A DNA stretch of 64,000 nucleotides from Tetrapyrgos nigripes. Lineage: Eukaryota; Basidiomycota; Agaricomycetes; Agaricales; Campanellaceae. Numbering within the stretch: position 1 is the first letter of the stretch; each line of letters begins with the position of its first letter. The translations under genes and the position numbers were made by a program. Location: the NCBI GenBank assembly GCA_013368315.1, contig JAACJM010000094.1, forward strand, positions 248,001 to 312,000. The letters are read 5' to 3'. The notes below the pieces were generated by a model. The model had not been told where the DNA came from and did not search any database. It saw nothing but the letters and a program-made list of their open reading frames with translations. This document shows, in pieces, positions 1-64,000 of the stretch.

Positions 1-1130
1 AAAATCCGCACTTGAGGAGAGGATAACGCGGGAAGAAGGAAAGAAGCGAAGGGAGGTGACGGTAGATTTGTGAGCTTTCGTCGACATGGACGTGGTAGCG
101 GTAGACGTAGACGTAACTACAGAAACAAGCGTCTGTCGATGAGTCGGACCAGGTAGTACTATATCACTCTTCTATCTGCACTACCTGTCATGGAGACGTT
201 GAAGATGATGAGAGGACAAGAGTCGGAAAGACCTCAGACGATGTAGGGTAGAGTGGGACTCTGCCAGGTCGTCGTCGTCGAGTTGACGACCTTTTTGGAT
301 CCGGAAACTTTCTTATCTCCTAGTCTTTGGTGTCTATCTTGAGAGCTGAGAGTAGGCCGACATGATTGTATACGACGGCATGAGTAAGACTGGACGGCGT
401 CAGGCCCAGTGTAAAGTCCAAACGGCCAAACGCGTCAGGAGTATTTGACGTATGTAAGCTTGAGCGGCACGTCGGAGCGCTGAGGTGGCGTGTGATACTT
501 AGAATCCGTGGAAAAGTTTGCTACTCAATTGCGAGCTCGACATAAGTTAACTCGGGCCTCGTAGTAATTAAGAATTCTCCAAAATTTAGAGGCCTTTACC
601 TCAGTCAACCGTGACGACGTCGACGGCTTATCATTCCAGAAACAAAAAAATACAATCATATCTTGATGATACGGAGTGGGTCATTCATGAGAAAGAGGTC
701 AGCACCACTTACTCAGGCCCGGTGAAAAACGACAGGGCGTTTTCCGACGGAATCCGCTTTACTCTGACCTGCACCGATCAGGAAGTCGAAGTCTTGGTCC
801 CTCGACTGGCTGTCAGAAAAGACCAGAAAATTACGAGGCCTCTTAAAGGCCGAGTTAATTTATGTCGACCTCGAAAATTTTACCACGACCTCAAACTCCC
901 ACCCCTTTTCGTTGCCACAGCCGGTCTCTGCCCTTCCCGACAACCGGAATGTCCAGACTCGGTCTGGACGAGATCCGAGGACCGTTGACGTCAATAACCA
1001 CGACGTCATGCTAGCATGTCAAATCGGTCTGCTTAACGCCCTTCTTCCCTCTCACTTTCCACTGATTCTCCCTCCCTTCTGCATAACTTGATTTAGACTA
1101 CGTGAAAGGGCCTCGTAATTTGCCACGCGA
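1..1130. other. gene-poor region, no supported gene
   Basis: I see no recognisable coding sequence here. An open frame at 611-988 (plus) starts only at GTG and has no family features. Sequence composition resembles the degraded repeats further along (3.0-3.8 kb). Confidence 0.5.
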
Positions 1131-1170
1131 AGCGATGGCCCTTTGCCCCAGTTTTACATGCAATTTGCCC

Positions 1171-1292
1171 GATTCTGGATTTACGCAGTAAGACCCTTGG
1201 TCAAAATATTACACGTGATCCGGCAACTTCGGTTCTTCCTCAACCGGCTGTCCGAAAAGGGTAGGTGCGAACTTGGAGATTTTCAAGTCGTC
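1171..1292 (+). repeat. dispersed repeat, copy 1 (inverted copy at 7180-7302)
   Basis: About 120 bp match the reverse complement of 7180-7302 at roughly 90% by eye, for example CAAAATATTACACGTGA and CGGCAACTTCGGTTCTTCC. The second copy is the right flank of the hAT element, so the hAT landed in an older dispersed repeat. The identity of that repeat is unknown. Confidence 0.75.
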
Positions 1293-1390
1293 AGTCGGTC
1301 TCCGTTACAAGGGCGTCTCGTGCTCTACAGTCATATCTACACAGTAGCTAGATATCAAGGGGTCTTCAAAATGATATGACCAGACCGGAC

Positions 1391-1833
1391 GTTCCTTTTT
1401 GGTCATAAGGTCCAGCTTGACCCCCCCCTCCCCCCTCTCCTTCCTAAAATGGTAAGTGATAAGATAAATATTGCTTACAAATCATGAAACCAGATCAATT
1501 TTTCCTCCTGGTTACCTCTCAGGCCCTCTGCTAACCTACAGATGCAGTGGATTAGTGATATATTCTGTGTGACACCTATCATATTGAGGTAGCAAATCAT
1601 TTTCTGACAATGTTTGTGATGTGGCACTGGTGGTGACATCACTGATCGTGGGAATTACATGCCATTTAAAGCTGAGAATGGGCCTGAAAGGTCATTACAC
1701 ATAGCTTTTATGGGTCCTGAGTATGTTTTGTGCACTTTCAGATCCAAATTGCCTCATAAAGTAAGTCTATACACCCTTCAGGTGATGATGTACCTTTTGG
1801 TCATAAGGTCTCTCCAGACCCCCCCTCCCCCCC
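1391..1833. repeat. pair of short direct repeats ending in C-tracts
   Basis: CCTTTTTGGTCATAAGGTCC followed by a run of C and CT occurs at 1391-1440. A close copy (TACCTTTTGGTCATAAGGTC followed by a similar C-run) is at 1791-1833. The 350 bp between them have no gene. They could be ends of an old element or two independent repeat copies. Confidence 0.45.
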
Positions 1834-1880
1834 AAGGTCTGGTCTCGGGTAGACAAATTTAAGACCCCTTGCTAGATATA

Positions 1881-1914
1881 CTAAGGCCTTAAGGACCCTT
1901 AAGTACGAACACTG
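1881..1914. repeat. orphan hAT-like terminal repeat
   Basis: The sequence AAGGCCTTAAGGACCCTT...GAACACTG has the same layout as the right end of the hAT element at 3856-7178 (AAGGCCTTAGGGAGAACACTG). No partner end is nearby, so this looks like a fragment of a related element. Confidence 0.45.
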
Positions 1915-1937
1915 ACTGTTCTATGCATCCCATCAGC

Positions 1938-3175
1938 AAAAAGGCATTTCACCTTTTCCGACCTTTTTGATCCTTTTGGCAACTTTTTTCGGTCCGGACT
2001 TTTGATGACCTTTTTTTACCGGACTTTTCCTAACTTTCTTGTACTTTGCGTGGCTGAGGACTTTTTCGGACTTTTTTGTACTTTTTTTTTGTACTTTTTC
2101 CAAGCTTCAGTCTACATATGTACCCCGTGAATGTGTAGCTAGGGCGTGTAAGCACATCTCTATATCATGGAGATGGCATAAGTGCTTCTCATTTCACCCA
2201 TAGTGCTAGTGCCGGCATCCACTGTCTAAGTTGCGTGCGTATTTTCGTTCGTGCAGTCAGCTACAGTGAGCGAGGGTGGGGAAGCAACGAAATTTTAGAT
2301 CAAGTCCTGTTCAAACTCCGAAGGGCCATGCGTAATACGTGTACCTTTATATATATCACCTCGGTCCTCATATACGTTTCCATCAATCATATCCTCATGA
2401 CGACGCCAACAGCTCTCAACCGAACGTCCTCAACGTCCTCAACTAGTACCTCAACTACCTCAACTACCTCAATGCTGCACTCAAGGCCATCAACAGTACC
2501 CTCAATATCCTCAAATACCTCAATCAATGGAGTCCTCAAAACTTCCTTTACTGTTGTCAACCTCTTGGCGCTCGACTTCAAATGCCACGTCAACGCGTCA
2601 ACGCGTCAACACCCAGCCACCAGCTCTACGACGCACGAATAGTGAAGACTCCCTCTATTCCCAACATTTCCAATAATTGTTACGCTTGCTCGTCATGTCC
2701 GCGTGTTCCAAATCTACAAAAAATGCAAATGAGGATTGGGGGAGGATACAACGATGGATTGGGTGGGGACAATTGCTCCATGGTGAGTACCTTCTGCCTC
2801 TCAGCTACCGGGCCATTCACTCAATCACTCAGACAGGGGTTTAACAGGCAGAGGCTCACGGTACGTTCACTCTTTCTTAATTATGTATGCTTGAGATTTA
2901 TAGCCTTTTTTCATACAGATTTCATCTGCTATGACCGAAGAGTGTAGACGCACAAGTGAGCCGGCCTTAGAGAGAACCACAAGCTACTAGTGTAGAGTAG
3001 CGTAGAACTTTTCATACGTACTTTTATTGAACTTATATGCGTAATTTTATTGAACTTTTAAAAGTACTTTTAAAAGAAACCGGACCTGGCTTTTAAAAGT
3101 TCGGCGATTCGGATAAAAGTCCTCGAAAAGGCCCGAAAAGGCCTGATGCCTTTTTCCTGATGCCTTCACCTCTTT
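1938..3175. repeat. T-rich inverted repeat pair, possible old TIR element
   Basis: The left arm (1938-2100) is full of CCTTTT, GGACTTTT and GTACTTTT. The reverse complement of the right arm (about 3020-3175) shows the same motifs in the same order, starting AAAAAGGCAT. The interior is non-coding and holds a CAACTACCT-type microsatellite (2400-2530) and an ACGCGTCAAC repeat (about 2588-2608). Arms are degenerate, so the ends cannot be fixed. Confidence 0.35.
2400..2530. repeat. CCTCAA/CAACTACCT microsatellite
   Basis: Imperfect 6-9 bp repeats of the type CCTCAACTA run through this stretch. Long open frames here on both strands are by-products of the repeat. Confidence 0.7.
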
Positions 3176-3855
3176 TTATACTCTTGGTATTCATAGCTGA
3201 CCTTTTCCATGGGTGCAAGGGCTTTCTCGAGCTCTCTGAGTGCCTTCGGGTGAATGCCTGATGGGTTTTCGTAGAGCTCATAGAGCTGCTCAAAGTTGCG
3301 CTTCAATTCTGTTGGTCTGTTTCCCCTCACATTGCGCACAGTAGTACATATATGTGGTGATGGGATTAGTTCGGCTTGCTTTCTCCCTTCTCTTCCACTC
3401 GATAATCTCTGTGCACGCGTAACAATTTTTGATTCTTGTCAGTCCGGTCCTGGTGTTTAGAGGGTGTTTAGAGGGAATTCCTCATCATAGCCTTCAAAAT
3501 GGCAGCCGATGCGTGTACGCACTCTTTTCTAGAAAAGGAAAATTGAATGACGCGCTCACAACTAGACTGAAAGTGTGAGTTACATACCTCCTTGTTCATA
3601 CCAGCCTCTTTTTGCGGTACTCGACGCGTCTGTAGCTGTGCGACGCTATCCAGACGTAATATGGACGTGTTCGACGTGTCCCCACGAGCTGCAGGTTGTA
3701 TGAACTTGTATCTGTTAGTATCACTTCCTACTTTATCTTCAAAAGTGTAAAATAACATAGAAATTGACTCTCCATGATGATTTTCTCAAATACATAGAGC
3801 ATTACCGACAGAACTACGGATGAGATCGCAGATGTGAGACTGACTTCGGACGACT

Positions 3856-6800
3856 CAGTGTTCGACTTAAGGCTTAAGGCCAAATTAATTTAAGCCCTTA
3901 ACAAATTAACAATTTAAGGCGTAACTTGTTCAGAAAAATTTTGAAGGCTTAATTAAGACCTAAGTAGAAAGTGACATGTGACTTACTGCTGAGACGCGAC
4001 TGTGAAAATTTTTTACGGCTACCAGTACACGCAAAACATCTCTCATTGCTCTCAAGCATGGCTCGTGGTAAAGGAGAACTATGGGCCTACTACTATGAAG
4101 GCGAGAAGCAGAACAGCAGCCACTTCAAAGCATACTGCCTAGGCTGCATTAAACACCATGCACCCGCACATATAAAAGCAAATGTCAGCCTGGATATTAC
4201 CACTCTCGACGGCGAACAGTCGTTCAAGGAGGGTGCGTAGCTAATCAATACAATGCTATTGTAATACTGATAAAGTTTTAGCATGCGAAAAAGCGGGAAA
4301 CGTTCTAGGAACCAAGTCTGCTATGACAGCTCACCTGATTGGAGGCGAAAGACCCTGTCAACATGCCAGTGAAGCCGCGAAGAAAAAGGCGGGAGAGATT
4401 CGGAAGGCTGAAAAGAAGAAAGGTGTTATGCTTGAAGTAAAGCGGGGCCGAGGGAATGACAGTGGTGGAGAGGAGGGTGACACGGAGGGTGGTGGATCAG
4501 TACCAGCATCCAAAAAACGAAAGGTCATAGACCGTGTCGAGAAGCAGCAGAGCACATTGGATGGAAAAGTCTTCAAGGGAAATAACATACCATTCACGGA
4601 GGAGCAGAAGAAGGCAATACATGCCCAATTTTCTCGAGCATCAGTCTCCGCAAATCTTCCTGACCACTGGGTTGAGGATCCTGAGGTTATTACATTATTT
4701 CTCATGTTTCGGGCTCAAGCGGGCGACGTTCTACCCTCTGCAAAGATGCTAGGCGGAAGATTATTGGATGAAGAACATGAGCGCGTGGAGAAAGAAGTAA
4801 AGAAAGCGGTGAAAGGGAAAGATGTTGTATTGACGTACGTGCATAAGACAATTCTTGTATTCATTTTTCTGAATAATCTCTTGTAGCTGCGATGGAGTGA
4901 AGGATATCTCTAAAAACACCCTTACAGGTGTCAACATATCAGCTCAGTTCCAGGCAAGATCTTGTTTTCGTTTACTTACTGACTTCTAACCCATGTTCCT
5001 CTAGCCTCATCTCATAGATCTTTACAACTCAACCCCAGACAAGAAAGACAAAGACTCGATGTGTGAATCGTTTGAAAAGATGATAGATGCGGCTGAGAAG
5101 GTGTATGGATGTGCAGTCGTAGGGCTGGGCACAGATAACGATGGTGGTAGTAGAGCGGGAAGAGAGTTGCTCGGAAAGCGGCGACCTTGGGTTTTTACAT
5201 TCCCATGTCTAGCTCATCAGGTCAATTCATTTCCCGTGAAAACGCTGCCTATTCAGCTGACCTCTAACTTTAAATTTGAAGGGTCAACTCATTCTTTGTG
5301 ATTACTTCAAGGTCAACGAGAAGGCTCAAGAAACTTCAGAGGAAGCTACTGACCTGGTTGGATGGATCAACAACCACGGCCGCATTCGTGACATTTTTAA
5401 CCAAGTTCAAAGCTCTCAAACCAATAAGATTCTTGCGTACCTCGTTGCTAATCTCACCCGGTGGACAACACACGTAATTTCTTTTCACCGACTCGAGGAA
5501 CTCAAGAAGCCGTTGCGCGTTGCATCATTATCTCATCGAGACAACATCATTGCGGCTCAAGTGGGTGCAGAGAAGAATGCTCGAGAAGTGCAGGAACTGA
5601 CAGCGGTGGCTACACGCCAACTTGATCTCATTGACAATAATCAATTCTGGTCTCAGTTATCAACAGTGGTCGAAGATCTCGAGCCCATTTGCTATGCAAC
5701 TAACATCTGTCAGAGTGACCATGCTGGCCCAGATGTTGTTTTGCTTGCATTCGTTGGAGTATTTCTCCATTTCAAGAATCACTCGGATCGGCATCTCTCA
5801 TTGGAGATGACAAAACGTCTCGAGCGTCGATGGAAAAGCTTCGATCAGAATCTAATGATCGGAGTACTCATACTCAACCCTTACGAACGCCTCGATCGTT
5901 TTGGGCCAAATGCAAATGCAAATGCATTTTCTATCAACGCGCTAATCACCAACGTGAGTCCCAAATTGTACTGCTTCAAAAATACTATTTAGCTGATATA
6001 ACACTCTGAATAATACTCGTAGCTTTACATCAAATATGCCAGCCGTCCTCTCTCTGAATTCCTTGACCCCGATGAGAAAGAAGCCGCTGAGGAGCAGCGT
6101 CGAAAACGTGTACAAGCTGTATTGAGTGCCGTTACGCAATATCTAGCTATGACTGGTCCCTTTACCGAGTGGCCTGGAATACAAGCTGGCTTTGAGGAAA
6201 TACACGTTCGTGTTTTTTTTCCCCCTATCTGCGTCCAATTAACTGATAAACTTTAAGGGCAAAGATCCTATCAAGTTTTGGGAGACAATGTCAACTGATG
6301 GGCGAACGGTCGATCTGGCGAACTTTGCGGTAACACTGTTTTCAATGGTCCTGAATACTGCGGGAAACGAGCGCGACTTCTCCAAAGTAAAGATTGTTAA
6401 GTCTCGATTGCGAAACCGAATGGGGCTGAAGAAACTTAGTAAAAATATCAAGGTACCTTGTACTATATCTTCCCATGCGAGTATATACTGATTCTATTTT
6501 ACTAGATTCGCAATACTATTAAGCAGGGACACTATCGTCAAGGACTGAAAGATCGCCGCAAGCCACGCAAAAATCATGATGAAGAACGCTTAAGTAAACT
6601 TCTCGAAGTTCCAGCTTACGCAGAAGCTATTGAAGAGCCTGATCCAGACCAGAATCATGACTCTGGCAGCTGTCGTTCACAGCTCATAACCAATAGGAAG
6701 CAGTGGAGGCGAGAATTCGTCAAATGGGGTGAAGAAGCCCGGAAGCAGGAGGAGAGTCAGCCAGATGACCTCTCTGATGGAGAAGATGATGAGCTTGACA

Positions 6801-7178
6801 GCGTGAGCAACTTTGTTCCAGCGTTGCCGACTGGCAAACGTACGTGGTTACCTCGTTCACTTGCTTTACTTTTTGGTGGGAAAGTGGTGCAGGAAGAGGT
6901 TGAGTACAGTTTAGATCATCACTTGCGCCGTCGGCAGACTCGTAGACAGGGCTGGAGTGAGGAAGCTTTGTACATGGAGCTTCTGGCGCAAGAGGAGCAG
7001 GATGAGATACCTGACGATGGCGCATTGGAAGGATCTGGGGACGAGTATGGGGGTATTTAAGAAAATTTTATTTTAGACCTTAAAATACTCTTAAAATCAA
7101 ATTAATTCAAGGCTAAGTTAAGTCTTTAAGGCCTAACTTCGCTGAGGGGCCTTAATTAAGGCCTTAGGGAGAACACTG
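3856..7178 (+). mobile_element. complete hAT DNA transposon
   Basis: The left end reads CAGTGTTCGACTTAAGG and the right end reads ...CCTTAGGGAGAACACTG, giving inverted ends CAGTGTTC typical of hAT elements. The element is flanked by a perfect 8-bp duplication GGACGACT at 3848-3855 and 7179-7186, the size expected of the hAT superfamily. Subterminal sequence on both sides is rich in TTAAGG/CCTTAA motifs, likely transposase contact sites. The 3,323-bp body has one spliced transposase gene whose exons I could join without a stop, so this may be a recent and possibly functional copy. Confidence 0.93.
4058..7060 (+). CDS. hAT transposase (BED-like zinc finger, hAT C-terminal dimerisation domain)
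   Basis: The gene begins at the ATG at 4058 (MARGKGELWAYYYEG). Exons by splice signals: 4058-4232, 4282-4834, 4887-4953, 5005-5220, about 5281-5953, 6023-6205, 6258-6452, 6506-7060. The N-terminus has a BED-like zinc finger: AYCLGC in exon 1 and a TAHLIGGERPC pair in exon 2. A K/R-rich linker (KKRKV) could be a nuclear signal. The RNase H-like core shows LTCDGV and LGTDNDG. Exon 7 is a clear hAT dimerisation domain (NTAGNERDFSKVKIVKSR). The third intron appears to use a GC donor (CAG|GCAAGA). The C-terminal 180 residues are an acidic extension. I found no stop or frameshift across the joined exons; the join before 5281 is the least certain. Confidence 0.9.
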
Positions 7179-7179
7179 G

Positions 7180-7302
7180 GACGACTTGAAAATCTACAAG
7201 TCCGCGCCTACCCTTTTTGGACAGCCGGTTGAGGAAGAACCGAAGTTGCCGGGTCACGTGTAATATTTTGACCAGGGGTCTTACTGCGCAAATCCAGATT
7301 CT
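7180..7302 (-). repeat. dispersed repeat, copy 2
   Basis: Inverted copy of 1171-1292, directly against the right end of the hAT element. It is the right half of the repeat that the hAT interrupted. Confidence 0.75.
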
Positions 7303-8700
7303 GACCGCTTCTGACACTGAGGAAGGTCAAAGTGAGCTATATAGTCGGTGAGTGTCCGATGTTGTCAGAAGCAGTCAGAATACAGCAGATACGACGCACG
7401 GTTTACCGGATTGTTCTTGGATAGCGGGTTGCGGATATGGCCAGACTCGGAATGGATCAGAATATCCAGTATATTGCTACTAATGCTTGTACGTATACAA
7501 AAGCTACGAAAAGAATACAACGCACACGAATGGTGTCCCGCCCTAAGAGCATAGCGACCTGTCTTGAGACCAGCAACCAATCAGTAAAGATGTTTGCGCT
7601 ATAGGAGAGCCTACATACCTGTTTTGAAAGCGATTCCCGTCCTTGTGGCAGTTTGAGAATACATGTTAGAGTGCGGACACACTGTCAAATTACGGATGCA
7701 ACGCACCTGACACCTTCTACACCTTCTGAGGATCCCGCCTTTGAAGCTCTCCTCCTAGCTCGCCTACAGCCTTCGTCTGGACGGGAATAGATGAAATAGA
7801 TACGGAAAAAACGAGTACTTAGTTGTCTACAGGGAAAGGGAAGGTTCACATACTGACACCTGCGAGCACCCATCGAGCTAATGGATGCATGAAATCAATC
7901 AAAGATGAGATTGAGAAGGGGATAGACAAATCGCCCATGTATGAAGAGGGTTGTGTAAGATGCACATAGGAAGAAGACGCGATGGTGACAATGGGATTAA
8001 CAACGAACAAGCTGCGTCTATGAAGTGAAGAACAAACCCTACAGTCTAGAACCTGTCGGAGAAGTCGACTTGGGTTGGCACCATGGGCAAGAGAGGAGAT
8101 GGAGTGGAGATGGTGGTGATACGAGAACAAGGAGCTTCTGCGTAGATTCACACACTCAAATAACGAGAAGTCGAAGCCGCGGCTTTACCAGAAGATGGAC
8201 TTTGGATGGACTTTGGGAAGATTTTGGACCCATCAAAGCCAGGTAGAGCGACGTCATAGACGTCGATGGGTGCCTGGAGTGGCTAAGCCAAATGTCTGCT
8301 CGATTCTGACGGATTTCTGAACAGAAATCAGACTCGCCATTGCTGCAAGATCCAGCCAGAAACAGTCGGAATCTGCCAGGAATTTTGACATTTTCTTTGC
8401 ATTTTCTCAGATTTCACACTTGTCGTTTTTCACTGGGACTCAGGCCTTACTCGGGCTGGGAATTAACTCCGTGCGCAAGGCGCATACCCTTCACTGTGTC
8501 CAACAGATTGTCTGGCTGATCCTTTGATTGCATCTGCCAGAAAACAATAACTAGTCAGTGTCATAATGCCTAATGCACAATTGCAACGTCCTCATAAAAC
8601 TATTTCCCCCTTCAACACTCACAAAGCACACAAAGCACACTGGTCTAAACTCGAACCGATGAACGGTCGCCGATCAAAGTCACAAACGATTTGATCGACT
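7303..8700. other. gene-poor region
   Basis: Only short unrelated open frames on both strands, mostly without ATG and without family features. No RNA gene or clear repeat was recognised. Confidence 0.5.
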
Positions 8701-8714
8701 ATTCATCAAACCCA

Positions 8715-8998
8715 TCACTGCTCACCATCTATTCCAGCAATTGCACCCGTTCGAGGGTTTGACTCTCTGGGATTCTTCTGCCGACCGGGTCGCTGTTTAA
8801 AGTACTTATCAGAAGGGACTGTCACGGGCCTATGTTTCAGCAATTGCACCCGCTTGAGGGCCATTAAAGACATCGGTACTTGTGAAGCCTTCAACTCAGT
8901 TGAGTCATTCTTACGAGAGCACTGCTCACCATCTATTTTAGCAATTGCACTCGTTTGAGGGTTTGACTCTCTGGGATTCTTCTGCCGACCGTGACAGC
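8715..8998. repeat. imperfect direct repeat, about 70 bp units
   Basis: A unit containing CTGCTCACCATCTATT, then AGCAATTGCAC, then GGGTTTGACTCTCTGG and TTCTGCCGACCG occurs at about 8718-8788 and again at about 8921-8991. A shorter relative (CAGCAATTGCACCCGCTTGAGGG) sits at 8836-8860. Confidence 0.75.
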
Positions 8999-9210
8999 TT
9001 CTTTCGACATAAGTGGTATTAAAGACAGCCGACCGTAACGGAATTGCAAAGCCTTCTTTCGACATAAGTGGTATTAAAGACAGCCGATCGTAACGGAATT
9101 GCAAAGCCTTCTTTCGCCATAAATGGTATTAAAGACAGCCGACCGTAACGGAATTGCAAAGCCTTCTTTCGATATAAGTGGTATTATAGACATCGGTACT
9201 TGTGAAGCCT
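8999..9210. repeat. 55-bp tandem repeat, about 3.5 copies
   Basis: Units run CTTCTTTCGACATAAGTGG, TATTAAAGACAGCCGACC, GTAACGGAATTGCAAAGC with a 55-bp period and one or two changes per copy. The last unit degenerates into ATCGGTACTTGTGAAGCC, which also occurs at 8872-8890, before the array, so the whole 8.7-9.25 kb block is a nested repeat. Confidence 0.85.
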
Positions 9211-9239
9211 GCACGGCGGTTGGGTCATTCTTACGAGGA

Positions 9240-10240
9240 ATGATCAAAAGAATCTAAGTGTAAGTGTAAGTAGGTCCATGCGAAGAACATTCCATTGTCG
9301 AAAGCCTCAGCATATGAGTCTTTATCAATTTACATTTTTAAAGGGCTTCTGAGTGCGTTACCACTTAGTATGATCTGGATTACGAGGCCGAAGACTGAGG
9401 CTGAATTCTTTATACCCACTTGTGGCTATACGTTATGGTCCCGTTTTTTTCCTGTGCTATTGTTTCCGATTTTTCCGCGGCCCATCCACAGGCGACATGT
9501 CTAGGACTCAGTGTTCATGATCCGTTTGTCCCCTATTATTAAGCTCCTTTTCGCCCGTAACTGTACTTTTCACTCACTGACCATTTTCTCTTCTTTCATC
9601 CTCTTCAGAAGTTCAAAAAGCTACATTTTATTTGTGTTTTTATTTCTTGTATTCTCAACATTTGTGATCAGCCGTGTACTCGCCACGCCTGGATGCTGGC
9701 CCACACCTCTCTCATTGAGTACTAGTTACCAGCTGGCCACCCTGACGTTATTGAAGACACGAAGGCCGAAGGCCTGAGACATACATAGCCAAAAAAATGC
9801 TCGAAAATGATATGCATGCTCACCCCAATTATAGGGCATGGAGGTTAATGAACAATACTTAGGCCACGAAAATACCTTGGGTCTAAGAACCTACACCTGT
9901 TGAGCCATCGTCCACATTCCACTTACACTATCCATCGCGGAAGTATGTAATGACATTCTTCTTGTATATATTATATACTCCATTATAGATAACGAGGAGA
10001 GCTTCGACCGTTGCCGTCAATGTCACTGACATTCCTAACACTGTTCAATATAGCACGGGATTTGAGTATCCGATCTACGCTCGACACACAGCATTGTATA
10101 ATTAACGGACTCGTTCCAGCGTGTGACTATGCTCCGAATAGCATGCAGTCGGCAAATTCCATACTGTGCCGATATGCCGTTCCCTTATTTTGGGGGTCAT
10201 CGTGCCACTCGCAGATTTCCCTCATGTACTTGACAGGGTT
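9240..10240. other. gene-poor region
   Basis: Short frames at 9295-9504, 9511-9777 and 10011-10274 have no recognisable domain or splice structure. I cannot support a gene. Confidence 0.45.
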
Positions 10241-10249
10241 TATCGGACG

Positions 10250-10528
10250 AATTTACCATCCGGCTCAAAGGTAACTATCAGATTTAGGGTTTAAATTTAA
10301 GCTCATTTCGGCGACACTAATTTGATGATTCTGTGCAGCTACTACTGTTAGACAAATGAGTCACGTAGGTGTGTGTTTGCCGAAAGCACGAATTTACCAT
10401 CCGGCTAAAAGTTAACTATCAGATTTAGGGTTTAAATTTAAGCTCGCTCATTCCGGCGACACTAATTTGATGATTCTGTGCAGCTACTACTGTTAGACGA
10501 ATGACTCAAGTAGGAGTGTGTTTGCCGA
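10250..10528. repeat. tandem duplication of about 139 bp
   Basis: The segment starting CGAATTTACCATCCGGCT, containing AGATTTAGGGTTTAAATT and GATTCTGTGCAGCTACTAC, and ending GTGTGTTTGCCGA occurs twice in direct order (about 10250-10387 and 10390-10528), differing at a few positions and a 4-bp insertion. It lies just upstream of the Zn2Cys6 gene and could include its promoter. Confidence 0.85.
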
Positions 10529-10719
10529 TGGTAACTTGAAGAGCTTGTTCTACTTAAATCTCAACGTACGGGTCTATCGGTTCCAAGACATCACCAGCTT
10601 TCTTATGCGAACACAGTCCGAAGAGGCCCGCCATGTACTCATTCACTAGGATCCCAAGGGGAGGCTCGTGTTCAAACTGCAGGTATAATCTTCCGTGTTC
10701 CCCTAACTGTCTGTGAAAT

Positions 10720-12686
10720 TTAACTGAAAGCTTCCCGTGTAGGCTTCGCCGCATAGTTCGTACATTTTGCTGCCTCTTCCCTCTTACATACATCCTTCAT
10801 TCAATCTGATACCCTTCTTCTCAGAAATGCGACGGAGGCCGTCCAGAATGCTCAAACTGCAAGCGTGCTCTTGCTCGTTTCGATGCATGTAGCTATTCAG
10901 ACTACAGTACGGAACAACAGCAAAGCGACACAACTTCAAGTTCTGCTGATGACAGCCCAGTGTTTCTACATAATCCTTATGGCGAATTGTCGTCTCATTC
11001 AAGTGTGTGCAACACCAGTCTCTCTTTGTCGTTATCCAGTTTAATGATAATCCTGAAATCTAAAGGCCACGGTGGAAGTGTCTCATCGCTTCGCGCAACA
11101 ACTGACATTCCTTCTATCCAAACCTTCGAGGAGATACTCTCCGATCCTCAGTTTCGACAAACTCTGTAAGTCGTATACTTCACATGCAACGACGAATTCT
11201 CATATGCATCTTTGAAGCCTATCCAACTTTTTCGAATACTCAGCCGACATAGGTTTCTTCTTGAACGAGGACGAATTTTTCAACTCCGTCGTGTCCCTGA
11301 ACACTCCTCACCGAGCTAGTCCAATCATTCCGGCTCTTGTGTCCATTGTCTTTCTCATCGCTTCCCACTTCACCCCATATCCACAAATCACTGCTCTGGA
11401 ACCAGTCCTATTGTTGAAAGCAAAAGAACAGAGATCCCGACTGTTACTTGGAATGGGTACCAATCGTCCGGGATGGACAGTGGTTCAAAACATCCAGACT
11501 CATGTCTTATTTGCGCAGTATTTCTTCGTTATTGGATGTAACGCTGAAGGCAAGGATTCGTTGACGAATGCGGTTTCCCTTTTGCTATCAGCCGGAATGC
11601 ATCGTATTGACTCGGAACAACAGTCTGTATTCGTAGTAGCAGGTCTTCCAGAAGGATCAAACCACAGCCAAGCCTCGAATGAATACAATCAGAGTACAAG
11701 TGCGTTTTGGACTGTCCTGTCTCTCAACAGTTGTTTGACGGCTGTTGAGACAGAGGGTTCCAAGACGCACTTCCCGTACTGGATACCTGAATTCAGAGTG
11801 GATACACCGTGGCCTCAGGTGAGTGTATCGTAGAAAATGAACATTTTGAGTACTACTTGAATCGCGATCGTTCATTAGGTTCCTGTTGGCGCATCTAGCG
11901 GTTCAACGATCCAGAACTTTCTAGTTCATGTACCGGATAATGGCAACTCTGCGATGGCTTTACATGCCAAGGCTTGCATTTTGCTTGAACAAGCGTCTCA
12001 ATTGGGCAAGCGATATGATTTAAGTAATTATTGCTTCTGGTTCTCGATTAAAAGGATCTTAGTTTAGCTTTGGACAGACACTACTCTGGATCCATCCTCT
12101 TACCATGATTTTCGAAACATCCTTGACAACCTTCTGTCCTTGACAACCCGTTTCATTGCGGGTCTTCCTCATACCCCTTCAAATCAGCAGGCTGAATATA
12201 GCAGTTACCGACCCCTCCCCAGCTCCACAAAGAGACAACTTCTCGTCATACATACCCTTGCCCGGATGGCACTCATCCGCCTATATTTGGTCTCTGAAAT
12301 GATCAATCATTCGGATCCCAATCAGAGAGCTGTAGCTCGTCATTATCAAGTAGAAGTTGCAAAGGAAGCTGCGTTGATGATACCCTCGGCCGATCTCCAG
12401 CAGACCGTGTTCGTAAATCCGATAATGGCTGTAAGTTGGTTCTTTTATATGGACCAGGGTTTGTCAGTCTCTAAAAAATTCACAGGTACTATGGTCGTCT
12501 ATGGCCCATATCCTCTTCTCTGCCATCCGTTCAGGAGAGCACTCAGCACAACACAACACTGATTTCATACTAACCGATTTACAGCATGCCTTTAATGCTA
12601 TTATCGACGCGCTCTCGGTTTTGAGCGCTCACGGCCCTACGATGAAGGATCAACTGATGAGCATCCAACTTCTTCTCCAGCACTAG
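10720..12686 (+). pseudogene. Zn2Cys6 transcription factor with fungal_trans domain, zinc cluster damaged
   Basis: Exon from 10825 encodes the second half of a Zn2Cys6 cluster (KCDGGRPECSNCKRALARF). Just upstream, in frame across a plausible 69-nt intron (10756-10824), is CRLRRI, matching the usual CRRRK half. The cysteine expected three residues before it is Ser (AGC) and an in-frame TGA lies about 20 nt further up with no ATG, so the N-terminus is degraded or lies in an exon I cannot see. Downstream exons (about 11244-11820, 11879-12016, 12070-12430, 12487-12686) encode a fungal_trans-like middle region (GFFLNEDEFFNSVVSLN...) and end at TAG 12684-12686. The first downstream junction does not keep frame with the obvious splice sites. 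Family: nuclear DNA-binding regulators of metabolism. Target unknown. Confidence 0.6.
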
Positions 12687-12793
12687 TTCTAGAGCTCATA
12701 TAGTTGACTGATATCCTTGTAATTAATTGGACTCTTACGTCGAGCTTTACTACTTCCTAATACTGGACTTATATATATTGACAAGTCACAAAT

Positions 12794-12832
12794 CCCATCC
12801 CATCCCATCCCACCCCACCCCACCCCATCTCA
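12794..12832. repeat. CCCATCCCA/CCCCA microsatellite
   Basis: Runs of CATCC then CACCC units follow the Zn2Cys6 gene. Confidence 0.85.
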
Positions 12833-13019
12833 GACACCGCAGGTCAGGTCAGAGGTCAGAGTAAATACCTCCTAACAACCCCATCATCACCCGCTGTCCA
12901 CACTTCCGTTCCGTCTCCTTCAAGTTCACCTTCACCTCGGCTGTGACCTACAACAGCAAACCCCCTACAGGATCAACATCTCCACCTGTCAACTCCACAT
13001 ATACCCCAACCTCTACTCC

Positions 13020-13470
13020 TACATCAGCAAAAGTCCAGTCTTCTTTAAAGGCCTTTTGAGTCTTGACCTTATCAATAATGATTTACTCATGAATAAATTA
13101 TAATAAGATACTATAAAGATACAAAAAGCCTTTTGGGACCTTGGAAAAGGTTCCCCAATTGTTAAGCCACGAGAAAATTCTTTTGGAACATTTAAAGGTT
13201 CAAAAGAGTTTAAGGCATTTTCAAGGTTCATAATTCCATTCGGTTTGTAAAGAATTGCTGACTTTGACAAGGTTATCAAGAATTTATGTGTCTTCCCAAG
13301 GTTATCTTAGGTTACCATCGTTTTCAAGATACCTCTAGACTTTAGTCCCTTATCAAGGCATTGTGATCATTTGATATGTAGTCAAGGTCTTATATGATTT
13401 ATCAAGGTAGCGTGATACTACCAATTGCAAAGCCTATATCACCAATTCTAGTGAAATACAGAACCTAGTA
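13020..13470. repeat. Plavaka 3' flank with repeated TCAAGG motif
   Basis: Between the microsatellite and the stop of the Plavaka gene the motif (T/A)TCAAGG or CAAGGTTAT recurs at least six times (about 13267-13412). Multiple subterminal motifs are usual in CACTA-like elements, so this may be the subterminal region. I could not find matching terminal repeats. Confidence 0.35.
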
Positions 13471-16400
13471 CTACATAAGTGTGTATCCCTCTATCTCATA
13501 CATATCCACATCATGATTGACAGGTTCCTCACCATCTTCTGGCCCTAGTTCCTCCTCACCTTGACAATCCTCTTCTTCCTCTCCATCCTCCTGCTCATCC
13601 TCCTCCCTATCCTCATTGTGGGTATATCCGTAATCAGCTACTTCATCCTCGTTCACTGCTTCTTCAACCTCCTCCTGTTCACATGAGGCTCCAAGAGGAT
13701 TCTCGGGAGCAACCGGAATCAGTAGTACGTCCTCCGAGTCGTCATCAACCCAGTCACCCTCAGGTACTACACCATTTGGACAGGGAGGTGCCTTTGGCAG
13801 TTGATGCCCAAGACAAATCTCTGGCACAAACCTAGCAAACATGTCTCTGTCAGAAAAACTGATTGTACTATGAGTAAGAAAACTATGCCAACAAAAAATG
13901 AAAACACACATTCCAACATCATATCTCCACCAATCCTCGTCCTTATCAGAAGCCCATTGAGCCAACTTGGATCGTCCCATGATTGTCTTCGTGCGACCCA
14001 TGCTGAAGGTGGGAATAAGGTGCACAGCTCTCACCACATCCCAAGGATCGATAAAATCAAAGGCCGAGTCCTCTGAGACATCCACAAAGCCAACTTTGGG
14101 AAGTCGCTTCTTCAAATCAAAGGCATACTCATCGTCAAGAGCAAGCCATCTAACCCATAGAACATCCATCTGCTTATAAGATGATCCAGCCAACTTGGCA
14201 TCAACATGAAAGATACCGATAACACGCACATACCAATAGGAGTCATTGTCAGAGGAACAGAGCATAACATCACCATTGGTTCAGGGATTGATGGAATCCT
14301 GGCTACGGCGCATGTCATAGGTGGTGTAGTTAACCCTTAAAACTTTGTGGGAGAAGAGCCTATGGTTTTGGACATGTATAGACCCTCGCTCTTGAAGGGT
14401 TACGTCAGACTTGGATTTGTTGCCAGGGACCAGCCTAGAGTAGAGGTGGGCTTTCAAGTTGGCGTAAAAGTCCTAAACAGAATGAGACAACAGAATGAGA
14501 CTTTGGAGAAGTAGGATAAAGAAAGAGAAGTCACCTTCATTGCTAGATTGTTGTCATTCTCATTCATCCAAACTATAATGTTTTTCCAGTTGGAAGTATC
14601 CTCTGAAATGGTGTATGGTTCTTTCGGGCGGGATAGCCGCAAAGGGTCAGGTGAGATGGGTCAGGCTTTTTCATAGTTGAGGATACATGCTGGGCTTTAG
14701 TTGCTTCAATCAGGCATTTTCGATGCTCGTGGTGGGTAACTTGACGAACAAACTTGAAGACTCTATTTGTACGGGAGTAGAATCATTTGATGCGTCGATG
14801 TTCCAATTCCCCCTAGAACCAACATGAGTATAAGTAGAGAGCAAAAAAAGAAGAAAAAACATACTATCTGAGTGTTATAGTTATCCGTGGTCCCATAACG
14901 GCAAATAAACCAGGGGTAGTGACCAATAGCGTGAAACTTGTAAGTTGAAAGGCTGAAGGCCTTTCCCTTAGTAACAGCCTGAGTTTCCTTCTGTTTACCC
15001 TTTCTGTTACCCTTCTTAGCGTCCTTCTTTGCTTTTCGCCTACCCCTAGCAGCTGTTTCCTTTGGTAATTCCTTGGTTTTGTACTTTCCGCAAACCTTCT
15101 CCTCAAAGGTCCGCATGGAGTTGCCAAGGGTGGTGATGGTATCGTCAAGCATTTGGAGAGAAATGTCGGAATGAATTCGGAATTTGGCCAGACAATGGAA
15201 CATTGCAAGGTCAAAGAGACAATCTAGAATTTGGGGATTATCGGGCTCCACAAGTCCATCGAACACAGGTATTGCAACCTGTCAAGTATATGAGCATGAA
15301 AAACCAGGATAGCATGCAATCTTAGTACCTGAAGCATATCTTCAAAATCTCTGGCTGCAAGTTGTTTCATTGCAGATACATTGTTTTGAAATTTGCATAT
15401 TGTGAAATGTCCAAAAGTCGGAACTGCTCGATATCTACTAAAAGATTAGCAAAAAGCCCAGGAGACAAAAAGAAAGATACCCACCTTGTGTCCAGTTCCT
15501 GGACAGTATCATGGCCATATGCAATGAGAATATGAATGAGGTGGGTAAGGAGGGACTTCCACACTCCTAGTTCCAGTTCATGAAGTACATCAGGAACAAA
15601 CATTTCATAAAAGTTGACGCCAAACTTGGCAAAACAGTCTGAGAAGGTGTTCTGAAATAAATGTCAGTAAGACAACATGAGACAGTCTCAAGAAACTCAC
15701 CCGAACAACAGTAAATGAAAATGGCTGCAAAAGGCGCTCTACAGCTGCAGAAGCAATGCGATAACCATAGTCAAAGATCCATTTCCTCATATGCTCAATC
15801 AGACTCCTCCGTTGCTCAGAGTCGACATGTTTGTGAGTTCGATGACGTTGTTGGTCCCGAAACATTCCAAGTTGACAAGACAGTGAGGACAGGGACAACC
15901 ACCAAGATTACGAACAGTAGCCAGAAGAACCCTGTAAAACTGAATGAGAGAAAAGAAGGTATGGTCAAGGTAATACATACTTTTCAGGGTAATCAGCTGA
16001 GTAGGTAAAAAATCGAGGAAAGATTCTTCTTAGTATGCCGTCGTAGCATAAAATCTCAATGCTGCTTTCATATGTGTTAATGAAGTCTTCGTCCAACATC
16101 AATGTCCAAATAGCCTGCACGAGTTCTCTTTTGAGATGTGTGAGAGTAGCTGCACTAGCTAGAAATCCAAACGTCGCCTTGTACTGGTCCTGGAGATTTG
16201 TCGGTAACTAGCTCATGTCAGAAAGATGGTCTCTGATAAGATGTAATGTAAATCACCTTGGGAATGTATGCCAGATGATTGGTGGCAAATGAAGAAGGTC
16301 TGGCACGTTCATACTTGGACTGGTTTCCAAAATACATGTAGATTGGCCACATGGATTTTTCTCTGAATTGCGACATCTGGGTTTCATCAGACCAGACCAT

Positions 16401-17704
16401 CATACCCACAGGCATGTTCTCCACCACCTGCCCATCATCTGTTTTCCTATTCCCATGCTCAAGCTGCATATGCTCATATTCCTGGATATAGGCATCTGAG
16501 TTGTATAGTTCTTGGTGAAGGCGGACATCAGGTAGGGATTCAGCTCCATGCGGTTTATCAAATTTCTGAAAGAGTTTGAAGGGGACATAATGGAAATCTT
16601 TGGATTTTTCAGATTGGCAGACTTTCTTGATCACCTCAACTGGTTTTTGGTAGAAAACCTCCTCGATCTTGAGCTTGGGCACCCTTGACTCTGATTTGCA
16701 GAAGCCTTCTGCAGGAAGAGGTATCTCCACAGTGGTATCTACCCAGCCATCTTTAGCATCAAGGTCATATTGAGGACCAATAGCTTTGTCCATCTCATTA
16801 ACAACTTTCTTCACACTGAAACCCTCCAAGTCCTCTTTTTTGAAATCCGAATGACGGTTATCGAGGTCAGCTAGCGATTTGGTCTCATGCCTGTTGTAGA
16901 ACCATGACATGAGGCGGAAAACAGTGGCATTAAGGAAGGGTGCAAAGATATTTTTGGTGAAGGACCTTTCTGAGGTGCTGAAGACAGAGAGAGGTTCTGC
17001 AGGAGGAGCACAAGGAAACCTGGGCTGTCGCAGACTGCTGTGATAGGTATCTGCAAGTCTGGTATGGAATGAGGCGTCTGTGGATAGGAACAGTAGACGC
17101 CATGCATATTAGGCTCTGTATTGATCCAGAACGCCTCTGGAACTGGAAGCGGCACAGGTACAGGTTCTGGAGATGGAGAGGGGGCAGCAGGTGGAGGTGT
17201 CGGCACTTTGGGACTTGGAGGATGTTCGACAGGAGCCACCAATGTAGGGTATTCCTGAGCAAGACCAGGGAATTTATCTTGCTGATGAGCAGGCCAAAAA
17301 TGCTTTCTACCGGTACAGGATGGCTTCAAAGCATTTGGAGGTGGATGTGGAGGAGGAGTGGGTGGTTTTTCGATAGGAATGTCATCAACAACCATACACA
17401 TGACATCAGGTTCTTGGGAAACGGAAACAGACACTGGCCCTGGTGTAAATTCAGATCCTGGTGTTAGAGCAGCAGGCTGCAAAACCGTGTCAGTGTATGG
17501 GAGTGGTTGAGAAGTTCTGACACATAACCCAGCTGTTACGTCTCTAGCCCCAGCAAGCCTTGGTAGCTTGGGCTGTCTTTGATCTTTTGGAATGAGCTTT
17601 GGTCCTGATGGCTTGCAGGAAGGGTGGTTTGTCCAGTGTCTTTGGTGATCAGAGACACGCGCAAACTTGTTCCTGCATTTGGTACATTCAAAAGATTTGA
17701 CCAT
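13471..17704 (-). CDS. Plavaka transposase (CACTA-like)
   Basis: Start chosen at the ATG ending at 17704 (MVKSFECTKCRNKF); an open frame upstream is low-complexity. The N-terminus is a C2H2 finger (CTKC...HQRHWTNHPSC), followed by a proline-rich linker and then the conserved Plavaka core: NIFAPFLNATVFRLMSWFYN, the ESLPDVRLHQELYNS block, PVGMMVWSDETQMSQF, LAYIPK, a CPRC-type motif, MFVPDVLHELELGVWKS, then the ISLQMLDDTI region, and an acidic C-terminal tail ending at 13471. At least seven introns are visible, for example 16255 to 16208. Cut-and-paste DNA transposase acting in the nucleus. Near 17010 the frame changes between the proline-rich exon and the core, by either a small intron or a 1-nt lesion. 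LADLDNRHSDFKKED looks shortened relative to relatives. Confidence 0.87.
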
Positions 17705-18074
17705 GACCAGGAGTAATAGGAAAAAGAATAATAGTCTATAACTCATAGGAGACCACTAGACAGTGTCAGTGAAACCAGTAAAGCAAAAACAGAGAGGTTA
17801 ACATGCTCAGACACGTCATTGACAAGAGGACAGCCAGTGTTATGTAAGCAAATCACCCAAAGAAAACACTTGTGTTAGTTGGATAAGTAGTAAATAGTAC
17901 AACCTATAATCTACCTGACCCTCCACGCAGTAAGTCTGACTACACAGATATCACTCCTCATAATACTCATCCTCATACTCTGCCTCCTCACTAGCTAAGT
18001 AGTCCAACTCTTCCATCTCTCTATCACCTTCACCATCGTTTAAGCACTTAACCCTGACAGGCATTGGCACGTCG
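17705..18074. other. spacer upstream of Plavaka gene
   Basis: No gene. It would contain the 5' region and terminal repeat of the Plavaka element if that is complete, but no inverted partner to the 12.8-13.4 kb side could be identified. Confidence 0.4.
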
Positions 18075-21000
18075 TCAGCTTCTCATGACTCTCCCTGTCC
18101 CTGCACAGACTAGACGAATGCTGAGGTGTTGGGCAAATGGTATAAACATCCTCAAAAGCTTCTGTTCTGCCAAGGCGACAATACCTGGCCCATGATGCAT
18201 ATTAAGAAAACACCTTGACATGAGAGATACGACTGGTTGGTTTGGGTGAAGGTGGATGGGTATCACCTGAGGGCTGAGGTGAAATTCGGGTCCCGGTCCA
18301 GCACCCTCGTTGTCCCTGTCAATGTAATAGAACGGCTGGATCAACCTCGGCGTAGGCTCTTGTATGATCTGATGCATCAACTCGATAATGGGGAGTGTAC
18401 CTTTGGATTTACGTCTGGACGAATGGGTAGAAGAAGTAGACAGGCGGTTGGCTGAACGGAGAGAATGGACTGAAGAGGTAGATAGATGGTTCGCATTCGG
18501 GTTGGGGTTGATAGCGGCGTTGGCTGAACAGAGAGAATGCACCGAAGACGTCGAAAGACGATTGGCAGATTGAACGGCGTGAAGAGATGAAGGAACAGGT
18601 CCAGTCCCAGGGGTAGGTGGCAGCTCTTTTTCTCTGTGCTCCTCAGTCGCAGCCCCAAGTTTCCTAGGGCCACCAGGTCTCGGTACCGCCGGTGGTGGAG
18701 CTGGAGCTAGACGTGTAGGTTCTGGCCATCTATGACTCTGCCTCTGCTGCCTGAGGTAGTTTGGGCTCTCTTGTCATTTTCATTGCCGTTGGTTTTGTTG
18801 CAGTCGTTCTTGTTGGGCTTGTCATTGCTTTGGGGTCCTCAGCTTCTTCATCAACCCTGGCCAATGACGACAAGGACAACGTCGAGTTCTTCCTTTCCCT
18901 TCCTTTCCCTTCCCTATCCACATCTTTATCTTTGTCTTTGTCTCCCCCAAACTGAGCTTCAGGCCAATAATCTTCTGGCATCTCGCCATCTCGTTATCCC
19001 GCTTCTCGCTGTCACCTTCACCAGAGTCATAGAACAGAAACCGTCCATAGGCCAACTCGATCAACGTGATACCGAGAGACCAGATGTCTGACTTGATAGA
19101 ATAGGATGTGCCTTGGATGCGATCAGGCTGGATATGACGTCGTTAGTGTTGACGTTAACGATAGAGATGACAGAGAGAAGTGAAAATGAAGAAATGAAAA
19201 AAGCAAAGAAGAGAAGTGAGCTGAGAATGAAGAGCAGGGATGACATTAGACCCAGCGTCAGAGTCAGCACAGATACTGACAGATACCAAGCTCCAACGAG
19301 CCATCCCCCATACCAACTTCGTGGGTTTAGAGGTAGAGAAGAAAATAAAAAGGTAATGAGAGACAAGCAAAACAAATAGAGAAAGAGAAGGCAAAACTGC
19401 AGAATCAAAAAACGCCAGGGAAAGCGAAAGACGCAGTCTCTATTCCTATCCCTAGGGTTTACCATATGTAGCTAGTAGCAACACCAGCAGCAGTACTATG
19501 TCCATTTCCATTCTCATTTCCGTCATTGCCAAGACCAATGCCAATAATAAACCCATTCCTGTTCCCCGAGTACCCATATCCAATATCCAGCTCCCCATCC
19601 AACGCCCAAAAATATAAGGAAAGGAGGGGAAAAGAATAGAAATAAAAAAGAAAGGACAAGAAAAGAAAAGAAAAAACAACCGAGACCTGCAAAACTGACA
19701 AAGGAAGAGCAAGGGTAAGGGCAGAAGCAGAAGCGGCGACACTGTCCCCGGCCGTCCAGTGCTCCATGGGCACCATCACACAACAACAGCATCATCACCA
19801 ACAGCAGCACCAACACCATTGTCACAGTCAGCGAGACCCAAGTACCAGTACCAACACTGACACAGAGCCCAGACACCAACACCAACACCAACACCGAAAC
19901 TATCCGCAGCACCAGTACTCGACAGCCAACGTTCAGTACCAGGACTCGGACTCTCACTCTCCACTCCCAAAAGCCACACCCGAAACAAAAAACCCAAAAG
20001 GAAGACTCACACTCATATAAACACTTGTCCCCACAAACATATTCGCAAAACTATTCACTAGTTCTCCACTAACTCCAAGTTGCATAGTTTGATATGGCTG
20101 GAGGAGGAGAGGAGGATGTTGGAGGGTTTGATGTCTGTGGGTTTCGGTGAGGTGGAGGGGAAGGGGAGATGGTGACATGAGAAGAAAGAGAAAAGAGAAT
20201 TGGGGAAGAAGGTAGTCAATAATGGTCACTGGTAACAAAAAAGCAGACAGAAAAAACAGACTGAGAAAACGTGAAAGAGACGAAGAAAAGTAGACAAGAT
20301 AGACGTAAGGTAGGGCTCACGGACGATTGGCACACGTCACATGGTGTGACATATGTGACCATACCCCTTTCCCATCTCCCGCCAAGTCGCAAGTCCGTCG
20401 ATATGTATATCTATTCTAATGTAGACTCAATGCGTCAATGGGTATATGTACAAGAATAAAATATAAGGATCTAAACACGATGTCTGACATCCCAATCTGC
20501 AAATAAAGACCTCACAGTCTCAGCTTTGTCCATTCCTGGGCTCCCTTCATCATCAAATAGTTTCATCACCTCCTTCGTTGGTCCTGTCCTGTGGCCTCTA
20601 TATTTTTGATTAGCATATTCTCCCAAGTTTGCGAGGTTTCTGAGCTTTCTTCTGGGCATTTTTGAGGACGCGACTGGAATAAACGCGTCGCGCGTATGGT
20701 TTGTTGATTGTAAAAAATGAATAGCCTCCGGCAGTCGTATTTTCTTCGAAATCGGGTCCCGCAGAATCTTAATTTAGGCCATAATGAAGACTTCTGTGGC
20801 TGCACTTTTCCCATTAAGGTCTATTTACAGGTGCTATAAGTTTTTTGGTACAAATTTGACCGACTGTCACGCTTGGTCACGTGCCATGTGCCAATTGTCC
20901 GTGAGCCCTACCTTAGCATAAACAGGCACAGGCGAAGGTAGGTACTCACCCCAGTGTATAACTCCTTCCTTATACAAAAAAATCCAGTCCCTCCAATACA

Positions 21001-22705
21001 CTTTGAGCAACTCGACGGAGGATGTTGATAGGGATAGGCCCATGAAGAGGAGAGGTAGGTGATTTGTATAGAGAGTTGAAGGAGCCTGTTGGGATAAAAG
21101 TGAGATATGAGGTAAAGTAGAATTGGAATGAGTAGTAGAAGCCAATGGGAGTAATAAATAGTAAAGGAAAAAGAAAGTTTGAAGACGATGTGATGCGTGG
21201 AGTACTATGCAGTCTGCACACATAGGTCATAGTCATATTCTAAAGAGACACTCACCTCTATCCATAAACTCCATGCAAATACAGATATTGGGCTCTTGTA
21301 GGTATGCTCCATAAGACGTCACGATGTACTTTGCTCCTGTAACCTTGTTCTTGGAGTGTTTTGTACAAGTATGAAGAATGTGGAGTTCACAAAGGAGTTG
21401 TTTCCTGATTTGAGGCTTGGCGTCAATGAGAACAATCTGGTGGAGCAAGAAAACAAAGATATAGCGTGAGTGACGAGTGATGAAAGAATTAAGGACAGAC
21501 AAAAGACAGAAAGACAGGGAAATGGAACGACGAAAAAAAGGAAAACAGTAGTGAAAAACTACTCCAACACGCTGAAAAGACGACGAAATATCCCAAGCCC
21601 GCCCCCAATGATAAACAGCAGCACACCTCGGCCTTCAGCACCAATTCCAACGGAACCTCATAGTCCCCACAACGCAAATTCTGACAAATCCCCAACCCAT
21701 AGTTCCAACAACACGGAAAAGGTAACCAACCCATGGTCCCCATATCCACAATAACGCCAATGAAATATCCAATGATAGCAACAACAACACTAATGAAAAC
21801 GAAAAAAGGAACACTCAAACTCACTTTCTTAGCCAGCACCATGCCTGTCTCTATATGCTTCACTTTCATAACGCCCCCTCTGTTCCCGGTGCTGAGTTCG
21901 TATATGTCAGTTAGAGTTGAGGGCGAGAGGTGGAGAGTCTGCGTGGAAGGATAGAGGAGAAAGTGCGAGAATATGAAGAGAAACCATGGGATATGAAGAG
22001 TACAGGAAAAGAAAGCGAATGCGTCAACGTGACACAAAAAAATGATGAGAAAAAAAGGTAAGGCTTACCTTCTTGGTGCCCTTAGTATTGGAGGATGACT
22101 TCTTTTTCTTTAGAGAAGGTCTTCTTGTCGAGGCCGTCGTTGAGGAGGAAGTCGTTGGTGAAGAAGACGCAGAATTGGTATTCGTACTGGATGCGTCATC
22201 TGAACCCAAAGTCTTGGTTGATTTCTTCTTCAATGACGGTTTGGAAGCCTTTTTCTTGAGTTGGTGGGAAGGAGAAGGCAGATGGTTAGATGTGGGAGGA
22301 GTGGGCGTCGAGGTGGAGGTAGACGTGGCTATTGACGTGATCCCATTCGTATTGGTGCCTTTTTTTGCCATTGCCCTCTCCCTCGGTTTCAGTCCCATCT
22401 CCATCATTCCCCTCAGTGCTCTCACCCTCGTCTTCTTCACCCTCTAAATCCCTCGCCCTAACCTCCTCCTCCATCTTCTTCAACTTCTCCACCAACGTCG
22501 CTTGTAGGTTCCGTTTTTGCATCGTAGATGACTCGGGTGTGAGTAAGAGAAAGCCCTGGTCATATCCGTAGTCGTAGCCAGGTATTCCAAGACCACCGTA
22601 TCTGCTACTACCAATGCCATGTCCATGTCCATTAGCCTGAGACAAACGCATAGGGGGTGCATTTGCATTTGCGTATGGATGAGAAGATCCAGAAGGAGAA
22701 GGCAA
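18075..22705 (-). pseudogene. MAPK kinase, Ste7/Fuz7-like, with disabling lesions
   Basis: Read on the minus strand the exons give, in order: a low-complexity N-terminus (about 22705-22090), a glycine loop ELSTGNRGGVMKVKHIE with the catalytic Lys in VLAKK (21950-21840), IVLIDAKPQIRKQLL...NICICMEFMDRG (21440-21260), GSFNSLYKSP...VAQSVLEGLDF (21090-20985), KPSNILLSSSHIKLC then GVSGELVNSFANMFVGTS (20125-20045), RIQGTSYSIKSDIWSLGIT (19120-19040), and TLPIIELMHQIIQEPTPRL (about 18420-18370). This order is diagnostic of fungal pheromone-pathway MAPKKs. Lesions: seven T instead of six after GLD (20976-20982) shifts frame; the HRD motif reads H-W-D (TGG at 20951-20953); DFG reads N-L with a 1-nt loss (about 20078-20082). 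The activation-loop GELVNS and TFVGT-type sites are otherwise kept. Probably a dead paralogue. Confidence 0.75.
20308..20913. mobile_element. Tc1/mariner-type MITE in the MAPKK intron
   Basis: Inverted ends begin AGGTAGGGCTCACGGAC on the left and match the reverse complement of the right end (GTCCGTGAGCCCTACCT) over about 26 bp with one mismatch. The element is flanked by TA on both sides (20306-20307 and 20914-20915), the target expected of the Tc1/mariner superfamily. The 606-bp interior has no transposase. It sits inside the intron that splits the kinase catalytic loop (GTGAGT at about 20948 to CAG at about 20128), so it could have been tolerated. Confidence 0.85.
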
Positions 22706-22984
22706 CCTGGAGGAGATAACTTTACGATGACTTCAGACAGTTAAGGAGTCAAATAACTTCAAAGTCACGTAGTACACGGGGGTTAGGATCAGGGAAAGAT
22801 TTCCACAAGATATGGATCACTTCAGCGTGAACGATGGTAGAAAGACGCGTCTGGTAGTCAGGTCCAGCTCAGTTGGGTCTGCGTGTTTCAGCGTGACAAA
22901 AACGTTGAAGTCGTTGAGTGACAAAGAAAGGATTGAGATGAGGGGTGCCAAGGCAGACGAGAGCGGGTCATAGCCTACTGAAAC

Positions 22985-23510
22985 CTGAGAAAGGTTACTT
23001 GGTGAATAGACCCGTAAGCATCAATTTTCTGTGCTCACTTTGGAATAGTCTGCATTCAGAGTGTTGAGAGATAGCTTCTGCTGGCACCATGAATGCCAGT
23101 CGTGTGCATTCCAGGGTGTCAGCGAGCACCTGCTCAGCGGGTTTGATGATGGGACCAGGCGCCTCCCATAGCTGCCAGCGCATTCCAGTAATCCATTCAA
23201 TTCGCAGAATACGCCTTTTGTCCTTCCATCCTGAAGGATTGCATCTCTGGGAACACCTAGGAGGTAGGGTCAGGATGTAGACAGCGGACTGGAAAAAAGG
23301 ACGCACCTCTGTACAAGTTTTCAATGTCTCTGCAGCCTCTGTCAAAATTACTCACAAAATTACTCAACTCTACCAGCAAACCCCTAGCAAAATCCTCCAG
23401 ACAAATCATCATCTTGTGCTGCTGCTGGTACTGGAAGGTTTGGTGAGTAGAAATTTGACATATTAACCTTAGGGAGTCAGAAGGGAGCTCTGCATCGATT
23501 CCAACCACAG
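22985..23510 (-). CDS. orphan two-exon protein
   Basis: Minus-strand reading gives FQYQQQHKMMICLEDFARG...DIENLYR, then a GT-AG intron (about 23307-23258), then GCSQRCNPSGWKDKRR and IEWITGMRWQLWEAPGP...TGLFTK and a stop near 22995. The intron keeps frame and the exons have protein-like composition. No domain is recognised and the true start is uncertain. It diverges from the dioxygenase gene at 23664. Confidence 0.45.
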
Positions 23511-23663
23511 CACTTCATAGTGGTTCAGGAAGAACTCTGGGTGCAACGCCGATAGCTGTACAGCCACTTTTGTCTATGCCTAAGTGCTACTACCACCACT
23601 GTCTACACCATATACACTGATAGTACTGGTAACCTCAGCTTTTCCATTTCTCACAAGCTCACA

Positions 23664-24951
23664 ATGGTGACCAAGAAGAAAAAGACATTTAAGAAAGACG
23701 ACTTTCCTTGGAAATCTCCAATTCCACTGGATCACCACCGTGTTCCATTGAATCCTATCAAGACAGGTTATTGCATTCGCTCTCATGAAGAGAATATTCA
23801 AAGGGCGAAATTGAATCAGCAGAGATACATTAAACACACCCAAGCCAGTGCATCTTCCTTGCATGCTTTACTTTTTATCTTCTCAACTGCAGCAGCTGTG
23901 ATCAAGTGTAGACGGTATGACGTCTGTCTACAGATGACCTGAAGACACTTATAACTGATACATATGGTGAAAGTGGTCCCAGTGTTGAGCAGTTCATGCT
24001 CTTCCCTCAAACGGGCACATTATTTGTCAAGAAACCCTACCATTGGTCTGCAGAACATCTGCCCGACTTCCCCTCCCCTTATATGATAGCACGCCTTGTT
24101 TGGCAGATCCCAAGGAGAGCTAGACGGGAGTTGGCTCAATCTTTTCATGGTCTCCATCAATCAAGTCTCAAGCATTGTGTTTGTGCCCGTGATGCCAATC
24201 ACGACCTGCATCCAGCCATACATCTTGGTACATGGGGACGATATGGTATCTTTGCATGGTTGACCAGTGAGACTGATATGAAACAAAACACACCAGAGCC
24301 AATGGGGGCCATCCAGGATCTGTGCAGGACAGTGCAAAAGTGGATAGTTCCGAGGGTATTGTCTTTCGTTAAAGTTTTCATGCCTGAATTAGCTTATGGG
24401 CTCCTTGAAGGGTGAGTGGTTACAATGGTCTGGCCTTTAACTCTCAGGCTCTAAACCTTTACAGCATTCAAGAATATGTATCTGTCAACATTGTCCAGGT
24501 TGACCAGTACAGTGCTCAACTAGAACTCAATATGGGGGGAGTGTTTATGGCCTTTGCTGTCAAGACTGGAGGATCTCAAATCTGGCATAAGGATTGGCAC
24601 GACCATCCAGACTACCCTACCTTTGTCATTCCTGTAGAGAAAGACTCTCCCGACAACGACGACGATCTTGAAGCTACAGGTGAATGGACATCATTAGATG
24701 ATGAGGATGAGCATGCTTGGAAAGGCGGCGACTTTTGTGCCCTTCAGCCTCACCTCAGGGTTCCAGCTCGTCCCGGTCAAATACTTGCTGCCTTTGCTCG
24801 ACGTTTGGTTCATTGCGCAACACCAGCTGAAGGTGGTCAACTAATTTTTACTTGTTTTATGGATCGGGTGGTGTTGAACAATGCTTTGGAGTGGATCCAG
24901 GAAGGAAAGAAAGCAAGACAGGCTCAGGAGGCATACAAGGGGAAGGGTTAG
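23664..24951 (+). CDS. TET/JBP-like 2OG-Fe(II) dioxygenase
   Basis: ATG at 23664 opens a lysine-rich N-terminus (MVTKKKKTFKKDDFPWKS). The body (about 23945-24410) reads QFMLFPQTGTLFVKK...IARLVWQIPRRARREL, and after a 53-nt intron (about 24412-24464) the double-stranded beta-helix follows: a candidate H-x-D pair in WHKDWHDHP, the WKGGDFCALQP turn, RPGQILAAF and LVHCATPAEGGQLIF with the candidate distal His. This order resembles the basidiomycete TET/JBP-like enzymes (DNA 5-methylcytosine or thymine oxidases and relatives), where HxD, GGD, PGD and H...R recur; here the 2OG-binding Arg position is Gln or displaced. The first junction (23850-23950) does not join cleanly, so an intron or a lesion there is open. 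Substrate not established. Confidence 0.6.
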
Positions 24952-26435
24952 GCACTTTTGAATCCAAGCATAAGTTTCATTTCTTTGTAAAATTCGAGTT
25001 GTGACAAATGAATATTGGTACAATGCTAGTCCAAATGTCCAAATGAGTAAAGGTGTACAGCTAGAATATGACCAATCCTCTAATTCCACACAAGACCATT
25101 GTTTCTCTTCTTCCTGGACAAGCAAACATAAATCTGGCGGAAAACAGGCCAGTCAGCATTAGGATAAGGGTTAGGAGGAAGAGCTCATCTTTCCCACATC
25201 CATCCTATCACCATGAAGCCCATGGCCCTAAACACCCTAATATGATATTTCCCTCACTCCAACCCCATCATGATAAACACGATATACTATAGCTAGACAC
25301 CCAAGGTCATTTAGGTAATGACTTATCAGGCTGATCCATCACACTAGTCAGGCTGTTGCTGTTATGAGCTCTGAGTTTGTGGTCACCTTTCCTCGCTGTC
25401 CTCGTACTAATGCCAGCAGCGCCGGCGGTGATACTGGTATCAGCAAGTAGTTGCCTACTACACAACCCAGAGCCACCAACGTTATATTCTAGTAGCGAGG
25501 GAACCTCTTCAACGGCCCTGTCCAGTGATTCCTTGATGATGAATTCATCAGCTTCCTTTGCAGTAATGCTAGTGCAAAGCCTTTCTTGTCCCACTCTGAG
25601 CCTTCACATGCACCACCTTCATCCAGCTATCTGGCTCCCTGCACATTGACACATCAGGCCCAGTCCTCATCACCAAGTTTTTGTTGGTTGTATCCCATCA
25701 ATGACTATGGGAGCCAGCCTTCTAAGCATGCCATATGCACACTTGTAAGTAGCTCCCTCCCGATGCTACTGCTCATCACTACTTGTTCCTCGACTAGCCT
25801 TCCAGAAATCCAGCCAGTCAGTCTATAATCCATCTCCAAATCTGGGGGAAACAGCTCCACAGGGAATGGATTACGTCAAAGTAAGAACAAGCCTTCCTTG
25901 ACACATCTCTGCAAGAAACTGCAATGAACACCAGCACGATTGGATTTGCGTTAAGGATGGTAAAGGGACTGTGTGGCGAGGTCAACGTAGAAGCTGTCCA
26001 CTTTTTGCGACCCCTTCAGTAGGATATTAGAAAATTTTAATGTCATTTGACATCAAAGAGCCAAAAATACACACACACACACTGTGATTCTCTTTTAATG
26101 GATAACTCATAATCACCTCTGCAACCATTCAAAAAAACATCATATCCAAACCCGACACACTCTTTGTCCCCCTGGGTCACAACTCTATGCTTGGCTAAAC
26201 CCACTTACCCCAGTCATGAAGAGGTTAACAACCACTTTTGACAACACCTTCTTGAATGATGCTGTAGTATCCACCATGGCCAATTTCACCAGGCATGCCT
26301 AAACAAAAAGTTGATTCAGTGACGATGCACAAAGGTAAGAAGATACTTGCCGGAGTGACCTACATGACAATCACTCCCGAGTCATTCCAGAGGAGATAAA
26401 CAAGATCATGTGCAGGGCTTCTCACCAAACAGTAA
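24952..26435. other. no supported gene
   Basis: Short frames on both strands (for example 25377-25649 plus, 25307-25594 minus) overlap and show no family features. A (CA)n run lies at about 26067-26082. Confidence 0.45.
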
Positions 26436-26480
26436 TGTGGCTGTGCATGAATCGATGCCATCGACTCATGCACAGCCACA
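26436..26480. repeat. 45-bp palindrome, copy 1
   Basis: A near-perfect inverted repeat: TGTGGCTGTGCATGAATCG, then the centre, then CGACTCATGCACAGCCACA. Only one base of each arm is unpaired. A copy of exactly the same length is at 32649-32693. It begins 7 bp past the stop codon of the orphan gene at 26487-27632. Confidence 0.9.
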
Positions 26481-26486
26481 CTTCTT

Positions 26487-27632
26487 CTACCTCCAACGAC
26501 GGCGAGCACCGTTTTTCTCTTTAGAGGAGTCTTCCTCTGGTGACTGGGGTTTAGCAGTGAACGTATCTGGTTCAGACGCAGAGGGAACTTCTTGTGCTCC
26601 GTGGAAACCCCATTCCATATAATAAAATTCATGCGTCATTTCTTCCTGGCTTTCAAGTTGTTGTCCCTATGGTATATCGGGATTCTTTTGAGGCCTCGGA
26701 ACAGGCAGAACAAATGACGGGTACTTGGCACCGACTGCAGTCATCTTTCCATACAGTTCCACTGTCAAGATAGATCCAAGTAAGAAATTGAAGATGGCAT
26801 GAAAAACAAAATGGTTTTGGTGAAGATCATTCAGCGGCTTCATCAGGATCATGCTGTCATGTCATTCAAGTCGTTACCCTACCCAGCTGCAACTGTTGCT
26901 GCACGAGATCATCCAGCTCAGCAAGCAGCACCTGCAGCATCTCCCTGTCGCCACTCAACCTCTCTAATTCTCCTTCACACTCACCTTGAAGACCTTTCCA
27001 CTCCCTTTGCGCACTCCCAGCTACACATCCCAGGTCCCAGTATACACATGTTTGAGATTTATACACGCCAATTCTCAGGAACGCTGGCAGGGGGTTCACA
27101 ATGGCGTCTGGATTTTGCTGGGGCCTCGAAGTTGGGTCCTGGGACCTGTGGTGCGACTGCGAGTACGTTTGGGTCCACGAGGTCTGCTGGAGTTGGGCCC
27201 CTGAGTGATGGGGTCAAGGCACCGCCAAGGTGGACTGCGTCGGTGATATCAAGAACACCTTGAATGTGTGTTGGGAAAAAGGTACAATACACCCGGTGGA
27301 CAGTAGTTGAAAACTTCCCGAGGGGTTGGATGCTGTTGAGCCTGGCCATTGTGGTCCAGGCATGCCTGGCAGTAACATTGCCAGAGTAGGTGGAGTAGGA
27401 CCTATGATGGTCCATACCTGCTGTACATAGGACATCCTTAATAGCAGTATACATATTGGCTAGTTTTCATCAAGTTAACAACCCTGCCCACATTAGACTC
27501 CACTGGTAAAAGTTACTACTCACTTCGATTGGAGCCCCACCCAGTGGCATGGTAATACATATCGTAAGAGATGGCGTATTTGCCCAGGGGAGGCATGTTG
27601 AGAGGGGGTATTACTGCAGCAGCCTGAGCCAT
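26487..27632 (-). CDS. orphan coiled-coil protein (MAQAAA family, copy 1)
   Basis: Minus-strand gene from ATG at 27632 (MAQAAAVIPPLNMPPLGKY). After an intron (GTGAGT at about 27529 to AG at about 27458) comes a long exon with DVLCTAGMDHHRSYSTYSG, FSTTVHRVYCTFFPTHIQG and a proline-rich end (about 27455-27062). A third exon encodes a heptad-like GECEGELERLSGDREMLQVL (about 27020-26890), a fourth TAVGAKYPSFVLPVPRPQK, and a last exon MEWGFHGAQEVPSASEP...KNGARRRWR ending at TAG 26487-26489. Splice signals fit. No known domain. The first exon has an inverted relative at 32871. Confidence 0.55.
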
Positions 27633-27724
27633 GATTGGTAGGAGACAAGTAAGGTAGTATAGTGATAGGCGTTCCACTTTTAAAGGAAAGGGGCTGTCTA
27701 AAACGGTGTAAATTTTTTCAACCG

Positions 27725-28070
27725 CTTTCCTCACACACAGTGTCATTAGTACTTCACAGTCCTTGTTTCCAACTGCTTTTCTCATGGTACAGCATCATTA
27801 GTACCTTGCAGCCCTTGTTTCCAACTGCTTTCTTCATGATACAGCGTCATTAGTACTTTGCAGTCCTCGTTTCTAACTGTTTTTCTCATGGTATAGCATC
27901 ATTAGTACTTCGCAGCCCTTCAAGTTTCCAACTGCTTTCCTCATGTACAGCGTCATTAGTACTTCGCAGCCCTTGTTTCCAACTGCTTTCCTCATGTACA
28001 GTGTCATTAGTACTTCACAGTCCTTGTTTCCAACCACTTTTCTCATGGTACAGCGTCATTAGTACTTCTT
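27725..28070. repeat. 51-bp minisatellite, about 6.5 copies
   Basis: Units of about 50-52 bp read CAGCGTCATTAGTACTTCGC, AGCCCTTGTTTCCAACTGC, TTTCCTCATGGTA. It lies about 100 bp upstream of the MAQAAA gene start. One degenerate unit is found at the matching place upstream of the second copy (32735-32790). Confidence 0.9.
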
Positions 28071-28398
28071 TTGATTCACCAGGCGTGACCTTGGGCGGCG
28101 TTGCATATTTCCAAAGATCTCTGTCTGGGTCTACTCCATATGGGACCAATTTGAGGCTGAACAGCCTTATGGAGTAGCTCCAGTGCTGAGCATAAATTCG
28201 TCATTTATGTTTGCCCAAAAGATCTTTCCAAACTTGAATATGCATTGCCACTGTGGTCCAAGGTGAGGGCTTTCAACGCTTGCACAATCATCACCACGTG
28301 ACTCACAAATGTACAACAGTAATATAATAGCGACTCGCTGAGCTGTACTACCAGCTCACATCGTTCTCATTTCTTGTCTTCTTTCCCACCACACATCA

Positions 28399-29288
28399 AT
28401 GTCCCCTGCCCACAAGACTGATGAGGAATATGCTCACACTGTCCACCGCTACAAGTCCCTCTTTGACGATCTGGGCTTTTATTTCTGGCAAAACTTCATG
28501 GCGTACGAGGCAGCTTGCGAAGAGTACCGCAGAAAGGCGGAAGCACCAGATATGAGAAAGCAACAAGCTGCTATGATCAAGGACCCCGAGAAACGACCCC
28601 AGTTTAGGGTTGCTATGGAAGCCATGGCTCAGGAGGAACCTGTGGATTTGGTCCAGTATGTGTCACCCACTTCTTTTTGATATGCTCGAGATTGTATTGA
28701 CTCAACTCATCAACAGTGGAGTCCAGATATCTTGTGCTATAATCTTTGTCATTGGGGAATTGCAAAATGAGATTGGGAAACTTGGGACTAAGCGGATGCT
28801 CAACATCCTCTCGCTTGTACGAGTATTGCAGTAAGTCACGGTACTCTTTTGTCTTTGGCCAAGTGTTTCTCATAAAGTGCAGTGATAAACGATTGGCGGA
28901 ACTCCCACCTGAACATTTCCAATTACCTGGTGGTAAGTCTGACCTTGTGACATGTTTTAGCCTAACTTTTTTTACAGTTGTGTTGGCTTGGTGTGTAGGA
29001 CCGCCTTCCGCTCCTCTCAAAATCGAGCCTCCTCCTGGCACAACTGCTCAACTGTTGACAACAGGCAAGATGGAGGATTTCTACCAGAACCCTGGTCAAC
29101 TCCTCAGTCAAATTTTCCAAACCTTGGAGACGACTCGGAATGAAATGGACATGATACAGGTGACAGGACTGAAGGGGGTAGACCCAAAGGAATCTATGGT
29201 CATGGTAAGCTCATCTGTCTATGGAGAATGGGACTATAAAATCAGGGAATTCTTCAAACTGTTGGAAAGGGCGTCCATTTTCGTTTAG
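28399..29288 (+). CDS. orphan spliced protein
   Basis: ATG at 28399 (MSPAHKTDEEYAHTVHRYKS), first exon to about 28652 with a charged, helix-prone sequence (YEAACEEYRRKAEAPDMRK). Then small exons separated by introns (GTATGT at 28653, CAG at about 28716; further introns around 28830-28880 and 28930-28998), including RLAELPPEHFQLPG, and a last exon PPSAPLKIEPPPGTTAQLL...FFKLLERASIFV ending with TAG at 29286-29288. The middle exons are uncertain and a minus-strand frame also crosses 28613-29041. No domain recognised. Confidence 0.45.
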
Positions 29289-29618
29289 CCCTTTAAGAGG
29301 CTGCCAGTGGTCGTTTTGTCTGTGGACTGTTTATGAACTCCAATTAGTAGTCTAATATGACAATTAAAGGTCCACTGAGGCTTAGGGTTGCAGGAAAAAC
29401 TCCCCACAAGTTTTTCCCCAGTTTGGAACAGGGGAGGTGGCGAGATGTTCCAAGACCATTTGGAACTTCACGTGATCAAAAAAGTGATTTTTAGAACATC
29501 AATGAAAATTTTCGCTAGAGTCGCTCGCTCGCTCAAGCTAGACTGTGTTTTAGTACAAGACTGTAGCAGAGGTATATAGGTAAATGATATTACTGTGACA
29601 TAGTAGGGTCAGAGCTGA
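29289..29618. other. intergenic, nothing recognised
   Basis: Convergent spacer between the plus gene ending at 29288 and the minus gene ending at 29619. Contains GTCGCTCGCTCGCTCAAGC (about 29519-29537) but no RNA gene. Confidence 0.5.
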
Positions 29619-30856
29619 CTACACGGTTGCTAAAAACAAAGAAATGCACTCAATAGAAAAGTCATCATCCTGGCCTGAGGTGGAGGGAGCAGTCGTTGTT
29701 TGGGATTGGGAAGCTGCTGGTACAGTGGGTTTTGTTGCTGAAGACTCCTCTGCAAACACTGCCTGTAAGATATCTGAGTCAATGTTGATAAACTTTGCTG
29801 CTGATAAAAGTGAACTGATATTTTTAGCGGCACTCGAGTTCTCTTCTTCGTCTTCAGATGTCTCTTCACCCGACAGCCAAGTATCATCTTCATCTATTGG
29901 TACCTTCTCACTGCCATCTAGCTTCTTCACATCTTCACTGTCCCTGTCTGATGCCTTCCCACTGTAGACCTTGTGCTTGAGATTGCAAAACTTTTTCACT
30001 TTCACGGGGCCGCTGTTTGACAGAGCATCACAATGCTGTGACATAACAGACTCAATGAATGGATGAGAAGGCATAACACGATGTACAATTCGCTCCTCTT
30101 GACGATTGAATTGATAAACCATTGTCTTGCCCCCCATCGTTTCAATAGACATCCGATTGTGATTGGCTGGAGTGAAAGTAGTAAATGTGGACCCAGTGCC
30201 CTCATCAGCCATGGGATTGATGCATATAGCATAGAGCTTGATGGCAAGATACTAGAGTATACAGTTCATAAGCTTGGAGTCATTATATGAAACAAAAAAC
30301 ACATACTGGGAGAATAACAGAAGTGCCGTCGTTAGTGAGAGAATTTCTCCACTAAATGATGGTTTCTTCCATTGACGCATCGAGAGGGAATGGGTTGTCA
30401 AATGGGTATCGGCCCTGCAAGTAAGCCTTGAGCTCGTTTGAGAGTTGAGTAAAGAGGTCCTTTGCACAGCCTTGCCAAACAGTAAACTCTTTCTGCTGGC
30501 CATATCGGGCCTCATTACTGGCAACTTCAGCAAGATATTTGAATACAAAACAGTAAAGCCGGAGATGACAAATGCCTGTCTCTTTCAAGCGAGATACAGT
30601 GGTAGAGTCGGTAGGAGTCAGAGGGCCAACGTCGCTACAGCGATAAGATACACCCCACTGTACAACCTTCCACTGGGAGTGAAGAGCTGCACAGAATGTT
30701 GGTTCAAGATATTGTTTGGTCGGGGGATTGAATGGGGCTGGGTAGGTTATTTACCGGTGAAAAACGTTTGGGAATTCTGGCATCCACGTGATCTCGTTTA
30801 TTCTTTAAAACCCATGTGTCGCTAATTTGACCTTGTCCTTCACTTCCACCAGTCAT
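29619..30856 (-). CDS. orphan protein with acidic C-terminal tail
   Basis: Likely ATG at 30856 (MTGGSEGQGQISDTWVLKN). An intron (GTAAAT at about 30756 to CAG at about 30690) leads into a long open exon containing GICHLRLYCFVFKYLAEVA and LFTQLSNELKAYLQGRYPF (to about 30352). A further intron leads to MADEGTGSTFTTFTPANHN...MSIETMGGKTMVYQFN (from 30212), then an acidic Ser/Glu-rich tail and a stop at 29619. The first junction is one base out of frame by the obvious sites. No known domain. The KDZ neighbourhood and lack of homology features suggest a lineage-specific gene. Confidence 0.45.
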
Positions 30857-32351
30857 CTTCAACGAGTCTGACTGTGAGTTTTCTTTCAAACTCCTTTACT
30901 GACGCATTTTTCCCTTTCAGGTTAAAACAGAGATCATAATGTGAACCAGGGTGGGTTGGCTGCCGTCCCTGGAGTATCTGAAAGGATCGATCGTTGTTGA
31001 CCTCCAGTTTGACCTCTCAAACTGCTACGACATTGACGTTGAGTTACACAGTAGTCCTGTGTATTTTTTCCTCGTATCCTCTGGCCGTTGTTATGCCGCA
31101 TGAGGATACGTATTCATCTAGGACAATGTCATGCTATGGGTGTTCTAGAACTTGAATATTGGAATTTGGTCTATACGGTGCGTGTTTGTACGCTTTCTTG
31201 GTCCATCTTAACTGACGAATTTGCAGGTTTCTGTTTTGTATCATGCTTTACAAAGTCACTTTGCTCTGCCGCCTTGGGTATATGTACCCTAGGAAGACGG
31301 TATGTGTTGTGGCAGTCTGTGGTTACCCTTCTTACGACTGTTATCTGTCACAGTCCTTTGTACTCCCTCCCTTCACCATCACCCTCGTTAACAACAGATG
31401 ATGATGACGATGTGCCTCCATCTGATGAGCATTGTTCCCGCTTCCTTCGTGATTCAGGAATATTATGACGGCGGCTTGCTATACCTTAGTATGTGGCCAT
31501 TTGTTGTCTCTACGGCTGTCCTAATGACCATGTGGTTGCAGGCCCAATTTACTTTACCGTCCTACGATACATAACTTCATATGTTACATGCTTTTTATCA
31601 TTCTTCCTTGGCGCGCGCCCCTCATCCTTTTTGAAGTACTGTAGAATTACTATTTCTGGTAACCTTTCTACTTTAAGAGCGACTTTGGGCTTTCTGATTT
31701 CAATGGCGACTTTGCGAAGTTTGAAGCCTGTGATTATTTTTTATGGACTCGCTAACCCTAATCTAAGGTAAGGTAAGGTCGCTTTGGTGTCATTGTCATG
31801 CCGCCGCTCTTGCCTTGTCTGACATTCCATATGTATATTATCCATCTGTTGCTAACTAACTAATCTTGTCTCTCAAAGACCATGACCACGCTCCAAGGCA
31901 CTTGGACCTAAAGACCATATGGAGGCACAGAACGTTGCAGTGAAGGTTATGACGCTGATGTGTCGCATATAAGTGTCAGGAATCCTTTCTTGCGTTGTTT
32001 TGTTCTTCTCGTCTTGCATTTTTTTCTTCTTCTCTTTGGTAGTCTTTTTCGTTTCACCATTTCAAGTTTTGGACTTTTCCCTCAGAGATCTTTTTGCCTA
32101 CTTTCTTTCAGATGGGTATCTTCTACGCCTACAATAACATTAGGTACACTGACACCTGTGCGCATGCGTATGCCTTACGTCAACACCAAACCTATGTCGA
32201 CGCCAAATTGTCACCTACATCAACATTAATGTCAATATCAATGCCTACACTTCTCAACACCTACAACTACAACTCTCTCGCCCTCAGCTGACCACCAGCC
32301 GTCCTGTTTCCTTTGTCGACTGTGAGCTCCCCACCGAGTTATGTGACAGCC
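30857..32351. other. gene-poor region
   Basis: T-rich sequence with short frames (31088-31468, 31493-31771, 31960-32291), none with recognisable features. 32180-32290 is a CAACACCTACAA-type low-complexity stretch. Confidence 0.45.
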
Positions 32352-32727
32352 ATGGATTTGGAAGGGAAGGTACGTCTATCTCTTTACGTTCTCCCCACCC
32401 TCTCAGCCTAGCTTTTGTTGACATTATTGTACTACTATCAGCTCGTCTTCAAGAAGGCGGAAAGGTTCTTTGCTGAGTTCCAGAAGAACCAAGCCGCGGC
32501 TTCACCAGAACCCACTCAAGTTGATGCTCTGGGCCCCAATCTCTTCAGCTCTCGAGAGGTGGATATGCTACCATACCTCATGCAGCTGAGTTTAGGTGTT
32601 CTGAGTCCACTCAAAACTTCAATGACATCGCATTTGCAGGCCAATAAGTGTGGCTGTGCATGGATCATTGGCATCGATTTGTGCACAGCCACAATGTTAC
32701 ATTGGCTCATTCCACCTGGGGTGACGT
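32352..32727 (+). pseudogene. short orphan gene fragment
   Basis: ATG at 32352 (MDLEGK), intron GTACGT (32370) to CAG (about 32441), then LVFKKAERFFAEFQKNQAA...LFSSREVDMLPYLMQ. The reading then runs through the 45-bp palindrome (32649-32693) and stops at TAG 32725-32727. The palindrome looks like an insertion in or next to the last exon. Confidence 0.4.
32649..32693. repeat. 45-bp palindrome, copy 2
   Basis: TGTGGCTGTGCATGGATC at the left and TTTGTGCACAGCCACA at the right form an inverted repeat. The outer 12 bp of each arm are identical to those of the copy at 26436-26480 and the length is the same, 45 bp. Confidence 0.85.
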
Positions 32728-32734
32728 AGGCTCT

Positions 32735-33014
32735 GGCACTGTGTATGAGGAAAGCAGTTGGAGAAAGGAATGAGGAAAGTGGTTGGAAAAAATTTACACC
32801 ATTTTAGACAGCTCCTTTCCTTTAAAAGTGGAATGCCTACTGCTACTACTTCACTTGTCCCCTCCTACCAATGGCTCAGGCTGCTGCATTACCCCCTCAG
32901 AATCAGCCTGCACAAATCATCCCCCTCCCCCAGGGCGAGTGGGCAATTTCATTCAACCTTCAACCATCCAACAGAGCATCCACTGCCCACCGGATGGAAG
33001 GAGAATCAAAGTGA
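32735..33014 (+). pseudogene. MAQAAA family, copy 2 (first exon, inverted relative to copy 1)
   Basis: ATG at 32871 gives MAQAAALPPQNQPAQIIPL... to EGESK, followed by GTGAGT at 33011 (TGA in frame at 33012). The preceding 130 bp (TTTACACCATTTTAGACAGC, CTCCTTTCCTTTAAAAGTGG) and a relic of the 51-bp minisatellite match the upstream region of copy 1 in inverted orientation. Only the first exon is recognisable, so this copy is probably partial. Confidence 0.6.
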
Positions 33015-33240
33015 GTAATTCCATCTAACGTGGGCAAGGTTGTTAACTTGATGAAAACTTGTAGCTAATACCTACAACTCTATAGTGGAAGTCCTGAAAT
33101 ATAACGGCATTGGTCACCGCAGATATCAATGGGCTCAACCACCTTACAAACAATCCACTGTCCACTGAAAGGAGCACCAGGGTGAGTAATTTGATCTAAC
33201 ATGGGCAAGGTTGTTAACTTGATGAAAGCTAGCTCACACC
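33011..33240 (+). repeat. tandem duplication of exon end plus intron
   Basis: GTGAGTAATT...ATCTAAC(A/G)TGGGCAAGG, TTGTTAACTTGATGAAA occurs at 33011-33060 and again at 33181-33230, each preceded by a related ATCCACTG(T/C)CCAC stretch. The same intron start follows exon 1 of copy 1 on the minus strand (about 27529-27470). This looks like duplication of an exon-intron unit. Confidence 0.65.
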
Positions 33241-33854
33241 TACCAAGCCTTTCATTGTGACTTGAAAACTCGACGTAGAATGACTGTTTGACACTAGTAG
33301 TATATGTTATGCACCAAGGCGGATTATTACAATCCGTGGATGAAGGAGATACGGTGTTTATCTTTGTGAAGTTGATTCAGGATTGCTGTGCTTTTTTTTC
33401 AGTCTGAAGCTGCAGTATGGCGTGTATATGCACTTATAACACTACCGACTTTCTACAAAAATGCTCAATATATTACTTTGGCCCATACTTACAAAGCAAT
33501 GAACCGAACGCGCTCACTGTCACTATTTGTCCTTCACCAACCCAAACACCATACACCTTTGTGAACAACAACCCCTCTGCCAACGCCTTTCCTGAACTCA
33601 ACGCCTCCATCCTTCAGCAATGCCAGAACCAAGACTGGTACCATGGATCACTCGCTCGTTCAAGGAGGTGAGTTCTCTTGTTCTCCTTCATAACACCACC
33701 TGACAGTGATGGAAGCTACTGCTGGACAAAATTTGGACCATAATCTTCCTAATGGTCCTGCATACTCGGCATAAAAGGTCTCTACTCTGGTTGAATAGTT
33801 CATCTAAGAAACTGAGGGAGTTGTAAGTGTTTTTTTTTCATATGTCACACCTCA
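33241..33854. other. no supported gene
   Basis: A frame at 33417-33671 (MACICTYNTT...) has a plausible ATG-like start and a donor GTGAGT next to its end, so it may be an exon of an orphan gene. There is no family evidence. Confidence 0.35.
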
Positions 33855-34085
33855 GGCACCTACCCAACTGGGCCTAGTTAGGCTGCTTACTACCTATGAC
33901 CTAAGCAGCCTATTAGGCCCCAAATACCAGGTTGGCTACCCAAGGCTATATACATATGGCAGTTAAGTGGTAGCTACCCAGAGCTGTTCTGGTAGCCTGA
34001 AGTCTGGCTACCCAGAGGTAGCCTGGCACTACCTGGTATAGTCTGGTAGTGTGCAGGTAGCTACCAGCATTGTGACACTGTCACA
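33855..34085. repeat. GTAGC(T)ACC palindrome-rich repeat, left block
   Basis: Dense copies of AGGTAGCTACC, GGTAGCCTGG and GGCTACCCAGAGG in both orientations. Related to the block at 34990-35310. Confidence 0.8.
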
Positions 34086-34415
34086 GGGTGTCCGGGGTCC
34101 TTTTTTTTTTTTTGGCCTGCATTGTGCTTCTATAGCTCTGTATCTCAGGAATAGATGCAATAGTTGTTATTTTCTTCTGTGTTGTGTGTTTCAAGAGGAG
34201 ATTTAGATTGCAGATCCATTTATTAAAGTTTGACCTGGTAGACATATTACAGGATATTTGTAAAAGTGAAATAATTACTTGTAAATCTTATAAACAGGGA
34301 TTGGGTCTTAAAATACAGATACCTTTCTCACAGTATGGAGATATCCTTAGCAACTGGCTTGTTAGATCACTCCTCTCCTCATGATAACAAATTTGGAGGA
34401 TGTTAACCTTTGAAG

Positions 34416-34702
34416 CAGTGTTCTACTTTAAGGCCTTAAATGCCTTAAATGCTTAAATTTAAGGGCTAGATTTAAGGCTTAAGAGGTCAAAGCTGTTAGT
34501 GAGATGGAGGGTTCATCAGAAATTATGAATGATAATTTGTCAGTGGTAGAGTACACCAAAATGCTTAATAGATCATTTCCATATGAATGTCAGCCCTCCC
34601 AGCCAGACGAATCACTACTACTCCTCCCAAACAGCTGCTGACCCTTAGCCGAGACCTAGCCGAGATTTTTAAGCCCAAGCTTAAACCTTAAGTAGAACAA
34701 AT
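34416..34702. mobile_element. hAT-like MITE, non-autonomous
   Basis: The left end CAGTGTTCTACTTTAAGGCC matches the hAT terminal pattern and is followed by repeated CCTTAAAT/TTAAGG motifs. The right end reads AAGCTTAAACCTTAAGTAGAACA, the inverse of the left (TGTTCTACTTTAAGG), but the last bases (expected CACTG) are changed. The 8-bp flanks agree only in GAAG, so the target duplication is not proven. About 285 bp, no coding sequence. It interrupts the GTAGCTACC-rich region. Confidence 0.6.
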
Positions 34703-34989
34703 CGAAGAACCCGGTATTTGTCACTGGTGGTGCTATAAGAGATATCAGCCAGCAGTTAAAAGAAATCAAGGGGGGTGCAGAATTTTGTAGAGTCATATAG
34801 CGTCGGAAAAAAATTTAAGGACCTGACAGCCAGACTAACTAACTGTATGTAAGCAAGAGATACCAAATTAGGACACTTGCTTATCTCCAGAGATAATTTG
34901 ACTGCCTTGGACTGTCACACTCCTTGACATATTTTCAAAAGAAGGTATATAGGAAACATATCTAAACAGACTGCTGATAGCACTTGGTG

Positions 34990-35310
34990 TCTGCCAGGTA
35001 GCTGCCTGTCTCCCTCAGAAGCTTAGGTAGCTACCTGGTACACACAGGTGGCTACCTGAGGCAGGTGGTAGCAACAGGTATTTGCCAGGCAGCTGCCTCT
35101 CTTCCTCAGAAGTTTAGGTAGCTACTGGTGTTTACCAGGTAGCTACCCAAAGCAGGTGGTGGCACCTGGTAATTACCAGGCAGCTGCCTCTCTTCCTCGG
35201 AAGGTTGGGTAGCTACCGGTGTTTACCAGGTAGCTGCCTGAAAAGTCTAGGTAGCTACCTGTGTGTCTCCGTTGGTCCAGGCAGCTACCGGTGTGCGTCA
35301 AGTAGCTGCC
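34990..35310. repeat. AGGTAGCTACCT palindrome-rich repeat, right block
   Basis: Units of about 110 bp alternate GCCAGGCAGCTGCCTCTC, TTCCTCAGAAG..TTAGGTAGC and TACCAGGTAGCTACC. At least ten copies of the core palindrome GGTAGCTACC or GGCAGCTGCC are present. It ends about 90 bp from the stop codon of the KDZ gene. Confidence 0.85.
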
Positions 35311-35397
35311 ATCATACTGTTCACCCTTAAGTTCATTGACATTTCGAATACCAGGAAATTCTGTATTAATTGGAAAGTACAATTTTATTACACTCTA

Positions 35398-38300
35398 CTA
35401 CACGCTACCTACAATTGTATCCCTATCTCTCCACTCGTCCGCATTCGCCCTGCTATCTAACTCTGCAGTTAATCCAACATCCGCTGTTTCTGCTAGTCCT
35501 GCATCCCCAAACTCATCTTCTTCCTCGTCATTTTCAGATGTAGCATCAACAAGATAAACACTCTGGGCCTCTGCCAGTTCCTCAGGTGCAGGACCCCAAG
35601 ACTCTCCGCAACCTCCTGCAATACCTACTAGCTTTTGCTCCCAAGTGACATATACTTTGAGCAAATATGCTTTTCGAAGTTCCAGCTGATGATACAGTCC
35701 TTTGTTTCCTAGAGAGAAGTCCAATCAGTACCTAATATACTACACTCAACAAATGCTTACCTTGCTCCTGCTACATCACCGTCATCAAAACCTGCCACTC
35801 TTCAACGAACCACTCCTGCATTGACTGACGCTGCATCTGTAAATGCCCATCCTCTTCATGACAGCGATCGAGCTCCAACATCGCCCGGATACCTTTTCGA
35901 ACATTCTCGTCAGCCATCCAAGGAGGTGGGACGTTTCCGTCTTGGTCAAGCTCTAGCCCAGAATCCTGCCAGATACTTTCGTCAATGTCCAGATCAAAGA
36001 GTCGTTCCTTGTCAATCTTCACTGGAGCTATCGCATTTGACGGTGCCTTCCAAGCCGCAATCAACTTGGCCAATTCTTCGCAAAGACCGTTATATTTGTT
36101 GGCTAGAGTACTTATGGTTGGGTCACGTCGTTTGATTAGAGTCTTGAGCATGTGACTGAAGTTTATGCTCTACGAGTTGGACGTTAGAATACCGTCTGTA
36201 ATAGTAGGCCGGATATACACGCACCGCTTTTTTGTTTCCTAAATGACCTCTCCAAACGAGTCAACTCAAATTTCCGTGAAATGAGTTTTTGTCGAAGCCG
36301 TTCTTTGACTGCTAAGGCATTCAAATGCTTGTTGAGGTAAGTGTTGTTCTTCAGACGGCGAAAGTCTTCCCTTTTCGCCCCCAGCGACTTCTCCTTGGCA
36401 GCAAGTCTGTCTCGGGCCTGTTGTTGAGCTTGACGAGCCTTATTGAGCTCGTCGTGAGCCATGACAGTCTGATACCGTTGAGAATGCCCGGAAACTATCA
36501 AGTCCTCGAGATCCAATACTCTCCTCTCCAGAACATCTACGGCTTCACTAAGGCGTAATGCTTCCTGGACAGTAGCGTTGGCAGCTCCTTTCCGTTGGCC
36601 TATCGTGACGTTAACTGTCTGTCAGACAAGTTAAGAAGAGTGAGAAAAAAGCTTACGAGGCAAAGGCTTCGTCTGAGCATTGACTTGGGCTTTCCATTGC
36701 TCCCGAAGATACTCCACACTGTGGCCACTATCCTGTAGCTCTTTGGTAGCGTCTAGGAGGCGTCGGTTGCGTTGTTGCATTTTTCGGCGCAACCAATGAC
36801 CGGCGTTGAGTAGAACTTGTTGATTATGATGGTGTAACTGAACATCAATGGTATAGAGTCGTAGGTAAAACTGTAAGATCGACATCAGGAGCAGAGAGCT
36901 AAGAAAAGAACTGCAACTCACCCCTACAACCCGAGTGTAAGCCACTAGATGATTCAGGCAACTCCAGCACCGTTCACAACCTTCTCCATCACAAAGCCCA
37001 AACCCACAGCGTTTCCTAGGGTGATATATGATCTGGCATGCCCAGATGTGTCCATAGGCATGGAATACAGACACTCCCCATATGATACGGGGAAGATACT
37101 CCTTGAGCAAACCCCACTTCAAACAGCTTCGCTCAGTCTGGCAGCCTATATCATAGAGGATGCCAACAGTCCACTCTTCTGGAATGTGCTTGAAGAATTC
37201 TCCAAGAAGCGCGAGCATGTAATGCTGCCTTTCACCAGGTGAGTCCATGCTAACAAGGAATAAGGCAGTGTCATGCGGGCAGACCAAAGCAGCATCCCCA
37301 GTATTGTCGTATCCCGAACACGAGGCCTTGGCCAACGTCTCGTGAGCGGCATCGAAAGAGCTCAAGCACACGTCTAAAGCCGACTTTGGTACACGCATAC
37401 TGTGCTCAAAGTGATCCATTTCCGTTTCGTCTGTCTGCGTATGTTTAGAAGGTCTGCTGGAGTGAGCGTCCTCCACCTTCTCTGCCCATTCCTTGACATC
37501 GTCCTCTCCCAGGAAGAAAGTGTCCGGGTGAAAACGGGGAGGATCTCGGCCGTGCTGATCACGATGCTTGTGTGTAAAACAAGCATCCAGCATCACGATG
37601 ACATGAGGACATCCTTCTTGCGGGTGTTTGAGAGTTGTTGTACTCCCAAAACAAAGAGCACATCGCAAACGGAGATATGCACTGGCACGAGTGGAGCTGT
37701 CTGTAGGGCGTCCAGGGGTGGAATCTACTGCTGGAGAGGCAGGTAGAGATGGTGGTTCGACCAATGTTGGTGTCGAAAATGTCGGACCTTTCACTCCTCC
37801 GGACCCGACACCTTGGTTCTTGCCTCTTTTTCGTTTGCGAGAGCTATCGGACTTTGTTGTATCTCCGGAAGGTGGAGCAGCAGGAGCAGCAGGAGAACAA
37901 GGTGAAGGATGAGGAGGCCAATCAGAAGCAGGGATAACTTCAGGAAGGAAAGAGTTAGGTGGCTCCTGAGAGAGCATTTCCGTTCGGATATCCTCCAGTA
38001 ACGACTTGGTCTGACCCTGGACCACGTCTATCAGGCTCCGGTACCACAATAGACAGTTTCCAAATCTCCGGCGTAGAGGATCTGTTCCAACCAACCAATA
38101 TCCCTGTTTGGTGAAGCACCAAGCCGTTACATTAGGGGAGACACACAGAAACAGGTGTGCTAGAAAGTCCAGCATCCGGATGTCCACAACCAGTGATGGG
38201 GAGAACGGTGCACAGGGGAAGAGACCACTCTTCACAAGCTGAATGGTGACTGGAGAGCACTGACACAACCAGACAGTCAACTTCTCGATCACTAAAGGAT

Positions 38301-38857
38301 GTTTGATGAGTAGGGAACAGCAACAGAATACTCAACCACGCACTGTTAAAACGAATAACCGATATGTCGATGTAGTGTGCTCTGTTGCAAGAGCACCTAG
38401 ACGCCAAATGCAGCGTTGGTGGTAGCTGTAGATCCTCAGTTTCCCCCAACATCTCTCTATAAGGCCCAACCAGCCTTGGAATAACATCCTTCAGCCAAGC
38501 TTTCCATTGGCGTGCTCGTTTCTTCTTATGTGTAGACTTGGTCAGTGAGCTGACAAGATCAAAGTCTACGTGATCCTGGCTCTCCAGGAGTGTATCTGTG
38601 TGTTGCATCACGGGTGGAGCAATGGCAGGTGTATGGTCGTCGAGTTCAACAGGATGATCAGTGTTGACACCAAGTTGGCCACGCAGGCGAGGAAGTCGAT
38701 TGGATTGAGTGAGATATTGCCCTTCTGAGAGTTGTACTACCGGATTTTCTCGTTTTTGACGTTTGGTATGATCTGCTGGGTCGATAAGGTGAGGAATGTA
38801 ATCCGCAGAGGTCAGCTGTGGTGGAGGAGCCTTTGGCATACAACGTCTGCTCGTCAT
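35398..38857 (-). CDS. KDZ (Kyakuja-Dileera-Zisupton) transposase
   Basis: Start at ATG 38857 (MTSRRCMPKAPPPQLTSAD). The N-terminal part has a cysteine cluster of the CxC type (LASRCSCNRAHY, then WLCQCSPVTIQLV, GLFPCAP), as usual in KDZ proteins. The core holds VIVMLDACFTHKHR (first catalytic Asp), PHDTALFLVSMDSPGERQHY, GILYDIGCQTERS, FHAYGHIWACQIIYHPRKR and GLCDGEGCERCWS. The C-terminal coiled-coil region runs to IKRRDPTISTLANKYNGLC and NVPPPWMADENVRKGIRAM, then an acidic tail to the stop at 35398. Introns are visible at about 38345-38290, 36900-36870, 36660-36600, 36230-36150 and 35760-35710. DNA transposase family expanded in basidiomycetes. The exons look open, and no terminal repeats could be fixed. 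Confidence 0.9.
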
Positions 38858-39740
38858 CTTGGAATGTATCGGCAATGTCGCTACAGAGTGTCAGATGCGA
38901 CCCGACATGACTCTTGCCTGTGCTCAACCCTGATTTGCTCTGTTGGTAAAGTCTTGAATTCCGGAAGCAGACATTTGTTTTACTTACCTTAACAAGAAAT
39001 TTGAGATGTGGGAATTAGTTGACTCTTCTTGCGAACCCTGTTGACGAGTCAATAAGCACAATGAAAAGAATTTCAAAACAATAACTTACCTACCCATTGT
39101 CATGCCCTTTGGAGAATGGTAGTTTTATGTCTTTTCGGACGACACTGGGCTTCCTCAGTTAATGGGCTTGTCTTACAGTTAACCTGTCAAGAACGTTGTC
39201 ACTTAGCAATTAACCACCCAAGTCACACGGTGAACAAGATAGATTGACAAGATATGAGAGACGAGAGAGAAAGAGATGTAAAGGGATAATGGAGTCGAGA
39301 GAAGAGCGAGTAGCTGACTATGCTCAACACTGCACTGTACTAAGAGCGGAGTGGAGACGAAGTGAACAGACTAAAGAATCTAGCTACGAGATCTACGATA
39401 TATATAAGAGAGAAATGAATATGTGAGAATGTCCATGGAGCCTAGGGATCGGAGGAGATAAGAATATGAGTCAAGTAAGGAAGTATATATGTGAGAATGT
39501 CCATGGAGATAAAGGGGATGGAGAAGTGAGTCATAGATCGGGATGGACAATGATGAGAAGTAATTAGTGTTTATGGGTTTATGGAAGGTGATAGAACGGA
39601 AAGTGAATAGGTAATAGAAGGAAAGGAAGAAGAAATGAAGGAGGCGAGAGGCGATTCATGACATAACCTAGACACAATCATGAGTTACTTGATGTAGTTT
39701 ATTGCATGATTATCCAAAGTACAAATAAATAAGCTCCCCA
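38858..39740. other. spacer, partly GA-rich
   Basis: No gene. 39240-39660 is purine-rich with repeated TGTGAGAATGTCCATGGAG (39421 and 39490). It may hold the 5' end of the KDZ element. Confidence 0.5.
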
Positions 39741-39745
39741 ACCTG

Positions 39746-39751
39746 TATAAA
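39746..39751 (+). promoter_or_regulatory. TATA-like box
   Basis: TATAAA 42 bp before the ATG of the small gene at 39788. Position fits a core promoter with a very short leader. Inference from sequence only. Confidence 0.35.
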
Positions 39752-39787
39752 CATTGTACAACCTTCCTAACTCCCGCATCCTTCACT

Positions 39788-40063
39788 ATGGCTCCTATCA
39801 TCAGCCTCAAGTTCTACAAACACGCCCAGTTCTATGCTGACTACCCTGACAACCACGTCTTCCTGATGGCCAGCATCACTCCCTCCTTCACTTTCCAGCT
39901 CCATCCTCCTCCCGACTTCCCTTATATCGAAACCACCTCCCCCCGTGAACACACGAAATGGCGAATCGCCCTTGAAGTAGCACCTGCATTGGCAGAAGAC
40001 TTGCTTCATGCCATTTATGAAGGGGATCCTGGTCTCAACATGACCATCAGTATTTCTGAATGA
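39788..40063 (+). CDS. small orphan protein, 91 residues
   Basis: Single exon from ATG 39788 (MAPIISLKFYKHAQFYADYP) to TGA at 40061-40063. Codon-like composition is good and a TATA-like box lies upstream. Mixed hydrophobic/aromatic sequence with no signal peptide or membrane segment. No family recognised. Confidence 0.5.
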   Translation: MAPIISLKFYKHAQFYADYPDNHVFLMASITPSFTFQLHPPPDFPYIETTSPREHTKWRIALEVAPALAEDLLHAIYEGDPGLNMTISISE

Positions 40064-40270
40064 GGGGAGGGTACTGTCTACTCTTCTTTGGGAATTCATT
40101 GTATTACATCCTGTAAATTTTCAGTAAGCCCTTCTGTATTACTTAATTGACATGCACTGCAAATCCATCCAACAAGTCTCTTGTAAGTCCATTGGATATA
40201 CATGATGACTTACAAAATAGTCACTTTTCAGTAAAGTCATTGTAATGTCTTGTGACTTACAAGTGTCTTA

Positions 40271-40905
40271 CTGTGACCAGTCTGTCACACTGTATATTCT
40301 CCATTTAGCATGCAGGTTTTTTCCAGAGACTTACGAGATAGACTTTTAAAACCTGCATCTTGTAATTCCCTTGTAAAATCACAAGTCTTTCTAGGGTATT
40401 ACTGTGACTGTATGCTCTTCAATGCTATACTGTGACAAAGCCTCACACTGAAAGTCCATGGTATGTCCTTGCAGCTTACAATGGTCTTTCAGAATAGTCC
40501 TCATTTTTTGTCTATTTTGTAATACACTTGTAAGTCAAGCCAACTTACGTATTGATTGGTTCCCCATAATACTCTTGTAATACTCCAGTAAGGCTGAGGA
40601 TTTACCAGTGTTTGTAGCAAATGTTTCTTGTAATTCCTTCATAATACAGCTAGTCTTACAAGTGTATTACTGTGACTTGATTGTCACTTTGTAAATTTCC
40701 TGCAGATTTTGCTTCCTTGTAAGTCCTTTGTAAATCTCTCTTGCCTTACTGTTTGTCATACTGTGATTATCTGTCACACTGAAATACTCCAGTATTTCCT
40801 ATGTGTCTTACTACATGACATATTGTGACAAAAAGTCACTCTGAAATTCCTGTGTAATTCCACAGTATATCAACCAAGGGTATACAGTGACAGCAAGTCA
40901 CACTG
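40271..40905. repeat. array of six spaced CTGTGAC hairpins
   Basis: Short inverted repeats of the form CTGTGAC-(4-7 nt)-GTCACACTG occur at 40271-40292, 40430-40450, 40670-40690, 40761-40781, 40822-40843 and 40884-40905. The copies at 40430 and 40884 are each followed by AAAGTCCATGGTAT. The 40100-41060 region is also rich in CTTGTAAGTC/CTTACAAG. No coding sequence. Confidence 0.75.
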
Positions 40906-41135
40906 AAAGTCCATGGTATTTCTTTGTGACTTACAATGGTCATACAAGGTTGTTCTAATTTTTCCTGTCTCTTGTAATACTAATGTATGACAAGGAGTCT
41001 TACATATTGATTGGCTTGGTGTAATACTCTTGTAAAACCTCAGTAAAGCAGAGGATTTACAAGTGTTTGCACCCAGTGTCATCTCTGTCATTCATTCCTG
41101 TTATACTCCTTGTGCTTTCTATCTATCTGTCTCCA

Positions 41136-42602
41136 TGGGCTCTTGGAACAAAGGCAAAGGGAAGAAGTGTGCTCGTTCCCCCTCAGACTCAGAAGACGAC
41201 TACTCAAGCAAAGACAACTCCAGCTCCAGTTCAGGTAGAAAGTCTTTGGGCCAGGCACTGAAATGTATTCGTGCACAGCAGTCCAAGTCCAATTCTTCTT
41301 CCTCATAGAAACTATCCACTTCCTACCTCCAGGCAGCTGATAAGGAGGCCAATGCAGGTCTGAGGAGGGTAGCACACCAGAAGCAACTGAAGAGAGAAAA
41401 CAAGTTGTCAGACAAAAGCTCATCCGCAGTGCGTAACCAATAACCCTTCTGCTATATTTCATCTCGTTGACTACATCTATGGATAGGATATTGTTGAAGC
41501 CTACAAAGCACCATGGCTTGCTATCCTTCCAGATGGAATCCAAGAACAAGAGGTGCATTTAATTCTTTGTATTTAATGAAAACCTCTTTCTCATTCAGAC
41601 TCTTCTGATTGTTGGTTAATTCTAGACTCCTCCCTTTCTGATGCTGGAAGGTTGTGATACCAGAGGAAAAATCCAGTTCTCAGACACCACCCTTGAACAT
41701 CTCAGAGCATGCGGCCTTGCTGCTTATAGCTGCGAGGGATATGTGATCAACAAGGATGCAACCCCTGAGGATGTGATGAATTTGATTCTCGAGCATCTTC
41801 CCAGGCCTTACCGATGGTGTCGTCTCAATACCACCATATTCAACCCTTTCAACAGTCTTTTTGTGGAGGATTCTTGCCCCAGATTTGTTCTTCCTGTTCA
41901 CCTCTGTATCCATGAAGGACAACACCTCGCCCTTGCACCTGGAGTAGAAGGCATATTTCCTACTGGTGAATATATCAAACAGATCTGCAAGTCCAAGTCA
42001 AAGGGCTCATGGTTGAACAATGTTTTGATCTTTGGTAAGTATTCACTCTTTTTTGTTTGTGATTATGAATTCTTTATGCTTATATTCGCAAATATAATCC
42101 TTAGCATCGTACAAGACTATTCCTGGCGACTATCTTACTGCCTGGAGCAAAGGAGAGGACCCTTCCCCATTTCTGCCTTCCCAGCCCCTCTTTTCATCAT
42201 ACTCTTCGAACCATGGATCTGAAGACGACCATGGAGAGGATGGATCGGAGGAGGGTCAGGTTTCAGAGGTAGCAGGTGTTAGTGATGAGGGTGAAGAAGA
42301 TGCAGAGTATGGTCATGATATTAAGGAGGTTCTTTGTTGGAGTCGGTTGGAGAACTCAAGGAAAACGAGATGTATGTTGGACAATTCATATTTTCCCATA
42401 TTGCTTCTGATCTGAATTTCTAGCCATGTCTCGTGCAGGTGAAAGTTTTACTGCAGTCACCACCAGCAACGATGAAGATAATGTTCCTTCTCCTCCTCAC
42501 CGCAGCCATCCATCTGCTCTTATCACAGGGCTTACACAGAAGTTCTCTTCATCTCAGTCAAATGCATTCAATGGGACTCAGACCTTTGCATTTGGCAAAT
42601 AG
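41136..42602 (+). pseudogene. element ORF1, copy A (unrecognised basic/acidic protein)
   Basis: ATG at 41136 (MGSWNKGKGKKCARSPSDSE): a basic, Ser-rich N-terminus like a nuclear signal. An in-frame TAG at 41306-41308 corresponds to TCG in copy B. Later exons: YKAPWLAILPDGIQ, then FLMLEGCDTRGKIQFSDTT...GVEGIFPTGEYIKQICKSK (41641-42034), intron GTAAGT to CTTAG, an acidic exon (EDDHGEDGSEEG...) and a last exon MSRAGESFTAVTTSND ending at TAG 42600-42602. Same intron positions as copy B. No known domain. Confidence 0.6.
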
Positions 42603-42835
42603 CACAGTTTCTTGATCTCTTGTTTCAATACACTATTGCACTGTTTCTTGTGTATATATTCTGGTGCAGGCATGTATATATCTACTACATACCTCTTCTA
42701 CAGTCCAGTTTAGATACCAGATCAATGGAATTGATCATTTGTTGACTGGAACACTTGTTTGATATCAGCAAAGATGAATGAGGCAGGCACTTCTTATATT
42801 GCTGCATCGTAAGGTAAGTAATTTTACTTCTTTCT

Positions 42836-43570
42836 TAGAGATGCTGTACACATTTTGGATATCTTTCTACACATCTTGAACAATGAGAATGCTGTTTCCA
42901 GAATGCTGGTATGGTCTGCATAGTAATTTTACATTGTTCTTAGAGATACTGTGAACATTTTGGATACCTTTCTATACAACTTGAACAATGGGAATACTGT
43001 TTCCAGAATGCTGATATTGTCTGCTCAGCAATTTTACATCTTTCTTAGAGATACTGTACACATTTTGGATACCTTTCTACACATGTTGAACAATGAGAAT
43101 ACTGTTTCCAGAATGCTGATATTGCCTGCATAGTGATTTTACATCTGTCTCAGAGATACTGTCCACATTTTGAATATCTTTCTACACATCTTGAACAATG
43201 GGAATGCTGTTTCCAGAATGCTGATATTGCTCTTTCTTAGAGATACTGTACATATTTTGGGTACCTTTCTTTGCATCTTGAACAATGGGAATGCTGTTTC
43301 CAGAATGCTGATATTGTCTGCATAGTAATTTTATATTGTTCTCAGAGGTACTGTGAACATTTTGGATACCTTTCTACACATCTTGAACAATGAGAATGTT
43401 GTTTCCAGAATGCTGATATTGCCTGCTCAGCAATTTTACATCTTTCTTAGAGATACTGTACACATTTTGGATATCTTTCTACACATATTGAACAATGAGA
43501 ATACTGTTTCCAGAATTCTGATATTGCCTGCATAGTGAATTTATAACTTTCTTTTCTCAGAGATACTGTA
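42836..43570. repeat. about 102-bp minisatellite, copy A, about 7 units
   Basis: Units contain AGAGATACTGTACACATTTT, GGATACCTTTCTACACAT, TGAACAATGAGAATACTG, TTTCCAGAATGCTGATATTG and a variable GCATAGTAATTTTACATC. It lies between the 3' ends of the two convergent element genes. Confidence 0.92.
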
Positions 43571-45014
43571 TGATTTTCCTAGATATCTTGGGCTATTTAA
43601 GAGAAACAGATATATATATTGCAGATAACTAGTATTATCACATGGAATGTCTGGTTCTTCGAGCTGCTCTCTCTGTTGTGATGGATGAAGATGTATTGCA
43701 GAAATCTGACCTGCATGAATGTCAGTCAGATTGAATGCAATTTAAAGCCAATTTAGCCACTGATCAACTTTGTCATATGTACGCTTTCTTGAAAGTGTAC
43801 CAGTATAAATAGTGATGATAAAGGGTTGGGGAATGGCAGCGAATGGAGATAGGACACAGATTGAGGGAGGAGTGGAGGGAAATAACTTTTCGACTTTCTC
43901 AATTGCTTGGTTCTGGGTGGATATAATAGTACCATTTTCTTTGGATATTTCTTCAAATCTCTGCTGAAGTACCTCTACTGTGGGGGTCTTACTGACACCA
44001 CCACGTCTGCCTGTGGAAACCTTTTGATTGTGGTCAGATCTCAGTTCATCAGACAGGCCAAGCAAGATGAAGCACAGTTACCTTTGGTGGCCGGCCAGGA
44101 CCACGCTTCAATGTGTTAGAATCATTTGGATTTAACTTGTTGCACTTCAAGTTATGGAAATTGTCTGGGCCAATAGTAGTAGAATAACCAGCTAAGCAGT
44201 GATCCTCTGCTGCTACCTGCCAAATGCCAGCTGTAATGAATATTGACCAGTATTTACTAGTATAATCACTTACCAGCGTGTTGATGGATTTTTTCCCCTG
44301 CCACTCAGCCCCTACCTGGGCACAGACAACTGTGAAGAAATATCCACGCTGCAAGACAGGTAGGATAACTGACTTGCGAGATGGATCAGTGATGAGAATG
44401 TGCTGCGAATTATGCAGAGTATAGGGTTGGCCTATGTCATAGAAAGTCAGATTATATTGGTATATGTAGATAAATATCTGTGAAACAGAAACATACCAAT
44501 AATGTGTACTGGATCTAGTAGTCCCATTGATGCAAAGAAGTTGAACATCTTGACAGGAACAGAGACAAACGCTTTTCTGAACACCAGCATACACTTACTG
44601 GTGTAGTTTTGATCTGCCCTCTCATTGAAGGCAAAAGGATTATTAGAGTTCATGCGGACTGCAATAAGATCTAAAAAATCCTTTGAGAAGTGATTGTGAA
44701 GATACCGAAAAAGGGAGTCAACAAAGGATATATAGATCTCATCTGATTGGCAGATCAATTGTGCGGGAGTACTGGGAAAGAGACCAAGTGAATGAAGGCT
44801 GTCAGAAATGAGATGACGGCCAAAAGGACTGAATGCCATGGAATTATCCATTGCAGAGGCAATGGATGGAGACCTAGTCCCATTAACTATCCCATCACGC
44901 CATAGGTCTCTGACCAGAGAAGCTTCCTGAAACCAATCAGGCCCACATTTGAACGGAGACCAAATGACATGCCACATCTATATCACAGAAATGAGAGAAT
45001 TAAATGGTGTGTCA

Positions 45015-48000
45015 TGACGTCTATATTTGGTACTATTTATTTCTTCTTATCCCCGTATCCTCAGACCTTCACACCATTTGACTCTTATTCCACATGCTAC
45101 ACACCGGACCTTTCATTTCTCCGATACAGCTTCGATACAGCTTCTTGACAGCTTCCTTTACAGCTTCCTTTACAGCTTTCTTTACAGCTTTACTTTTACA
45201 TATATAAACCCTGCCCTGACACCTGGTTCCCCATCTTGACCTCTTCATCGTTGGGACCAGGTGTGTATTTCCCTTTTCATTACTTCTTTCACCTTTTCTG
45301 ATGGGCACTGTAGTTCCAGTACTTACTGCTGTCTGTTAGGTATTTAATACATTCTTCGTTGTTGGGACCAGTTCCAGTACTTACTGCTGTCTGTTAGTCG
45401 AGTTGAGCCTGTAGCTCCTCGTTATCGCTATCTAAGCGCTCGCCTCTTTGTGACATTAGGTCAAGATCCCTTACTGCACGGTGGCCTCTGTATAGGTCAC
45501 CCTTGCAGGTACTACTGCCACCACGTCTGGATAATACGCTGCACCATCCTCAGTCTCTGATTCATCTGTCTCTGCATCTCTCCCACCACCTCCGACACCA
45601 TTGCTCTGTGTAGATTGGCTACACGGTCTTGACTTAACAGATCAGAAGCATGTCAGCTTTGATATCGACAGCTACCTTGAAAACGGAGAAGAACTCTACA
45701 ACAACTGCCAGCAACAGCCTTGTCCCCACGCTCATCAATCCATCCCCCAGGTCCACTACTACTTCTGGGAAGGAGAAAACAGTATAATCCTACCCAGCAA
45801 TACAGCCCTACTCCGCTCCCACTTCCTACGCCTTGCCTTCAGCCACCTGCCATTCTCCAGTCCTGAATCTAGTACTTCCACTGTTCCATCACCAGACATC
45901 ACTCACACCCCACTACCGCTATCCGCTCCACCTTCTGCCATACCAACAGCCTGTCCCAGCCCTACACTCGTACCCAATCCATCCCCTCTTCCCGTGTCGC
46001 CAGCCCCACTCAGTCCCATTGCTTCCCCAATCACTGACATCGACATGTCCTCCGCCGCCCTTGAAAACCTCCTCCAGGCTCTGGTTAACAACCAGAACCA
46101 GCTGCAGCAGGCAATCACCAATTTGGTCAATAGACCTACCCACGAATCCTCAGACAAAACTGCCAAACTGGCCCCATTCAAAGGCGAACCAGCCAAACTC
46201 GACTTGTTCCTATCTCTCTTCATTCTCTGGGCTGGAGAACAAAAGTGGCTCAAACTTGACAGTGGGAAACTCGATCCATGGAAGTGCATTGCAGAAGACT
46301 CCTTATGATGGAAGGACCTGCCGCAGAATGGGCTGCAGAGTATGCTCGTCATATCAGCAGAGTCTGAGCAGATGAAGCCAGAGCAGTCTTCCCCTGGGAA
46401 GGGAACTGGGACAACTTCACCCACGCACTAAAAGTTCGGTTCGGGGTAGCAAACAAGCAGCAGCTGGCCAAGAACAAGCTCGAGGCGTTGAAACAGGGAG
46501 ATAAAACAGTCACAGAGTTCTCTCAGATTTTCGAGATGTGGGCAGAGAAGACTGGGTTCTCGGATCAGGACCTCCAGTACAAGTTCTGAAAGTGCCTTCA
46601 TAAGGACCTGTTGTTCCCATCGGCAAATGTGGAGCTAGGACAGAAGGAGGCCCCTAAAAACCTAGATGAGCTGATCAACCGAGCACTTCATGCGGAACAG
46701 ACCCTAGCAAAGTTCATAGGAAAACCAGTCACTGGCCCTACCCCATCCCTCTCCAGATTCTCCTCTGCACGAGACCCTAACGCCATGGACGTTGACACCT
46801 CCCGTACTGAGCATCCCCAGGGTAACAGACGCACCTTCGTGGACTACCAGAAGGCGATGCAGGGGTGCTGCTACAGCTGTGGTTCCAAGGATCACATGAA
46901 ACAAGATGGAAACCATGGATGTGACAAGTGTGACTACTGTGAGAGGATGGGTCATCGCTCTTCCGTCTGTCAGGACCAATACATGGGTCGACCCAGAGGA
47001 GGGGGTCAAAGTAGACAACGTGTGGCTGCCACTATTAGTGACACCTTTAGTCTTTTCCCTGATGATCCACCCTCTCCTACCCCTGCCGCTGCCCCCACTG
47101 CTACTGTCGCCACTTCCTCATCCACTGAATCGCCATCTATGCTCTCTGCCTTGCAACAATCTATCGCCGACCAAACTGCTTTACTCCGTAACATCACTAA
47201 CCAACAGGGTTTTTGAAACAGGTGTCTGTTCCCGCCACAGCGCAAACACCCCTGAATAACCATATGCTCTCTTGTTCCTCGTACGATTCTATTCCCTCTT
47301 GTACCATATCCAGTATCCCCGAAATAGAATCTTGTGCTTCTCACTTCCGTATACGTGTGAAACTCCAAGGAAGATGAAATGAGGCAGTGGTAGTGGCAAT
47401 GGTTGACAGCGGAGCTACAGGACTGTTCCTGGGACAGTCATTTGTAAAGCGGCACCAAATCCAAAACTATCCCCTCCATAAACCCCTAGATGTCTACAAC
47501 ATTGACAGGACCCTTAACCGAGCAGGGCGTATAGATCGGTTCTGTCAGCTAGCTATGACAGCAGATGGACAGGAGGCATGGCTAGATTTTCTGGTTACGG
47601 ACTTAGGCAGAGAAGACGTCATCCTGGCTCTTCCCTGGCTGCGTAAGATGAACCTACAGATTGACTGGACAGGCAGCCGGCTGCAAATCCCTGTAGCACC
47701 GCCCCCATCAGTGGAAGAGATCCCCGATCAGGATCAGTTCGTTGCTACCAATTTCAGACCAACCTCAAGGGGAAATGTCATCCTGGAAGGCACAGAATCT
47801 GAACCAACCCAGTCAATTCCTCAGGGAACACATGCACCCATAGACCAACCCCCGGATCTGGCAGCAGAAGAGGAGGAGGAACCCCAAGTATATCGCATTC
47901 ACGCTAACCAGGCTACAAGGCGCTCCTGGAAGAAAGCAGGGATCCTTGCTGACACTGGAGAAGAAGTCTGGCAGGGTTCACTTACTCACAGCAGCTGGCT

Positions 48001-49957
48001 GAAGAGGCAAACTGGATGAAACTGAAACAGTCGTTTGAGGAGATAGTCCCTCCTCAATATCGGGATTATTCTCAGGTCTTCTCCGAAGCGGAGTCGGAAC
48101 ACCTTCCTGCACACAAACCCTGGGATCATGCTATTGAACTAGTACCTGGAGCACCCGCTACCCTATGAACCAAGATCTACCCGATGTCCATCAATGAACA
48201 GCAGGAACTCGATCAATTCCTTGACGAAAATGTCCGCAAGGGATATATCCGGCCCTCCAAATCCCCTCTGTCCTCTCCAGTCTTCTTTGTGAAGAAGAAA
48301 GACAGGAAACTTCGGTTTGTTCAGGATTACCGACACCTAAACGAGTACACTATTAAGAACCGCTACCCTCTTCCCCTCGTTGCCAACATAGTCAGCTGCC
48401 TTCAAGGTGCCAAATACTTCACCAAGTTCGACGTACGTTGAGGTTACAACAATGTCCGGATCAAACAGGGGGATGAGTGGAAGGCAGTGTTTGCAACCAA
48501 CCGAGGACTTTTCGAACCTACTGTCATGTTCTTCGGATTGACAAACTCGCCAGCTACTTTCCAGGGCCTCATGAACTCCATCTTCTCAGACTTGATCACA
48601 GCAGGCAAGGTAGCAGTTTATCTGGATGACATCCTGATCTTCAGTGGGACTCTGGAAGAACACCGAGGAGTGGTTCGGGAAGTGCTAGCCAGGTTGAAAA
48701 GGAATGATCTGTATCTGAGGCCAGAGAAATGCAAGTTTGAACGAGAGGAGATAGAATATCTGGGGCTGATTATCTGGGAAGGGCAAGTTTGCATGGACCC
48801 GGTGAAGGTGGCAGCAGTACAGCACTGGCCAGTCCCCCGCAATGTCCGCGATGTTTGGGCGTTCTTGGGCTTTGCAAATTTCTACCGACGATTCATAGAG
48901 AACTTTGCTAAAACTGCTCGGCCTCTGAACAACCTCACTCGTAAAGACATCTCATTTAATTGGGGAACTCACCAACAGGAAGCCTTTGACTCCCTTCAAA
49001 CAGCCTTCACGTCTGTGCCCATTCTTACACTCTGGTCACCAGATCGTCCTACCCGAGTCAAAGTAGACACTTCAGGCTTTGCAACAGGAGGAGCTCTAAT
49101 GCAGATGTTGGAAGACGGTCTTTGGCACCCAGTAGCATTCCGTTCCACATCCATGCAGTCAGCCGAACGCAATTATGAAATCTACGACCGAGAGATGCTG
49201 GCTATTATCGAGGCACTGAAAGATTGGTGGAGTTATCTGGAAGGACTACCACAGCCCTTTGAAATTATCACAGATCACTCTAATCTAGAGTTCTGGCGAA
49301 CAGCACAGGATCTTAGTCGACGACAAGCAAGATGGGCCCTGTGGCTATCACACTTTGACTTTCGACTAATCCATCACCCAGGCAAAGTGAATACCCAAGC
49401 AGATGCCCTCTCTTGCCTCTCCTCCCACCAAGTAATGGACCGGGAAGACAATCTGGAAACCACAGTACTCAAACCAGAACACTTTGTAAGGCTCGCCGCC
49501 ACTACGCTGGCCAACCCTCTAGAGGAACGAATTCGTCAGGCACTGGGAAGAGAAGTGGAGGTGTTAAAAGGACTAGAGCAGTTGAAGAAGGAAGGATTAC
49601 AACGACTGGCCAATGGTTTACCCGAATGGGAGGAGGATAATGGATTGGTATACCACAAGGGGCATGTCTATGTCCCCCCAAATGAAGACCTGCAGAGGGC
49701 AATAGTAGAACAATGCCATGACGAACCATCAGCAGGACATCCAGGACTACATGGAACACTCGATTTGGTAACCTCGCACTTCTGGTGGCCCACTATTCGC
49801 TCTTTTGTAGAGAAGTACGTGGAGGGATGTGATAAATGCGCCAGGAAAAAGCTCCAACGTCATCCGCGAGCAGTAATCCAGCCTTTGGACGTACCCTTAG
49901 GACTCTGGGAAGAAGTTGGAGTCGACCTCATTACACAGCTACCATCCTCAGGCAAGA
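45015..49957 (+). mobile_element. Ty3/gypsy LTR retrotransposon, 3' truncated and decayed
   Basis: Comparison with copy B (which continues ...GTGTATCATTCGG at 59425) shows the insertion starts at TG 45015, as LTRs do. The 5' LTR and leader would be within 45015-45600; this contains a direct repeat (AGTTCCAGTACTTACTGCTG at 45312 and 45369). Gag, protease, RT, RNase H and the integrase H2C2 region follow. The sequence stops inside integrase at about 49955 and goes directly into host-element sequence, so the integrase core, 3' LTR and one target duplication are lost. Confidence 0.9.
45601..47219 (+). pseudogene. gypsy gag, broken
   Basis: Encodes a proline/serine-rich N-terminus, then MSSAALENLLQALVNNQNQ and a retrotransposon gag-type capsid (KLAPFKGEPAKLDLFLS..., FSQIFEMWAEKTGFSDQDL), then a zinc-knuckle region CCYSCGSKDHM...CDKCDYCERMGHRSSVC. 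The capsid frame is broken near 46305 and by in-frame TGA codons at 46365-46367 and 46587-46589. Structural protein of the virus-like particle in intact elements. Confidence 0.8.
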
Positions 49958-49992
49958 AAAGTTGCAAACTGCCCATACCCAATTGGCAGTGA
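47375..49992 (+). pseudogene. gypsy pol (protease, RT, RNase H, partial integrase), broken
   Basis: Aspartic protease DSGATG (about 47405), then a frame change near 47970, RT with [31 protein letters not shown] and the catalytic YLDDILIF (about 48616-48640). RNase H has VDTSGFATGGALMQ and TDHSNLEF; the integrase H2C2 zinc region is GHPGLHGT...CDKCARKK. In-frame TGA codons at 47375-47377, 48166-48168 and 48439-48441 (in place of Trp in VRWGYNN-type motif). The protein ends in foreign residues after LITQLPSSGKK because of the truncation; the DDE core is absent. Confidence 0.88.
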
Positions 49993-50862
49993 CAATAGCC
50001 ATAAAGATAGATATGTTGCGATGGTCACGTCCGTTTGGAAGTGGCTGTGAGTTTGGCTCAACAAACCAACTTGGGATTGCAAATACTCGCAATTTCTCTG
50101 CCTTGATCTTGTCGCTGTTGTTTCTGGAGAAACTAGAAGCAACGATCTCTTCATAAACCTCTCGGGACATCTGTATAGGATGTGCCTCCAAGCCCCAAGA
50201 GATCATGACACAGTGCTATCGAATGAAGAAAGATATGCCACATAATCATATCAAATTCAGTCAAGACAATACTCCGAAAAAAAGGATAAAAAGACGCACG
50301 TAACCTGCTGCTACAGCAGTGTACTTTCCACGAGTACAAATAAGAACAGGACCTGGTACTTTGGGGCATAGAAGTTGCTCGCAGCACCAATAGCGAGCCT
50401 CCTTGATGCACATCAAGTCATAGACATTGCAAACCAACGGTTCAAGTGGCTCTAGTGATGCATCAAATCGGCTCTGGTCCATGGTAATTGTGCAATAATC
50501 TTGCTGAGCAGTACCAGAAGCAAACATAGAGGGGTGGATACATAGAAAACCTAACTAAGTGTTGAGAATGAAGTAGAAACAATATTACTGATTTACTGAC
50601 CTTCCAATGGTTTTTTTGAGCGGCTGGAATGCTCCTTAACACTTTTCTTGAAGGTTTCACAAAATACAAGAGCCTCCGGACCCTCAGGCATAGTGGCGAG
50701 AAAGGTAGTGAAGCGTGCGTGGAAGTGGTTGAAGAATAAACAATGCGCGACGCGTTTGAATCAGGTGAATCAGGTGATAAGTCACAAGACCTGTGTCATG
50801 AGAACTGCTCAATTAGGCTTATCTCACCAGATTAGATTGATTACATACAGTACACTTGTTTC

Positions 50863-51013
50863 AATACGGGTGTCAACTTTGAATGAATACGGGTGGTGTC
50901 AACTTTGAATGAATACGGGTGTCAATAATATGAGTGAATACGGTGCCAAATTTGAATGAATACGGGTGCACTTTTGAGTCAATACGGGTCAAATAAAAGT
51001 GCACTCGGACCAG
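50863..51013. repeat. right-end iterons of copy A
   Basis: Six or seven copies of (A)ATACGGGTGTCAACTTTGA-type units spaced 20-25 bp, ending AATAAAAGTGCACTCGGAC. Same array as 60431-60579. With the inverted array of copy B starting at 51014 it makes a large imperfect palindrome centred near 51013. Confidence 0.9.
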
Positions 51014-51172
51014 TATGCTGTCCCAGGTGCACTTTTATTCGTGCACCCGTATTGACACAAGTTGACACCCGTATTTATTCATAAGTTGACACCCGTATTC
51101 ACTCAAAAGATCAACACCCGTATTCATTGAAAATTGGCACCCGTATTTATTCAAAAGTTGACACCCGGATTT
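51014..51172. repeat. left terminal repeat and iterons of copy B
   Basis: TATGCTG...GTGCACTTTTATTCG followed by six units of the type ACCCGTATTCATTCAAAAG(TTGAC), period about 24 bp. Orientation is opposite to the array at the right end. Likely transposase-binding sites, by analogy with other DDE elements. Confidence 0.88.
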
Positions 51173-51625
51173 TAATTTCATTTAATTTGCTGACATGATC
51201 TTCTGACGTGATCTCGGCTAATGATCAGTCACAAGAGTTACTTGTCACGCGCATCTCATTCCGCCATCCCCAGACGTTTTGGCTTCTGGAAAGGGTGTTA
51301 CTGTAAGTAAACTCGTTTGCATTTAAGTCTAAACTCAAGCCTAATATGTAGCAATTGTGTAGAAAATAATTCCTTGAATAGATGTCATAATAAACTTGAT
51401 ACCTACTGCTCGCAGCTCCCTGGTAGCGACCGCTAGTGTCCGCTACTAATTGGCTACTAACACCAGAGCTTATGATTAACACACCATATGGAGCGTCACG
51501 TATGTTATTAGACAAAGAAACATATGAACGCAAAAATGAGCGGAGTATTAATTAGTAGTGGTATGTATAAAGGAGTGTGAAGAACTGGTGTGGCTGGGAA
51601 GCGTTGGATGGAAGGAAATGGAAAT

Positions 51626-52777
51626 TTAGGTAAGAGTCGTAGTGGTAGCTAATGTTTGATTAGGTGAAAACTCCTCTGGACACATATAAAGCGAACGAAT
51701 AAAATCGACGATGGATACTGTAGCAGACGTGACAATCTGATCCTCAACGTTCAATGCTCCCCCATCCCGCCAAGCCTGAAGATAGGCAGACTTGCAGGAA
51801 GGTCTAAGCTCAGTAGACAGTGTTTGCTCTGCTAAATGGGTGATTTCATCGAGGGGAATGGGGTCATCGGGATCGATCAATCTCCTGCCTATCACACTCC
51901 ACCATAACTCGGTCCAATAAGGCACGCAAAGACGTTCATGTCGACCAGCAGAACAGTCAGGACTGGGAGCTACTGTGGGAATAGATTGAGCAATTCTAGC
52001 ACGCTCACGGAGTATCCTGGCATGCGCAGCACCGATAATCCCAATTATTCTGCCTCCTAATCTGGACATATCATCACCACGAATCTGCTCTGGGCCGCCA
52101 CGGATCAAAGCATGTAAGGCTGGAATGAGCCAATCTTCATCGAGTATTGGCAAGGTAATGCTGAGAGCGACTTTGTCAAGGGGAGAGATAGGTGGGTCGG
52201 CTTCTTTGAGACGGTCGATAGCCCATCGTGAGCAATCCGGCATTATGAACCACCGGAAGCATGCAGAAGTTTGATGAGCATGTCGACAGTAAAGTGGGGA
52301 GGATTTGGAGGACTGAGCAGAGTTCAGTGTGATACATAACAATAGTAAAAAGAAAAGATAAGTAGAGGAAACACTCACAAGTGCCAAACCCACTCTAGAA
52401 TGAGAGCAAATTGTACGGCAGTGACACTGTCCAGAAAGATAGGCTCAAGAGTGGAAAAATCTGATGGTATGTCTACTAATCCCTGTGCTGAAGATGCCTT
52501 CTCCAGAAGTTTCTCGTAGTTCTTTGGATTGTGAAAGGAAGGCAGCTTCGAGAGTTCCACCAAGTCACTGACTAGTACTGAGTGCAAGCATAGTGGACTG
52601 ACTGTGAATCGGAACAAGACATCTTCTGCCTGTAGGAGCGTGGAAGTTGAGAGGTTAAGCGGAAAATCAAGCAACAATTATGAGTACTACTAAACATACC
52701 CTGAAGACAACCATCCTTTCCTGATCAGTCCAGTACCACTTCTCATGGTGCTTCCACTGTGTCGCACACCCAGCCAT
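51626..52777 (-). CDS. BTB/POZ-like protein carried by the element
   Basis: ATG at 52777 (MAGCATQWKHHEKWYWTDQE), intron about 52699-52631, then AEDVLFRFTVSPLCLHSV...VSDLVELSKLPS, the usual opening of Agaricomycete BTB-domain proteins, and SVTAVQFALILEWVW. After a second intron (GTGAGT at about 52378 to CAG at about 52322) come FTVDMLIKLLHA and CSRWAIDRLKEADPPISPL, then LPILDEDWLIPALHALI, the alpha-helical segment typical after this BTB type. The stop is at 51626. The frame shifts by one base near 52265, by a lesion or small intron. BTB proteins mediate protein contacts, often as Cul3 adaptors; the role here is unknown. It is divergent to the integrase gene and may share its promoter (52778-52995). 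Confidence 0.62.
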
Positions 52778-52995
52778 CGAAGAGAGAGGGAAGAAAGAGA
52801 AGAAAAGAGAGAATGGGGTTAATCAGGCCAGTTACTTACGAGTGTCCTTTAAGGCAATCTGATTTCTAATCTATAGAGCGTGTTGTATATAACCCCATGA
52901 CTGTACAGGCCATTCCTTCACCTCATTTCACCTCATTTCACTTCACTTCGATATGCCTGCAGATACAATTCCCAGTTTGCCGGCTTCCACTACAC

Positions 52996-55085
52996 ATGGA
53001 CTTCTATCATGGCCTCCTAATGTCAAACATGCGATATACTGCTCTATCTGACATCTACTCTGCTGCGATCCAAGCACTCCAATCCGATTCGGAAACACAT
53101 CGAATGACGTTCCATATGGAAGCCTTAGTACAGGATGCTTTCCCACTGCTGCTTGCATTTGATGATGGCATCGACAATTATCCCACACTTTCTCAATGGC
53201 TGGAGCAGACAGCAACTATGTATGCAGACTTGTTTGATGATTTTTGCGCGTTTGCAGAGCGTACAGGAGGAAGGTAACTGCCCTTTCAATCTAAAATCAT
53301 TAACTGATCTGACTGATATGAGTTAGAGACTCAAATGTATCTCAGTTACATGCAGTTAATATCGAAAGATCAGGAAAACGAGGCCGCCCACGGAAGGTAC
53401 CTATCTATGAAGTCCTCAAGGATGCATTTGCATCTCATCGAGGCATCAGCCAATCAGAGATGGCTGATGTTCTTGGCATTCACCGCAACACCTTGTCGAG
53501 ATATCTGAAGCAATACAATATCAACTCCCACAAGTTCAGTAACATCAGTGATTCCGACCTTGACACCATAGTCCGGGACTTCCGTGTTCATCATCCGCAA
53601 GCTGGAGTTCGGTATCTCAGAAGCCACCTTCGAAATAATCACAGTTTGCGGATCCAAAGGCTACGTGTCCAAGAATCCATTGACCGAGTTGACCCTCTTG
53701 GACAAGTACTTCGGCATTATACTGCTACTCGTCGACGCCGGTACAAGGTCTCACGACCAAATGCTTTGTGGCACATGGATGGACATCACAAGTTGATCAA
53801 ATGGGGATTGTTATTCATGGCATCATTGATGGATTTTGTCGAACGGTGCGATAACTCTCAAAGGATCGTGATTCCCCACATACTCTTACACTAATAGGTT
53901 TCTTAGATTGTCGGACTTCGCGCTAGCACAAGTAACAGTGCCTCAACTGTTCTGGATGTATTTATCAAGGCAGTTGAGAGATATGATTTACCTTCCAGAG
54001 TGCGTGGGGACAGGGGTGGAGAGAACAAGAAAGTCTCTGTCTACATGATCCTTAGGCATGGCCTTAATCGTGCCTCGTACATGTGGGGAAAGTAAGTTGT
54101 GACCTTATTCAAATTTCCGGAAATTTCAAGTCCTTCAGATCTACTAGAAACAGCTGAATAGAGCGACTCTGGGTTGAAGTGGGGGTGCAATTCGCAAGAC
54201 CATGGCGTGCGTTCTTTTTGCGCTTGGAGGAGAAGCACAGACTCGACATCCAGAAGCCGGCTCATCTTTGGCTCCTTCATTATCTATTCTTGGACGAAAT
54301 TAACCAAGACTGCGAACAGTTCTCTCAGCTATGGAATGCACATCCTATTTCAGGAGAAGGTCATAACAAAAGCCCTAATGTGCGTAGAGCACATGTCCTC
54401 TTATCTTTTCCATATTTTGAACATTTGTATAGGACATGCGATTTCTTGGCATGTATCAAGATGGTGTATATGATGACTGTGAGGGAGTTGATCCAACTGT
54501 GATTGAGAGGTTCTATGGTGCAGATGATGAGTCAGACTTGGACACAGACTCAGACTCGGACACAGACTCAGACTCGGACGCAGACTCAGACAACTCGGAC
54601 TCAGACTCAGACTCAGACTCAGATGAGGAGGATTTGGAGTATAACTATGAGAGTAGTGACGAGGATGAGGCAGATGGAGATGATGAGTATTCATTCAGAC
54701 ACTTAGAAGGTTCGAAATTCTGTGCTCTCTTTGAATGACACACTCAAATTTTCCATCAGAACATGTAGCAGAAAGCATCCAATCGCAATTCAAGCATGCT
54801 GCGATCTCGGTGCCAAAGTATCCAGATCCTTTTTCTAACAAACAGCGTCATGACTTCACTGCTCTGTTAGAGGCTGTTGTGGGTGAGAACATCTTACCAT
54901 ATGGATATAACATACGAGATGATGAATGGGATGAACATGGTTATCCATCGGTGGAGATTCTGCGATCAGGACGTAGGGGTTCGAGGGAGCAACGAATTGC
55001 ATTACCTGTAGATGACTGGCTTCCTCGTGCGCGACTGTGGGTTCAGTCCCTGGTGGCCATGAATGATGTTTTGGCAGCTGACTAG
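52996..55085 (+). pseudogene. rva_4-type DDE integrase/transposase, two lesions
   Basis: Probable start at ATG 52996 (MDFYHGLLMSNMRYTALSD). Intron 53274-53326, then an AT-hook-like GKRGRPRK, a helix-turn-helix (SQSEMADVLGIHRNTLSRYL), the linker RVDPLGQVLRHY and the DDE core: D in NALWHMDGHHKLIKWG, D in SRVRGDRGGEN, E in IERLWVEVG, followed by LHYLFLDEINQDCEQFSQLWNAHPISGEG-type sequence and MRFLGMYQDGVYDDC. An acidic Asp/Ser run (about 54530-54640) and a C-terminal DWLPRARLWVQSL region end at TAG 55083-55085. After KWG (about 53805) one base is missing relative to the frame that reads IVIHGIIDGF, and CGA has become TGA just before IERLW (about 54151-54153). Introns near 53847-53906, 54091-54139 and 54389-54433. 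Probably inactive. Confidence 0.82.
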
Positions 55086-55495
55086 CTTACTACCCCTGTT
55101 TGTAACTGTAGAGATGAACCGATGAGGCATTGAAGCAGAAGTTTTCAAAGAGATCACCTCAAAGGAGTGAATATTCCTGAGCTCGCAGTATCAGTACCTT
55201 CTTGGAATGTTCCAAATGAAACCTTCCTTTGGGGCATTTCATTTGGTGGTGGTTCCTTTAGTGAGCTTTCATTTGGTGGCATTGCTTTGCCACTAGCACA
55301 TCAGATAGAATGTTCCATATGACACTTCCTTACTTCATTCCAAAATTACACACAAGCAATGGTAGTTTGCAACTGCATAATAACGTCGTGAGGCAATGTC
55401 TCCAGAGCTAGCCCACAACCCAACTTTTGTCGTTCATTGTTTCCTTAGTCAACATCTGTCGTTCCTTGGTTCCTTGGTCTCTTACAGTGAATTGC
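55086..55495. other. spacer inside copy B
   Basis: Between integrase and ORF1. Contains a TTTCATTTGGTGG repeat (55237, 55268). Absent from copy A. Confidence 0.55.
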
Positions 55496-55552
55496 TGTCA
55501 TCTCTGTCGTTCATTCCTGTTATACTCCTTGTGCTTTCCATCTATCTGTCTC

Positions 55553-57178
55553 CATGGGCTCTCGTAACAAAGGCAAAGGGAAGAAGCGCGCTCGTTCTCC
55601 CTCAGACTCAGAAGACGACTCCCAGCTCCAGCTCAGGCAAAAAGTCCTTGGGCCGGGCACTGAAACGTATCCGTGCAAAACAGTCCAAGCCCAATTCTTC
55701 TTCCTCATCGAAACTATCCACTTCTTACCTCCAGGCAGCTGATAAGGAGGCCAACGCAGGTATGAGGAGGGTAGCCCAGAAGAAACCGAAGAGAGAAGAG
55801 GAGGTATCTGAGGGTAGTTCATCTGCAGTGCGTAACCAATGACCCTTCCGCTATATTTCATTTTGTTGACTATGTCTATGGATAGGACATTGCTGAAGCC
55901 TACAAAGCACCATGGCTCGCTGTCCTTCCTGAAGGAATCCAAGAACAAGAGGTGCGTTTAATCTTCTGTATTTAATGAAAAAACCTCTTTCTCGTTCAGA
56001 CTCTTCTGATTGTTGGATAATTCTAGACTCCCCCATTTTTTATGCTGGAAGGTTGCGATATCAGAGGAAAAATCCAGTTCATGGACACCACCCTTGAACA
56101 TCTCAGAGCATGTGGCCTTGCTGCTTATAGATGCGAGGGATATGTGATCAACAAGGATGCAACCCCTGATGATGTGATGAATTTGCTTCTCGAGCATCTT
56201 CCCAGGCCTTTCCGATGGTGCTGTCTCAATAACACTGTATTCAACCCTTTCAACAGTAATATCCTGGAGGATACTGGCCCCAGATTTGTTCTCCCCGTCC
56301 ACCTCTGCACTCGTGAAGGAAGACGCCTCACCCTTGCCCCTGGAGTGGAAGGCATATTTCCTACTGGTGAATATATCAGACGGATTTGCAAGTCGAAGTC
56401 AAAGGGCTCATGGCATGAACAATGTCTTGGTCTTTGGTAAAGTATTTACTCTTTTTTGTGTGTGATTATAAAGTTTTTATGCTTATATTCACAAATATAA
56501 TCCTTAGCATCGTACAAGACTATTTCCACAAACTTATCTTTACTGCCTGGAGCAAAGGTGAAGACCCTTCCCCTTTTCCACCTTCCCAGCCCCTCTTTTC
56601 CTCATACTCTTCGAACTCTTCAAACCAAGGATCTGAAGATGAGGGTGGAGAGGATAGATCGCAGGAGGGACAGGTTTCAGAGGTAGCAGGTGTTAGTGAT
56701 GAAGAAGATGCAGAGTATGATCGTGATCTTAAAGAGGTTCTTCGTCGGAGTCGGTTGGAGAACTCAAGGAAAACGAGATGTATGTTGGATAATTCATATT
56801 TTCATATATTGCTTCTGATCAGAATTTACAGCCATGTCTCGTGCAGGTGAAAGTTCTACTGCAGTCATCACCAGCAACGACGAAGATAATGTTCCTTCTC
56901 CTCCTCACCGCAGCCATCCATCTGCTCTTATCACAGGGCTTACACAGAAGTTCTCTTCATCTCAGTCAAATGCATTCAATGGTGGTATGAAGACCTTCGT
57001 GTTTGGCAAAATAGCACAGTTTCTTGATCTTATGTCTCAATACACTATTGCACGGCCTCTTGTGTATATACTCTGGCGGCAGGCATGTACATATCTACTA
57101 CTACGTACCTTTTCTACAGTCCAGTTTAGATACCAGATCAATGGAATTGATCATTTGTTGACTGGAACACTGGTTTGA
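55553..57178 (+). pseudogene. element ORF1, copy B (unrecognised basic/acidic protein)
   Basis: ATG at 55553 (MGSRNKGKGKKRARSPSDSE). An 8-12 bp loss after the SEDD run (about 55618) relative to copy A puts the rest of exon 1 out of frame, although downstream codons (KSLGRALKRIRAKQSK) are preserved. Later exons match copy A: YKAPWLAVLPEGIQ, FYMLEGC-type exon IRGKIQFMDTTLEHLRACG...GVEGIFPTGEYIRRICKSK (56042-56415), an acidic exon GVSDEEDAEYDRDLKEVLR, and MSRAGESSTAVITSND to the stop at 57176-57178. Basic N-terminus and acidic middle suggest a nuclear chromatin-type protein, but no domain is recognised. Kept in both copies, so probably part of the element's gene set. Confidence 0.6.
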
Positions 57179-57224
57179 TATCAGCAAAAGATGGCAAAGA
57201 TGAATGACTTCTTAAGTAATTTTA

Positions 57225-57990
57225 CTTCTTTCTTAGAGATGCTGTACGCATTTTGGATATCTTTGTACACAGCTTGAACAATGAGAATGCTGTTTCCAGA
57301 ATGCTGATATTGCTTGCATAGAAATTTTACATTCTTCACATCATTCTCAGAGATACTGTACATATTTTGGATCCCTTTCTTCACCTCTTAAACAATAGGA
57401 ATGCTGTTTTCAGAATGCTGGACTGCATAGTAATTTTACATTATTCTTAGAGATACTGTGAACATTTTGGGAACCTTTCTACACTACTTGAACAATGGGA
57501 ATGCTGTCTCCAGAATGCTGATATTGTCTACTCAGCAATTTTACATCTTTCCTAGAGATCCTGTACACATTTTGAATACCTTTCTACACATGTTTAACAA
57601 TGAGAATACTGTTTCCAGAATGCTGTTATTGCCTGCATAGTGATTTTATATCTTTCTCAGAGATACTGTCCACATTTTGAATATCTTTCTACACATCTTG
57701 AACAATGGGAATGCTGTTTCCAGAATGCTGATATTGTCTGCATAGTAATTTTATATTGTTCTCAGAGATACTGTTAACATTTGTATACCTTTCTACACAT
57801 CTTGAACAATGAGAATTATGTTTCCAGAATGCTGATATTGCCTGCTCAGCAATTTTACATCTTTCTTAGAGATACTGTACACATTTTGGATATATTCCTA
57901 CACATGTTAAACAATGAGAATACTGTTTCCAGAATGCTGATATTGCCTGCATGGTAAATTTATCTTTCTTTTCTCAGAGATACTGAATGA
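57225..57990. repeat. about 102-bp minisatellite, copy B
   Basis: Same unit as 42836-43570 (GATACTGTACACATTTTGG, CTACACATGTTTAACAATG, CAGAATGCTG(A/T)TATTGCC), with different unit number and order, showing turnover since the two copies separated. Confidence 0.92.
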
Positions 57991-58148
57991 TTTTCATAGA
58001 TATCTTGGGCTATTTCATACATATATTACAGATAACCAGTATTATCACAGGGAATGTCTGGTTCTTCGAGATGCTCTCTCTGTTGTGATGGGTGAAGACG
58101 TGTCATGGTAATCTGACCTGCATGAATGTCAGTCAGGTTGAAAGCAAT

Positions 58149-60254
58149 TTAAAGCCAATTTACCCACTGATCAACTTTGTCATATGTATGCTTTCTTGAA
58201 AGTGTACCAGTATAAATAGTGATGATAAAGGGTTGGGGAATGGCAGTGAATGGAGATAGGACACAGATTGAGGGAGGAGTGGAGGGAAATAACTTTTCGA
58301 CTTTCTCGATCGCTTGGTTCTGGGTGGATATAATAGTACCATTTTCTTTGGAGATTTCTTCAAATCTCCGTTGAAGTACCTCTACTGTGGGGGTCTTACT
58401 GACACCACCACGTCTACCTGTCGCAACCTTTTGATTGTAGTCAGATCTAATCGTACAGGCCAGGCAAGATGAAGCACAGTTACCTTTGGTGGCCGACCAG
58501 GACCACGTTTCAATGTGTTAGAATCATTTGGATTTAACTTGTTGCACTTCAAGTTATGGAAATTGTCTGGGCCAATAGTAGTAGAATAACCAGCTAAGCG
58601 GTGATCCTCTGCTGCTACCTGCCAAATGCCAGCTGTAATCAGTTTTGACTAGGATTCACTAGTATAATCACTTACCAGCGTGTTGACGGATTTTTTCCCC
58701 TGCCACTCAGCCTCTACCTGGGCACGGACTACTGTGAAGAAATCTCCACGCTGCCAGACAGGTAGGATGACCGACTTGCGAGCCGGATCAGTGATGAGAA
58801 TGTGCTGCGAATTATGAAGAGTATAGGGTTGGCCTACGGCATAGAAAGTCAGATTATATTGGTATATGTACATAAATATGTGTGAAACAGAAACATACCA
58901 ATAATGTGTAATGGATCTAGTAGTCCCATCGATGCAAAGAAGTTGAACATCTTGACAGGAACAGAGACAAACGCTTTTCTGAACACCAGCATACACTTAC
59001 TGGTGTAGTTTCGATCTGCCCTCTCATTGAAGGCAAAAGGATTATTAGAGTTCATGCGGACGGCAATAAGATCTAAAAAATCCTTTGAGAAGTGATTGTG
59101 AAGATACCGAAAAAGGGAGTCAACAAAGGATCTATAGATCTCATCTGACTGGCAGATCAGTCGTGCGGGAGTACCGGGAAAGAGACAAAGTGAATGAAGG
59201 CTGTCAGAAATGAGATGACGGCCAAAAGGACTGAAGGTCATAGAATCATCCATTGCAGAGGCAATGGATGGAGACCTAGCCCCATTAACTATCCCATCAC
59301 GCCATAAGTTTAGCTGTTCTCTGACCAGAGAAGGTTCCTGAAACCAATCAGGCCCACATTTGAATGGAGACCAAATGACAGGCCACATCTATATCACAGA
59401 AATGCGAGAATTAAATGGTGTATCATTCGGAGTAAAAACATTGTTACGCACCTCTGAACCAGGTTCAAAGTCACTGGTTTGCCAAGGACGGCTCAACGAG
59501 AACGATCGCGCAGGTAACGTGTAGCTTGACAAGGCGAGAGAAGTCGCAAACTGCCCATACCCAAATTGGCGCAGTGACAATAGCCATAAAGATAGATATG
59601 TTACGATGGTCACGTCCGTTGGAAGTGCGCTGTGAGTTTGGCTCAACAAACCGACTTGGGACTGCAAACACTCGCAATTTCTCTGCCTTGATCTTGTCAC
59701 TGTTGTTTCCGGCGAAACTAGAAGCAATGATCTCTTCATAAACCTCTCGGGACATCTGTATAGGATGTGCCTCCAAGCCCCAAGAGATCGTGACACAGTG
59801 CTATCGAACGAAGAAAGATATGCCGCATAAGACAATACTCCAAAAGAAATAATAAAGAGACGCACGTAACCTGCTTACAGCAGTGTACTTCCACAAGTAC
59901 AAATAAGAACAGGACCTGGTACTTTGGGGCATAGAAGTTGCTCGCAGCACCGATAGCGAGCCTCCTTGATGCGCATCGAGTCATAGACATTGCAAACCAG
60001 CGGTTCAAGTGGCTCTAGTGATGCGTCGAATCGGCTCTGGTCAACGGTAATCGTGCAATAATCTCGCTGAGCAGTACCAAGAGCAAACATAGAGGGGTGG
60101 ATGCGTAGAAAACCTAACTAAGCGTTGAGAATGAAGTAAGAACAATATTACTGATTTGCCGACCTTCCAATGGCTTTTTTGAGCGTCTGGCATGCTCCTT
60201 AACACTTTTCTTGAACGTTTCACCGAATACAAGGGCCTCCGGACCCTCAGGCAT
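58149..60254 (-). CDS. element AT-hook gene, copy B (unrecognised multi-exon protein)
   Basis: ATG at 60254 (MPEGPEALVFGETFKKSVKE), intron (about 60162-60119), LGFLRIHPSMFALGTAQRD and SLEPLEPLVCNVYDSMRIK...CCEQLLCPKVPGPVLIC, intron, ISWGLEAHPIQMSREVYEE...KLRVFAVPSRFVEPNS, then IWSPFKCGPDWFQEPSLVR, FGRHLISDSLHSLC, RMNSNNPFAFNERAD, FRKAFVSVPVKMFNFF, QHILITDPARKSVILPV, AGIWQVAAEDHRLAGY, an AT-hook KRGPGRPPK and ISKENGTIISTQNQAIEKV, ending at TAA 58149-58151. The AT-hook implies contact with AT-rich DNA, such as the element's iterons; that is inference. No catalytic motif recognised. Conserved intron-exon layout with copy A indicates a real gene. Confidence 0.65.
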
Positions 60255-60430
60255 AGTGGCGAGAAAGGTAGTGAAGCGTGCGTGGAAGTGGTTGAAGAAT
60301 AAACAATGCGCGACGCGTTTGAATCAGGTGAATCAGGTGATAAGTCACAAGACCTGCGCCGTGAGAACTGCTCAATTAGGGCTATCTAACCAGATTCGAT
60401 TGATTACATATGGACTGTACACTTGTTTCA

Positions 60431-60579
60431 ATACGGGTGTCAACTTTGAATCAATACGGGTGTCGATCATATGAGTGAATACGGGTGCCAATCAATGAAT
60501 ACGGGTGCCAAGTCTGAATGAATACGGGTGCACTTTTTTGTCAATACGGGTCGAATAAAAGTGCACTCGGACCAGCATA
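60431..60579. repeat. right terminal repeat and iterons of copy B
   Basis: Six units of ATACGGGTG(T/C)CAA-type sequence spaced 20-25 bp, then CGAATAAAAGTGCACTCGG and CAGCATA. Inverted relative to 51014-51172. Confidence 0.88.
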
Positions 60580-61957
60580 GGGTCAGAGCCGCTTTTGCAA
60601 ACTTGAAAAAACGACTAGTTTTTTCGAAAAGTGAGATTTCAGACGGATCGAAAAATGATCAAAAAACGACATCAAAAAACGGCTGAAAACACCAAAAAAC
60701 GCCCGCGTGAAACACCCTAATAGTACAAAAAATTTCGTATATAAGTTCAATTAAATAAAGACTCATTAAAAGATTCCCGAAGTACACTACTGTCCAGCTT
60801 GAAATCCGTGACCTGGTTCTACACTCCTCTTGTCCTCAGTGATTGGAATTTTGGGTGCGTTGCTACAACATTTTTGTGTTTTCTTCGGCGTTTTCTTGCC
60901 CTACTCCAGGACTTGCTTGCTCATTTCTCCAAACTTCTCAACAGCGCATACCCAAATTACATCGACGACTGGCTTCCGCTTCCGGACTGTGAGTATACAT
61001 ATCTGCCGTCCCTCCCTCCTTCCTTCCTTCCCTGCTCCTTGCTCCTCTACCTCTCTATTTCTCCCTCTTTTCCCCTTTCTTTCTATCTTTCCCTCGAATA
61101 TTTATTCCCGAGTATGTCATCCCTGATACTGAGTATTACACAAAAAAGGTTGACAGGGCAACACCGCTACCTCCCACTATCCCCATCTCGAAGCACTCAA
61201 AGCATCCGTTGACCCGGAGCATATGTTTCGAGACTCAACAACTAGCACTATTTGAATCTTTACCTTTCGTTATATGCATTTTCACTGGATATTTATGTTG
61301 ACTCTGGCTTACACCTTGTTCTTTTGTTCTCCTTACGTATAGATCTGCGTTAATGGTAGGTGGCATGTATTGCTATTGAATCAGTACGGATCAACGGAGT
61401 GTGGCATGTCTAGCACAGAGGAATTGGCTAGATAAACGAGGACTGTAGTTACTAGCACAGAGATGTACTGATGCAAGAGTGTGTGTATTCATATCAAACG
61501 AATGTCATCATTTATTGAAATAATTGGGCTGCCTGTAACATTAAACAATGTGTATGTCAAATTTTGATCTTTCCTACTCAAAGCCTGCAATTGCACTACA
61601 TTGATCGCTAGTGAAACTGCTCCTGGTTCAGCAGAGGAGGCAAAGTGCAGTGATGTGATGTGCACAGGCTATTGCTATGTACATGTAGCAGAACTTGAAT
61701 TTCTTAGAAAGAATACAAAAATCGCGAGAGCTCTTCCAGCTAAGACTTACCTATGCCATGGCAGAACAGAATTTGAACAAGAGATATTGGGAAAAAGGAC
61801 GGCCCAGTACAGAAAGAACAGTTTGAATCAATTTTTTTTTTGCTATGTAGCTATGAATATATCTTTACAGGAAAAGAGAAATAATAGTAGAAATTTAGAA
61901 CTTCAATTCATCCAAGATATCACAAATACAGGTATATCAGTGTGATCCAAGTAATGT
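60580..61957. other. gene-poor region with CT-rich tract
   Basis: 60600-60720 is rich in AAAAACGAC/AAAAAACG repeats. 61010-61095 is a CTTCC/CTCC low-complexity stretch. A frame at 61601-61945 (plus) starts at TTG and has no family features. No gene supported. Confidence 0.5.
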
Positions 61958-63864
61958 TCAAATCAACTCCACCCTCTCCTCTTTCCATGGAAGATCTGCA
62001 ATCATTTCTGAAGTTCTACCATGTCTCCCTTCAGTAGGTTGTGATTTTATAAAATAGGATATAGCTTCCCTCTTCACTGGAAGTTCAAATGAAGCAACCC
62101 TCCTGAATGCTCCTTGATAATGCTGTACACTTTCTAAGATGAGATAGAATATATGAGAAGCCTCTGCAACACTCAGACTGGTGGAGTCTGTATCTATACT
62201 AGTAGGAGAGGACTGGGAACTATCATAATCATCAGGCCCAGGCCTAATCCAGTTCTGAGACAAAGAAACTTTAATTACTGCGAATTGTTGTCCTGCATAT
62301 GGTTCATGTTTTTGAGCAAACTCTGTCCCCAAATATCTCTCACTATCTGAAGCATCAAGACACAAAATTTCTCTCAAAATCTTCTCAAATGCCAAGATGC
62401 CTGGATTCTCTTGTGCTATATTTCCATCCTCTTGAGAATGAATCTTCATCCACATGTCTGAAAGATATACCAAAGGTGCATTAAACTTGAGTACAAGATG
62501 TCCTGTAGGATTGAAACGCTCTTGGTCATCTGCAATTGGTGATTGAATCTGTGTTAAGAAACTTTGCTTAATCACATTTCGTGAATACACGGCATTTACA
62601 ATGCTTGCCCAACTCCATGACGGTGCATTTGAGCTCTCTTTTTTTGAAATCATACTATGACACAAGAAATTTCTATTGTGATTACTTTCCCATTGCAAAC
62701 CAGACACCCAGTTACTAGACCATAATCCAGCATAGTATATTGAACAAACACCTTGTAACTTCAAATTTTCCTCCATTATCCTTGCTACCCCAGCTGTTGC
62801 TGCCAACTTGTCTGAATGAAAAGTGAACAGTCTATGCAGAAAGTCATTGACTATTTCATGAAATTCATCCAGTAGTAATTTATGATAAATTTGATCAGAA
62901 ATGTCTTTGAGATATACTTGCTTCATTTGGTAAGTACAACCCAGCGAGTTGAGATTTCTGTGAGATTCATGTGTCTGTAGGTGCCTTTGAGTGTAAGTGC
63001 TATTTCTTCTGCTTGCTCTTTGAGTAAATCAACATATTCACCATCCTCTTTTACTACACATGTTGGGCAATACCAGCTCATTTGGTGCTTTGTGAAGAAT
63101 ATTCCACTTGTAGCAGATAGATATTCTTGTAGAGTCCAACCACGAGTACTCCAAGGACCTGGGTTACCACCCAACAGTCTAGTTTCATGATTGGCACTGT
63201 CACTATCTTCAGATGAAGCATAGGTGACAAAGATTTCGCTACTTTCTATCCTTGATTCAGGATCAGATAATGACAAAGCAACTTCAGGTTTGACCATTCT
63301 GTTACTAAGAAATCCTTGACTTGCAGAGGCTGAATCTGCTGCAAACAATGTGACAACAGCATTTCTATACACATCATTCATGCAGGCTGCCTCTGTTCTC
63401 CAATCCTCTCTATCATCCTGAATGATGCATAGAGCATCAATCCAGAGAAAAGGAATACCCAGCCCCCTAGTCACAAAAATGGCATCTTTAAGTGTTTGAG
63501 GAAGCTCTACCCATGGGATGTTTCCCTGGAATGCATCTAATTTGTTTTTTATAAGCTTCAAATGTGTATGGCTATCTTGGCCCCAGCAATAGCTTAGAGC
63601 AGTATATTTCCCAGTCAATCCTTTGGTGATTTTGAGATGGGGTCCATTCACATCAATAACTCTGGTGGGTAATTGAGTGTTTGATTTGATTATTTTTTGA
63701 CAGACTTCATGTTTTTCTGAGCAGTCTTTCAGCCAAGTGTGAGCTAGGTTTAAAGTGGAAGATGTCCTTGATTCCTCTTCAACACCCCGGCTCCAGATGA
63801 AATTGGTGAGAAGGGAGTTATTTTTTGGAAGTGTATCTGTCAAAGTAGTAAGTAAGTAATGCAT
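61958..63864 (-). CDS. HET-domain protein (heterokaryon incompatibility type)
   Basis: Core HET motifs are clear: KYTALSYCWG (about 63605), IPFLWIDALCIIQDDREDW (about 63460-63405), and GPWSTRGWTLQEYLSA (about 63160-63115). The C-terminal part (62926-61958) holds RLFTFHSDKLAATAGVA, YYAGLWSSNWVSGLQW and APSWSWASI, as usual after HET domains. The two open frames meet around 62923-62926 (ATGA overlap); TTACCAAATG there and a TAG acceptor near 62860 suggest an intron, otherwise a frameshift. The first exon probably begins at DTLPKNNSLL after an intron acceptor TTTGACAG (about 63842), with the true start upstream. HET proteins trigger cell death on recognition of non-self in fungi; the partner here is unknown. 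Confidence 0.85.
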
Positions 63865-64000
63865 AGTAAATTTATAGTAAGTATTTTATTTATTACCACT
63901 CACCCCTCTTAAAGAAAAAATAAAGCAAACCAATGTTATACTCAGGGAATGAATTACTGCTTTCAAAATGATTTATATGCCATAACCCCATCCCACCCTC
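63865..64000 (-). other. probable 5' intron and exon of the HET gene, cut by the window edge
   Basis: On the minus strand AGAGGG|GTGAGTGG (about 63905) is a good donor pairing with the acceptor at about 63842. The upstream exon has no recognisable domain in the remaining bases. Confidence 0.35.

Follow-up and report, generated by a model that had tools for sequence, protein, structure and literature searches.

The Repbase superfamily IS3EU/GingerRoot comprises DNA transposons characterized by TA..TA ends, target duplications usually of 6 bp, and no HHCC (PMC10045372). In rust fungi, multi-gene IS3EU elements are reported that end in TAYGG..CCRTA and encode TET/JBP and an alpha-kinase; the TET/JBP dioxygenases captured by fungal transposons are thought to undo methylation-based silencing (PMC12730594).

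We analysed a 64-kb stretch of Tetrapyrgos nigripes DNA, here called the window, in which positions 51014–60579 are, as we hold with good confidence and including the mechanism proposed below, one copy of an IS3EU/GingerRoot-type DNA transposon that has four genes and has been active recently; this placement is based on the ends, the target duplications, and the domain layout, and the superfamily was compared through its published description only. As in published IS3EU/GingerRoot elements, there are TA..TA ends, 6-bp duplications, and an HHCC-less DDE integrase with an HTH before the first catalytic D (PMC10045372, PMC12730594). The genes g1, g3, and the Fpg/Nei-like g4, as well as the iteron arrays at both ends, are the window element's own, and its tips are TATGC..GCATA, in contrast to the TAYGG..CCRTA given for rust IS3EU families (PMC12730594). 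With the TET+ IS3EU elements of rust fungi and Tuber it shares a multi-gene makeup and the presence of a gene with a supposed role against DNA methylation; those elements carry TET/JBP together with an alpha-kinase, whereas the window element has instead an Fpg/Nei-like protein whose role we infer (PMC12730594). No TET/JBP or kinase domain was matched in the five gene pieces scanned, which covered g3 in part. The window element has the general IS3EU/GingerRoot traits and not those of the rust TET+ subgroup. What is new is the gene set with the Fpg/Nei-like g4, and what is known is the IS3EU/GingerRoot kind of element: the open-access papers searched yielded no transposon with these genes or with a glycosylase gene, in line with the sequence-only reading of the locus, which knew of none with such genes and ends.

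Organization of the Element

The element is bounded by inverted-repeat tips at 51014–51041 (plus strand, TATGCTGTCCCAGGTGCAC...) and 60552–60579 (minus strand, ...GTGCACTCGGACCAGCATA), which are identical at 86% of 28 nt; outside TATG the flanks differ between copies, save for the flank-sharing copies. Next to the left tip there is a subterminal array of five exact ACCCGTATT units and one degenerate unit with a period of ~24 bp (51045–51171, plus strand), and next to the right tip one of six exact units (60430–60551, minus strand), so the earlier description of inverted, iteron-built ends holds. The 64-kb window holds 16 of these units versus 0.16 expected, each at an element end: five at the left end of the window copy, six at its right end, and five at 50863–50989, where an older neighbouring copy, A, has its right end. 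A pattern of two adjacent iterons spaced by at most 10 bases had no match, because the gaps between iterons are of 11–16 bp. Between the ends the gene order is g1 (minus strand), integrase (plus), g3 (plus), and g4 (minus).

The integrase/transposase gene (52953–55085, plus strand) was modelled from the copy on contig C10 with six exons, GT-AG introns of 50–61 bp, and a product of 619 aa. Residues 246–427 match the rva_4 profile (PF24764) with E 2e-61, which confirms the type of integrase read earlier from the letters; an HTH is found at residues 135–171 and an AT-hook-like GKRGRPRK at residue 123. The catalytic triad is likely formed by D258 (HMDG), D315 (RGDRGG), and the E of NSRIERLW, the first of them, at residue 258, falling inside the 100–300 range of IS3EU/GingerRoot. 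Pfam gave no match to an HHCC zinc domain in the integrase model. In the relative P0001, STR precedes NSRIERLW. Use of a splice acceptor located 9 bp upstream would supply the same three residues, which suggests that exon 4 probably begins 9 bp earlier and that the model is three residues short there. Relatives of the integrase amounted to 261 matches, distributed across Agaricomycetes and into animals, with a best identity of 53% among the 120 listed.

Gene g1 (51626–52777, minus strand) lies head-to-head with the integrase and has three exons and 338 aa to the stop in the C10 copy; most searches were made with a shortened model of 331 aa. It had been called BTB-like by eye only, a designation that found no support: Pfam gave no match for g1 or for the C23 and C274 proteins, the comparison with PDB sequences did not confirm a BTB identity, and a PF00651 scan of the genome detected nine places, none of them at g1. 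An hhalign alignment of g1 to a host BTB protein was collinear, with P 0.027 and a probability of 1.8%. The gene is divergent. In eight further loci of the assembly (C23, C274, C18, C144, C178, C170, and two on C324), a relative of g1 (21–37% identity, E 5e-42 to 6e-4) is arranged head-to-head with an integrase match. Four of these eight (C23, C18, C144, and C274) carry, at the end on the g1 side, a TATG...GCAC tip with ACCCG-type iterons behind it, those of C144 being degenerate and yielding no family with the repeat finder; no such tip with iterons was found at the remaining four (C178, C170, and the two on C324). Since chance matches to the bare tip pattern also occur elsewhere in these loci, the evidential weight lies on the iterons that follow it. 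The pairing at eight loci and the iteron ends at four point to g1 and the integrase forming an old unit, of which the iteron ends would be part at some loci. There were also g1-like matches with no scored integrase nearby (C8, C74, and C46) and short C-terminal pieces of g1 (C265, C249, C391, C4, C80, and C17), which count against a strict pairing of the two genes.

Gene g3 (55554–58111, plus strand) has exons modelled to ~56965 and an uncertain 3′ part; inside its region a tandem array of ~7 units of 105 bp occupies 57215–57985 (plus strand). Its main exon had no Pfam match, and the partial model used as query found no homolog at E ≤ 0.1. An AlphaFold model of g3, with a pLDDT of 32, was meaningless.

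Copies in the Assembly

The left end of the element (first 187 bp) was compared with the 98-Mb assembly of the same fungus, and at least 49 matches were obtained, nine of them at 100% over the 187 bp. The search for paired ends, as proposed with the sequence-only reading, was positive: of the 13 best-matching left ends, 12 have their inverted right-hand partner on the same contig, with spans of 9.51–9.57 kb in nine cases, 3.9 kb in one, and 17.6 and 18.7 kb in the other two, and the thirteenth (C134) is oriented toward the contig start. Eleven of the 12 pairs were examined, C151 being left out, and all 11 have TATGCTG...CAGCATA tips. The copies on C10, C44, and C232 measure 9,544 bp each, with 8 (C44) and 10 (C232) mismatches to C10. 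The window copy (C91) shows 6 mismatches and 20 gaps relative to C10 and its integrase frame is broken; copies with an intact integrase are present elsewhere in the assembly. Iteron ends found apart from the genes had been named as evidence against a single element. End pairs that lack the integrase do exist (C83 and probably C46), but the one on C83 (3,914 bp) is an internal-deletion derivative of the same family.

The Fpg/Nei-Like Protein

Gene g4 (58149–60254, minus strand; seven exons, 578-aa model of the C10 copy) encodes a protein similar to Fpg/Nei (MutM/NEIL) with an AT-hook-like GPGRPPK tail. The structure of the g4 family was predicted on a 47%-identical homolog, with an overall mean pLDDT of 66 and a pTM of 0.61, and its predicted fold is that of Fpg/Nei, although the Foldseek superpositions on Fpg/Nei were loose (rmsd 4.8–9.2, with ~10–16% identity in the structural alignments). 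Thus g4 leaves the pair of genes previously listed as unrecognised, where g3 stays. Sequence searches were less informative: the homolog P0121 alone gave four unrelated matches among PDB sequences and no Fpg/Nei chain, Pfam on ten homologs detected Fapy_DNA_glyco in one (E 0.042; a stray PulA_N1 match, at 0.016, was no worse), and PADLOC on two homologs gave nothing.

Fpg/Nei enzymes possess an N-terminal Pro2-Glu3, a catalytic Lys, and an H2TH motif with a conserved Asn. An MPE start is present in the six g4 homologs whose models reach it (6/6) and in the C10 model, and in P0125 it lies behind a 32-residue extension; RGK is found in 8/8 homologs and the C10 model has CGK. The homologs that bear MPE and RGK are 26–46% identical to P0121. 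The H2TH Asn is absent in the family, which has a GFGRHL-type sequence instead of GxGN, though the segment aligns to the H2TH region of NEIL. Homologs of g4 occur in other Agaricomycetes, among them Marasmius crinis-equi. Unlike MutM and NEIL1-3, g4 lacks this Asn, has a long AT-hook-like C-terminal tail, and is encoded by a transposon, which appears to carry a distant relative of the DNA-repair glycosylases. In its own genome g4 has no match at any of the eight loci with a more diverged integrase and is therefore no general need of such elements; in other species, no contig had both g4 and integrase matches among the matches listed (120 of 261 for the integrase).

Proposed Mechanism

In the mechanism that we propose, the integrase would bind the ACCCGTATT iterons by its AT-hook/HTH region and join the target DNA to the TATG...CATA ends at positions staggered by 6 bp, and g1 would be an old partner of the integrase. 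The product of g4 would be either a glycosylase of Fpg/Nei type or a DNA-binding protein derived from one, and its action on modified cytosines of the element DNA, probably derived from methylation, would aid the element. NEIL1 is reported to excise 5caC (PMC5566547), which makes an action of g4 on modified cytosine plausible, and g4 may help the transposon to evade host DNA methylation. A more specific version, doubtful though worth stating, is that of a transposon-encoded base-excision demethylase, in which an AT-hook-tethered, Fpg/Nei-derived glycosylase would strip oxidised or methylated cytosine and keep the copies active. If true, such a demethylase would be the counterpart to the capture of TET/JBP in other fungal transposons, and an Fpg/Nei-like protein in a transposon would represent a second, chemically different route, at the excision step.

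It is quite possible, without being our first choice, that g4 keeps the Fpg/Nei fold, no longer cuts bases, and serves to bind DNA at the iteron ends, for example, as an end-pairing or targeting subunit. The AT-hook-like tails, the altered H2TH motif, the CGK of the young C10 copy where RGK is usual, and the dense iterons at both ends agree with a binder; the retention of MPE and RGK across homologs as divergent as those described above speaks against it.

Selection and CpG Decay

Taking into account that g4 matches in this genome are within family copies or fragments (C21, C205, C154, and C272) and never beside the eight diverged integrases, and that the partial g3 model found no homolog, both genes could be host-captured passengers with no role in the life cycle of the element. 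We regard this as unlikely, since the dN/dS of g4 was 0.25–0.36 (C10 versus A, C141, and C28) and that of g3 0.33–0.40 (C10 versus A and C141; up to 0.43 counting the CpG-free run), and therefore both genes have been preserved as the family multiplied. For C10 versus C141 only, the integrase gave 0.46 and g1 0.17 (0.19 without CpG codons). Stop codons of the older copies were dropped from both counts (C141, three in the integrase and one in g4; C28, four in g4; A, one in g3). Given that decay at CpG might raise dS, the calculation was run again with the CpG codons excluded, and the result held, with 0.19–0.43 over the four genes and Fisher p of 2e-3 to 8e-13. These substitution ratios show purifying selection on all four genes, which therefore look like working parts rather than casual cargo. 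To speak of a large cargo-carrying class, as had been suggested, was an overstatement for an element of 9.5 kb with four genes under such selection.

The C-to-T change at CpG was 0.225 in A, 0.260 in C141, and 0.401 in C28, against 0.035–0.048, 0.030–0.043, and 0.073–0.112, respectively, in other contexts, in a count that left out the 105-bp array and compared transposon copies only. This decay is the mark that would be expected if the copies were CpG-methylated. The CpG observed/expected ratio was alike in the element (0.61) and in the whole window (0.58), and the decay may therefore be genome-wide. Profile searches of the assembly gave two Tet_JBP matches, one over and one below the cut-off, as well as two DNA_methylase matches.

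Probable Assignment to IS3EU/GingerRoot

It seems improbable that the element represents a new superfamily, close to Ginger/Polinton and outside IS3EU/GingerRoot. The fifth base of its tip departs from the TAYGG..CCRTA of rust IS3EU, which was compared by description only, and Polinton too makes 6-bp duplications; but the TA..TA ends, the length of the duplications, the N-terminal HTH, and the lack of a zinc-domain match fit IS3EU/GingerRoot, and no polymerase domain was matched in the five gene pieces scanned. A new superfamily need not be invoked for traits that fit the IS3EU/GingerRoot assignment.

Target Sites and Shared Flanks

Flank alignment, another check proposed earlier, revealed identical 6 bp outside both tips in four of the 11 pairs (C10, C232, C83, and C434), and C141 matches at 5/6 positions. 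The copy on C83 has an empty allele at C190, with one target copy and 440/440 bases of the joined flanks identical, and for C10 there are five paralogous empty sites at 91–96%. Together with the paired ends in multiple copies, these duplications and empty sites uphold the view of a mobile element bounded by such ends.

The remaining six pairs have no matching duplications, and all six share flanks across contigs. The right flank of C434 is common to C91 (the window), C398, C502, and C179; relative to C179, the other four have 0 mismatches and 32–40 small gaps in 7.8 kb. C44 and C81 have one common left flank, C81 differing from C44 by small gaps only, with 0 mismatches, in 5.4 kb. Contigs C434, C398, C502, and C91 terminate inside the shared right flank and C81 inside the shared left flank. 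We read these shared flanks as assembly joins through the long identical repeat, and the window sequence from 60580 rightward is probably not the true neighbourhood of this copy. Several contigs thus seem misjoined at a flank, that of the window included, but the duplications at C10, C83, C232, and C434, the empty sites for C10 and C83, and the excess of iterons over expectation leave practically no room for matched ends due to chance repetition or to an error of assembly. If the window copy was inserted into the tip of copy A, its true right flank can be predicted; a search for this sequence gave no match. Copy A (41077–51013, plus strand) is a left-truncated member of the same family, 89–91% identical, and is interrupted at ~45016–49949 by a Gypsy-like retrotransposon; the window copy starts 4 bp short of its right tip.

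Related Copies and Flanking Sequence

The right flank of the window copy (60580-64000) recurs on contigs C434, C398, C502, and C179 of the same assembly, making five contigs in all. Four contigs were each compared with C179, and this shared sequence presented zero mismatches, with small gaps only. The common flank probably reflects assembly joins through the repeat, and the genes annotated in 60580-64000 may be duplicated artefacts. On the opposite side, at 50990-51020, the window copy starts where the older, left-truncated copy A is still 4 bp from its right tip, as if the window copy had been inserted into a transposon end. Copy A (41077-51013) contains a Gypsy-like retrotransposon gag-pol at 45016-49949; the copy on contig C28 is also broken by another Gypsy-like insertion.

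A 3.9 kb internal-deletion derivative was located on another contig (L042, C83:30320-34233). Both ends, the g1 sequence, and g4 were retained and the integrase was absent; the 6-bp duplication at its insertion matches perfectly, and an empty site is present as an allele. More diverged ends of this type, either paired or single, were found on C343, C46, C265, C365, C120, C38, and C249 and at C91:205187-213340, some of them spaced 3-5 kb apart, and are probably older or non-autonomous relatives. It was also possible to see a 22-bp unit in long tandem arrays adjoining two diverged g1-integrase pairs, L058 (C170) and L059 (C324).

One source labels P0121, the Marasmius crinis-equi homolog of g4, "RNA-dependent RNA polymerase", a name that its predicted fold does not support.

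The g3 region carries a 105-bp tandem array (57215-57985 in the window copy and 42817-43570 in copy A), whose length differs between the two copies. Its units contain a TCTCAGAGATACTG-like stretch, similar to the acceptor splice site ahead of the putative exon that follows.
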